From Medicago truncatula (Eukaryota > Streptophyta > Magnoliopsida > Fabales > Fabaceae): a stretch of DNA of 64,000 nt. Location: contig NC_053044.1 in assembly GCF_003473485.1 (NCBI RefSeq), positions 31,810,091 to 31,874,090 on the forward strand, written 5' to 3'. The translations under genes and the position numbers were made by a program. Below, piece by piece: positions 1-64,000 of the stretch (its first letter is position 1; every line of letters begins with the position of its first letter). Under the pieces are notes generated by a model, which was given only the letters and a program-made list of their open reading frames with translations, did no database searches and was not told where the DNA came from.

Positions 1-675
1 AAGCAGTAAAGAAAATCTTACCTGAGGATGTGTGTTTTACAATACATATATTAGGTTTGAAAACAACTTCGAAGCCACTATCACATAATTGACTTATGCT
101 TAGTAGATTGTGTTTTAAACCTTCAACATATTGAACATCCTCAATTTTTGCAGAGTCTTTTTTACCAATGATACCTTTACCTTTAATTTGTCCTTTGTCA
201 TTATTGCCAAAGGTTACTAGACCTCCTTCCTTTTTTATGAAGGAGATGAAACATTGTTTATCCCCAGTCATGTGTCTAGAACAACCACTGTCCAAGTACC
301 ATGGCTTTGTTCTTGCATCTTGTGAGAATCCCTGCATTTTGAGTTAGTGGTTCCTTAGGTACCCATGAAGATGTGGGTCCTTTGAGGTTAGTTTCTTTAA
401 TCTCAAGTTGTTTAATCTTGAGAAAACAGTTTAATTCTCGATAACCTACTCTCTTACAATATGAGCATTCTTTTCTTTTTAATGATAAAGAATGTTCTGG
501 AGAATGTTCTGAGATAGATTGTTCTTCTTTAATTTCTAGTTTTCTCCTTTTATGAAAACAGACAGATTCATGATGTCCTCTTTTATTACAGAATGAACAT
601 TTTAGTTTTTGTGGTATAAGACACTTGTTATCATGGTTTTTGGGTGCCAAGCCATTAATTTGGACTTGAACCTTT

Positions 676-3600
676 TGACCGTTGATATCTCTCTTTTTTC
701 TTGGGAAGGGTAAAAGGAGAAAAACCCTTGAGTTTCCGGATTCGGGGGTCGATTTCGCTACGGGAAGGTGTTAGGCACCCGGAGCGATTATGGTATTCCA
801 TAAGAACCGTTCTCCTAAGTTTATTTCTACGCTTTAATTTTATTGCTTATTTGTAAAAAAAGAAGGTGTGATTAGTTAAGAATGGGGGTGAGAAGAAGTA
901 GAATTTGATTTTTTTGTTTCGGCTTGGATGAGTTTTGACTCATTGCCTACGTACCCTTTTAAGGGATCAAAACCGTTCGTAGTTCATTCTCAAAAATAGT
1001 TTTTGTGTTTGTTGGTTGATTTTAGGTTTGAAAAGAGATTTTGAAGAATAGAGATGAGAGGCCTCAAGGGCATAAGGTTTGGAAAGTGTGAGGTGGATTT
1101 AGTCATTTTGCAAAAATAAAGTCTAAGAAGGGTTAAGATTCATTGAAAGTTTTACTTAAGAAAATAAAAAGGGAAATAAGGAGTTTTGACTCCATTTTAT
1201 TTTCAAAAAAAAGATTTTCAAGTGAAGTTATTTGCATGTTCTTTTTGGAAAAAAGTTGGATTTTTATCTAAGTGTTCAAACCTAAACGCTTATCTAACCA
1301 TACAATCCTATGCATACATCTAAGGTGAGTGTGTGCGTGTCGGTGCGTCATAGTGTCCATAGTCCATATTACAAAAATTGCCTAAATACATTCTATGGCC
1401 CCTTTGCCAAGCTACAAACCAATGATAACAAATTACATTACCAAATGAATTAAAACTTGCAAAAAAAATAAATGCTAAGCTAAAGAAAGTGGAGAGAGTG
1501 GTGGAATGCTATGAAATGTATGGCACATGAGATGAAATGGTTAGTAATCATAAAGCACACAATAGTAGGAAGTAATTAAAAGGAAATGCATAAAGATGGC
1601 AAAGAAAAAGTAATAAAGTGGTAATAAACCTAAAAGACATTTGATATGATACCTAAAGATGCTAGTGGCCCATAATCATCACATCATGGCAATTTAGAAA
1701 GAAATTTTGTTTCAAGCCATGACATGCAATTAATGGAGGCATATGCATGCAAAATATCACACCAAGTTCATAGAGAAATTTGCCACTTTATTCCTTAAAA
1801 CTAAACTTGTTGCTTGCAAAACAAGAAATTCATAAAATCATATTCAAAAACAGCAAACAAAAACACATTTCCAGAGGCATATTCATCACCATATTAGGCA
1901 TCCTTTATCCATGTCATAATATCAAAATGTCAAGAACAAAACATAGCAAAATGCATACCAAAAGTGTAAAAACACATGGAATTAGTTCATGCCACTTTAA
2001 CATCTTTTTTTATGCAAGAAACACCATAGAAATGCCAAAAATATACCAAGAAATAACCAGGATTTTTAGGATTTTTTTATAAAAAAAGTGAGCAAGAAAC
2101 AGGTGCAAGTAGCAAAGAAATACGGTGCAAATAGCAAAAAAACAAAAAAAACGTGAAAGAAAACTAAGCCCAAACCCAAAGCCCACACTCAAGACTCAGA
2201 CTGCACAGGAGCCACACGATTGATCTAGGATTCTGAAACCCTAGATCAAACGGCCAGGAACAAGGGGGACTGGACCGGAAATAAACCGGTCCGGTTCACT
2301 GGCTATATAAACACAAAGGCTCCGGTTTTTTTCATTTTCTCCTCTCCTTCTCTCTCTTCTCTCATCCTAGTGAGAGAAGCTCCCACTTCTCTCTAGAAAT
2401 CCGGTTGTCTTCTCCGGCATGGCTTAGCTCCTCCGGCGCGGTGGCCGGCCACCTCCAGGTGGCGGCGCCGCCGCCGGAAAAACTTCCTTGCTCCGATTCA
2501 AAAAATTTTTACGTTTTTAAACATCCTTTTTCGTGCTATTCATGAATCCGAGCTTGGTTTTTTGAAAAAGATTTTCAACCGGAGTAGATCTAAGTTTGAA
2601 GTTGCGGTTTTGAATGAAGTTTTTCTTTGTTCTTTGTGCTTTTTGGCTACGTGCTTCTAGAATCCTACATGTTTATACTTGATTCTCCTTTTTATCCATT
2701 TTTTGCGAAAAAAAGGAAGTTTGAGTTTTACCTGTGGTTTTCTTGGTGGTTCCGATCCGGATCTTCAAGGAAAGCTTGATTTTAGTCTTGTTCCGTTGAT
2801 TCTGGTTTGGTTCCCTGCTGTTCTGATCCGCTCTTCTTCTTCACAGGTTCGGTATATGGATTTTCGTCCCTCTTCTTCGTCTCCGGGAAAGCCTCTGCGA
2901 TCGTGCTTGAGTTCGCCGCTTTCAGTGGTGGACTCGCACTCGAATTGCAGAGCAACGATTCAATGATGATGATTCCTTGGCGAATCTCTGAGAATCGTGG
3001 AAAATTCAATGAATTTCTTGATGATTTTGTGATTCTGGTGATTTAGGTTTTTTTGATTTTTCTCTGTGTTCTTGATGATTTCTCTGTGATTCTGGTTTTG
3101 ATCTAACTGACAAGAGAGAGAAAAATTGATTCTGTTTTTCTTCTTTGGTGAAGTGGCGTGTGATTAATGGCTTTGAATCTGACTCACTGTTTATATAGTT
3201 GACATGTGTACACTTGAGCCAATGGAACTGTGACATCTGGATTTGTATGGGAGGGGCACGGCCTTGGACTTAAAATGGACTTTGGACCTTTTTGCAAAAA
3301 TAAGAATTTTAAGGACTAAACTGCAAAATTAAAAAAACTTGAAATGAAATAAACAAAAAAACAGTTTGGACAAAAATGCAATTTTGGGACCTCAATTGAG
3401 GGACCAAAATGCAATTAAAAATAAAATTTGAATAAAAAACATAATTTGACCAAACGTAAAGTGAAACAAAAAATAAAATTGACAAAACGGACTAAAACGA
3501 ACCAATGGCCTAAATGAGGTACTTCAAAGTAACCTCCCCATGCCAAAATTTTATGTGAAATGACCAAAATGCCCCTAGGGCTAAAAACGACCTAAACAGA

Positions 3601-4008
3601 TTGAAATTGACTCAACACTGACTCAGACGCAAGTTTGAAATGAATTTTAACAAGGTTTACTGATGAAATGTAAAAAACAATTCGAAAAGACTCAGAGACA
3701 GTCACAAGGATGAAAATGGGTCCCACTGCAGGAGATGTCCAAAATACCCTTCTGTATGACTTTTTGCAAATTTTGAAATAAACTGTAGAAAAAGCAATGC
3801 AATGATTCAGAGACACTTTTGAATGACTTACAAGACAAGTAAAGACATTTTGAAAGGTTTTATGCAAGAAAAACATAGGTAAAATTGTGATTGAAAATAC
3901 TGCGAGACAGAGACAAATTGAACTGTGCAGTTGAAATTTGATAATTGACAAAGTTTGAAATGAAATTGGGCCCAATATTTTTAGGTCCAAAAACAGGGTA
4001 TAACAACA
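676..4008 (-). mobile_element. Solo LTR of a Ty3/gypsy element, probably Tat/Ogre type, nested in the copia fossil
   Basis: The copia coding region stops at both edges of this 3.3-kb block, which carries no gag or pol of its own. On the minus strand it starts TGTTATACCC or TGTTGTTATACCC and ends close to CGGTCA. A short 'ctttt' flank is present on both sides, so edges are good to a few bases. Near its 3' end (minus sense, about 740-770) is the GTGCCTAACACCTTCCC-type stretch I associate with legume Ogre/Tat LTRs. The GC-rich 2400-2480 part and TATA-like boxes on both strands (2303 plus, 3191 minus) fit an LTR promoter/leader. Small open frames inside are chance. Confidence 0.7.
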
Positions 4009-5559
4009 CTTTTCATAAATTTGATTAAAACCTAAACCAGATTTGTCAAATTCTGCCATTTGTGAACCTACAATTTTTTGAAATGTTTCTGTTGATTTTA
4101 TAAATTGTGAAAGATCATTTCTAAGTTCTTTGACTTCCTTTTTAAGAATAATATTTTCATTTTTAGAATTTTCAGGAAGTTTTGTTTTTCCAAGAACTTT
4201 TAATTTTTCATTTACTTGAAAGTAAGAGTCTTGTAGACTTTGAATGATTTTCTTTTGATCATTATTCAAAGTTCGAAGTTTCTCTTTTTCTTCTTTTAAC
4301 TCAGAAATTTCTTTTTGTAAAGAGTGACATTTGTTTGTTAAAAAGTTTGAATCAAATAAAAGACTATCAAATTTATTTTCTAACTCTTTATATACTAGAG
4401 GTTGGTTAATAAGAATTACCTCTTCGCTTTCTGAATCTTCCATTAGAACCATGTTGGCTTCAGTGTCTTCATCTTTTGATTCTTCAAGATCATCCCAGGT
4501 AAACATTGATTTTGAGTAGGGAGATTTCTTCTGACTCTTTTTGTTCAATGGACATTCGTTTTTGTAATGTCCTAATTTGTTGCATCCAAAGCAAGTTACT
4601 TGACTTTTGTCAATTTCTCCTTTTGAGTTATCTTTCTTGTTGGGAAAGTATTTCTTTATTTGATCTCTTCTTCTCATCATTCTTTGAATCTTCTTTGTGA
4701 TGAGAGCTAGTTCGTCTTCTGCTTCCCCTTGGATGTTTTCTTCTTCATTGGCTTCTTCAGTTTCTTCGTTTTGTGGGAAGGCATCTTTTTGTTCACTTTG
4801 AGATGCTTTGAGAGCAACCATCTTTCATTTCCTTGATGGTTTATCATCTTGAAGTAACGTCTCATGAGCTTTTAATGATCCAATGAGATCTTCAAGAGCT
4901 AAGGAGTTTAAGTCTTTAGCTTGTGTGATTGCAGTTACCATGGGTCTCCATGTGCTTGGAAGACATCTTAAAATTTTTCTTATCCGATCATGAGTGGTAT
5001 AAGTTTTTCCCAGTGATCTTAATTCATTCACAATAGATGTGAATCTGGAGTACATTTCATCAATGTTCTCATCTTCGTTCATTTCGAAGATTTCAAATTT
5101 TCTTACGCCAATATCTATTCTTGTTTCTTTTACGTGGCTAGTTCCCTCATGATGAATTTTTAGAGTGTCCCAAACTTCTTTTGCAGTGACACATTCATCA
5201 ACTCTTTCACTTTCTTCCATGCTTAGTGCGCATGATAGAAAGAGTCGAGCTTTGGAGTTTAGAAGTACTTTTTCTTTATCTTCCTTTGACCATGATGCTT
5301 CTGGTGTGAGTGTATCCACCTTTGTTGTTGCATCAGTTGTCATAGGTATATGTTCTCCATTTGTGATTATTTTCCACATATCCACGTCTTGGGATCTGAG
5401 GAATAGTTTCATTTTTCCTTTCCAGAAATAATAGTTCTTTCCATTGAAGAATGGTGGTCTTGTGCATGATAGACCTTCTGGTATGTACTTTTCTTTTGAC
5501 ATTGCCTTCTTCCTGAATCTTTTCCTCCAACACTTGTTAGGTGTTTTTGTAGAGCCCGG

Positions 5560-5571
5560 GCTCTGATACCA
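5560..5571 (-). other. Primer-binding site of the copia fossil (initiator Met-tRNA type)
   Basis: The minus strand reads TGGTATCAGAGC, complementary to the 3' end of plant initiator methionine tRNA and the usual plant copia primer site. It sits between the gag start (5502) and the LTR, fixing element orientation as minus. The same site recurs at 13377-13388 and 21193-21204 in the duplicated segments. Confidence 0.85.
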
Positions 5572-6378
5572 ATTAAAGTAGCAATAAACGTCACAAGAAA
5601 GGGGGGTTTGAATTGTGACCCTTTTAAAAATTATTCCTGAAACTTAAGTTTAGATTTATATACTCAAGAATAATCTTGGTGTATGTTAGCTTAACAAGAT
5701 TAGAGTATATAACAATTAATTGAATTTAGAACAGAACATTCTGAAGACTGATTATAAACAGAATGAGAAAAATGATGTTAAGTTAAAAGATTATTTTAGC
5801 AAGGACCAGAATGTTCTGGAGATTAATAAAATAATGTGTGTGTGTGTTGTGTAACTTTAAATAAAGAGAGAGATAGAGATAGAGAGAGAGAGAGAGAGAG
5901 AAGAATAACACAGGAGAGTTATCCTGGTTCACCAAACCCGGCTACTTCCAGTCCCCACACCTCGTGTGAGATTATCCACTATAGTTTTCTTGCTAACAGA
6001 AACTTCTGACTAGCACTACAATATCTTGATCACACCAGATCAGTCCGTAACCTCTGTATTATCAACCTCAGCAGGCTTATACAATTCTTTGCACACTAGC
6101 AAAAGAAAGGTTGGAATTTTCTATCTCAAAACTATTAAGCCCAATAGACTTTGAGAAATACAACACTCTTTGTATGAAGAGATTTGTTTTGGATCGAATA
6201 AATACTCAAATCTTTGTTTGAGTTTTACAAGAGGCAAATTCAAGAGAGATGATCCAAGAGATATAGTGAGAGAGCTTGGAATTTGCTTTGTTTGTGAAGA
6301 GCTTTGTTTGTAGTGATGATTTTCACTTTGAGAGATATTAGCTTGCAAAACTCTTGCTTATGACCTTCAAAGGCCCTT

Positions 6379-6387
6379 GTATTTATA
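6379..6387 (-). promoter_or_regulatory. TATA box of copia LTR
   Basis: The minus strand reads TATAAATAC inside the LTR, with the presumed transcription start about 30 bases toward lower coordinates. It is repeated in the LTR copies near 14193 and 22009. Confidence 0.6.
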
Positions 6388-6492
6388 GGTGAGGAGTGTC
6401 TTGGTACCAAGGGAGAAAATAGAGCTGTTGGACACGTTTTTGATAGCTGTCCAAAGTCTCAATTGATTTCTCTTTTCTTCTTTAAAATAGCC

Positions 6493-6512
6493 AGAACGTT
6501 CTCAGAATGTTC
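6493..6512. promoter_or_regulatory. Heat-shock-element-like inverted repeats in copia LTR
   Basis: Two AGAAnnTTCT palindromes (AGAACGTTCT and AGAATGTTCT) sit almost back to back about 110 bases upstream, in element sense, of the LTR TATA box. Related motifs occur at 5733, 5808 and 6799 in the same LTR. GAA/TTC inverted units are what plant heat-shock factors bind, but spacing between the two palindromes is 3, not the ideal 2. Regulatory role is inferred. Confidence 0.4.
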
Positions 6513-6922
6513 TTTCTGATTTGCCTGACTTAGAAAGCACTGTTGCTTTGCTTGCGCATGAGATAACCAGCTGTGATGAGCTGTATAACTTGCAGCCCAC
6601 TTCTGATGATGTCATGTCCTTTTGCTCTAGTGATGTCATGCTTAAGTAAGCCATGTGATCTTATCCATTTAATGGGCTTTACTTTTTCAAATGGGCTTAA
6701 AGCTTTTCTTATGGCCCAATAGACATAATCAGCCAAGCTTTCTTGCTGTGCAGACTTGTTCGCTTTTGATGTACTGTTCCATTTTCATCGTTTTCGCCAG
6801 AACGTTCTCAATTCATTCTCATGAAACAAATTCTCACAAAAACGAATTAGTAGATAACAAGATTAAATAAATATAATATGTTTGTAATCTTTAAAACATC
6901 AAATAAGGATTTTGTCTCAACA

Positions 6923-7600
6923 ACTTTGTCCTCCGCACGATTTATTAGGAGCTTTGTCCTCCGCACGTTTAAAGTATATTAATACTTATGATGACGATTG
7001 GTACCACATGCATATAAGGAGTCTAAGAGCATTGTCGCATTGTCGTGTCTAAGATGCTATGTTGTTGATGATGATTGAATATGTGATTACGTGATAATTG
7101 TTTATCAAATATGCAAAGTTGTTTAAGATTGAATATGATGTTAATGTTAATTTATGATTCGAATTACATTGATTAATATTATTTTGTTATGAAATCTCAC
7201 CCCTTCTGCTTGAAAATGTTGCCCTTCGTATGGGTAACTTGCAGGTGATCGTGCTTAGTGTGCAGTTTGCCGTTGTGAGTGGCCTTGCCTCGCTGTGTCG
7301 TCTAGGTCGCTCTGATACGTAACGGGATGGGGTTTTATGTTATGCATGCTTCATTCTCTTACGTAACTAATATGTTATTTTTATAATATTATCAATTATG
7401 ATTTGAAATATTTTGATGGGGCCTGCGTGCCGAAACGTTTTATGGATTATGATATAATTTCCGCTGCAATGTTTAAGTTATTTGGTTAAATTATTATTTA
7501 ACTGTTTTGGATTATGTTATATGTGATATCCCGTTGTTTACGATGCTTACTCTGATAAATGTTTTAAGAAATTTTTATATTGGGAAAACGGAGTGTTACA
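6923..7600 (+). mobile_element. Ty3/gypsy LTR remnant, copy 1
   Basis: This stretch resembles the 3' part of a legume Ty3/gypsy LTR, with 'tttgtcctccgcacg' twice near its start and an ending 'ggagtgttaca' at 7600. The copia inserted into it at 6922, so the left part of this LTR is elsewhere or lost. No primer-binding site follows 7600, so it is an LTR end or solo LTR. Family assignment is from sequence style and is moderate. Confidence 0.6.
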
Positions 7601-8040
7601 GAAACTCCCCCTATAAATACCGCATTCCTCATTCACAATTTCTCATTCATAACGAAGTGGTTCAAGAGGAATGCAGTCACTATGCATCTAGGGAGGATTC
7701 TCTCTCTTCACTCCAAATTTTTCTAGAGTATTTTTATTTCTTTTATAATTTCTCTTTAGTTACCATGGGTAACTAAATCTTTTTAGGCTTGGGTTCTAAG
7801 ATTAACCTCTATTCTGGTTGTTGGATAATTTATGTAAAGTCTTTATTTTAGTTATTTATCTTTATGCTACTAGTTTTACTGTTGTTGCGTAAGATTTGTC
7901 TACTAAAGCATAATCTACTTAGAATAATTGAACGTGAGTTAACTGTTAATTAATTCCAACAAAATGAATAGAGATGATTCAAATTATGTTCAATATTTAA
8001 GCTAACTGTGTCCTCTATTTAAATTAATTGTTATATATTA
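7601..8040. other. Unassigned segment with TATA-like box
   Basis: No gene is recognised. A CTATAAATACC box lies at 7610-7621, followed by a pyrimidine-rich stretch and a short open frame that starts inside the LTR; this could be leader sequence of the neighbouring LTR element. It is repeated in all three segments (15415 and 23231 onward). Confidence 0.4.
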
Positions 8041-8560
8041 TAAACCTGATATAGCATAGCCTATATAGGGCTCACATGAAGCGATCACAATCGATAAAAC
8101 TATATTCTATAGCTAACGGTTGATCCTACAATACGCTCAATCAATGCAAAAATATGTTGTCACCTATTGGGTTCATATTTCTATAAATAACTTTGCCACG
8201 GCCAAACAGTATTATTTCTCTTTTGTGTTTTTTTCTTTTTATATCATGAAAGGTCAAAATAATGGATATTTGTTAAAATAAAATAGCATGAATCCTTATC
8301 ATTGATGAGTTTTTTATATGACCTCCTTACTAAGCATGATAAAGAAACAAATTGAACACATTGATGCATTTAAGAGATATTTAATAATTATTCTAATTTT
8401 AAAAAGTATCTATAATATACATAAAGAAAACTACCTCCTTTCAACACTTTTGGGTTGAATTTTTCTTTCTAAAAATGTCATCAATTTTCAATACAAATAA
8501 TACATATAATAAATAGACAAGAATAAATTTAAATATTAAAAAAACGTAACAAATACGATA

Positions 8561-8609
<49 letters not shown>

Positions 8610-8959
8610 TTTTTTTTTCTTTATCATTTAAAAAGTGTAACAAACTAAATGAGTATATTTATATTTAATTTTTTCCAATTACATCTTTAAACAACTTTTT
8701 CTATAATAAAGATTGTTGTTGGTGTTATTGAAATAAATAATCATGTTTAATTTGGTTTGTTATACCTAGAAAGCAACAAAAATTTATATTTTTAGTTTTA
8801 ATCAAAATCAAAATTTCATAAAAAAAAAATATAATTCATAATTTTCAAATTTTAACGCGGTAAAAAGAGTGAAAATACGGGCACGTAAGTGCCCATCTTT
8901 ACGCTAATTTTATAATTGCATAAGTGACTTTTTAGCTGATGAAACGATATCATAATCTT
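8041..8959 (+). promoter_or_regulatory. NCR upstream module, copy 1
   Basis: About 0.95 kb upstream of the NCR gene, shared with the diverged NCR genes. It contains a conserved block near 8058 ('gcctatatagggctcacatg'), a second block near 8315 ('tatgacctccttactaagc'), a (TA)n(TG)n microsatellite near 8565-8610 and a third block near 8870 ('ggtaaaaagagtgaaaatac'). Conservation between otherwise diverged paralogues suggests nodule-specific control, but no bound factor can be named from sequence. Confidence 0.55.
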
Positions 8960-8966
8960 TATAAAT
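8960..8966 (+). promoter_or_regulatory. TATA box of NCR gene, copy 1
   Basis: TATAAAT lies 50 bases before the chosen ATG. A start of transcription about 30 bases downstream would leave a leader of about 20 bases, so the in-frame ATG at 8992 would be almost at the cap; this favours the ATG at 9010. Same box at 16772 and 24587. Confidence 0.65.
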
Positions 8967-9009
8967 TGTAAAACCACATTCTATTTGTTATATGCAAAAG
9001 GCGAGAAAT

Positions 9010-9313
9010 ATGGCTAAACTTGTCAAGCTTGTTTATGTTATAATTGTGTTTTATACCCTATTTCTTGTTGCAACGGAAATTGTTTGTGAGCTAATTTTTC
9101 ATACTCTTGAAATTTCCTTTTATTTCTTTTTATCTCGTTTTAGTAACATTATTTTGTTCTTTTTCCTTCAATACAGCGGGTATTCCTTGTAACGATGATG
9201 TTGATTGTCCACAGACTCTGTGTGAACAGTTAATTGCCGACTTCAAGTATATGATAGATTTTAAGTCGGAGTGTGTTTCCCGTATGTGTGCATGTACCGG
9301 AAGTCCCGTTTAA
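9010..9313 (+). CDS. Nodule-specific cysteine-rich (NCR) peptide, tandem copy 1
   Basis: Two exons, 9010-9085 and 9177-9313, with a 91-base GT/AG intron in the usual NCR position just after the signal peptide; the product is 70 residues. Residues 1-25 (MAKLVKLVYV...) are the late-nodulin signal peptide (PF07127 type). The mature part has six cysteines spaced C-X5-C-X4-C-X16-C-X4-C-X1-C and is acidic (about -4). NCR peptides enter the secretory pathway of infected nodule cells and act on rhizobia in the symbiosome. An in-frame upstream ATG at 8992 would add six residues; the later ATG fits the family. The X16 loop is long for the family. Encoded peptide identical in copies 2 and 3. Confidence 0.9.
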
Positions 9314-9855
9314 GCTGCACTGGTGGTTGGTTTTGGTTCAAAATGGAACAATGAAAAATACCTTTAATATTGGGTTGCTTATATATTTTCACCATAGATG
9401 TGGAAATCATAATAGGCTATTAATAAAATTATAAATTATACATGTGGCCTTTAAATATCTTTTCTACGTACCCTTGTTATTAATTAATTACTAAAATCAA
9501 AAGAAATTTCCTTCTCAATTACATGTCGTTGAGTTTTCCACCTAGATATGTGTTGTATTTTTTATCTTATTAAAATAACATAAAATCTTATTTACTCTCA
9601 ATCAAAATCAATCTAGAATATAAGGGTGTCTCTATGTACTTCTCTAGGTGTGTGTTTAATTGTTTTTTTTGTTGCATATATGCAAATATCAAGTCATAAA
9701 AACATGTTTTACCTTAATAAACACAACCAGGTGTTACTAAAAAATATAATCATAAAAACCTATAATGAAATATAGATATACAAATCAAGGATAGAGGGAA
9801 AAGAAATATCTTCAAATAATAGATGGAAAATAGTGTTTTATTTCTTTCTTCATTA
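9314..9855 (+). other. 3' flank of NCR copy 1
   Basis: No gene. AT-rich 3' flank, partly shared with the diverged NCR gene at 29900 ('gtggaaatcataata' near 9401 and 30229), so it is part of the ancestral NCR duplication unit. It ends abruptly at plastid DNA. Confidence 0.6.
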
Positions 9856-9939
9856 CGAGAACTACGATCTTTGGCTCTGGAACTGAATCATTTCCTTGTA
9901 TCTGAGAAAGACTTCCAGATTCAAAGGAAGGAAGTTTAA
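9856..9939 (+). pseudogene. rpoB: Plastid rpoB 3' end, nuclear copy 1
   Basis: Twenty-seven codons plus a TAA stop read as the C terminus of the plastid RNA polymerase beta subunit ([18 protein letters not shown]...). It lies directly upstream of rpoC1, as in plastid genomes. The left end is the plastid/nuclear join after 'cttcatta'. Only the tail of the gene is present, so it has no function here. Confidence 0.92.
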
Positions 9940-9965
9940 TTGGACTGAATCAGAAATTTTATTCT

Positions 9966-12810
9966 ATGATTGATCAGTATAAACATCAACACCTTCGAAT
10001 TGGATCAGTTTCTCCTGAACAAATAAGTGCTTGGGCAAAAAAAATCCTACCTAATGGAGAAATTGTTGGAGAGGTAACAAAACCCTATACTCTTCATTAC
10101 AAAACCAATAAGCCTGAAAAAGATGGATTATTTTGTGAACGAATTTTTGGGCCTATAAAAAGTGGGATTTGTGCTTGTGGAAATTATCGAGTAATCGGAG
10201 ATAAAAAAGACCAACCCAAATTTTGTGAACAATGCGGAGTAGAATTTGTTGATTCTCGGGTACGTAGGTATCAAATGGGGTATATAAAACTAGCATGTCC
10301 AGTAACCCATGTATGGTATTTGAAACGTCTTCCTAGTTATATTGCGAGCCTTTTAGATAAACCTCTTAAAGAATTAGAAGGTCTAGTATACTGCGATGTG
10401 TGATTTGATAAAAATTCTTATTGTACAGATTTCAAATGAGAAACTGTCATTCCATTCAATTAAATTGGAATGTCCTCTATCTGGCATGTCTCTTGGGATG
10501 AGTAACATGAAGCTCAGAATTCATGGGTGTATTGAATACTCCCAAATCAATAAGGGAATTGGTCTATGGTCAATTCAGTAACAAATAAATATTTATTTAT
10601 AACCGTACGTACCTTGTGAAAAAAAAAAAATTATTTTTTTGTGGAATTAATTATTTCATCTCTTTTTTTTTTAAGAACTTAAATTAAGTTCAAAGAATAA
10701 AATATAATATATCATGATTGCCGAAGTCTATCTATCGCATATAGGCTTAAAGACATCGTGGCATAACCGTCGAGGTGACGTCTTGACCTAAAAGATCAAA
10801 TGGTATGATACATAGACAAAGAAATCTCTTATGAATTCGAGGATATTCCTTTTTTTATTAAAAAGTATATTTTAAAGGATTCTTCGTTCGAAGGGAGGTA
10901 GACTACTCAAGAATTTTACATTGAATTTCTGTCGTAATTTCGAATTGCATAAAGAATTCAGAAACAAAGAAGAATGTATCAATGAAATGTTGCTTCGTCT
11001 GTATTGATAACTTGAGTAAAGAGTAAACCTTTTTTATTTTAGATTTAGAGGTTTTCAAAAATTTGAAAACGGAAACCACTTTCTTTATCTTTATTGTGTG
11101 TAAATACTTTAGCCGGATGAGAGGAAACCCTCACGTCCGATTTTCAAAGGGGGAGATCCATCTTATTGGATCCTATCCAAATTTTTCGTTTGCTAGGCCC
11201 GTAGTTAAAAAACCTACTTTCTTACGATTACGAGGTTCATTCGAATACGAAATCCAATCTTGGAAATACAGTATCCCACTCTTTTTTGCTACTCAAGGTT
11301 TCGATACATTTCGAAATAGAGAAATTTCTAGTGGAGCAGGTGCTATACGAGAACAATTAGTTGATTTGGATTTAAGAATTATTATGGATTCTTCGTTGGT
11401 AGAATGGAAAGAATTAGGAGAAGAGGGATCCGCCGACAATGAAAATGAAAATGAATGGGAAGATCGAAAAGTAGGAAGAAGAAAGAATTTTTTGGTTCGA
11501 CGCATGGAATTAGTTAAGCACTTTATCCGAACAAATATAGAACCAGAATGGATGGTTTTATCTCTCTTACCAGTTCTTCCTCCCGAATTGAGACCAATTA
11601 TTCAAATAGATGGAGGGAAACTAATGAGTTCGGATATTAATGAACTCTATAGAAGAGTTATCTATCGGAACAATACTCTTATTGACCTATTAACAACAAG
11701 TAGATCTACACCAGGGGAATTAGTAATGTGTCAAGAAAAATTGGTACAAGAAGCCGTGGATACACTCCTTGATAATGGAATCCGCGGACAACCAATGAGG
11801 GACGGTCATAATAAAGTTTACAAATCGTTTTCAGATATAATTGAGGGCAAAGAGGGAAGATTTCGAGAGACTCTGCTTGGAAAACGAGTTGATTATTCGG
11901 GGCGTTCTGTTATTGTCGTAGGTCCATCACTTTCATTACATCGATGTGGATTGCCCCGCGAAATAGCAATAGAGCTATTTCAGACATTTCTAATTCGTGG
12001 TTTAATTCGAAAACATTTTGCTTCGAACATAGGAGTTGCTAAGAGTAAAATACGGGAAAAAGAACCGATTGTATGGGAAATACTTCAAGAAGTTATGCGG
12101 GGGCATCCAGTATTGCTGAATAGAGCGCCTACTTTGCATAGATTGGGCATACAGGCATTTCAACCTATTTTAGTAGAAGGACGTGCTATTTGTTTACATC
12201 CATTAGTGTGTAAGGGATTCAATGCAGACTTTGATGGGGATCAAATGGCTGTTCATGTGCCTTTATCTTTGGAGGCTCAAGCAGAAGCTCGTTTACTTAT
12301 GTTTTCTCATACAAACCTCTTGTCTCCGGCTATTGGGGATCCCATTTCCGTACCAACTCAAGATATGCTTATAGGACTTTACGTATTAACTAGCGGAAAT
12401 CGTCGAGGTATTTGTGCAAACAGGTATAATCCGTTTAATTGCCGAAATTCTAAAAATGAAAAAATTAGCAATAATAACTCTAAGTATATGAAAAAAAAGA
12501 ACCCTTTTTTTGCAATTCCTATGATGCAATTGGAGCTTATCGACAGAAAAGAATAAATTTAGATAGTCCTTTTTGGCTCCGGTGGCGAATAGATCAATGC
12601 ATTATGTCTTCAAGAGAAGTTCCTATCGAAGTTCACTATGAATCTTTTGGTACCTATTATGAAATTTATGGGCATTATTTAGTAATAAGAAGTATAAAAA
12701 AAGAAATTCGTTGTATATACATTAGAACCACTGTTGGTCATATTTCTTTTTATCGAGAAATTGAAGAAGCTATACAAGGTTTTTCTCGAGCCTATTCATA
12801 TGGTATCTAA
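9966..12810 (+). pseudogene. rpoC1: Plastid rpoC1 (RNA polymerase beta' subunit), nuclear copy 1
   Basis: Exon 1 is 9966-10397 (144 codons, ending YCD) and exon 2 is 11183-12810, separated by an unspliced plastid group II intron. The N-terminal zinc-binding cysteines (C-X-C, then C-X2-C) and the catalytic NADFDGD loop at about residues 491-497 are unchanged, so transfer is recent. One base is missing from an A-run (8 A at 12491-12498, 9 A in copy 2), which shifts the last quarter of exon 2. Retention of intron and neighbours shows DNA-level transfer. With no nuclear promoter or transit peptide, and with a group II intron, it should not make the plastid subunit. Confidence 0.95.
10398..11182 (+). 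other. rpoC1 group II intron, nuclear copy 1
   Basis: The 785-base intron starts GTGTG and ends AT, as plastid group II introns do. A domain-V-like hairpin (AGCCGGATGAG...GAAA...CTCACGTCCGAT) lies at about 11112-11146, near the 3' end where it belongs. It carries no maturase. In nuclear RNA this intron is not expected to splice. Confidence 0.85.
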
Positions 12811-12997
12811 TCATATAGATGGTTAGTGTTGATATCCAAGCTAGGTAAATTTATGTTATGATACTGGCGTAAATTCAGGTCAACTAGCATCTTTTCTATT
12901 TTCTACGTGAATAAACATAAAGAAAAGGAAGTTTTCCAATCATTCACTCAAATTCATTGTCGAACCGAATCCCACTGAGTGGAATATGGAGGTACTT
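12811..12997 (+). other. Plastid rpoC1-rpoC2 spacer, nuclear copy 1
   Basis: Short AT-rich spacer between the rpoC1 stop and the rpoC2 start, in the order found in plastid genomes. Repeated at 20627-20813. Confidence 0.85.
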
Positions 12998-13027
12998 ATG
13001 GCAGAACGGGCCAATCTAGTCTTTCAC
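12998..13027 (+). pseudogene. rpoC2: First 10 codons of plastid rpoC2 and duplication join, copy 1
   Basis: The reading MAERANLVFH is the start of plastid rpoC2 (beta'' subunit). The last bases, TCTTTCAC (13020-13027), are also present in the copia gag at 5203-5210, and copia sequence continues from there. The join therefore lies in an 8-base microhomology. Confidence 0.9.
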
Positions 13028-14736
13028 TTTCTTCCATGCTTAGTGCGCATGATAGAAAGAGTCGAGCTTTGGAGTTTAGAAGTACTTTTTCTTTATCTTC
13101 CTTTGACCATGATGCTTCTGGTGTGAGTGTATCCACCTTTGTTGTTGCATCAGTTGTCATAGGTATATGTTCTCCATTTGTGATTATTTTCCACATATCC
13201 ACGTCTTGGGATCTGAGGAATAGTTTCATTTTTCCTTTCCAGAAATAATAGTTCTTTCCATTGAAGAATGGTGGTCTTGTGCATGATAGACCTTCTGGTA
13301 TGTACTTTTCTTTTGACATTGCCTTCTTCCTGAATCTTTTCCTCCAACACTTGTTAGGTGTTTTTGTAGAGCCCGGGCTCTGATACCAATTAAAGTAGCA
13401 ATAAACGTCACAAGAAAGGGGGGGTTTGAATTGTGACCCTTTTAAAAATTATTCCTGAAACTTAAGTTTAGATTTATATACTCAAGAATAATCTTGGTGT
13501 ATGTTAGCTTAACAAGATTAGAGTATATAACAATTAATTGAATTTAGAACAGAACATTCTGAAGACTGATTATAAACAGAATGAGAAAAATGATGTTAAG
13601 TTAAAAGATTATTTTAGCAAGGACCAGAATGTTCTGGAGATTAATAAAATAATGTGTGTGTGTGTTGTGTAACTTTAAATAAAGAGAGAGATAGAGATAG
13701 AGAGAGAGAGAGAGAAGAATAACACAGGAGAGTTATCCTGGTTCACCAAACCCGGCTACTTCCAGTCCCCACACCTCGTGTGAGATTATCCACTATAGTT
13801 TTCTTGCTAACAGAAACTTCTGACTAGCACTACAATATCTTGATCACACCAGATCAGTCCGTAACCTCTGTATTATCAACCTCAGCAGGCTTATACAATT
13901 CTTTGCACACTAGCAAAAGAAAGGTTGGAATTTTCTATCTCAAAACTATTAAGCCCAATAGACTTTGAGAAATACAACACTCTTTGTATGAAGAGATTTG
14001 TTTTGGATCGAATAAATACTCAAATCTTTGTTTGAGTTTTACAAGAGGCAAATTCAAGAGAGATGATCCAAGAGATATAGTGAGAGAGCTTGGAATTTGC
14101 TTTGTTTGTGAAGAGCTTTGTTTGTAGTGATGATTTTCACTTTGAGAGATATTAGCTTGCAAAACTCTTGCTTATGACCTTCAAAGGCCCTTGTATTTAT
14201 AGGTGAGGAGTGTCTTGGTACCAAGGGAGAAAATAGAGCTGTTGGACACGTTTTTGATAGCTGTCCAAAGTCTCAATTGATTTCTCTTTTCTTCTTTAAA
14301 ATAGCCAGAACGTTCTCAGAATGTTCTTTCTGATTTGCCTGACTTAGAAAGCACTGTTGCTTTGCTTGCGCATGAGATAACCAGCTGTGATGAGCTGTAT
14401 AACTTGCAGCCCACTTCTGATGATGTCATGTCCTTTTGCTCTAGTGATGTCATGCTTAAGTAAGCCATGTGATCTTATCCATTTAATGGGCTTTACTTTT
14501 TCAAATGGGCTTAAAGCTTTTCTTATGGCCCAATAGACATAATCAGCCAAGCTTTCTTGCTGTGCAGACTTGTTCGCTTTTGATGTACTGTTCCATTTTC
14601 ATCGTTTTCGCCAGAACGTTCTCAATTCATTCTCATGAAACAAATTCTCACAAAAACGAATTAGTAGATAACAAGATTAAATAAATATAATATGTTTGTA
14701 ATCTTTAAAACATCAAATAAGGATTTTGTCTCAACA
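13021..14736 (-). mobile_element. Copia fossil fragment, copy 2: gag start, primer site, LTR
   Basis: Minus-strand copy of the gag start (ATG at 13319), the primer-binding site (13377-13388) and the LTR ending at 14736. It begins at the plastid join. It arrived as part of the segmental duplication, not by its own transposition. Confidence 0.85.
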
Positions 14737-15414
14737 ACTTTGTCCTCCGCACGATTTATTAGGAGCTTTGTCCTCCGCACGTTTAAAGTATATTAATACT
14801 TATGATGACGATTGGTACCACATGCATATAAGGAGTCTAAGAGCATTGTCGCATTGTCGTGTCTAAGATGCTATGTTGTTGATGATGATTGAATATGTGA
14901 TTACGTGATAATTGTTTATCAAATATGCAAAGTTGTTTAAGATTGAATATGATGTTAATGTTAATTTATGATTCGAATTACATTGATTAATATTATTTTG
15001 TTATGAAATCTCACCCCTTCTGCTTGAAAATGTTGCCCTTCGTATGGGTAACTTGCAGGTGATCGTGCTTAGTGTGCAGTTTGCCGTTGTGAGTGGCCTT
15101 GCCTCGCTGTGTCGTCTAGGTCGCTCTGATACGTAACGGGATGGGGTTTTATGTTATGCATGCTTCATTCTCTTACGTAACTAATATGTTATTTTTATAA
15201 TATTATCAATTATGATTTGAAATATTTTGATGGGGCCTGCGTGCCGAAACGTTTTATGGATTATGATATAATTTCCGCTGCAATGTTTAAGTTATTTGGT
15301 TAAATTATTATTTAACTGTTTTGGATTATGTTATATGTGATATCCCGTTGTTTACGATGCTTACTCTGATAAATGTTTTAAGAAATTTTTATATTGGGAA
15401 AACGGAGTGTTACA
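14737..15414 (+). mobile_element. Ty3/gypsy LTR remnant, copy 2
   Basis: Same sequence as the remnant at 6923-7600, ending 'ggagtgttaca'. Carried along in segment 2. Confidence 0.6.
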
Positions 15415-16374
15415 GAAACTCCCCCTATAAATACCGCATTCCTCATTCACAATTTCTCATTCATAACGAAGTGGTTCAAGAGGAATGCAGTCACTATGCA
15501 TCTAGGGAGGATTCTCTCTCTTCACTCCAAATTTTTCTAGAGTATTTTTATTTCTTTTATAATTTCTCTTTAGTTACCATGGGTAACTAAATCTTTTTAG
15601 GCTTGGGTTCTAAGATTAACCTCTATTCTGGTTGTTGGATAATTTATGTAAAGTCTTTATTTTAGTTATTTATCTTTATGCTACTAGTTTTACTGTTGTT
15701 GCGTAAGATTTGTCTACTAAAGCATAATCTACTTAGAATAATTGAACGTGAGTTAACTGTTAATTAATTCCAACAAAATGAATAGAGATGATTCAAATTA
15801 TGTTCAATATTTAAGCTAACTGTGTCCTCTATTTAAATTAATTGTTATATATTATAAACCTGATATAGCATAGCCTATATAGGGCTCACATGAAGCGATC
15901 ACAATCGATAAAACTATATTCTATAGCTAACGGTTGATCCTACAATACGCTCAATCAATGCAAAAATATGTTGTCACCTATTGGGTTCATATTTCTATAA
16001 ATAACTTTGCCACGGCCAAACAGTATTATTTCTCTTTTGTGTTTTTTTCTTTTTATATCATGAAAGGTCAAAATAATGGATATTTGTTAAAATAAAATAG
16101 CATGAATCCTTATCATTGATGAGTTTTTTATATGACCTCCTTACTAAGCATGATAAAGAAACAAATTGAACACATTGATGCATTTAAGAGATATTTAATA
16201 ATTATTCTAATTTTAAAAAGTATCTATAATATACATAAAGAAAACTACCTCCTTTCAACACTTTTGGGTTGAATTTTTCTTTCTAAAAATGTCATCAATT
16301 TTCAATACAAATAATACATATAATAAATAGACAAGAATAAATTTAAATATTAAAAAAACGTAACAAATACGATA

Positions 16375-16419
<45 letters not shown>

Positions 16420-16771
16420 TTTTTTTTTCTTTATCATTTAAAAAGTGTAACAAACTAAATGAGTATATTTATATTTAATTTTTTCCAATTACATCTTTAA
16501 ACAACTTTTTCTATAATAAAGATTGTTGTTGGTGTTATTGAAATAAATAATCATGTTTAATTTGGTTTGTTATACCTAGAAAGCAACAAAAATTTATATT
16601 TTTAGTTTTAATCAAAATCAAAATTTCATAAAAAAAAAAATATAATTCATAATTTTCAAATTTTAACGCGGTAAAAAGAGTGAAAATACGGGCACGTAAG
16701 TGCCCATCTTTACGCTAATTTTTATAATTGCATAAGTGACTTTTTAGCTGATGAAACGATATCATAATCTT
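15415..16771 (+). promoter_or_regulatory. NCR upstream region, copy 2
   Basis: Matches 7601-8959, including the conserved upstream blocks and the (TA)n(TG)n tract (about 16378-16420), whose length differs from copy 1. A TATAAAT box follows at 16772-16778. Confidence 0.55.
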
Positions 16772-16821
16772 TATAAATTGTAAAACCACATTCTATTTGT
16801 TATATGCAAAAGGCGAGAAAT

Positions 16822-17125
16822 ATGGCTAAACTTGTCAAGCTTGTTTATGTTATAATTGTGTTTTATACCCTATTTCTTGTTGCAACGGAAATTGTTTGTG
16901 AGCTAATTTTTCATACTCTTGAAATTTCCTTTTATTTCTTTTTATCTCGTTTTAGTAACATTATTTTGTTCTTTTTCCTTCAATACAGCGGGTATTCCTT
17001 GTAACGATGATGTTGATTGTCCACAGACTCTGTGTGAACAGTTAATTGCCGACTTCAAGTATATGATAGATTTTAAGTCGGAGTGTGTTTCCCGTATGTG
17101 TGCATGTACCGGAAGTCCCGTTTAA
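16822..17125 (+). CDS. NCR peptide, tandem copy 2
   Basis: Exons 16822-16897 and 16989-17125 with a 91-base intron; the 70-residue product is identical to copy 1, with a 25-residue late-nodulin signal peptide and six cysteines (C-X5-C-X4-C-X16-C-X4-C-X1-C). TATA box, leader length and 3' flank are also the same, so this copy should be expressed like copy 1 if the shared upstream region holds the promoter. Plastid DNA begins 545 bases past the stop codon. Confidence 0.9.
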
Positions 17126-17669
17126 GCTGCACTGGTGGTTGGTTTTGGTTCAAAATGGAACAATGAAAAATACCTTTAATATTGGGTTGCTTATATATTT
17201 TCACCATAGATGTGGAAATCATAATAGGCTATTAATAAAATTATAAATTATACATGTGGCCTTTAAATATCTTTTCTACGTACCCTTGTTATTAATTAAT
17301 TACTAAAATCAAAAGAAATTTCCTTCTCAATTACATGTCGTTGAGTTTTCCACCTAGATATGTGTTGTATTTTTTTATCTTATTAAAATAACATAAAATC
17401 TTATTTACTCTCAATCAAAATCAATCTAGAATATAAGGGTGTCTCTATGTACTTCTCTAGGTGTGTGTTTAATTGTTTTTTTTGTTGCATATATGCAAAT
17501 ATCAAGTCATAAAAACATGTTTTACCTTAATAAACACAACCAGGTGTTACTAAAAAAATATAATCATAAAAACCTATAATGAAATATAGATATACAAATC
17601 AAGGATAGAGGGAAAAGAAATATCTTCAAATAATAGATGGAAAATAGTGTTTTATTTCTTTCTTCATTA
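17126..17669 (+). other. 3' flank of NCR copy 2
   Basis: No gene; same AT-rich flank as 9314-9855, with a few one-base homopolymer differences. Confidence 0.6.
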
Positions 17670-17753
17670 CGAGAACTACGATCTTTGGCTCTGGAACTGA
17701 ATCATTTCCTTGTATCTGAGAAAGACTTCCAGATTCAAAGGAAGGAAGTTTAA
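17670..17753 (+). pseudogene. rpoB: Plastid rpoB 3' end, nuclear copy 2
   Basis: Same 27 codons and stop as at 9856-9939, joined to nuclear DNA at the same base, showing both plastid pieces descend from one capture event. Confidence 0.92.
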
Positions 17754-17779
17754 TTGGACTGAATCAGAAATTTTATTCT

Positions 17780-20626
17780 ATGATTGATCAGTATAAACAT
17801 CAACACCTTCGAATTGGATCAGTTTCTCCTGAACAAATAAGTGCTTGGGCAAAAAAAATCCTACCTAATGGAGAAATTGTTGGAGAGGTAACAAAACCCT
17901 ATACTCTTCATTACAAAACCAATAAGCCTGAAAAAGATGGATTATTTTGTGAACGAATTTTTGGGCCTATAAAAAGTGGGATTTGTGCTTGTGGAAATTA
18001 TCGAGTAATCGGAGATAAAAAAGACCAACCCAAATTTTGTGAACAATGCGGAGTAGAATTTGTTGATTCTCGGGTACGTAGGTATCAAATGGGGTATATA
18101 AAACTAGCATGTCCAGTAACCCATGTATGGTATTTGAAACGTCTTCCTAGTTATATTGCGAGCCTTTTAGATAAACCTCTTAAAGAATTAGAAGGTCTAG
18201 TATACTGCGATGTGTGATTTGATAAAAATTCTTATTGTACAGATTTCAAATGAGAAACTGTCATTCCATTCAATTAAATTGGAATGTCCTCTATCTGGCA
18301 TGTCTCTTGGGATGAGTAACATGAAGCTCAGAATTCATGGGTGTATTGAATACTCCCAAATCAATAAGGGAATTGGTCTATGGTCAATTCAGTAACAAAT
18401 AAATATTTATTTATAACCGTACGTACCTTGTGAAAAAAAAAAAATTATTTTTTTGTGGAATTAATTATTTCATCTCTTTTTTTTTTAAGAACTTAAATTA
18501 AGTTCAAAGAATAAAATATAATATATCATGATTGCCGAAGTCTATCTATCGCATATAGGCTTAAAGACATCGTGGCATAACCGTCGAGGTGACGTCTTGA
18601 CCTAAAAGATCAAATGGTATGATACATAGACAAAGAAATCTCTTATGAATTCGAGGATATTCCTTTTTTTTATTAAAAAGTATATTTTAAAGGATTCTTC
18701 GTTCGAAGGGAGGTAGACTACTCAAGAATTTTACATTGAATTTCTGTCGTAATTTCGAATTGCATAAAGAATTCAGAAACAAAGAAGAATGTATCAATGA
18801 AATGTTGCTTCGTCTGTATTGATAACTTGAGTAAAGAGTAAACCTTTTTTATTTTAGATTTAGAGGTTTTCAAAAATTTGAAAACGGAAACCACTTTCTT
18901 TATCTTTATTGTGTGTAAATACTTTAGCCGGATGAGAGGAAACCCTCACGTCCGATTTTCAAAGGGGGAGATCCATCTTATTGGATCCTATCCAAATTTT
19001 TCGTTTGCTAGGCCCGTAGTTAAAAAACCTACTTTCTTACGATTACGAGGTTCATTCGAATACGAAATCCAATCTTGGAAATACAGTATCCCACTCTTTT
19101 TTGCTACTCAAGGTTTCGATACATTTCGAAATAGAGAAATTTCTAGTGGAGCAGGTGCTATACGAGAACAATTAGTTGATTTGGATTTAAGAATTATTAT
19201 GGATTCTTCGTTGGTAGAATGGAAAGAATTAGGAGAAGAGGGATCCGCCGACAATGAAAATGAAAATGAATGGGAAGATCGAAAAGTAGGAAGAAGAAAG
19301 AATTTTTTGGTTCGACGCATGGAATTAGTTAAGCACTTTATCCGAACAAATATAGAACCAGAATGGATGGTTTTATCTCTCTTACCAGTTCTTCCTCCCG
19401 AATTGAGACCAATTATTCAAATAGATGGAGGGAAACTAATGAGTTCGGATATTAATGAACTCTATAGAAGAGTTATCTATCGGAACAATACTCTTATTGA
19501 CCTATTAACAACAAGTAGATCTACACCAGGGGAATTAGTAATGTGTCAAGAAAAATTGGTACAAGAAGCCGTGGATACACTCCTTGATAATGGAATCCGC
19601 GGACAACCAATGAGGGACGGTCATAATAAAGTTTACAAATCGTTTTCAGATATAATTGAGGGCAAAGAGGGAAGATTTCGAGAGACTCTGCTTGGAAAAC
19701 GAGTTGATTATTCGGGGCGTTCTGTTATTGTCGTAGGTCCATCACTTTCATTACATCGATGTGGATTGCCCCGCGAAATAGCAATAGAGCTATTTCAGAC
19801 ATTTCTAATTCGTGGTTTAATTCGAAAACATTTTGCTTCGAACATAGGAGTTGCTAAGAGTAAAATACGGGAAAAAGAACCGATTGTATGGGAAATACTT
19901 CAAGAAGTTATGCGGGGGCATCCAGTATTGCTGAATAGAGCGCCTACTTTGCATAGATTGGGCATACAGGCATTTCAACCTATTTTAGTAGAAGGACGTG
20001 CTATTTGTTTACATCCATTAGTGTGTAAGGGATTCAATGCAGACTTTGATGGGGATCAAATGGCTGTTCATGTGCCTTTATCTTTGGAGGCTCAAGCAGA
20101 AGCTCGTTTACTTATGTTTTCTCATACAAACCTCTTGTCTCCGGCTATTGGGGATCCCATTTCCGTACCAACTCAAGATATGCTTATAGGACTTTACGTA
20201 TTAACTAGCGGAAATCGTCGAGGTATTTGTGCAAACAGGTATAATCCGTTTAATTGCCGAAATTCTAAAAATGAAAAAATTAGCAATAATAACTCTAAGT
20301 ATATGAAAAAAAAAGAACCCTTTTTTTGCAATTCCTATGATGCAATTGGAGCTTATCGACAGAAAAGAATAAATTTAGATAGTCCTTTTTGGCTCCGGTG
20401 GCGAATAGATCAATGCATTATGTCTTCAAGAGAAGTTCCTATCGAAGTTCACTATGAATCTTTTGGTACCTATTATGAAATTTATGGGCATTATTTAGTA
20501 ATAAGAAGTATAAAAAAAGAAATTCGTTGTATATACATTAGAACCACTGTTGGTCATATTTCTTTTTATCGAGAAATTGAAGAAGCTATACAAGGTTTTT
20601 CTCGAGCCTATTCATATGGTATCTAA
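17780..20626 (+). pseudogene. rpoC1: Plastid rpoC1, nuclear copy 2, coding sequence intact
   Basis: Exon 1 is 17780-18211 and exon 2 is 18998-20626, together 686 codons plus stop, the normal plastid rpoC1 length, with no disruption. The NADFDGD catalytic loop, the zinc-binding cysteines and the normal C terminus (FSRAYSYGI) are all present. An open frame runs from inside the intron (18878) through exon 2, but that is only the exon with chance upstream codons. It is still listed as a pseudogene because nuclear rpoC1 lacks plastid transcription, group II splicing and a transit peptide. Intactness indicates very recent transfer. Confidence 0.95.
18212..18997 (+). other. rpoC1 group II intron, nuclear copy 2
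   Basis: 786 bases, GTGTG...AT ends, one base longer than copy 1 in a homopolymer. Domain-V-like hairpin near 18927-18961. Confidence 0.85.
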
Positions 20627-20813
20627 TCATATAGATGGTTAGTGTTGATATCCAAGCTAGGTAAATTTATGTTATGATACTGGCGTAAATTCAGGTCAAC
20701 TAGCATCTTTTCTATTTTCTACGTGAATAAACATAAAGAAAAGGAAGTTTTCCAATCATTCACTCAAATTCATTGTCGAACCGAATCCCACTGAGTGGAA
20801 TATGGAGGTACTT

Positions 20814-20843
20814 ATGGCAGAACGGGCCAATCTAGTCTTTCAC
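20814..20843 (+). pseudogene. rpoC2: First 10 codons of plastid rpoC2 and duplication join, copy 2
   Basis: Identical to 12998-13027, with the same join in TCTTTCAC into copia gag. Two identical joins mean the second arose by copying the first. Confidence 0.9.
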
Positions 20844-22552
20844 TTTCTTCCATGCTTAGTGCGCATGATAGAAAGAGTCGAGCTTTGGAGTTTAGAAGTA
20901 CTTTTTCTTTATCTTCCTTTGACCATGATGCTTCTGGTGTGAGTGTATCCACCTTTGTTGTTGCATCAGTTGTCATAGGTATATGTTCTCCATTTGTGAT
21001 TATTTTCCACATATCCACGTCTTGGGATCTGAGGAATAGTTTCATTTTTCCTTTCCAGAAATAATAGTTCTTTCCATTGAAGAATGGTGGTCTTGTGCAT
21101 GATAGACCTTCTGGTATGTACTTTTCTTTTGACATTGCCTTCTTCCTGAATCTTTTCCTCCAACACTTGTTAGGTGTTTTTGTAGAGCCCGGGCTCTGAT
21201 ACCAATTAAAGTAGCAATAAACGTCACAAGAAAGGGGGGGTTTGAATTGTGACCCTTTTAAAAATTATTCCTGAAACTTAAGTTTAGATTTATATACTCA
21301 AGAATAATCTTGGTGTATGTTAGCTTAACAAGATTAGAGTATATAACAATTAATTGAATTTAGAACAGAACATTCTGAAGACTGATTATAAACAGAATGA
21401 GAAAAATGATGTTAAGTTAAAAGATTATTTTAGCAAGGACCAGAATGTTCTGGAGATTAATAAAATAATGTGTGTGTGTGTTGTGTAACTTTAAATAAAG
21501 AGAGAGATAGAGATAGAGAGAGAGAGAGAGAAGAATAACACAGGAGAGTTATCCTGGTTCACCAAACCCGGCTACTTCCAGTCCCCACACCTCGTGTGAG
21601 ATTATCCACTATAGTTTTCTTGCTAACAGAAACTTCTGACTAGCACTACAATATCTTGATCACACCAGATCAGTCCGTAACCTCTGTATTATCAACCTCA
21701 GCAGGCTTATACAATTCTTTGCACACTAGCAAAAGAAAGGTTGGAATTTTCTATCTCAAAACTATTAAGCCCAATAGACTTTGAGAAATACAACACTCTT
21801 TGTATGAAGAGATTTGTTTTGGATCGAATAAATACTCAAATCTTTGTTTGAGTTTTACAAGAGGCAAATTCAAGAGAGATGATCCAAGAGATATAGTGAG
21901 AGAGCTTGGAATTTGCTTTGTTTGTGAAGAGCTTTGTTTGTAGTGATGATTTTCACTTTGAGAGATATTAGCTTGCAAAACTCTTGCTTATGACCTTCAA
22001 AGGCCCTTGTATTTATAGGTGAGGAGTGTCTTGGTACCAAGGGAGAAAATAGAGCTGTTGGACACGTTTTTGATAGCTGTCCAAAGTCTCAATTGATTTC
22101 TCTTTTCTTCTTTAAAATAGCCAGAACGTTCTCAGAATGTTCTTTCTGATTTGCCTGACTTAGAAAGCACTGTTGCTTTGCTTGCGCATGAGATAACCAG
22201 CTGTGATGAGCTGTATAACTTGCAGCCCACTTCTGATGATGTCATGTCCTTTTGCTCTAGTGATGTCATGCTTAAGTAAGCCATGTGATCTTATCCATTT
22301 AATGGGCTTTACTTTTTCAAATGGGCTTAAAGCTTTTCTTATGGCCCAATAGACATAATCAGCCAAGCTTTCTTGCTGTGCAGACTTGTTCGCTTTTGAT
22401 GTACTGTTCCATTTTCATCGTTTTCGCCAGAACGTTCTCAATTCATTCTCATGAAACAAATTCTCACAAAAACGAATTAGTAGATAACAAGATTAAATAA
22501 ATATAATATGTTTGTAATCTTTAAAACATCAAATAAGGATTTTGTCTCAACA
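20837..22552 (-). mobile_element. Copia fossil fragment, copy 3: gag start, primer site, LTR
   Basis: Same content as 13021-14736: gag start (ATG at 21135), primer-binding site 21193-21204, LTR to 22552. Part of the duplicated segment. Confidence 0.85.
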
Positions 22553-23230
22553 ACTTTGTCCTCCGCACGATTTATTAGGAGCTTTGTCCTCCGCACGTTT
22601 AAAGTATATTAATACTTATGATGACGATTGGTACCACATGCATATAAGGAGTCTAAGAGCATTGTCGCATTGTCGTGTCTAAGATGCTATGTTGTTGATG
22701 ATGATTGAATATGTGATTACGTGATAATTGTTTATCAAATATGCAAAGTTGTTTAAGATTGAATATGATGTTAATGTTAATTTATGATTCGAATTACATT
22801 GATTAATATTATTTTGTTATGAAATCTCACCCCTTCTGCTTGAAAATGTTGCCCTTCGTATGGGTAACTTGCAGGTGATCGTGCTTAGTGTGCAGTTTGC
22901 CGTTGTGAGTGGCCTTGCCTCGCTGTGTCGTCTAGGTCGCTCTGATACGTAACGGGATGGGGTTTTATGTTATGCATGCTTCATTCTCTTACGTAACTAA
23001 TATGTTATTTTTATAATATTATCAATTATGATTTGAAATATTTTGATGGGGCCTGCGTGCCGAAACGTTTTATGGATTATGATATAATTTCCGCTGCAAT
23101 GTTTAAGTTATTTGGTTAAATTATTATTTAACTGTTTTGGATTATGTTATATGTGATATCCCGTTGTTTACGATGCTTACTCTGATAAATGTTTTAAGAA
23201 ATTTTTATATTGGGAAAACGGAGTGTTACA
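22553..23230 (+). mobile_element. Ty3/gypsy LTR remnant, copy 3
   Basis: Same as 6923-7600; carried along in segment 3. Confidence 0.6.
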
Positions 23231-24190
23231 GAAACTCCCCCTATAAATACCGCATTCCTCATTCACAATTTCTCATTCATAACGAAGTGGTTCAAGAGGA
23301 ATGCAGTCACTATGCATCTAGGGAGGATTCTCTCTCTTCACTCCAAATTTTTCTAGAGTATTTTTATTTCTTTTATAATTTCTCTTTAGTTACCATGGGT
23401 AACTAAATCTTTTTAGGCTTGGGTTCTAAGATTAACCTCTATTCTGGTTGTTGGATAATTTATGTAAAGTCTTTATTTTAGTTATTTATCTTTATGCTAC
23501 TAGTTTTACTGTTGTTGCGTAAGATTTGTCTACTAAAGCATAATCTACTTAGAATAATTGAACGTGAGTTAACTGTTAATTAATTCCAACAAAATGAATA
23601 GAGATGATTCAAATTATGTTCAATATTTAAGCTAACTGTGTCCTCTATTTAAATTAATTGTTATATATTATAAACCTGATATAGCATAGCCTATATAGGG
23701 CTCACATGAAGCGATCACAATCGATAAAACTATATTCTATAGCTAACGGTTGATCCTACAATACGCTCAATCAATGCAAAAATATGTTGTCACCTATTGG
23801 GTTCATATTTCTATAAATAACTTTGCCACGGCCAAACAGTATTATTTCTCTTTTGTGTTTTTTTCTTTTTATATCATGAAAGGTCAAAATAATGGATATT
23901 TGTTAAAATAAAATAGCATGAATCCTTATCATTGATGAGTTTTTTATATGACCTCCTTACTAAGCATGATAAAGAAACAAATTGAACACATTGATGCATT
24001 TAAGAGATATTTAATAATTATTCTAATTTTAAAAAGTATCTATAATATACATAAAGAAAACTACCTCCTTTCAACACTTTTGGGTTGAATTTTTCTTTCT
24101 AAAAATGTCATCAATTTTCAATACAAATAATACATATAATAAATAGACAAGAATAAATTTAAATATTAAAAAAACGTAACAAATACGATA

Positions 24191-24235
<45 letters not shown>

Positions 24236-24586
24236 TTTTTTTTTCTTTATCATTTAAAAAGTGTAACAAACTAAATGAGTATATTTATATTTAATTTTTT
24301 CCAATTACATCTTTAAACAACTTTTTCTATAATAAAGATTGTTGTTGGTGTTATTGAAATAAATAATCATGTTTAATTTGGTTTGTTATACCTAGAAAGC
24401 AACAAAAATTTATATTTTTAGTTTTAATCAAAATCAAAATTTCATAAAAAAAAAATATAATTCATAATTTTCAAATTTTAACGCGGTAAAAAGAGTGAAA
24501 ATACGGGCACGTAAGTGCCCATCTTTACGCTAATTTTTATAATTGCATAAGTGACTTTTTAGCTGATGAAACGATATCATAATCTT
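23231..24586 (+). promoter_or_regulatory. NCR upstream region, copy 3
   Basis: Matches 7601-8959 with a different (TA)n(TG)n length; TATAAAT follows at 24587-24593. Confidence 0.55.
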
Positions 24587-24636
24587 TATAAATTGTAAAA
24601 CCACATTCTATTTGTTATATGCAAAAGGCGAGAAAT

Positions 24637-24940
24637 ATGGCTAAACTTGTCAAGCTTGTTTATGTTATAATTGTGTTTTATACCCTATTTCTTGTTGCAA
24701 CGGAAATTGTTTGTGAGCTAATTTTTCATACTCTTGAAATTTCCTTTTATTTCTTTTTATCTCGTTTTAGTAACATTATTTTGTTCTTTTTCCTTCAATA
24801 CAGCGGGTATTCCTTGTAACGATGATGTTGATTGTCCACAGACTCTGTGTGAACAGTTAATTGCCGACTTCAAGTATATGATAGATTTTAAGTCGGAGTG
24901 TGTTTCCCGTATGTGTGCATGTACCGGAAGTCCCGTTTAA
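24637..24940 (+). CDS. NCR peptide, tandem copy 3
   Basis: Exons 24637-24712 and 24804-24940; same 70-residue anionic six-cysteine NCR precursor as copies 1 and 2. This is the only one of the three followed by native nuclear DNA rather than plastid DNA, so it probably keeps the original 3' context. The three together give triple dosage of one peptide. Confidence 0.9.
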
Positions 24941-25699
24941 GCTGCACTGGTGGTTGGTTTTGGTTCAAAATGGAACAATGAAAAATACCTTTAATATTGG
25001 GTTGCTTATATATTTTCACCATAGATGTGGAAATCATAATAGGCTATTAATAAAATTATAAATTATACATGTGGCCTTTAAATATCTTTTCTACGTACCC
25101 TTGTTATTAATTAATTACTAAAATCAAAAGAAATTTCCTTCTCAATTACATGTCGTTGAGTTTTCCACCTAGATATGTGTTGTATTTTTTTATCTTATTA
25201 AAATAACATAAAATCTTATTTACTCTCAATCAAAATCAATCTAGAATATAAGGGTGTCTCTATGTACTTCTCTAGGTGTGTGTTTAATTGTTTTTTTTGT
25301 TGCATATATGCAAATATCAAGTCATAAAAACATGTTTTACCTTAATAAACACAACCAGGTGTTACTAAAAAAATATAATCATAAAAACCTATAATGAAAT
25401 ATAGATATACAAATCAAGGATAGAGGGAAAAGAAATATCTTCAAATAATAGATGGAAAATAGTGTTTTATTTCTTTCTTCATTAGGAGATTTTCTAAGCT
25501 AATAGGGTAATTAAAATCTTAAATTTAATCATGCACATTTAAACAAGATGTGTGAAGATGAATTTGCTTCAATCAATTAGAAAGAAAAACAAAGAAGCAA
25601 TGAAAGTTGGGTTTAATTTTACCTAAGATATTATGATATGCATACATAAACATTTTTTACCTACGATATTATGATATGCATACATAAACAAATTTTTTT
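24941..25699. other. 3' flank of NCR copy 3 and native right flank
   Basis: No gene. Shared flank to 25484, then unique AT-rich DNA. A 38-base direct repeat (25622-25652 and 25660-25690, 'attatgatatgcatacataa' core) lies just before the next transposon. Confidence 0.6.
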
Positions 25700-26522
25700 G
25701 GCAAAATTACATTAATAGTGTCCCTTAACTTAATTTTAGGTAACGTTTTGGTCCTTTATCTTATTTTTTTAATCCTTTATCTTTTTAAATGTTAACACTA
25801 TTATCCCTTTTCTACAAAAACCCAACAAATTCATAACAAAAATAAGTTGTTCATCAATAAACCTATATTTTCATCAACAAATACCAAAAACCCAGATATT
25901 TATAAAAATTCCAGAGAGAAAAAAATGCATTCAACTTCAGTTTTTGTTTCACATAAACGTACTGATTATCAAAATTAACAAAAGATATGAATAAGTGTTC
26001 TGAGGGTAGGTGCATTTAGCACACAAAACCAACACTCCAAAACCATTAAGCATTCAAAACCCAAAAGCAATAATAAGCTCCAGGTTTGTAATTCAGAACT
26101 CTCTCTTTCACAAAGGCAAAGTGGCAGTAAGGCAAATTGACAGTAAGGGTTTGAGTTTATTTAATTGAGAGAAGTGGGTTGATAGATGGTGGTGATGTTG
26201 TTGGGGAAGAGCTGAATTGGTGTAGGTTGTATAAGAGGTTGGAAATGTGATTCATTTTCAGCATGAAATGATGATAGAGCGCACAAATATGATATAGGAA
26301 AACAGAAATGGTGAAGGGGATTTTATGAAGATATGTATTTCTGGGTTTTATTATGATGAAGATATGAGTTTTTTGTTATGAATTTGCTGGGTTTTTGTAG
26401 AAAAAGGATAATATTGTTAACATTTAAAAAGATAAAGGATTGAAATGGGAAGAAAAAAAATAAGATAAAGGACCAAAACATTACCTAAAATTAAGTTAAG
26501 AAATTATTAGTGTAATTTTGCC
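25700..26522. mobile_element. Non-autonomous DNA transposon with ~145-bp terminal inverted repeats (Mutator-like)
   Basis: Both ends start GGCAAAATTAC and the two termini match as inverted repeats for roughly 145 bases ('ggtcctttatcttatttttt' and its complement). The flanks carry an 8-base direct repeat, ATTTTTTT; a 9-base one cannot be excluded in this T-run. Long inverted repeats and a GG..AATTAC terminus suggest a Mutator-like element. The inside has no transposase. Confidence 0.75.
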
Positions 26523-26846
26523 ATTTTTTTACATAAGATTAATTTTCATATACTATTAGGACTCGTTTAATTGGTTATGATAAGAGATAGATAAGATAAT
26601 TGTACCATATTCGACCTTAATTCAATGTTTGATGAGACAACAACATAATTAATTCTAAGATTCTTTTCCCACAACATGTAAGACAAGATATAATAGTTTT
26701 ATTCTCCCAATGTACATTAAAACCCTTATGTGAGGCTTAAGAGAGATACAAGTAAATGTTGAGAAAGTGTCTCAATCAGGGGTGAAGTTATAAGGGAGAC
26801 CAGCATAGACCATAACCCCCTTCAAACTATTTTCTATTTTTTTAAT
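26523..26846. other. Intergenic, nothing recognised
   Basis: AT-rich unique sequence between a transposon and an RNase H-like relic; I see no gene or repeat here. Confidence 0.5.
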
Positions 26847-27130
26847 TTGTTTATACTGGTGGGTATTACTGCTAATTGTTTGCAAGTCTTTTTATTATCA
26901 GATTCAAAGGTTGCAGAAGCCTTAGCTATGCGGAAGGTTTTGGAATTTATGAAAGACATGTCTTTTCTGAATCTTATAGCAGAATCAAATGCTTCTAATA
27001 TGGTCTTGGTGTTAAATGCTCTCCAACAATATGGTCTTTAATGTATGTCTTCGTAGTTTAAATTTTAAGCATGTTAAGCGTGAAGCCAACCAAAGCTGCT
27101 CACTATTTAGCTAAATAGTATGATCTTCAT
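26847..27130 (+). pseudogene. RNase H-like (RVT_3) domain relic
   Basis: The plus strand encodes a stretch like the plant RNase H-like/RVT_3 domain (AEALAMRKVLEF... then LIAESNASNMVLVLNAL), ending at a stop at 27041. A following part reading roughly KHVKREANQ, the usual end of this domain, continues out of frame, so the copy is broken. Such domains occur at the 3' end of plant LINEs and in stand-alone RNase H-like genes; which one this was is not clear. Confidence 0.6.
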
Positions 27131-27307
27131 AATTTAGATTGCATATGAATCGAAAATATTCTGTCTTATATTTATGCAATCTTGACATTTGATTTATTGG
27201 TAAACTTTTTATTAATAAAATTTTCTTTTAACTTAAAAAAAAGGGCGGAGGGAGTGATTCTCTTTAATGAAATTTTCAATTCTCTCTCTTTGGTCTTGTC
27301 AAACGAA

Positions 27308-27570
27308 TACTCCATTTGTCCCATATTATTTGACACAATTGACTTCATTACATATGTCAATGCACAACTTTAATCTTAAATATCTTTAATAATCTATTAG
27401 AAAAAATTATATAAAAAAATTAATATTTTAAAAATATTCATCAAGATGAATTCAACAACATCTTATATGCTAACATTTGTCTTTGTATATTAGTAAAAAA
27501 TATGATTAAAACATGTTATATGAATAGTACACATTTTTAAAGTAGGTCATTTAAAATGGGACAGAAGGTT
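27308..27570. mobile_element. Decayed Stowaway-like MITE
   Basis: It begins TACTCCATTTGTCCCATA and ends AAATGGGACAGAAGG, partial inverted matches of each other and of the Stowaway consensus TACTCCCTCCGTCCC. AT-rich and non-coding between. Edges are approximate. Confidence 0.5.
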
Positions 27571-27600
27571 AGAAAATATGAGAAACGCTTGATGAGAATG

Positions 27601-27785
27601 TTAACTTGTGCCCTCAAGGCACAAGTTAAGAAACCAAAGATAAAAATATTTTGTTGGAAATTGTACATTTAATGTTCTAGTCCTATAAATTTAAAATATT
27701 ATCTTTTCAAGATATAATTTATGATTTAATTCTATTTTTAGATTCCTAACTTATCTTGTGCCCTTAGGGCACAAGGTGACGCTAC
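27601..27785. mobile_element. Short inverted-repeat element (TTAACTTGTGCCCT type)
   Basis: It opens with 'ttaacttgtgccctcaaggc' and closes with 'cttgtgcccttagggcacaa', AT-rich between. A related decayed copy lies at about 30355-30520 ('cttgtacctt' to 'atggacacaagttaac'). Probably a MITE; family not recognised. Confidence 0.45.
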
Positions 27786-28186
27786 CCTTTTTTATTTTCT
27801 CATTTACGTGTTATGACTTAAACATTTTCTTCATCTAATTTTTTTTTCAAGTTATCATTTACCCGCACAACACATTTTCTTCTTTAAAAAGATTTAAACC
27901 TAAAGCCTTTAAGCCAAAACCAATTCAAAACTCTCTCACCGTTGTCGAGTCTTGGTCTTCCTAAATGATCCTTTTCCTACACTACACACTTTTAGTGAAA
28001 GCCTAAGATTATAGGAAAACATTAATTACTTAATATAAAAGTTGAAAACTTTAGAATTCTTAATCTCAAAACCTATGAAATTGTGGCCAGCAAGATTGAT
28101 TACGTGAAGGTCATATATATTGTTGTCTTCTTGATACACAGTATCAAATAAAGTCAAAAGTTAGGTTTGTGGTGGGAAGCCTCTGA
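27786..28186. other. Intergenic, nothing recognised
   Basis: AT-rich DNA with no convincing gene or repeat. Confidence 0.5.
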
Positions 28187-28346
28187 CACTACTAAAAAAA
28201 TAAAAATTAGTGAGGGAAATTTAGTGAGGGAAAACGTGAAATCCTTCTCTAATTCCGTCACTAAATTTTGCGACCAACGAATTTGTGAGAGATTTTATTT
28301 TTTCCGTCACTAATTTTCCTCTCTGATTTTACTTTTTCTAGTAATG
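28187..28346. mobile_element. CACTA-type MITE, 160 bp
   Basis: It begins CACTACTAAAAA and ends TTTTTCTAGTAATG, inverted copies with one mismatch inside the CACTA signature. The flanks carry the 3-base target repeat TGA (28184-28186 and 28347-28349), the size expected for CACTA elements. Internal sub-terminal repeats ('ttagtgagggaaa') also fit. Confidence 0.8.
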
Positions 28347-28980
28347 TGACGTAGGAGAATGAAAAATTCTACTACGTAAATTTCTCATTTGTGTTGGGAT
28401 TTGGTGTAGTTAGTTATAATTTTGATGTAAATTTGATGTGCCTGATTAAATATATGTTTTGTTTCACTATATTGATTTTTATATTCTCGCACTTAAGAGA
28501 CATGGAATAGAATCATATGTAGATGTTAATTGTGAGACGTTAAACTACATTTACAATCACCCAACAATATTATAAGGTAATTCTATTTTATCGGTTAACC
28601 GAATGATACATCAGAAGTTAAAAGATAAACTATATCTCTCGTTATTCCATACATCAATATGTATGGTGAGCGATATGTGATGGTATAACTGAAACACTAC
28701 AAGTATGTAATGGATGAAGGAAATACATTAGAGGATTATCTAGTGAAACTTAAATTACTACTTTTTTATCTTGATACTTTTATCATCTACTACGTTGCTA
28801 CTCAAAGAACTAATTTTCACAAAGTCTTAGCTTAAAGTATGTAGCTTATAATATTGACATTACTGCAAAGCTGGAGGATACTTTCAATCTGATACAAGGA
28901 ATTTTCCATTAACAAACAAGAAGAAACCAGAATCATTAAATTGCAAGAAATTTCGATTATATTCATGAAGGCATCAATGT
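28347..28980. other. Intergenic, nothing recognised
   Basis: AT-rich DNA. I see no gene, RNA or clear transposon end. Confidence 0.5.
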
Positions 28981-29440
28981 TTAAACTGATATAGCAAGCC
29001 TATATAGGGCTCACATGAAGCAATCACAATCAATAAATAATATTGTATAGCTAACATTGATCGCACAATACGTTCAATAAATACTTTGCCACGGCCAAAC
29101 AATATTATTTCTCTTTTGTGTTTTTTTACTTTCTTATCATGAAAGTTCAAAATAATGGATATTTGGTAAAATAAAATAGAACAAATTCTTATGATTGAGG
29201 AGTTTTTTATATGACCTCCTTACTAAGCATGATAAAGAAATAAATTGAACACATTGATGCATTTAAGAGATATTTAATAATTATCCTAATTTTAAAAAGG
29301 TATCTATACTGTACGTAATGAAAACTACCCCTTTTTGAATTTTTCTTTCTAAAAATACCCTCAATTTTTAATACAAATAACACATATAATAAATAGACAA
29401 GAATAAATTTAAATATTAAAAACACATAACAAATACGATA

Positions 29441-29501
<61 letters not shown>

Positions 29502-29850
29502 TTTTTTTTTTTATCATTTAAAAAGTGTAACAAACTAAATGAGTATATTTATACTTAATTTTTCCCAATTATATCTTTAAACAACTTTTTCTATAATAAA
29601 GATTGTTGTTGGTGTATTGAAATAAATAATCATGTTTAATTTGGTTTGTTATAACTAGAAAGCAACAAAAAATTATATTTTTAATTTTAATCAAAATCAA
29701 AATTTCATAAAAAAAAAAATATAATTCATAATTTTCAAATTTTAACGCGGTAAAAAGAGTGAAAATACCGGCACGTAAGTGCCCATCTTTTCGCTAGATT
29801 TTATATTTGCATAAGTGGCTTTTTAGCTGATGAAACGATATCATAATCTT
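28981..29850 (+). promoter_or_regulatory. NCR upstream module of the 29900 gene
   Basis: Diverged copy of the 8041-8959 module with the same order of blocks: 'gcctatatagggctcacatg' near 28998, 'tatgacctccttactaagc' near 29211, a long (TA)n(TG)n at 29446-29500, and 'ggtaaaaagagtgaaaatac' near 29748. TATAAAT follows at 29851-29857. Confidence 0.55.
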
Positions 29851-29899
29851 TATAAATTGTAAAACCACATTCTATTTGTTAAATGCAAAAGGCAAAAAT

Positions 29900-30205
29900 A
29901 TGGCTAAACTTGTCAAGTTTGTTTATGTTATAATTGTGTTTTATACCCTTTTTCTCGTTGGAACAGAAATTGTTTGTGAGCTATTTTTTCATCCTTTTCA
30001 AATTTCCTTTTAATTCTTTTTATTCCATTTTAGTAACATTATTTTGTTATTTTTCTTCAATACAGCGGGTCATGCTTGTACCGTTAATGCTGATTGTGAA
30101 CAGAGTATGTGTGATCCGTTTTGTGTCGGAGGTTATCATTTTACGCCGATTTGTGTTATCGGTTGGTGTGTTTGTGTCGGAAATCGGGTTGCTCCGGTTT
30201 TATGA
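29900..30205 (+). CDS. NCR peptide with seven cysteines
   Basis: Exons 29900-29975 and 30066-30205 with a 90-base intron; product 71 residues. The 25-residue signal peptide (MAKLVKFVYV...) is near identical to the tandem copies, while the mature part has diverged strongly (GHACTVNADCEQSMC...), the usual pattern in this family. It has seven cysteines: the six-cysteine frame plus one extra four residues after the third. An odd count leaves one thiol unpaired or allows a dimer. TATA at 29851. Net charge about -2. The single open frame through the intron is not the product. Confidence 0.82.
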
Positions 30206-30818
30206 ATAATTATATAGTTTCCATATATATGTGGAAATCATAATAAGCTATTAATAAAATTTATAAATTATACATGTGACTTTTAAATATCTTTTTCACC
30301 CTTGTTATGATTTAAATACTAAAATCAAAAGAAATTTCCTTCTCAATTTTGGATAGGATTAACTTGTACCTTAGAATACATGTCAAGAAAACCTAAAAGA
30401 AGAAATATTCTTTAAAATTTTGTGCATTCAATACATTAAAAAGTTAAAGATTAAATGTAATGCACACATTTCAATAAACTATTTGTTTATTTGATTCATT
30501 GTGTCTTATGGACACAAGTTAACATTTATATATATATATATCCTTGAGTTTTAGCGAAGAAATGAAAAAGGTTATCCCATTGTTGTCCTCTCAATCCTAC
30601 AATTTCTTGATCGACTGAAAATTTTATCTAGATATGTGTTGTATTTTTTTATCTTATTAAAATAACATAAAATCTTATTTATTCTCAATCGAAACCAATC
30701 TAGAATATATGGGTTGAAAATTTTCGAGTGCTATTTGGAATGTGAACATGAGTTCTGTTGATACTCCAAAGATAGAAATTTGGGTTAAAAACTTTTTTTT
30801 TTTAATAATTAAGCAAAT
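30206..30818. other. 3' flank of the 29900 NCR gene
   Basis: Partly homologous to the flanks of the tandem NCR copies, interrupted at about 30345-30535 by a decayed inverted-repeat element related to 27601-27785. No gene. Confidence 0.5.
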
Positions 30819-30820
30819 TA

Positions 30821-31321
30821 TAGTAGAAACTCTTTAAATTAATACTCGGTAAATTAATAAACTCTCTAAAATAATAAATTTATCCGGTCCCGACTTAAGC
30901 CAATGTAAAAAATTGAAAAATTCAATGAAATAATAAGATAATAATTTTTCGAGAGATCCCTTTATAATTTTTGGTCCCAATAAAATCATAAATTAATAAT
31001 TCATAGAAACTGAAGAAAAAAAAATATTACACTCTATTGAAATATGATTCAATAGTTGTCTGTTTTCCTTTAAGTTCAAAAATCATTATTGATTTCCAAT
31101 GAATATGAACACAGTAGTTACTAATTTACGTTGAGCCCCAAGATTCGCTGCAACGTAATTCTAAGAGACATAGACTAATTTGCCTTTTTGTTTGGTATGT
31201 ACAGTATAATTACTTAAAAACTCTTTAAATTAATAATTATTAATTTATCTATAAATTAATAACTCTCTAAATTAATAAATTTATCCGGTCCTGACATTAT
31301 TAATTTATAGAGTTTCTACTG
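30821..31321. mobile_element. MITE-like element with TAGTAGAAACTC ends (TA target)
   Basis: The left end reads TAGTAGAAACTCTTTAAATT and the right end AATTTATAGAGTTTCTACTG, imperfect inverted repeats flanked by TA. Internal blocks ('aatttatccggtcc') recur twice, suggesting two overlapping or rearranged copies. A TA target suggests the Tc1/mariner group; no transposase is present. Confidence 0.55.
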
Positions 31322-32580
31322 TATATTAAAGAAACAACAAACAGCCCCTCAAACACAAAGTGTGCTAAAGGTAACGGTTAAAAGTTTAAAATACAATACA
31401 GTCAGGCTACCAACAGCCAAAGAAGCAAACAAAATTACAAAGCAGCTTGACAACAACATAAAGGATTTTGTCTCCAAATGGGATAGTCAAAGTTGAATGT
31501 AATGTAGTTCGCTTTCAACCATCAATATATTTGGAGCTTAACCTTTTCAAGAAGTCCTATAAGCTGATCAAAATGATTATTAAAATTCTACCGTTACGGT
31601 CTTTCCAGATAACAAATAAGACCGAAATCCAAATAATAGAGAGTGATGTCCTTGGGTTAAAAACTTGAATTTCAGTTTTTTATTTTACAAAATTAAAAAA
31701 AAAAATTAGGAGGTGTATTTTTAAATATTATTATCGTTGAAATAAAAACATTATTTTTTTTGTCTCAAAATGGAATTTTTAAAATTTAATTTAACGTGTT
31801 AAACCTATCCATACGTTGTTTATCTAAAAAAACATAGGAGTATATTTTAATTATATTTTTTTAACGGAGGTGAATATTTAATTAATATTACCATTAGAAT
31901 AAAAACTAATAAAAGCATGATTTTATCCCCTTAAAGACATTATTTTATTTATATCAAAATGGTATTTTTAAATTTAATTTTAGTATTTTAAACATTCCAA
32001 AACGGATTTTAAAGATAATTCAACTACTTTGAACCAATACGATTTGAATATTCATCAACCAATTTATTTTATATTTTGTTCCGGTTTGAAACTTGATTCT
32101 GGATCTGTTTTCAAACATGCTCATGCCGAATTCGGAAATGTTGAAACTAAGGGTGAAAATTGAAATGTGAAAAAAGTTAAATGGCAAAAAGAGCAAAATT
32201 GAAATTATTGATGTTTTGTAGAGTGTCCAATATCTAATCTTCACCGCACAAATTAGTAAACTATATATCCATGGCTGATATTAAATTGGTTCAGTATGAA
32301 CCCATAAATTCATGAGTCCAAAATTATACGAAACTTGTGTCAGCATGATGACATAGATTCTAAGAGCAACAAATCCAAAAGAGTACACAAACATCTTGTT
32401 TTTTTGTCAAACGAGCTTATAAGTTATAAGGTAAAAGCTAAAAGCTCTTTTTTGGGGTTAATTAAACAGACTCTTAGAATATTTTTTGAGCTGAAGTTTA
32501 GTTATTGTTTTGGCATCCAATAATTGTATTTTTTTATTTTTTTCAATTTCTAATTAACCTTACTACATATTGCATTTTCT
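31322..32580. other. Intergenic, nothing recognised
   Basis: AT-rich DNA with several short open frames that resemble no known protein. Stretches around 31690-31960 contain loosely repeated 'aaaacattattt' sequence. No gene supported. Confidence 0.45.
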
Positions 32581-32871
32581 TTGAGTATAGCATAGCCTAT
32601 ATAGGGCTCACATGAAGCAATCACAATCAATAAATCATATTATATAGCTAAAATTGATCCTACAATACGTTGAATCAATGAAAAAATATGTTGTCACCTA
32701 TTGGTTCACATTCTATAAATAACTTTGCCACGACCAAACAATATTATTTCTCTTTTGTGTTTTTTTCTTTTCTTATCATGAAAGGTCAAAATAATGAATA
32801 TTTGGTAAAATAAAATAGAAAAAATTATTATAAAATCACATTCTATTTTTTACATGCAAAAGGGGAGAAAC
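32581..32871 (+). promoter_or_regulatory. Short NCR upstream module of the 32872 gene
   Basis: Contains the 'gcctatatagggctcacatg' block (about 32595) and the next ~200 bases seen before the other NCR genes, but lacks the part with the (TA)n tract. TATAAAA lies at 32829-32835, 43 bases before the ATG. Confidence 0.55.
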
Positions 32872-33151
32872 ATGTCTAAACTTGTCAAGTTTATTTATGT
32901 TGTAATTATGCTTGTTACCCTATTTCTTGTTGCAAAAGAAGTTGATTGTGAGCTATTTTTTCATCCTTTTCAAATTTCCTTTAATTTTTCTATTTTGTTT
33001 TAGTAACATTATTTTGTTCTCTTTCTTCATTACAGCGGGTGTTCTTTGTAATGGAGATGTCGATTGTCCACAGACTATATGTAATCGATTTTCTAATTTT
33101 AATCCAAGGTGTAATTTAGGTTATTGTATATGTGTCAGAATGATGACATAG
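32872..33151 (+). CDS. NCR peptide, six cysteines
   Basis: Exons 32872-32947 and 33036-33151 with an 88-base intron; product 63 residues. Signal peptide MSKLVKFIYV..., mature part with cysteines C-X5-C-X4-C-X9-C-X4-C-X1-C, close to the classic six-cysteine NCR spacing. The NGDVDCPQT stretch is shared with the tandem copies, so this is their near relative; it lacks their long X16 loop. Net charge is about +1. The short upstream module may be the minimal promoter. Confidence 0.88.
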
Positions 33152-34200
33152 ATTATGATAGCAAAAATATTATTTATAGATTCTTTTCTCTCTTAATTTT
33201 AAAGATATTTCAATGGGCTGCAATTTAGACATATTGCATTTTCTTTTCAACCTTACTAAATATAAGTGTATCAATAATGGCTATGTTGAAAAATTATTTC
33301 TATCTCAACAGTATTGTTACACTTATAATTTTTTTAATATTTTTTTATATTTGTTTTAGTATTTTTTATAATGTTTATGTTTGTGTTTATATTGGGTTCA
33401 TTTTTGTTTAGCATGTACTCCTTATTCAATTGGGCTTATTTTTATTGGGTCCAGTTCGGTTAATCAAGTTCCATTTCTTTATTTAACATTTTGATTTATT
33501 TTTAATAAACTTGGTTCATGTTGATGCAAAAGAATTGATAAAAAATAAAAAAATAAAAAAAAAACATTGATACAAGAGAATATACCCATTATTTTGTTTT
33601 GTTACATATTGTTTGCTAGCTGACTTAAAAAGAAAATATTTAATCAAAGTTGTTGAATGTATTTGTTTATGCAAATTTTAATTATGTTAGTAGTAAATTA
33701 AGTTACTTAAAGTATAATTTAGTCTCTAAGTGAGACTATAACACATTATTTATTAACCATTGATACACAATATTAATATATGTCTATTTTTTTTTTGAAA
33801 CATTTATTATATGTCTAATTGATACTGTAATTTTGTTTTTAAATGCTGCTACAACTAAATAGTAAGTACAATAAATTGTAAATTCTAAGGGTTAAATATA
33901 TTTTTTATCCCTCTAAATATACAAACTTTCATTTTTAGTCCTTTTAAAAAATTTCATTGAATGAAAATGATCCCCCTAAAATTTTCTGTCTTCAAAATTG
34001 AAAGGTGGTATTTCACGACTTAAAAGAGAATCGTTATAAATAATTATTAGTATTTTGATTTAATATATTTTTATATTAAAGTGTAATAAAAGCTATAATA
34101 AATTAACTATAAACAAAATGTGTGTGTGGGGGAGGCACTCGGGTGAGAACACTTTGTTATTGTGAGAAATAAAATTGATTATATCGTTTGATTAAAAAAT
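33152..34200. other. Intergenic; legume repeat end near 33886-34010
   Basis: AT-rich, no gene. The 33886-34010 stretch ('gggttaaatatattttttat', then 'catttttagtcc') looks like the end of a common legume transposon; its partner end is not obvious nearby. Confidence 0.4.
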
Positions 34201-34458
34201 ATAACATGCTCTCAAAAAAAAAAATTTGAATTCTTATGATTGGCGAATATTTTTTATCCGGCCTCCTTACTTAGTATGCTAAAGGGGCAATAACATCATA
34301 TTGGTGCACTTAAGAGACATTTAATAATGATTCAATTTTTATTTTTTTTTTAAATCTTTTTATAATTCTATAAGTGTTAAAAATAATTATTTAACTGATG
34401 TAATGAGAGCACTATCTTTATAAATTATAAAGGGATAAAATCACATTCTATTTGTCAC
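34201..34458 (+). promoter_or_regulatory. NCR upstream module of the 34459 gene
   Basis: Diverged copy of the second NCR upstream block ('cctccttacttagtatgct', then 'acttaagagacatttaataa'), followed by a TATAAATTATAAA stretch near 34415. Confidence 0.5.
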
Positions 34459-34732
34459 ATGAAAATGGAGGAAAACAGGGCTAAAACTTTCAAGTTTGTT
34501 TATGGTATGGTTATCTTTCTTTACCTATATCATGTTGCAAAAAGAGTTGAAGGTAAGTCACTGTTTCATCCTTTTTACATATGATTTTGTTCCATCTAAG
34601 TGACATATTTTTTTCTCTTTTTTCACTACAGCGGCTATTCCATGTATTACTGATGCTAATTGTCCATGTGTGTTTCCTCTTAAACCAAGATGTAACTTTG
34701 GCTATTGTATATGTGAGGAAATGATTCCATAG
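34459..34732 (+). CDS. Diverged NCR peptide with altered start
   Basis: Exons 34459-34552 and 34632-34732 with a 79-base GT/AG intron; product 64 residues from the first ATG, or 62 from the ATG at 34465. The codon that is the usual family Met (MAK...) is AGG here, so translation must use one of the two in-frame ATGs just upstream. That places charged residues before the hydrophobic signal core, which should still work. Mature cysteines are C-X5-C-X1-C-X8-C-X4-C-X1-C, a shortened second loop. RCNFGYCIC resembles the 32872 peptide. Confidence 0.72.
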
Positions 34733-35995
34733 TTTCTATGAGCACCAAACCCAAGAGAGTACATAAGTATCAAGTTAGAATATTTTATGTGTTGTTGTTA
34801 TTTAGTTGCAATGTTGCCACCCAATAAATTAGATTTTTTTAATTCTTTATCTTTAATTTCAAAAACCTTTATAGTTTTACCTTTGTACTCTAAGATGATA
34901 GTAAATAAATGAAACAATGTAATAGAAAAATATTATTTATAGATTGTCTTCTTCTCTTTTAATTTCTAAGATATCAATGTATCATTTGCTTCATTTTAAT
35001 TGTGGAGAAGTAGCGTGTTCGGGATACGAACCCCGACCCCTGCATATAACATGCAATATCCCTACCAACTGAGTTAAGCTCAGATTTAACTTGTTAATGG
35101 AAGATATATACATGAAGTTTTTTTTTAATTTTATCGTTTTTAGAGTCTTACGTGACAATGCATTACACTTTAAGGGACCAAAATAAGAGTTTCCTTGATT
35201 ATGGAGGAGAAAAATTGTGAGATTAAAGAAGATTATAAATGAATTAAGTAGACAGTGACAACTATACGATGATCTCTCTAGATAACAAGTATTATAGAAA
35301 AAGATAAAAATAGGTATTAAAAAAAAACATCAATTCACACAATCATAGATAATGCATTATACATGGCAATTTAATCGATTCTTGGATCGGATACCAAGTT
35401 TTTTTTAATAAAAAAAATCAAATCATTCATTCTTATATATATAAATTTTCACTCATCTGTTGAAATCGGGAGGCATGTATCATAACATATTATTTTCATC
35501 TAAATCATGATCAAGGATAGAGTCGTTACCTTATGCGTTTTACTTCCAAGTAAATGACAATAGCCCCCCATAAATTCCAGGTTCGGTGCATGCATGACTT
35601 CTCACGCTCTAGACTTTGTTTGGACAATAAACCGTTGAAAACAAAGAACTGCATGTTGAGAACATGATGTCCAAAAATTAACCCGATCGAACTATGAACA
35701 CAGACTTAGTCGAAATTATGAATTTTTCGAGAGAATAGATGCTATGAATTAATTGATGTACTTAGAAAATGTGGAAAATGTGAATCATGGAGATGTGTAT
35801 GAGGAGACTAGGAAATAATAAGAGAATATTGTGATAGGGGGATAGTTTGCGTGTGACCATATGGAGATAGAGGGAGTTTGTTTTCAAGATTTGGCTAATT
35901 ATATTGATGGGAGAATGTAATTTCAATGTGTAACAGAGTCAACTTATGAATTCATGGAATCAATGAATTAGAATATATTGATGTTCATAATGCAC
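34733..35995. other. Intergenic; tRNA-like SINE scrap at 34995-35090
   Basis: The minus strand at about 35090-35010 has an A-box-like AACTCAGTTGGTAGGG and a B-box-like GGTTCGTATCCC, typical of tRNA-derived SINEs. No tail or target repeat was found, and the arms do not fold into a tRNA gene. The rest is AT-rich DNA without recognisable genes. Confidence 0.45.
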
Positions 35996-36253
35996 TCATA
36001 GTTCAATGTGTGTGAGAGAAGAAATGCAGGGTATGGCTTCAGCTTGGGCAATGAAAATGGGGATATATTTACCATGACTCGTATTTAAGGAAGGACATCG
36101 ACATCTTAATTTATATTTGTGTTGGTTCTTTACCATCCAACACTTTGTCTCATGCAACATTTTTAGTCTTACCGTTGTCCAATAAAATTTTCCCTTCAAC
36201 TTGAGCGATACTTTCGCATTACATAAAACATTTGATGGTTTACACTCCTTCAA
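35996..36253 (-). mobile_element. RTE-type LINE reverse transcriptase fragment
   Basis: The minus strand reads LKLKGKFYWTTVRLKMLHE followed by TKCWMVKNQHKYK, matching the KGKFYRTAVRPAMLYG...ECW region near the end of plant RTE-like LINE reverse transcriptases. The frame then loses similarity. It is a short fragment. Confidence 0.7.
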
Positions 36254-37708
36254 TTTCTCCTTCGTTTTATGCTATAAATTCAAGATATTTAAATCGTGTA
36301 ACTTGTGATAAGATATGATAACAAACTTTCACCTCTATACTAGAAACAATTCACCTTTTTTGCTAAAATTGCATTCCATATACTATGGTTTGCTTCTATT
36401 CATATGGAAGGCATATGCAAAACACGTGAAATGAAAACGCAATTGATGCTTTAAAAAAACGTTGAGAACGAAACTGATTGTTTATTGCATAACACGTGAA
36501 AATGCAGTTGATTCAAACAGAGATCCTAAAAAAATCTTGCAATTTAAACGGTTTTAATATTTTCTTTTTTCTACTAACTATTTTAGTAAGTTTAATAGCT
36601 ATTCGTGTCCCGAAAATATTGACTCATTTAAAAATCTTGAATATAGCATTTAGGATTCAAGTACAATTACTCTCCAATATCTTTGTTTTTATTTGAAAAG
36701 GTAAAAGCAATTTATAAATACTAAAAAAAAAACCCTCTAACATCACAAGTAGTGTGAAGATAGGTAATTAGGTAAACATTGTTCAAAATAAAGAGAACCA
36801 TTAGCCATTATATGCTGCTGCAACTGGTATCCTAACCACATACACAGTACATTTAAAATTAATAAGTTATTTTTATGTAGTTGAAAATTGTTTCCATAAG
36901 CTATCATGTTATTTCCACCATAAGCTCTCTCAAATACTCATGCAAGTTTTATGTCAGCATACAAACTCAAATAAGTTGTTAATAGGTCAAATCGAATTAT
37001 TCCTAAATTTGTTTTCAAGTATATGCTGGACTAGTTTATAGTGCACAAGTGAGATAAGTATTGTATCATATGTACAATTTAGTTTTCATCATTGGACCAA
37101 TAAATCTTACCATTGGATTAGATCAAATGAGATACGATGGGACTTGTTGATCCAACGAAGAAAAAAACACTTGTGCATAGTCCAAAACCATTTCGTCGGG
37201 CACATAGACAAAGCTCTATATGCAATTTACATTTTCGTTTAGGAAGATACAAACCATATAGGTGAGTATGTGAATGAAGAAGACTTGTTATCCTGAGATT
37301 TTGCTGTCATGATTGCTCAGAAGCATATCAAATTATATATTTTACCAGTACATGGATTATTTTATGGGATTCCTCTGCAATCTCAGAAACTGCAGAGTGC
37401 AGAGAAACCTGCTCCATTTGTTGAGTCAACAAATAGCCAAATCAATATAATGTAAGAGTCATAGAATCATGTAGACATAACAGATCAGAGATAAATGTTA
37501 CATAAAATTCTTTTTGTTGGTTACATGATATCAGCAGATCCTATGCTGTTCACTGTTCAGATAAATCACAGAAATTGAAACCAAACAAACTAAATTCCTA
37601 GAAATACTTCTAAGGAAGCATTTTAGTACATTCATTATAAACACAAAAATGATAATGTCACACAGGCAAGAAAAAAATTAGTTCATTCAACAAGAACCCT
37701 TTCAAAAT
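36254..37708. other. Intergenic and 3' region of the DUF1191 gene
   Basis: No gene recognised. The last few hundred bases before 37709 are probably the 3' untranslated region of the minus-strand gene. Confidence 0.5.
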
Positions 37709-38647
37709 CTAAGGAATGTAATCATTTTCTATTGTTGGTCTTGTTCTAGTCCCAATTGCTAATGGTGCTTTGGTTCCCCCAATAGATTTCATCTGCAAAG
37801 TTTCATGGCTATCAGCTGTCCATTCCAATTCCTGTATCTTCATCCCTTTTTTAATCCTTACCAATCTAACAACCAATAAACTCAACATAATCAACAATAT
37901 GCATCCACCAACCACAGATCCAACAATTATCCAAACGTTAGACTTTCTCCTCCCACCTTTACCAACAGCAGCAGCAACAGCAGCAGGCGCTGGAGTCGGT
38001 GCATTAGACTCGACAACAATCGAGAAGTGCCCTTGTTCCATTGTGGAACACACATTATCAGGTAGTAAAATATCAAATTGCACTGAACCATGTAGATCAA
38101 AATACACACATTTAGGTACTGAACCATATGGTGCTGATTTCACTTTAAGGAACTTAACCAAAATTGGTTTATCAGAAGCTCTTACATCCAATTCAGGTAA
38201 CTCATTAGCAAACAAATCAACACCACTATACGACAATAGACCCAAAACAGGAGCTAAATATGTATAACCAGGTAAAGGGTAAAAATGTTCAGACAAATTT
38301 CCTAAATTATGGTAAACCAAAACAAGCCTTTCCACATAAGGCTGTTCAACAACACCAGGTGGGATCTGAAACTCTTTGTATTGAACACCTCTTGTTCTTA
38401 AACTACCACTTCTAAGCCTCAATGTTGAAACTTTAACACCTATTATACTATTAGGCAATTTAGCATCATAAGGTACACCGGTTTTAGGCTTAACAAGTGC
38501 CTTAAAGGCATAATTTTGAAGAACAGAATCAAGGGCTTTTGATGAAATACCATTATCAAATGGAATCTGAGCAATTGATGAAAATGGCAGTGAAAGAAAC
38601 AATGGCAATGTAAGAATTGCAAGGAAAATTGTTACAACCCTCATCAA
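37709..38647 (-). CDS. DUF1191 family single-pass membrane protein
   Basis: One uninterrupted coding exon of 312 residues. Residues 1-26 are a signal peptide. About 30-205 form the DUF1191 extracellular domain. An Ala/Pro-rich linker (215-230) leads to a single transmembrane helix (238-263), then a 49-residue cytosolic tail starting with basic residues and ending TRTRPTIENDYIP, a conserved tail type in the family. It should be type I in the plasma membrane or endomembranes. No biochemical role is established that I know of. The ATG is the first in frame, directly before the signal peptide. It sits on the same strand as the coiled-coil gene. Confidence 0.9.
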   Translation of the reverse strand: MMRVVTIFLAILTLPLFLSLPFSSIAQIPFDNGISSKALDSVLQNYAFKALVKPKTGVPYDAKLPNSIIGVKVSTLRLRSGSLRTRGVQYKEFQIPPGVVEQPYVERLVLVYHNLGNLSEHFYPLPGYTYLAPVLGLLSYSGVDLFANELPELDVRASDKPILVKFLKVKSAPYGSVPKCVYFDLHGSVQFDILLPDNVCSTMEQGHFSIVVESNAPTPAPAAVAAAVGKGGRRKSNVWIIVGSVVGGCILLIMLSLLVVRLVRIKKGMKIQELEWTADSHETLQMKSIGGTKAPLAIGTRTRPTIENDYIP

Positions 38648-39200
38648 GATCTCATATGTTAAAATTGTTAAAAACCAAAATTAAATACAACCCAATGAGA
38701 ATTTATAACTAAGAGACACAACTACAGAAGCTAGAATGCAACAGTGAGAGAAAAGATTGAAACTTTATAGCTTACACAGCAAAAACAGCCATGAATTGTT
38801 CAACATTGTGCTGTGTACCTCTCTGCAAACACCAACAATGGGAAGAGAAAAATTTGCAGAAAATTCACTTCGGGAAGAATAAAAACCAGATCTTTGAAGA
38901 AACTAGTTGATTTTCTGAAATGGGTTGGTGGCAAAATCTTGAGATTTTCAACAAATAATGAGTTTTGAGCTTGAGATTCAAGGAAGAAGATAATTGAAAG
39001 AAGAAAAAAAAAACGTTGTTTTTTCTGTGTTTTTGTTGAATTTGGGTTAAAGAGAAATTTGATAGTGAAAAGAAAAAGAGATTTGGAAAATTGGGACAAT
39101 GCAAGCAGGATTTGAGGAGATATGAGATTGGGAGTGAAGATTCACTGTGTTATTAGTGCATGCACACACTCTTACTGCAGTTTTTTGTTTGTTTGTGTTC
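38648..39200 (-). promoter_or_regulatory. Leader and promoter region of the DUF1191 gene
   Basis: Pyrimidine-rich in the minus sense, as plant 5' untranslated regions often are; an untranslated first exon is possible. I could not place the transcription start. The small open frames here are low-complexity and not supported. Confidence 0.4.
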
Positions 39201-41204
39201 AACAAAACCCTTAATTTATATTGATAATAAACCCTAATTTTGGTTAATTTTCTGTTTATAGGTATGGTATTTTATGGAGGTGTCTATGATATATTTTTAC
39301 AAAATAAAAGATATGTTATATGTCCACAACTTCTAACTCACCCCATAAAAATGTTGAAATTGTTAATCTAATTTATGATCGAGGGTTAACATATTTCTAC
39401 CAATTGATTGCAAAACACTATGTTGATTTTAAAAATTTATAAAGGACATAAAAGAAATGTATAAAACTGCAAAAGGACAAAAATATTTACATCCAGCCTG
39501 TTTTATGAGCATCGCAATTTACTATTATTTTCTTTTCAATTTTGGTAAGAGTTAATAATACTCATTCACTACTAGTAGTGTAAATTAGTTTCTTAAAAAA
39601 ATAGTGCAAATAAGTTTTTTTAACCATTTGATTCTTACGGAAGAGACTTTAGTAATTCGGAGTTTGGCCACAAAATAAATAAATTTTCATCAAGAATTAT
39701 TCTGCCAAAGAATCAAATCTAAGTTCTTTTAAATAAATTATTCCTATTGTAACTTAGTTTTACGATTGAAATAAAATAAAAATTAATTTTACAATGATAT
39801 CTCATGATATTTCTCTATTTTGTCATGTAATGTAATTAATGTTAAGATCTAGTTACAAAATTAGGATGATATTTTATCATCAAAACAATAAAGATTATGG
39901 TCATATGACAAAACATTTTTTTTTTTTTTGGTACAAGACAAAACATATTTTTATTGGATATCAATGTAAAAGTCGGCATATCTGTTAAATCATATAAATA
40001 ATTTATGATGTAAATTTGAAGTGAGTGAAAAACGTTCGGACGAAAAGTTGTCAGAAAGAAAAGAAAAAAAAAAAAAAAAAAGGAAATTTAAATTGTGTAA
40101 TCTTTCAGTCGGCATATTTTTTTGTCTACCGATTAAAATTGAATAGTATATACTTAAAACTATTAATAAAAATTTAAACCTAATTTAAATTTAGATCCTC
40201 TGATCTTAATCAAACAGATAAAAAATACAAAAATTACAAGATTGAATGCAATCAAAAGTCCGGATTGGAAAAAGGTGAAAAATATTACAAACATGGATGA
40301 AATCAAGGAGGCACAAAGCAAGTACATTTACATTAATTAATATAGGTTGAATTAGCCGTTAATTGCAAATGTGATTTAATACGAAGCAGAATCTAGTCAA
40401 TGCAGCAACCAACTATCTGCCCCAAGTGGGGTTCAATCACAGCCTAAATAGGAAAGAAAGGGAATGACCAACTGAAGCCCAAATACTGTTGCAGGTTACT
40501 TGATAAAAATCTGAATCATGATTGTGGTCAATTTACAATTGAAGTTTAAAGTACATACTTTTCACTAAGCTTTTTTTTTTTTTTTGAGTAAAATACTTTT
40601 CACTAAGCTATTATCAACAACAAAAAACACAAATGTTACATTAATTGTAACACATGACCATTGACCAACCTTCTTAATAGTATAATCCCCACAAATTATT
40701 AAAACCAGTTGGCAAATCATAAATGGAGACATGCTTAAAATGTCCCTAAATTATTCCTGAAATAATGGGAAGCTGTTTCATATTTAAATGAACACCAACC
40801 GTAATCACACAAGATTAGTGGTTTGTTCTGCAAAAGAAAGTTCTCAATATGGACTCAAGATCACGAAAACAGTATGAATTGAAATAAACAAATCTTGGTA
40901 ATATATCACTGTCACTTAATTACGTATCTTTTAGCAATTTGACGTTTGACAAGCACTAAATGCACTTGACGAAATAGTCTACACTCAACTGACGCTTCAG
41001 TGTATCATGGATCAATAGTTACGCATCCACCATAAAAAAATAAAGAACTGAACTGAGAAAAAAAAACAGTACTTTGATATACAGAACCGTTCTTTTTTAG
41101 TTACACAATATAAGGTACAAAATTACATCAAGCTAATGTCACCCACAATATGTAAAACGAGCAACACATAAACAACAGATCATAGAGGCATGAAGAATTT
41201 CATG
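39201..41204. other. Intergenic; 3' side of coiled-coil gene at right
   Basis: AT-rich with poly-A and poly-T runs near 39910 and 40060-40080. No gene seen. The part near 41100-41204 is probably the 3' untranslated region of the minus-strand gene. Confidence 0.5.
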
Positions 41205-44200
41205 TCATTTTCCGTCCTTTCCAGCTATAGAAGAGATGCTCTTCACTTCAGAACTCGTCGAGTCCTTTACAATCACCTCAGAACTCTTTATATCCTTTCC
41301 TGATATGGGAGATGAAATGCCTCTTGTTAATTCTGATCCCATGCCAAGGTTGGCATCTGAAGAAAATGATAGGGATGTGGCAGATGGAGTATTAGAATCT
41401 AGGGGCACTGGGGGTAAGTTCAGAGGATTAACTTCAGAGACTTCCTCATTGCTCTCGTCTAAGTACACAACATCCTGCATCGTAAGTTGATGATATTCAA
41501 CGACCTCCCTCAGAAAGCGATTCTCACGAGCATAAACTGAGTTCTCGTGAGCCAAGCGAGCTTTCTCAGCTAGAAGAGTTTCAAGTTGCAGTCGTATCTG
41601 TAAGGGAAATGTTATCATTAAAATACAGGAAATTTTGGTGAAATGAGTAGTGTCGGAGAACATTTTCAAAACTGACACAATGTGGTTAAAACCTGAATAA
41701 CCAAATCAATTGACTTATAACTGAATTATAAACCAGAGGTGGGATAAACTCAAACTTTATAGTTGGCTTTTTGGTTCTTTACAAGTGTCTTCAAAGGGGA
41801 AGCAGGGAGAGTGGTAAAAGTATTTTCTTTTAATAGAAGAAATTAGAGTTGAGATAAAAGGGAGTAAGTACAAACAATGGAGGTTAGCATAGGAAGGGAA
41901 TCCAAATACACATCTAGTCTTTTGGAAACTTGCACAATATAATATGTGTTTAACTAATTCTATAGTGGAACCATATTATATTATCTAGAAAACATGCAAA
42001 TGAAACTTTAGATTAAGGGGTCATTTGAAAGAGCTTATTGTATCACAAACACTTGTGTAAAATGTTTAAAAGAACAAAAGAATAGCTCATGATATATTCA
42101 TAAGATGTTTTCATCTATTTTCTTAAGCTCAAAAGAACAGCTTATATGTTATCTTATACATAGTTAATGCATAAACAGAACTTAACGATATATTGAAAAA
42201 TATCACAAACTTCAGAGAATCATGGCATACCATGCTCCCCTTTGCCCCACCTTTGCACAGTACACTTTATGCTTTAATACAAAATAAGTTCTCCGAAATT
42301 CATGTATAGAAATAGTTTGACCATCTCATGGCCAACATCATTTCTATTGGACTTCACATTTTGTGGTTTATGTAATTGAGTTCTAGAAACAATGTGCACA
42401 TTTCAAAGCATCTAATAACTTAACAGTTGAAACATAGAAGCCAATTCAGGGGTTATAAAAAAAACCAATTTAGGGTATAGTCAGACTCCAGCTTTAAAAT
42501 AATTGAATTCTGAATATTTAAGGCCTATTTGGTTGGAGAAGAATTTCTGTGTTCATTCCTTGTTTTCACTAACTACAAAAATGCCATTTTCCTCTTTCTT
42601 GTTTTCACAATTTATACATAAAACAGTAAATTATGGTTGTTTCCACTGATTTCTATACAATACTTTGAAAACAAGAAATACAGTCAAAATAACATGATAT
42701 TTGGGTGATTGTTAGATTTTAGTGAAAACGTCAACAGCAAACAAAAACTGTTTTGTCCATGCAAAGAGGCCCCTATATTACAGCCCCATCCAACTCTTTG
42801 ACATTTGGTTTTGATGATTTTTATTCTTACTACTCAAATAAAATATGTCTCATGATTTATACATGTTCAATTTAGTAGAGAAATGCTGATTTTTATTATA
42901 CACAAGCCCTCTCCACCCATACCAATTTAATAGACAACAATCATTCAAAAAAAAAAAAACAAAGACTACTGAAAAGAAGCAGACAACATCATCACTAAAG
43001 AAGCATTCTAAGTTTGAAGTCAAACTCAAAACCCCTGCAGGAGTAGCATTAAATACTCATCCAATACACAAGGCTCCCACCGTATGGCGCTTGAAGTAGA
43101 TTAAGGGTGCGTTTGTTATAACTTTTAAAAAAAAAAATTGTGTTAAAAGAATCTAGAGATTAATTTTTAGAGATTTTTAAAAAAAATCTGAAGTTATTTT
43201 TGTTTGCCTAGTACTACCCATAAAAATCCATTTAAAAAAAGAGTTTTAACATGTACATGTGTTACCTCCTTGTTTTTGAAAAAAATAGAATTTGAGAAAA
43301 GCTAATCCTAATAGCTTTTCATTTTAGGGTCAAAATAGACTTTTTTGATAAAATGATTTTTCTAAAAAACCTAAACAAACACTTAAAAATGAAAAAAGTG
43401 ATTATATATTTTATTTGAAAAAAATCCAAAAGAAACAGGGCCTAAATATAAGCAGCTACACCTTCACGAGTACAGAATATTGGGAGTTTGGTAAGAAGTA
43501 CTATATATCCAAAAAAGGCATTTTTGTAATTAGTAACCACGGCAAAAGTATTGGATGATTGTAGTCATAAGATGAGGTTGCAAAGGCGATAGTTGTTTAT
43601 ATCACAGGGAGTTATGAAACATGTGAAACGAACAACATACACCATGATAACCTTCAACTAGATCTCACGAAAAGACAAGGGTCATAATGAAACTGAAAAA
43701 GAGAAGTCAACAAACAAAAAAGATGCATACCAAATCATCATCATCTTGGCTATCTCCCCTTTCGCGATTTACACGGAGGATTTTATTTTCTTCCTCTAAT
43801 TGAGCACATCGATCCTTTGCAAATGCCAGATCAGCCTTGACAGTCTTCAACTCCCGAAGAAGCAGTTTTGCTTTGGCAGCCATTGCCATTGCAACCTGCA
43901 ACGAAAACCAGATGGCAAAAAATGCTTCAAAGACATTCATATCTTCTGATAAATAAACAAACTCACTCAAAATAAACCTTTTTCTTAGGGTAGAGAAGGA
44001 AGGATATATAAAATCAAGAATATTAATGACAATCCGTTACCTTAAAAAAACCGTGAGAAAGACAAGAAAATGAAGAAACATAATTATCTACCATTGAAAG
44101 AATCCAAAATATAAGAGCCGTAAAAAGAGTGAGAATGAGGCTGGAAAACCTAAAACTAACACCAAATTATTAGCATCATCACTCTTGTTTCAGCGGTCAG

Positions 44201-47200
44201 ACTTCATGTCCGTAAGATGGACCTAGGGAAACTATGGCCCTGAGTAGGATTTAGAACATCAGATGTTTACAGATGATTATAGGTTCACAGCTTAATTTTG
44301 TAAAAGATTGAATTAGTGATTAGAAGGTCAATAGATGGCTGGATTTAATAGATATATTCAATAGAACTAGAGGAAAGAAGCATCATTTAGGAATCCGATT
44401 ACTTGTGTAAAAAATTAGCATATATTTTTGCTTTAGATGAGGAAAAAAATTACCCTTTGTCATCAGAAAATTAGAGTGGTAAATAATTGTACTGGACAGC
44501 TATAAAACACTGTTGCATATGTCATATGTTAAGAAAGGTCACTCAAAAAACACAAATGTTATTTGTAATTTTAGGAATTCAAAAGACGAAGAATAAAAAT
44601 AATGGTTTAACACTCTAATACTTTCTAAACATGTTTTAAACATACAGTAATACTGTCTATATTTCCATATCCATGTACACACAAACACAGATCTTTAATA
44701 CTCCCTCCGGTCCTATTTACAAGAAACAATTGACTTTTTAGATTCGTTGAATAATTAATGTATTTGGTCTATATTCTAGACCGGGTACATAAATTATTCA
44801 ATGAACCTAAAAAGTCAATTGTTTCTTGTAAATAGGACCGGAGGGAGTATATGAGTGCTTCAAGAGGTACTTATGTTTTGGACTTCGATGTGTGATAGTC
44901 ACTGTATCGTGTCAATTTGTATCTTGTACACCATATCAATGTATTTGCTTCATAGGATAAATCGGTTTCCATGAATCATTCCTATATTGAGGCCTTTGAT
45001 AGACAAACACACTCAAATTGTTCTGCCTTTAATAATCTCACAATTCTTAAATTCGTTGAATCTGATAACAGAAGATATTTAAAAACAACCAACACAAAAA
45101 TGTCGTATGATTTAGAGAAAACACATGCAAAAATTTGAGGAAGATAAAATTTTAAAAACAAACAACATAGGGCAAGAATGTTAAACATCTGATGCTACCG
45201 TACTTAACCACACGTCTACTTTTACCACATTAAAAAGTGATACACAGTTGCCACCTTACGTCGCGAGATGCCTTCAGCTGAAGTTCTTGATCTCCTTGTG
45301 TTGGCGACATCTGGGACCGCAACTGGGGTTCTTGCGACGTTGTAGAATGGTTTGTTTCCTGATTCTGTCCTACAAAGTTCCCGGGCTTTTTCCTGATATG
45401 TTTACGGGTTTCCTGAATGATATCTGAAGTCCTATTCTCAACAATTGTAAAACCTTCCTGCAAACATGAATTGCATGGGTATAATAAGATCACAAAGCAT
45501 ATCCTTACGGAAGAGAGAGAGGAGAATATGTAGTTACACTTGGAAGTTCAAAATAATAGGATATGATAAACGACATACTGTAACACATTCCCATAATCCC
45601 ATCCCTGTCTATTGCATAAGTAAAAAACTTAAGAGCGGATTTTTTTTTTATCAAAGCTCACCTCCAAAGATTTACCAATGGTGCCACCGATATGAGTAAG
45701 AGAAGATGTGATGGCATCTAATCCCTTAATAATTGTTGGACTGTCCCTTTTGAGATTTCCCTCCTCTAAGTGATTCGAATTTTGGACCTGCACAGAGAAT
45801 GACACTAGCATCCAATTTCATGGTTCAAAAATAATGAATAAGTAATTAATTTACTAATCAGATGAAACTATGAAAAAATTAAGTGAATATGATGTATATG
45901 GCCCCCATTTGATGTTCTATAAATATCATCTCAATGTAGTTTCCATTTCTAAAACTGATATTGATCGAGTTCACTGCATTTTTTTCTTGTACTCTGAAGT
46001 GCTACACAGGATTCCTTTCCTTACCTTCCTTTTATATATATTTCTCCTTCTTTCTTTTTATTTGATATTAATCCTTTTATTTCTATTAAAAAATATATAA
46101 TAGTTGTATAAAATGAAGATCTAGTTGACAAACCTTAACATTCTAGTCTATACAATTCCAACTTTTTCAGGAAAATATCTCTATCTCTTTCAAAATGTAA
46201 CACTACATTTTGTATGCAACTGAGATTACAAATTTTACAGCAATATTGCTATTTACACTGATTAACCCACGACCACGTTATGTTACCAAAATATTTTTGC
46301 AGAAAAAGCTGGAGCTACAAATCAATGAATCCTATCTCTGAGGACTTGAGAGAGATAAACATTAACTCACCTTTCCCCTTGATGTTACGCCAGGATATTG
46401 TGACCTTGTTGTCCCAGGTATTTCAGATTCTGGTGTTACAATATCATCCTCAATGATTGATTTTGCTTTTCTAGCTAGAACGCCCCAAAATCCACTCTTG
46501 GGCTCATTCAATTTCTTCATAGATGTATACTCATATGCTCTAGAATCCTATATTTACAAACACCGCACTATGTTTAGCAAAATTAACTTAAAATTTTGAA
46601 ACAGAATGATACATTCAACAGATTCTAAAAATACAAATTTAAAAAAAAAATAAAATAAATAAGCTTGTGTCACACATGCATTTCGAATCTTCACTGCATT
46701 CATATGACCTCAGCATTAGCTTTAGGTTGTATGTTCATAATTGTAACAAATAGATCTTGCAGATATCTCATCTAATTTTGCATTACAACAAATTTGGAAC
46801 TGGAGTTTTATGGGCATCAATAATTAAATAAAGCAGCTTCAACATCTGAATTGTGAGTAATATCAACCAAAGAATTCATGCAACAAGAAAAATAAACAAA
46901 AAAGATAAAGTAAGGAATCCTCAGAGAAATAGTCACACACACTGATCCTAAATGCGAGACATTGCTTTGCTCATATGAAGGTCTTCTAAGGATTTGGAGG
47001 CAATAGGGTCTGTGAGCTAGTTTGAATAAACTTTCCAATATATTATAGCAAGAGAAAGGTTGTTGTAGCTAATATCTCATATCATAAATTGAAGTGAACT
47101 TCTACACTTTAACTTTTAGAAAAAATCCATACTTATAAGAACTTTCTGGTAAGTTAGTAAAACATTATTCAGTTGAGATTCTCCCATCAACTAGAAGCTA

Positions 47201-48331
47201 GTCCAAACTCATAGGTTTTTGCTAATTCCTTAAAGTTAATGCCATTTTGAATTGCCCATATATACCACTGCATATGCTACACAGGGCAACACAAACCTTG
47301 CAATGCCAGAGGGCTTCTATTGCCTACTCCCACTTGACCTTGCGTAGGCAAAAATATGCCACTAAAAGTTATGATCCTAGCTTGTAACGCATTTGTTAAA
47401 GGGAAAATAGTTTCCCATAAATAGTTTTCCATTTTTACCGGTTTTTTTTTTCTATTCGGAAAATCCGTATCTGACACAAAGACCGACTAATTCGGGGGAC
47501 CAATCCCACCGTCCACTAGTGGGGGCCCAATTGAAGCCAAAGCAAAGATTTGAAGAGACTGGCCCAAACAATTCGAGCATGAGACCAAGCAAGGAGTCCA
47601 TTTTTTCCAGCTTTGTGCTAAAGACTATGCAATTGAGTACCTCTTTTTTAACGGCAAATGTTAATAGTTAGTTAGTTTGTTAGATTAATATGTTTGAACC
47701 CGGGACCTCCAACTCATCTTCCCTTAGCTCAACCCAGTTGAGTTACCCAACCCCGTGCAATTGAGTATCTTTGACAAACACAGAGAAACAGGGGAGGTTT
47801 TCAAACTGAATTATTCAACTCATTTCTCTATCTCTTCAACTTTTAGAAAGATTTCTAATCTTCTACCTCTATCTAATTTTCTTCCATCTTAAAAAAAACG
47901 ATATATTATACATATCAATCAACAATATGAATACTTCAAAATAATAATAATATGCTACAGAAAAATCATAAAAAAAATGCACTCTAAATTGCATTATTAC
48001 ACTTAAACCTATTGAATATCAAAGTTAATCAAAAATCACCAGAAAAAATCATTGAGAATACCTTGGAGGATGGAGGAGGAGCAGTGGGAGTAGGTTGAGA
48101 CCGAGGAGAAGAGAGATTGGAGTGACCATAAAGCGACGAAAGCGAAGAATCACGACGCGCCGAAGAAGCTCTAATAGCTTTAGCAGCAAGAGAATCCGAA
48201 GAAGAAGCGTCAACGCCATCATTACTCGAAGAAGACGATACTGCAATTGGATTAGGGTTTCGAATTGCTTCGTCTTCGAAAATCAAAGGAGAAGATTTAG
48301 AAGTTCCGTATTGTCTCCTTCTATACGCCAT
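41205..48331 (-). CDS. Plant-specific coiled-coil protein, six exons
   Basis: Coding exons on the minus strand: 48062-48331, 46371-46547, 45662-45787, 45260-45457, 43731-43895, 41205-41597. All introns are GT/AG and phase 0, giving 442 residues. The N terminus (MAYRRRQ...) is Ser-rich and disordered. About 91-150 carry the conserved YEYTSMKKL...[11 protein letters not shown] block, 150-200 [17 protein letters not shown], and 258-355 two helical coiled-coil stretches ([20 protein letters not shown] and [19 protein letters not shown]). The Ser-rich tail follows [14 protein letters not shown]. The family is conserved in flowering plants and usually annotated only as coiled-coil or unknown; I do not assign a function. 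An ATG 11 codons upstream (48364) is in frame, but family members start MAYRRRQ. Confidence 0.9.
43105..43442. mobile_element. Tourist-like MITE in intron 5
   Basis: Ends GGGTGCGTTTGTTATAA and CCAAAAGAAACAGGGCC form imperfect inverted repeats flanked by TAA on both sides, the PIF/Harbinger target. 338 bases, non-coding, in the 2.1-kb intron of the coiled-coil gene. Confidence 0.7.
44701..44847. mobile_element. Stowaway MITE in intron 4, 147 bp
   Basis: Near-perfect inverted repeats of about 55 bases begin CTCCCTCCGGTCCTATTTAC and end with the complement; TA flanks both ends (44699-44700, 44848-44849). The high arm identity suggests a young insertion. It could form a long hairpin in the intron RNA. 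Confidence 0.92.
47643..47755 (-). mobile_element. tRNA-derived SINE in intron 1 of the coiled-coil gene
   Basis: The minus strand starts GGGGTTGGGTAACTCAACTG (A-box-like) and contains CCGGGTTCAAAC (B-box). It ends in a short A-run (GTTAAAAAAG). It is flanked by a 15-base target repeat, TGCAATTGAGTACCT at 47628-47642 and TGCAATTGAGTATCT at 47756-47770, with one mismatch, which confirms retroposition. Confidence 0.82.
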
Positions 48332-48600
48332 TGAAAAATCAACCTCCTCGAATTCTGGATCCAATCGAATCGATACACGAAATGGTTATCGGCGCCGTAA
48401 CGCTCAACGCGGGTTTGCTTCTTCCAGAATCTTCGTCGGTGACGGTGGTGAGTGGTGGTTCGATTTGGGATCCGATCATGAACCGGTGAATAATTAATTT
48501 TCAATAGGGAAGTGAAGAACTCTGATGCAACCGGGTTTATTACATCACATCAAATCAAATTGATATTACTATTAAAATACTATAAATATTTCATTTCTAA
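48332..48600 (-). promoter_or_regulatory. Leader and proximal promoter of the coiled-coil gene
   Basis: The region before the MAYRRRQ start; the Harbinger-like element begins at 48601, about 270 bases upstream of the start codon. No clear TATA box was found in the minus sense. Confidence 0.4.
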
Positions 48601-49319
48601 GACCATTTACAATGGTTCAGACTCTCAACACCCACTTTTTCTCTTCCCAACACTCCACGTCATTTTCTCTCTTTTATTCAACACTCATTCAACTTTTACC
48701 ATCTCCAATGATTTTTTCATTCAACACTCTACCCCACCACTTTTTATTTCATATTCTTATTTAATTTTATATTTTTGTTTTTCTGATTACATAAAATTAC
48801 AATTCTCGATTATAATTAAATTAAAATAATAAACACTTAACAATTTATTTTTTAGTTTTTTTGGAAAAAAAATAAATTTATTTAAATAATTTATTTTTAT
48901 TTTCTTAAATTAAAATGCAATACAACAATCTAAGCGCACGACAAAAAAAAAAACTAATAGAAAGATAATCTTAAGATTAAGATAGTGAAAAACTTGGTTT
49001 TTTTTTTCTGTGTCCAAATCAAATGAACCAAGTCTCTATTTATAGACAAAATAAAATCATGAATTTTGGTATAAAAAAAAAATTAAAAATAATAATTTGC
49101 AATAAAATAATTGGGTTCAAATTATTAAAATGAGTAAAATCCAGACAGTCAATCAGAATTTGCCACGTGACGGCTACGAGTCCCGCATGGCAGAATTCAA
49201 CATAGTTGAACCAATTCAACTTCTCTCTCCTCTCTCCTCTCATTCAACACACCATTGCATTGCATTCAAGTGTTGAACCTTACTTTCAACATCACCATTC
49301 AACACCATTGCACATGGTC
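48601..49319. mobile_element. Harbinger/Tourist-like element, 719 bp
   Basis: Ends GACCATTTACAATGG and CCATTGCACATGGTC are inverted repeats, with TAA on both sides (48598-48600 and 49320-49322), the PIF/Harbinger target. Inner sub-terminal 'ttcaacac' repeats occur at both ends. No transposase is present, so non-autonomous. Confidence 0.8.
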
Positions 49320-49449
49320 TAACATGATGAGAATGATTAGGTTTTAGTCAATATTTTGTGAGTTTTTCTAATTACACCCTAATTATCTTTTTATAAAATT
49401 TAATTTTTAAAAAGCATCTTCCTTTTTTCTTGGTTATACCCTAAAATCC

Positions 49450-50125
49450 TTCTTCAGTTTAAGTAGGTCATGTAAACTTAGTTTCAGTAGGTCATGTAAA
49501 CTGAGTTTGTACATTTAAAAGTTCAACCTTGTTCAATGATTCTACGTAATCTCACTTTAAGTATGTACATGTAAACTTATTTTAAATAGGTCATGTAAAC
49601 TAAGTTTAAGTAGGGAAACCCTTTCTCCTCATTTCTTCTTCAAACAAAAAAAAAACTAAGTTTAAGTATACATACTTAAACTCAGTTTAAGTAGGTCATG
49701 TAAACTCAGTTTAAGTAGGTCATGTAAACTGAGTTGAAGTGTACATCTAAAAGTTCAATCTTCTTCAATGATTATAATATCAGTTTAAGTATGTACATGT
49801 AAACTTATTTTAAATAGGTCATGTAAACTAAGTTTAAGTAGGGAAACCCTTTCTCCTCATTTCTTCTTCAAACAAAAAAAACTGAGTTTAAGTATACATA
49901 CTTAAACTCAGTTTAAGTAGGTCATGTAAACTCAGTTTAAGTAGGTCATGTAAACTGAGTTGAAGTGTCCATCTAAAAGTTCAATCTTCTTCAATGATTA
50001 TAATATCAGTTTAAGTATGTACATGTAAACTTAGTTTAAGTAGGTCATGTAAACTGAGTTTAAGTGTACATACTTAAACTCAGTTTAAGTAGATTATGAA
50101 CCTACTTAAACTGAATTTAAGTTAA
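49450..50125. repeat. ~227-bp tandem repeat built of palindromic units
   Basis: A ~227-base unit recurs: 'gtatgtacatgtaaactta' starts at 49561, 49789 and 50015. Within it, short units such as 'gtttaagtaggtcatgtaaac' repeat, and the arms ACTCAGTTTA and TAAACTGAGT can pair as hairpins. Units differ slightly. No coding. Confidence 0.8.
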
Positions 50126-51110
50126 CCTCAACAATGTAAAACTGAAACTGTGGTACAGTGCAATTGAACAAGAAGAAGAAAATTGAAACCAGCGTTATTG
50201 AAAAAGAAGAAAAAATTCACTTATTTATATGCAATCGAGTATGAATGAAAGATGTTTTGATTCACTCTTTAATCTTCCATAAAGATTAATTGAACATCAG
50301 GATTGTTTGATCGTTGGTGGGTGAAAGAGAGTGGAATTTTAGAGTGACAATGAATTAAATCAAGATTTTCAGAAAAGTTATATAAAAGGACAATTTTGGT
50401 ATTATCAAAAACTTTTTAAAAAAACTGGGTGTAACCAGAAATATATAGGGTGTGAATAGAAAAACTCTACTTTTATACTGCCCGCAAATAGCTAGGGACA
50501 TCCATCGTGATAAGGATGGGTTCGAACCACGGAATTTTGCAGGGACCAAAACTCAAATGGTTAGTATTTGCATTGAAAAATTGGAAAGATTAACAAATCT
50601 AGGGATCAAAACTCAAATGACAAATATTTGCAAAGACCAAACGTACAAATAAGTCTCCTATATGTTAACAAAAATGTAAAAAAATTCAACCAACATAGAT
50701 TGGTAGATTAAGGATTACTTCAACGATGTTTGTTGAACTTTATATGCAAATATGTTAATCTATGTGTTCTTAAGATTGTATTTAACAATTTTTTACAGAT
50801 ATTCTATGTTTATATACTACTCGTGATGAATAGTTGAATGTTATAAAAAAAATTGGACATTATCTCCGTTTTTAATTTTAGTCATTCTTTCCATATTGCC
50901 ATCACTTTAGCCTGATTTGAATTAGGCTAATGCAAGATTTGAATAAGCTTTTTCGGTTTGCATAAATTCTATGTTTTGTGTTTTTGACTATATTTTATTT
51001 ATGGTTTAAACTTTTATTATATTTTCTTTTTGGATTGATACTCTGTTGTTTGAGTGTTTGTCTTTTATGTTTTGTTGGATGACTAAAACCTTACAATGAT
51101 ATTGTTGTGA
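50126..51110. other. Intergenic, nothing recognised
   Basis: AT-rich DNA without a supported gene. The 50450-50570 stretch ('gatggttagtatttg...' with 'gaccaaaactcaaatg' twice) resembles the 'agggaccaaaactcaaatg' repeats common in legumes. Confidence 0.4.
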
Positions 51111-51536
51111 ATTCGATGAAAAAACACACCAATAACAACTTGATGTGTGGAGCAAGGGATAATCAAGTAACCAAAACAAGTGTATGAAAGTTATAAATAC
51201 AAGTCAAAAGTAGAAAACAACGGCGAGAAGAACACAAAGAAGAAGAAGAACACAAAAGAAATTTGTTGACCTAATTCGGTCCAATCTGACCTAGTCTGGG
51301 GGAGAGAGCAGCCCTCCAATCCACTATATGATGAGTTTCGTTACAAAGAGAAATCAATGGGTTACAAGAATAAGTCTCCCGCCTAATTCTACCCAAAGTC
51401 CCAATCTCTTCCCGTAACCAAGAGACTTCAATCCTAATAGTGTTTCCCAAGGTGAATCAACCCACAAACCCTAGTGTTTGTTCCGAAGAGACAAACTCTA
51501 TACAAACCCTAGTTTTGTTGTTGCTTTTCTAACGCC
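51111..51536. mobile_element. Probable LTR-retrotransposon LTR fragment
   Basis: Low-AT stretch compared with its surroundings, with 'ttgttgacctaattcggtcc' and 'gagagagcagccctccaatc', which read like the leader part of a legume copia LTR. No terminal repeat partner was found. Family uncertain; a broken piece. Confidence 0.4.
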
Positions 51537-52740
51537 CCGTGCCAAACACGAGATACATTTTATTTAAAATATTTTAACAGGGTTTACACATAAATAAGTT
51601 TTTTAAATATTATTTGACTTTTTTAGTTTGATTTGATTCAGAATTTTGATATTATGTAGTACTTTATCTTCATATTTAAAATTGAGACAGAGTTGGCAGG
51701 TACATGCCAACTCTGCTTAAAATAGTGAGAAAAAGTACGACTATGCTTAAAATATAAAAATACTATAAATAATTACTATATTCTTAAAAATATATCTAAT
51801 TAATAAGAGGTATGATTACCTCTATTATAATCTACCATTATGGCTCTGCCCTCTCTTTAGAAATCTTCCGCCACCTCACCCCCTTTTTTCGATACCTTCA
51901 TAACTTACGATGTACCAACATGCAACGATGGTGTGATGAGTGGCGTCGTCCCCCCGCACCACCCTTTTTCCGGTTCCCAGAACAATTCGTGTCGTTGGTT
52001 TTTGATTCAACCAGTACCGCATTTGCTACGGGTGGTGGTTGTTGAGTTGTTGGTATTCATAAATTGTTGGTTGTCACCGGCGATCTTGTTTGGTTCTATG
52101 TGTTGGCTTCTCAATGGCTGAACCCCGCGTTGGTTTGGTTGAAACTCGAAATTGTCCGTTCTTTATCCTCTATTTTGCCACTGTTTTAGACCTTTTTCGT
52201 AGCCGTGTGGATTGGTTATGGTGGGTCATTCGAATCCGCCATCTCCTCCCTTTCTTTGGAGGTAGTTGCGGTTCTATGTTGGGCCAGAAATGACTGTTAA
52301 TTTGATGTTGATCATAGCAGTAAACTGTTAGTGTGTGTGGATTTGTTAATTACTGTGTTGGCGGTTGAATCTACTCCACACTCTCAAGAATATGTATGTG
52401 TTTCGTATCCCATTAATCCTTGATTGACATGAGACTGTGTGGACTTAAAAGAGTCGTTAATGCTTGTTGCCGTTGTTGCAGGGAGTTGATGGCACGTGAT
52501 CCGATTTTGTGTTGAAGATCGATCAATTCGCCAAATTATAGACCCGCTTTGCCCTCACAAACGTCTATCGTTAATGATATTCGTTTGTTAGAATTAATTA
52601 GGGTTGAATCCACTTTGTTGATCTTTTTTATGTATTTCCCGTTAGGTTGGATCTACTTGGATTGACTGGACCAGATTTTTTGTCCTCCCAAATTTCATAT
52701 AATTTTTTTCTTTTTTTAATAATATATATGAGCAACTGAC
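51537..52740 (+). mobile_element. Probable non-LTR element piece related to the 59188 insertion
   Basis: From about 51830 the composition changes sharply to balanced GC. Short matches to the 59188-59853 element occur, for instance 'gttgaagatcgatcaattc' near 52513 against 'gttgacggtcgatccattc' near 59570, and 'ggatctacttgg' near 52649 against 'gatccacttgg' near 59722. It ends in a T/A-rich stretch near 52690-52730. Possibly the 5' part or a non-autonomous relative of a LINE. Open frames inside match nothing I know. Confidence 0.4.
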
Positions 52741-52861
52741 AATCGATTAAAGTAGGGTACCAACTTAATTCATATTATTCTTTTTGCTCTTGTATTATGA
52801 AAATATAATAAAAAATCTACCATTTTGAATAAAGCTATTATTATTTTTATTTAATCACAAT

Positions 52862-53147
52862 ACTCTCTCGGATTTCAATTATAAAAAAAATATCTAAGTT
52901 AAAAAATGTACTTATATGCAATTAGTTTTCTCGAATGTTTCTAAAAAAAGATAAATTTGTGAAAAGTACCATCTATTGGAACTTGTTTCATGAGAATAAA
53001 AAAATATTAAAAATAAAACTTACATAAATTAAAATGTATATTAGGATAAATAACATTAAATAGAGTCAAAGTAAGTTATATATTTTTTTTAATTTAAGAT
53101 AATAAAAGGTAGTTGTTTATTTTTTATATCTAAGATTGGAGAGAGTT
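52862..53147. mobile_element. Decayed Stowaway-like MITE
   Basis: TACTCTCTCGGATTTC at the left and AGATTGGAGAGAGT at the right are rough inverted repeats resembling the TACTCCCTCCG terminus. AT-rich between. Confidence 0.4.
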
Positions 53148-54129
53148 CCTAAAAAAATATTGGAGAGAGTGAGTATTTCTCTCGGAAGCAAATTATCTCT
53201 AGTGAGAAAAATTTGAGAAAACAATTTTATTTAATCTTCTCTCTTCATTTTTTTTAATTACAGATCAAGGGTCACAAATTAAAACAATCTAACCTAATTT
53301 CGTTATGTTTTAGTGTAGTTATGATTTCGAATTCATCATTTCCTCTTTTTTCCAAGCAAACACTTCCTCCTTCTTAATGTTCCTAACCAAAATCCACAAA
53401 CTAAAACCTCCATCAAACATGGGAACAAAAAGGTAGGAGATCTATATCAACCCACTCAATTTCATGCAAGTTCTTCAACTCCTCAATGGCGATCCTAAGA
53501 GTAAGGTTAAAAAAATTCTTCTGGTATGCTAATGTGGGATAGATCAGGCAACTGAAAATAAAGGTAATTGTTTTACCATTTATTAGAAAATGTATTTACT
53601 AAAAGGATTGTGGAAAAAATCTCCTTCATCAAATAAGCATACATTTTCTTCAGTTCTTTTTGTCTCCATAATTTAACGGTTGAATTTGATCTTAGTTGAT
53701 TGAAAATAATTTTGTAACATCGTTTTCCAATCTCTAAAGAAACAAATAAAATGGTTCAAGTAAATGAATAAATATGTACGTTTCAATGGTATTAAATAAG
53801 TTATAAATACATACCTAGGAACAACTTAACTTTTGCCAACAAAATTGTCAGATTCGCCTTTTTAAATTTACCGGAAGATAGAAAAAAGAGTACGTACAAA
53901 CATATATCTCTTAAAAATTAATCGACAAATAATTAAAATAATAATAAAATATCATAATGTATTATATATTAAAAATAAAAACAAATCGATTTCACCCATT
54001 CAAATTCAATTCAATGTTCTTGTAATGTATCTTTGTACTCTCCTTCAATATCCACCACAATTGGTTTAATTTCTTTCATTCTTCAAGGCTTACTTAAGTA
54101 AAAATTATTTTATTGAATCCTTATTATTT
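53148..54129. other. Intergenic, nothing recognised
   Basis: AT-rich DNA with short open frames only; no gene or element recognised. Confidence 0.5.
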
Positions 54130-55330
54130 TTAGTGTGGAGAGAGTGCGGAAGCTAGGAAAGTCGATTGGGTTAAGTGAGATAAGGTGTGTCATGGTCGAT
54201 ATAGTTGTTGCTTGAGGGTTCGTATAATGCAAAATTTCAACTTATCTTTGTTACGTGAATAGTTTTGGAGACTAATATGGATCAATGAGTTTGCATTTTA
54301 AAGTTTTAGCTTCTTAGAATAGGTTGGTTGAGTTCATGTGAAGAGTGGGGACAATTAGGCATATGTGTGGTAATATTACTTCCATGGTGTTAAAATAGGG
54401 GCGGAGATGGGGATTAGAAATTGGTTTGATGACAACTTGATGATAGTGGATACTTTTTTTTTTTGCAATAATTCGTGGTTGTAGAGTGGTCCTTTGTGTG
54501 ATATATTTAGAAGAACTTTTGAGTTATATCAAAATAACTCTAAGCCATTTAAGGAGATACGTAGGTTATGGTTGGATGGGGTGGAGACGATGCCATAGAA
54601 TTTTTCTTGGAATGAGGTGCAGGGGATATATTGTTGTTATTTGTTGGACAACATTATTTTTAAGGCTAGCGTTTTTTATAAGTTTCTTTAAAGTTGATCA
54701 TGGTGAAAGGTACCCTAACAAAGGGGTATATCATCTAGTTGCAAGTGGAGCATGATGAACCTATGGCTCTAAAAAATCTCATTAGGAACAAAGTAGCTCC
54801 TCTAAATGTCTCTCTCTTTTCGTGGAGGCTCTTGAATATCTGAATTATAATAAATGGCAACTTAGTTTGATGTGTAGTTAAAATATGGACTTATTTTTAT
54901 GTTCTGGCAGATGTGAAAAAGAGAAGAATTATCTTTTTTATTTTTATTGTGATCTTCCAATTAATTATTGTGAGGGTACTCTTCATTTCAGTGGTTCTCA
55001 ATTGTTCAAAAAAAAGTTCGTTTTAGTTTTTAGTTGATTTTGCTGACTTGCATTTGGATTATTTGGAAAGACAAAAATTCTTACATTTTTGTCACAAGAA
55101 CCAGTTTATGGTGTTGTTAGATAAATTTACATTTCTCGTTTACTGGATACAAAATGATAAGAAATCATGTATGTATTTTGAGTTGAAATGTTGGTGGAAT
55201 AATCTTTCTACTTGTCTTGGTTATTCTACCTCATGATTTCGTTCTTTTGTATCTATGCATCTTGAACTTTGTATTTTCCTTTATTGGGCACATTTTGTGC
55301 TTGAAGGATTTTTAATATAATTGATTTGAG
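54130..55330 (+). mobile_element. L1-type LINE, decayed 3' end (zf-RVT region)
   Basis: Scattered frames on the plus strand match the C-terminal part of legume L1-type LINE proteins: a NLIRNKVAPLNVSLFSWRLL-like stretch near 54770-54840 (zinc-binding reverse-transcriptase region) and an LTCIWIIWKDKN-like stretch near 55040, then CWWNNLSTCLGY near 55185-55230, ending at a stop at 55234. Several frame changes and stops separate them, so it is old. No target repeat found. Confidence 0.7.
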
Positions 55331-56819
55331 GTCTTCATACAAACAAAATTCACCTCAGTCAAGACACCAACTACATAAATATATAATTTATTTCATGTTG
55401 TTAGAAAGGGATGGGGGTTTGAAATTAGTTTGATGATAAAAATATGATTCAAATTACATTTCATGTCCTAAGCATCATTGAAAACATCATATGCAGTGTA
55501 AACGAATAGATGTTTGTAGGGACTAAAGAAGATTTAGATATTTTGACGTTTGTGTTAATTGTAAAATTCAGTTTGTATTTGTTGTGTGATGGTCTATACG
55601 AACCACTATTGCAAGAAAAATCAAATGAGGAAACCGTGAACACCATTCCCTCTTAGTGCTGCTCCTTGAACTTGTGGAACAATGTTCTTTGTATAAACTC
55701 ACATATTTGATCACCCTAGATAACAAAGATTAAAACACTATACTTTAAACAAAAAAATACAAAAAAAAAAATACAAAAAAAAAATGGTATGAAAAAAGTA
55801 CTTTTTTATCCATTAGAACCAACTCCTTAGAAAATTGTAGTTTTTTATTTTTGTAGTCTTGAGACGAACAACCCTCACAACCAATGTCCACGATTATTTT
55901 CTTGACGAAACATCAGAGATGAAGTAGTGTTTCGTAGACATTTTTCTTTGCAATAGAAAAAATTATAAAAATTACTTAGAATAGATATCAGAGAACCAGA
56001 GAACAGAAAAAGAAGAACTATATTTTGTGATTGTTGTGTACTCGTATCCAAAAGTGCTACTATTTATATAGAAAAATAGTACCATAACGGTTAATATCTA
56101 TTAATTATTAATTTGACCGTTTTAAAATTAATATTATAAACGTATTTAATATTATAAAATGTGCATTAAACGATTAGATTATATTTCATGTAACCTACAA
56201 AAAATTAACTTCATAACATTTGAAATTTAATAATATCTTATTAATATTAAGTAATATATTTTTGTAACGAATAAAAATTAATTATATAACCTTAAAAACT
56301 AATTACTACTATTAAATTTTTAATTAGTATGTTACTGTCATAGTGTAACGGACCAAAATTCAAAATATAATTTATTCAAATTATTTATTATAATTTTGTA
56401 ACCTACCAAATTTTTAATGTACCATATAAATGTTGATTGAATAATAATTATATTAATAATCATTTGATTCTAACATACAAATTTTTAATGTAACATATAA
56501 ATTTTAATCGAAACAATTATTATATTAATAATTATTTTATTGTAACCAACTATGTATTTTATGTACAATTTAATGATTAATAAAAAATGGTTTTTAATAA
56601 TAATTATAATTATTAAGCTTGTATTAAAAATTAGGAGAAATTTTTGGAACAAATGCCACGTAGGATTATGATGATGTGGACATCTTTAGAGGAGAGAATT
56701 TTGGAATATGCTATTTCTAAAAACTCTAAATTGTTAGTATAAAGATATGCACACATCATATATGTCTAGGGAGCAATCTCCTCGCCATTAAAACAATTTC
56801 AAAACGAAAAACCGGTCTT
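55331..56819. other. Intergenic, nothing recognised
   Basis: Very AT-rich; the 56150-56580 part has loosely repeated 'aatttttaatgtaacatata' sequence. No gene supported. Confidence 0.45.
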
Positions 56820-57130
56820 GCAATCATATATGTCTATGTATTTTTTTTTTGTCCCTCCAAATATGTCTCATTTTGGTTTTGGTTCCTGGCCCCACTTTTG
56901 TGATGATTTGCACACGTGGCACATGATGACTGAATCCATTAATTAGAAAAATAGTCCCTGCAAAATCTTTTGATTTTTAAAAAGGTTTCTGCAAATTTAT
57001 TTTTTTAAAGGTCCCTCCAGGGACTATTTTCAAAAACAAAATATTTTACAGAGACCAAAAACAACAACAAAAATTACAGGGACTAAAATCAAAACAAAAC
57101 ATATTTGCAGGGACCAAAACCATATTTTAG
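56820..57130. mobile_element. Inverted-repeat legume element ('agggaccaaaaccat' ends)
   Basis: The left side reads 'gtccctccaaatatgtctca' and 'tggttttggttcc'; the right side 'atttgcagggaccaaaacca'. These are inverted matches of a repeat common in legumes. Non-coding; edges approximate. Confidence 0.5.
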
Positions 57131-57875
57131 CTTTTTTTAACACTTGTACGAGTTTTTTAACGCATGTCATATGAGTGTCACACAAGTGCCAGACACTCTT
57201 CCAATGGGTGTCAAAGAAAGGGAAAAATAAAAATGGGACAATTGTCTTAGCTTGACATGGGTCAGACACCGAAGAGCGGTGTAACACACTATTAGAGGAC
57301 TCATTCTAGAGATATATATGTGCTTAATAGATTGAAGAGTGTTATTTGAACAACCAATTTGGTGACAACTTACTTGACAACCATATTTTACAAAGAAAAA
57401 AGTGGTATTGGCATGGAAACCATAACAATAGAGAGATAAAGTAAAAAATAATGTAAGTATGAAAAAGAAAGTTGTTGCAAAAGTTGTTAATAAATAGATG
57501 TTCAAATATCATTTCTCTAATAGATTGAACCATCTTATTGAAAATAATGAGTCAAATCATTATCATGATGATTAGAATCACCTAAGCAAAGTGAGCTCCT
57601 CGATATGTTCATGATAGATGTTAAGGTTAGAGAGAATGCGATATGCCTGAATTGAAGATATTGGTGATATATATAAAATTAATTGAGAATAAGACAATCA
57701 AAACAATGTTACTTATTTTCATTACCATCACCTTCGAGTACAAAGCAATAACTATACATGTCTTGAAATTTTAAAAGAAAATTATTTGGTGCCAACACCA
57801 AAACAAAATGAAACCTCATGAAATATTCTAATAAGTTGTCTGTGTACTCTCTCGAATGTGACACTAAATATAGAA
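57131..57875. other. 3' side of the minus-strand NCR cluster
   Basis: No gene. The part from about 57715 to 57875 matches the 3' flank of the other minus-strand NCR gene (61411-61569), so both belong to one duplication unit. Confidence 0.5.
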
Positions 57876-58189
57876 TCACGCGGTCACAAAATTTATTGGG
57901 TCAAACATTTTAACACATTTACATTGTTTCTTTTTACACGTCAGATGAAACTCGGACAAACATCGCATAGTTCTTGGACAATCAGAAGGAAACACACATC
58001 TAATACCCGCTGTAATAATAAAAGAGAATAAAAGAATGTAACTAAAATGGGATATAATATTGTTTACAAATTACAAAAGAAAATTTGAAAAGGATAAAAT
58101 TAAATTGACTTACCGTGAACATTCGTTGAAACAAGAAAAAGGAAAATAAAAATAATCATACCATAAACATACTTGATAATTTCAGCCAT
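57876..58189 (-). CDS. NCR peptide, cationic, six cysteines
   Basis: Exon 1 is 58114-58189 and exon 2 is 57876-58009 on the minus strand, with a 104-base GT/AG intron; product 69 residues. The signal peptide MAEIIKYVYGMI... is followed by cysteines C-X5-C-X5-C-X7-C-X4-C-X1-C. The mature peptide is Lys/Arg-rich (about +5; C-KKKQ-C-K-C near the end), unlike the anionic plus-strand set. Cationic NCRs are the ones known for membrane and antimicrobial activity on bacteria. A C-terminal tail (KMFDPINFV) resembles that of the 61570 gene. Too short per exon to appear as one long open frame. Confidence 0.85.
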
Positions 58190-58594
58190 ATTCCTCCCCC
58201 GACCTTTTCATGTAACACATAGTTTCATCACTTTCTAATTTATAAAGTTAATACTCTCCTAATGAATTAAATAGTTTTAAATACTTTTGAGGTTGTAAAA
58301 AGCCTTCTCATTATATGTCACTTAAGTACATCAATATGTTGTTTTTCCCTTTAGCATAATTAGTAAAGATGTCACATAAAAAAATATTAATCTCTTAATT
58401 TTTATTTTTATTTTCACTTTGTAAGTTTCCATTATTTTATAACTTTTTATAATAGAAAAGAAAAAATCGTAAAAATTATAATGCAAAAACATTATATGGA
58501 AGAAGCAACAATCCATCTCTAAGACGGCATCCCAAGACCACCACAAATCATTTAAAGGCACCCCAATAAATATATTATAAGGAAAATAAGAGAA
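58190..58594 (-). promoter_or_regulatory. NCR upstream module of the 57876 gene
   Basis: Minus-sense copy of the NCR upstream block ('tgtcacttaagtacatcaat' near 58316, then 'ttagcataattagtaaagat'), recognisably the reverse of the 'cctccttactaagcatgat' block of the plus-strand genes. Ends at the exon-1 relic. Confidence 0.5.
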
Positions 58595-58666
58595 CACTTG
58601 TTGAAACAAAACAAAAACGAAAAAAAGATAATAATAACGTTAAACAAATTTAATAATTTCAGCCAT
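58595..58666 (-). pseudogene. NCR exon-1 relic B
   Basis: Minus strand ATG at 58666 reads MAEIIKFV and then meets a stop at codon 9; the remaining bases still resemble an NCR signal peptide exon up to 'gtttcaacaagtgttc'. No exon 2 follows; instead the upstream module of the next gene begins. A truncated duplicate. Confidence 0.7.
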
Positions 58667-59111
58667 ATTCCTCCATCCTATGCTTTTCCTTTAACAAATA
58701 AGTTTTATCATTTTATAATTTATATATCTAATCCTATCATTATATTATAAATAGTTTTAAACACTTTTGGAGTTTTAAAAAATCGTTCTTAAAATATGAT
58801 CACTCTAAATGTCTCTTAAATACAACAATGTATTGTGTTCATCTCTTTAACACGCTTTGTAAAAAGGTCACTTAAAAAACATATCAATCATACAAAATCA
58901 TCCTCTTTTTTTTTTTTTTTTTTTTTATAAATTTCCATTATTTTATAACCTTTTATGATATGAAATGGTAAACCAAAAATTTGTCTTTGTTTAAAAAAAA
59001 ATAGAGTGCAAAGGCATTTTATGGCATAAATGATATCCGAACTAAGATGACATCTCAAGACCATCATGTAACATTTGCAGACACCCTGATAAATATATTA
59101 AAATAAAAATA
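58667..59111 (-). promoter_or_regulatory. NCR upstream module of relic B
   Basis: Same block order as the other modules ('atgtctcttaaatacaacaa' near 58809, 'gtcacttaaaaaacatatca' near 58869), with a T-run at 58906-58926. It ends at relic C with the same 'aataagagaa' join as relic B. Confidence 0.5.
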
Positions 59112-59187
59112 AGAGAAAATTCTATGAAACAAGATAAAGGGAAATAAAGATGATTATAAGATTAACAAACTTGACAATTTCTGCAAT
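59112..59187 (-). pseudogene. NCR exon-1 relic C, start codon lost
   Basis: The minus strand reads (ATT)AEIVKFVNLIIIFISLYLVS and then a stop. The ATG has become ATT and a LINE-like element sits directly at that point. No exon 2 is present. Confidence 0.65.
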
Positions 59188-59853
59188 GGGAAATGTTAAC
59201 TTTTTGTTATGCTTTTGGGGGAGAAAGTCATGTTTCTCTCTCTATCATATTTCTCCACCTTCTTTTTAAAATATAGTAGCGCCGATCAACTCTTCCTCTC
59301 ACCCCAAATCCAAACATGTTGATCAACCCGAAAGGGTCATGTTATTGTCATTGACGTATTGGACTCATCCCTCGATTTGAGTTCTTACGCGTTTTTTCGA
59401 ACTGTTGTGTTTGGTGGTATGATTTTTTCGATTCTCTGATATTCCAGATTTGTTAAGATCTGCAGGTTTCGACGAGTCATGTCTACCTTCACTCTGGTTT
59501 TGCTCGAAAGAGCTTTTTGCGCTTGTTTTTTATCATGAAGTTGTTGGTACTTGGATTTTGATACAGTGTTGACGGTCGATCCATTCACCATATTTAAACT
59601 CTATCTGTTATCTGTAGATTTTCACTTTTCATACTTTTTTGTAATCTGGTTTCGCGCCCGTACGCGAGTTCGTTGGATTGCACATGTGATTAGTGAATTT
59701 TTGTTATGATAGATTAGAGTAGATCCACTTGGACTGTTTTATCACGTTGTATTTCCGCTTGAGTTATTCCTAGGTCAGGTCTAATGTTTCTCTAGTCTTT
59801 ATATATCTTTGTTTTTATTTAATATATTTTCTCCTTTGCTTAAAAAAAATCCC
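59188..59853 (+). mobile_element. Non-LTR (LINE/SINE-like) insertion at an NCR start codon
   Basis: A 666-base block of higher GC ends with a short A-run (GCTTAAAAAAAAT, 59838-59850) and is flanked by GCAAT on both sides (59183-59187, 59854-59858), with further partial matches beyond. It shares scattered sequence with 51830-52740. Removing it rejoins relic C to its upstream module. No coding region recognised. Confidence 0.6.
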
Positions 59854-60290
59854 GCAATATTCATCCACTTAGCATTTTTCATGTAACAAATAGCTTAAGC
59901 AGTTAATAATTTATATATAGTTAATCCACTCTTTATATTATTCAATTGTTTTAAGCGCTTTTTGAGTTTAAAAAATAAATAAATAAATTAGATCATTGTT
60001 AGATGTATCTTAAATACATCAATATGCTGTGTTTTTTCTTTTAACACACTTAGTAAAGAGGTCACATAGAAAGCATAACAATTGTAGAAATTCTTCTTTT
60101 TTTCTTCATAAATTTTCATTATTTTATAATCTTTCGTAAAAGAAAATGAAAAATCATAAGGTTTGTTTTGATTGCAAAAATTAGAGAACAGAGACCTTAT
60201 ATATCAGAAATGGCATCTTAAGACCACCACCTATCATTTGTAGGCACCGGAATAAAATATTAAAAATAAATGAATAAATAAGAGGACAAG
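59854..60290 (-). promoter_or_regulatory. NCR upstream module of relic C
   Basis: Continues the relic C unit after the insertion: 'atgtatcttaaatacatcaa' near 60003 and 'acacacttagtaaagaggtc' near 60043 match the other modules. It ends at 'aataagaggacaag', the same type of edge. Confidence 0.5.
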
Positions 60291-61569
60291 AGGTGCAAAC
60301 CAATTTCAGTTTACTTATAGAGCATCAAAAGTCACCAAAACATTTTTTCGATCTCTAACAATAGCTAACAAACACCATGATAATCAATATCTAAAATTCA
60401 TTGTTTATGATTTTGGGATTTTTTTAAATAACTCTAATTGTGATGAATTGGTTGATTGATTATGAAATTAGAAATATAAAAAATATATTTGTATTATGAA
60501 TTTTTTTTCGAGTTTTTTATTGCCTCCTTACTCTTTGATTACTATTTGGTTTCACAGGTCTACTTTTGTTTGAACTTCAACTATTACTAGAAATTTAAGT
60601 ATGTTATTATGAAAATTGATGATAGAATAACATATTATGTTTTTTACTATGCTTTTAGTGTAATTCTTTGCATTTGAAGGAAAATTAGAAGTCAATTAGA
60701 GGAGTTGTCGTTTGTTTGAGGAATTTTTTGTATTGTTTTCATTCGAATCATTGTAATTCACTTTTATCTAAATCATGCAACTCAATTGGTGTTTTGAATG
60801 TTTTGTAGTGAGAAATCATGTAGATCGACAAATCAATACATCACGTGAAGGATTGAGGATATGAAGATTGAAGTTCAATGATGTTAGAAGGTATTTGAAG
60901 ACAATACAAAGTGAAGAGAACACTGAGAGAAGAAGAATAGCAAAAGAGAAAGAAGAAAGAGAATGGTGGACTGTATAGATCTCGTAAAAATAAAAAGAAA
61001 ATCTAACATTTAATTGGAAATTACTTTTGTATCCTTTAGTATTAATTTTCTCAAAAAACAAAAACATGGACATTTGCATCAAAGTGAAAAGGTGATGGTT
61101 GCTAAAATAGACTTTCATAAAAATGAGTGGGTCTATTGTAGCAAACCCCATATATATATAGGGACTAAAACTTTTGCATGATCGATGAAAATTTTAGAGG
61201 GACTAAAACTTAAAATTTGAAAATTTTATAGGGATAAAAAACTTATGTAACCCTAAAAACTATTATACAACTTAACTGCTAAGGTATGTTGATGGACGGT
61301 AGGGTTAGAAAAAAATAGAGAGACGAAAATAATCTAAATAATATTTTTTTTTAGCAAATCAAAATGAAATATAATAATCTAAATAATATTATTTGCTGCC
61401 TTATTTTATTTCATTACCATCCTGTAAGAGTACAAAACCATAACTATAAGGTTCTTGAAATTAGAAAGAGGAAAAGATTCAAACAATTAAATGCCAACAC
61501 GGTAAGTAAATGACAGCTAATGAAGTATTCTAGTAGGCGTTTGTGTACTCTCTTTGGTCGAACACTAGA
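60291..61569. other. Intergenic, with legume repeat end and NCR 3' flank
   Basis: No gene. The 61140-61260 part ('agagggactaaaacttaaaa', 'atagggataaaaaacttatg') is a common legume transposon end, the inverse of the one at 33886. From 61411 the 3' flank of the NCR gene begins. Confidence 0.45.
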
Positions 61570-61880
61570 TCATGTGGGCACAAAATCTATTGGTGCAAGT
61601 ATTCTAAGACATGTACATATTTTTCTTACACACCCTATTTGAAAACCAGCATCACAATACATTGAAGGGGGACAATCAGAAGGTCTAAAGCACTTATTGC
61701 GGATTGCTGCAATGAAGAAAGATAATAAAGTAACATAACTAAATCAGATGAAATATTGTTTACAAAATAAATAAGTAAATTTGAAAAGGATAAAACCGAA
61801 TTACCGTCAATGTTCGTTGAAACAAGAAATAGAAAAATAAGGATAATCATAACATAAATAAATTTGACAATTTTAGCCAT
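61570..61880 (-). CDS. NCR peptide, cationic, six cysteines (second minus-strand gene)
   Basis: Exon 1 is 61805-61880 and exon 2 is 61570-61706 on the minus strand, with a 98-base GT/AG intron; product 70 residues. The signal peptide MAKIVKFIYVMII... is textbook NCR. Mature cysteines are C-X5-C-X5-C-X7-C-X4-C-X1-C, the same spacing as the 57876 gene, and the tail (APIDFVPT) aligns with its tail (DPINFVTA), so they are sister genes. Net charge is about +3. In-frame upstream codons to an ATG at 61904 (MQRVRWRD) occur in some NCR genes; the 61880 start is preferred. Confidence 0.88.
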
Positions 61881-62310
61881 ATCCCTCCACCTCACTCTTT
61901 GCACGTAAGAAAGAGTTTTATCACTTTATTTATAAAGCTAATTTTTACTTACATCAATTAAATAATTTTTAGTTTTTTTTTGAAGTTGTGAAAAACCGTT
62001 CGTGAAATTAGGATTGTCACGAATTGTCTCTTAAGTATATCAATATGATATATTTATCCTTTGACTCACTTAATAAATAAATAACAGAAAAAACTTATCA
62101 ACAATAACATTTAATTGTTTTTTTTTACTAAATTTCATTTATTGTATAACTTTTCATGATATGGAAGGGAAAATGACAATTTAAAAAAAAAAAGTTAGAG
62201 TACATAGACATTATATGGAAAAATGACATCACAATTATGACGGTCTCCCAATACCACCACCTATAATCTGCAACACCGTATGACTATATTAAGATAAAAG
62301 TAAAACAAGA
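61881..62310 (-). promoter_or_regulatory. NCR upstream module of the 61570 gene
   Basis: Fourth minus-sense copy ('tgtctcttaagtatatcaat' near 62026; 'gactcacttaataaataaat' near 62063), ending near 62310 in the same 'acaagagaac' edge as the others. Confidence 0.5.
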
Positions 62311-62542
62311 GAACTTTGTGTGTGTGGTGGGTGGGGTCTAGACCAAAACCTAAGAAAATAATCATGTGAACAAACACCATATGCTTCATTAAAAGCCTTA
62401 CTAGGAAAACCCAATAGATAAAACCATGATGTACGAAAAAAATGTGCAGTGCAAGGAAAAAAACTTTAAAACTTTGGGGATAGGGGGTATATGTATTGAA
62501 GCTTGTACAACTTTAGGTTTGTATTTTGATGATGTTAGTTAG
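62311..62542. other. Intergenic, nothing recognised
   Basis: Short stretch between the NCR cluster and a Mutator-like element; no gene. Confidence 0.5.
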
Positions 62543-63537
62543 GGTGGCGTTTAGCCTGGGAAAGCAAAGTTGTTTCCCATGATGGGAAACTTTGCTTTTT
62601 ACCTGCAGCTGGCAGTCATGACCTGTTGTGATAATAAAAAATAATAATTAATTAAAACAGATTAAAATGCCAAATAAATGACTTTGCATTCTCAGAGAAC
62701 AAATGACTCATTTGTGTCATAATCCTACTCCAATTGCACGCTGTTGAAACAAAAAATTAAAACAAAATGGTTCTGATGAAAATGAAATATTTCATGGTTC
62801 AATGTTACAAAATGCTTGGCTCTTCTTCTCTGCATCTTTCTTATTGTTCCTCTTCTCTGCTTCTTCCTCCACCATATTTTATACAGTTCTGTAATCTTTG
62901 TCCTGCTCCGTGTTGTTTATCCGTCACTGTGAATCCAATCGCAAATATTGTGATCCTATTGTTGTGGTGATTTTTCAGATCTATACATTTTCTTTTTGTT
63001 GTGATTTTTTAGATCTGAACTTTAAGTAAGAAAAATTGACGAAGATGATGAAGATCCATTGAAGAAGAGATGAAGAAAACATGTAATATTAAACTGTCAA
63101 TTTAATATCTCAATAATCTTGGTTTTTCTTGGGACAAATCTTAATATGGGTTTAAATGAATGAGATTCAATTGATAAAGGTAGCTTCTTTACAAAAATTA
63201 TTCAGATAGATAACAGGGTGATGATAACAATAATGCATTAACCTTTGCTAAGAAAGAACAAGACAAAAAATACAGACGTAGAGGAAGCAATATTTGTGTG
63301 AATTGATAATCAAACAAAAAGTGTTATTTAATTCATATTTAATTAGTTAAGGTAATCGACTAAATTAGTTAGAGAGAATAACTTTTTTTCTTCAAAAGAA
63401 ACACTGTTACAAAAAGTGAACATCTAATTGTCAATCTTTAATCATAATCGTTGATTATTTTTATTATTATATCAATGGCTCACATTCAATTTTCCCATGA
63501 TGGAAAAATACTTTCTTTTCCCAGGCTAAATGCCATC
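62543..63537. mobile_element. Mutator-like non-autonomous element, 995 bp, intact ends
   Basis: The left end GGTGGCGTTTAGCCTGGGAA and right end TTCCCAGGCTAAATGCCATC are inverted repeats of about 50 bases. A perfect 9-base target repeat, GTTAGTTAG, flanks it (62534-62542, 63538-63546), as for Mutator-like elements. No transposase inside; the small open frame at 62767 resembles nothing known. Confidence 0.88.
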
Positions 63538-63546
63538 GTTAGTTAG

Positions 63547-64000
63547 ATGTTCTTAGATGATGTTAGTTAGATGTTTCTATTTGATGTTGTTTGGATTTTG
63601 GTATCATAGCATAGAATCATGTTAAAGCGCCTAGGAAACCATGCCTCATTGTGTCATATGATTCCTTGGTGTCCTGTGTATTGTTTTTACAAATGAAACT
63701 TCTTCATTGCTGGTCAAATTTGTTTTCTAGGTGTGTGAATCGATTCAATGGATCTTGAATCATATCATTAAAAGTCTCTGACATTTGGTGCATCGATTCA
63801 TAGTTTATGAATCGTATCAAAACGAAGCTACAAAAGCTAAAACATAAGAACTAAGACCCATAGGGTCAAGAAGAGATAACATGACATGCAAACTAAGGCC
63901 AAGAGGCCATGAAGAATTAACGACAAAAAGGCGACCAAGGTCGAAAGATTAAAAGCAAAAGAAGAGACGAATTTGAAACCACGAAGAACAACAAATATTA
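63547..64000. other. Window edge, unassigned
   Basis: Several 'gattcaatgg' and 'atcgattcat' motifs and an A-rich end. It could be part of an LTR element reaching past the window, but I cannot support a family. Confidence 0.3.

Follow-up and report, generated by a model that had tools for sequence, protein, structure and literature searches.

What is plastid DNA doing at a nuclear locus where it lies only between the copies of a duplicated symbiosis gene? Nuclear organelle DNA is usually regarded as passive insertion, so an older insertion could have been carried along by a later duplication; alternatively, the plastid fragment could have entered as filler while the duplication itself was being made. 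The question arises in a window of 64,000 nucleotides of Medicago truncatula (the whole stretch of DNA that was analysed, C3:31810091-31874090 of a 430 Mb genome in 42 contigs), which contains zero Ns. Here a segment of ~4.65 kb carrying an NCR gene (S) alternates with a plastid fragment of ~3.16 kb (P) in the order S1-P1-S2-P2-S3, all head to tail (Table 1), an array structure and copy number that are read from one assembly of one accession.

A sequence-only reading of the window had described a 4.65-kb segment present three times with a plastid fragment present twice between the copies, and self-BLAST of the window together with copy alignment bears this out: 5197-17674 matches 13014-25489 over 12,485 bp at 99.85% identity, and 5197-9860 matches 20830-25489 over 4,668 bp at 99.68%. 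The base at which the third S was said to run into native DNA, 25484, is exact in the copy alignment; the start of the array, given as 5204, had to be moved by one base to 5203. Elsewhere in the genome, among the best 40 of 6654 candidates, the three array copies are the only full-length matches to S and the next-best matches end at S position 1727 or earlier, while full-length matches to P, among the best 40 of 182 candidates, comprise P1, P2 and one larger plastid insertion on C4, with C42 covered in part.

Table 1. Features of the array and of its edges. Positions are those of the window; X and Y stand for the native DNA to the left and right of the array.
Feature	Position	Strand	Length	Content
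S copy 1	5203-9855	+	4653 bp	first part of gag, PBS, LTR, then NCR gene with flanks
P1	9856-13019	+		plastid rpoB 3' end, rpoC1 (two exons and intron), rpoC2 start
S copy 2	13020-17669	+	4650 bp	NCR gene at 16822
P2	17670-20835	+		plastid fragment again; reading frame of rpoC1 exon 2 open up to the stop
S copy 3	20836-25484	+	4649 bp	NCR gene at 24637
copia gag reading frame	4846-5502	-		crosses the native X-S join 5202/5203
copia LTR in S1	5573-6923	-		partner LTR at C3:31799740-31801082
NCR gene copy 1	9010-9313	+		two exons, predicted 70 aa, six cysteines
Microhomology TCTTTCAC	13020-13027	+	8 bp	P1-S2 join; also at 20836-20843 and at native 5203-5210
Stretch over the S3/Y edge	25250-25596	+		unbroken counterpart at C3:31755779-31756136

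The gene in S is NCR-like by its predicted product. With the exons joined by eye at GT/AG, it combines a signal-peptide exon, a late nodulin/NCR domain (Pfam Nodulin_late, PF07127, E 1.2e-13) and the conserved cysteines, six in number, and the predicted protein is identical in all three S copies. NCR genes are numerous and clustered, with a variability above that of a reference family and below that of NBS-LRR genes, according to the accessible part of PMC5369179. Older NCR-like paralogs lie in the window at 29900 and at 32582-33076, about 85-91% identical over parts to the S gene, and the predicted protein of the paralog at 29900 has seven cysteines.

The plastid fragment starts in the last codons of rpoB, spans rpoC1 with its intron and stops within the opening codons of rpoC2. 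Compared with the PDB, the rpoC1 exon of P hits RNA polymerase beta'/gamma subunits with E values as low as 8e-266. P is 98.6% identical to the plastid contig L001, which had been placed wrongly in a bacterial MAG, and P2 equals the plastid-like contig of the same assembly (C42) with zero mismatches over the 1,605 bp compared. Being plastid-derived and joined to nuclear DNA on both sides, it is a NUPT. L001 and L002 are both plant plastid contigs, which the bacterial genome collection lists under MAGs of Clostridia and Lactobacillus.

The state of the locus before the duplication can be read at the two outer edges of the array. On the left, S begins within a minus-strand copia gag and continues through the primer-binding region and the LTR to the NCR gene. 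The gag domain (Pfam Retrotran_gag_2, E 8.4e-30, residues 40-215) spans the left edge of S1, and all 5 of the 5 copia family members examined align unbroken to window 4500-6000 at 95-98%. The element is a copia LTR retrotransposon with two LTRs, the gag domain and a target-site duplication: the LTR pair is 98.67% identical with 6 mismatches, S2 and S3 show the same mismatch count to the partner, and the outside flanks, GCTTT and ACTTT, agree at 4 of 5 target-site bases. Judged by this continuity, the left outer flank of S1 is the original state. The LTR pair (C3:31799740-31817013) is spaced 17.3 kb apart, compared with ~10-11 kb in two other family pairs, and the local element may therefore hold a nested insertion.

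On the right, the NCR paralogs inside the window were tried as a test of the edge and rejected, as their homology stops at ~25255, short of 25484, so that the paralog near C3:31755779 is needed. This paralog, 54 kb upstream of the window, aligns over 358 bp at 92% identity with 17 mismatches and runs straight through 25484 without plastid DNA. By comparison with it, the right outer flank S3-Y is likewise the original state. Continuity of gag and LTR on the left and of the paralog on the right gives X-S-Y as the ancestral order, with P at the new joins only: it lies at every new join and at neither outer edge of the array. That the plastid piece is filler at new joins, and not an older insertion duplicated later, had been proposed from the sequence alone, and the independent outgroups at both outer edges support it. 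Two further repeats of the window may be recorded here, a MITE-like pair of inverted repeat arms (25699-26523) that begins a short way to the right of the array, the arms being ~150 bp long, 87% alike and separated by 0.5 kb, and a tandem array with periods of about 226 and 24 bp at 49454-50092.

The edges are young, so the joins can be read base by base. Both types, S to P and P to S, are seen twice, each time at the identical base. At the P-to-S join, the 8 bp TCTTTCAC are common to plastid DNA (L001 and the C4 copy) and to native nuclear DNA. The S-to-P join is blunt: the plastid (C42, L001) has GCTCGTT before CGAGAAC, the join has CATTA before CGAGAAC, and the number of shared bases is 0. 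When plastid and window positions were paired at random 400,000 times, 8 or more bases were shared by chance at a rate of 3.4e-4 per random join. A blunt join together with an 8-bp one fits both sister-chromatid end joining and template switching.

Alignment of the S and P copies yields nine indel events and zero substitutions, and mismatches are confined to the outer edges, where native flank faces plastid. Six of the indels set copy 1 apart from the other two S copies (single bases: G once, T twice, A once; repeats: AG and AT), an additional A is present in copy 2 at 16630, and P1 is without one T (10849) and one A (12490) that P2 has. These last two are homopolymer deletions, and most of the between-copy indels sit in homopolymers; the deletion at 12490 shifts the rpoC1 frame of P1, and the frame of P2 stays open. 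Polarised by outgroup, the indels at 5600, 9557, 9738, 10849 and 12490 are all losses in unit 1 (5/5). In a four-way alignment at 12490 the shorter form appears in the distant plastid L002, and the form of P2 is shared by L001 and the C4 copy; the indel at 8907 is ambiguous in the outgroup comparison. The single-base losses of unit 1 may be consensus errors of the assembly, because the C4 plastid copy shows ~17 single-base gaps and no mismatches against P over 3.17 kb. A simple error in copy 2 is a poor fit at 16630, where the paralog has the length of copy 2 and not that of copies 1 and 3. Copies 2 and 3 were considered as sisters, given that copy 1 is odd at six indels, and this was rejected: three polarisable single-base indels arose in copy 1, and as changes of its own they do not group the other two.

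The array event is recent, to judge from the equality of P2 and C42 and from the zero substitutions between copies. At a substitution rate of 7e-9 per site per generation, and assuming a star tree, zero substitutions in three S and two P set a 95% upper bound of ~21,000 generations, with the proviso that gene conversion after the event would lower the apparent age of the array. The mismatches between its LTRs show the retrotransposon to predate the array.

How would such an array come about? Most probably, plastid DNA was captured in a single repair or template-switch event that also made the tandem duplication, and the S-P unit then expanded. The starting point would be a single-copy X-S-Y locus with one NCR gene, at which repair or replication went wrong. 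Via the 3.16-kb plastid fragment, S would have been linked from its right end, which is 25484 today, to the left end of the S carried by the sister chromatid or by a homologous one, S joining P without homology and P joining S through the 8-bp microhomology, and this one event, which may have been polymerase-theta-like end joining or template switching, would have produced X-S-P-S-Y. Having identical S copies, the unit could then have grown to three S and two P via unequal exchange or further copying; we infer this expansion, as we do any effect on NCR dosage. Zero substitutions between the copies are consistent with filler and duplication having arisen together. The sequence-only reading had specified break repair through a captured fragment, which agrees with the pattern of N copies and N-1 fillers, but end joining, template switching and a circle of S and P all predict that pattern. 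Its further proposal, later unequal crossing-over, holds as a possible route of expansion, although no marker orders the three copies. The plastid DNA may have been a cause of the amplification or may merely have been caught up in it.

A more specific replicative account is possible, if on the doubtful side: a fork or a break-induced replication tract could have left the end of S, copied nuclear-resident plastid DNA and returned to the start of S by the 8-bp homology. As donors of P, the C42 plastid and the C4 insertion show zero distinguishing substitutions. Less likely again is that S and P were joined as an extrachromosomal circle that went back into the chromosome in one or two rounds of homologous recombination within S. 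A circle, too, predicts N copies with N-1 fillers and copies that are identical, S does contain LTR-retrotransposon sequence, and the portion of PMC10462705 available reports TE-derived circles in Arabidopsis; however, the array bears no circle-specific trace, the edges of S differ from the LTR edges, and in the same portion of that paper large tandem duplications in Arabidopsis are not associated with circles.

Could the array be a product of the assembly, with a wrong number of S-P units or plastid DNA misplaced between nuclear segments? This is improbable, marginally more so than the circle. The between-copy differences are all indels, mostly in homopolymers, the five polarisable single-base ones being deletions in unit 1, and C4 carries two 3.5-kb plastid stretches, 100% identical to C42, that lie 124,019 bp apart, about one plastome length. 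Given these stretches and the ~17 homopolymer deletions in the C4 copy, individual plastid pieces of the assembly may be misplaced. Yet in the array two joins recur at the same base, one of them with 8-bp microhomology, two microsatellites distinguish copy 1 from the other two copies, and there are no Ns. As for C4 itself, the long plastid-DNA region there (C4:12556500-12569000, 12581169-12584668 and 12705188-12708686; L013, L014, L040, L041) may be a giant tandem NUPT or insertion, or misassembled plastid sequence.

It is very unlikely that P was inserted first beside a single S, that S-P was then duplicated and that the third copy later lost P. NUPT insertion followed by duplication is described in the accessible text of PMC7037861 and PMC2820518, but S3 meets Y at the exact base where P begins in copies 1 and 2, so the loss must have been base-precise, and the paralog shows S-Y to be the original sequence. 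Just as remote is a plain S-S tandem duplication into whose join plastid DNA was inserted later by chance, since, fragile as joins can be and frequent as plastid insertion is in this genome, it requires a hit at one position in ~9.3 kb, and the array retains no S-S join without P.

Capture of plastid DNA during duplication, the favoured account, does not appear to be the usual outcome in this genome: right-flank searches at two plastid insertions (L007 and L044) found no second local copy at either. The lack of microhomology at the S-to-P join likewise counts against that account. A survey of 12 plastid loci with 1,500-bp flanks detected no direct repeat and is uninformative, as the array itself is negative at 1,500 bp and positive at 4,700 bp. 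At L007 (C3:18418499-18420798) a 1.3-kb plastid insertion of 98% identity has a right flank that matches C41 at 98-100%; C41 is probably mitochondrial, which would make this locus a mosaic organelle insertion.

At the array, then, where the plastid DNA sits is bound up with the origin of a gene duplication. Should bridging of this kind happen repeatedly, organelle DNA would actively supply tandem copies to gene clusters that evolve fast, those of NCR genes being one example. Accessions that have a single S and lack P, should there be any, would make the locus a natural test of organelle-fragment capture during a rise in symbiosis-gene copy number.

In kind, plastid DNA at a duplication join is already known (PMC8348815). 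A search of the open-access literature, with subscription papers outside its scope, for tandem-duplication joins that hold plastid DNA, or for such DNA in an NCR duplication, found the Arabidopsis line GK-909H04 as the nearest case: the part of PMC8348815 available describes an inverted duplication of 20 kb whose fusion point holds 652 bp of plastome sequence, validated by PCR amplicon. At both loci, plastid DNA lies where a newly duplicated piece of chromosome is fused. That case, however, is 652 bp, inverted and T-DNA mutagenised, whereas the present one is 3.16 kb, direct tandem, natural and in three copies. As far as the searches show, it is new for such a case to be natural, direct and amplified, to involve a symbiosis gene and to have its two ancestral edges identified. 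The blunt and microhomology joins resemble those of organelle DNA integrated in break repair, for which the accessible sections of PMC7037861 and PMC6215612 give 1-7 bp of microhomology or blunt ends; such integration fills one site, whereas here it is a single 4.65-kb segment whose two ends are joined. Rice patch-mediated duplications (Vaughn and Bennetzen 2014, as relayed in part by PMC7407515) also combine duplication and insertion from break repair, with insertions of 10-1000 bp, compared with 4.65 kb duplicated around a 3.16-kb filler. The papaya rps15 NUPT and the cat numt, as far as the accessible text of PMC7037861 and PMC2820518 describes them, are similar in having several nuclear copies of organelle DNA; they were copied after insertion, whereas here the organelle piece is missing at both outer edges of the array.
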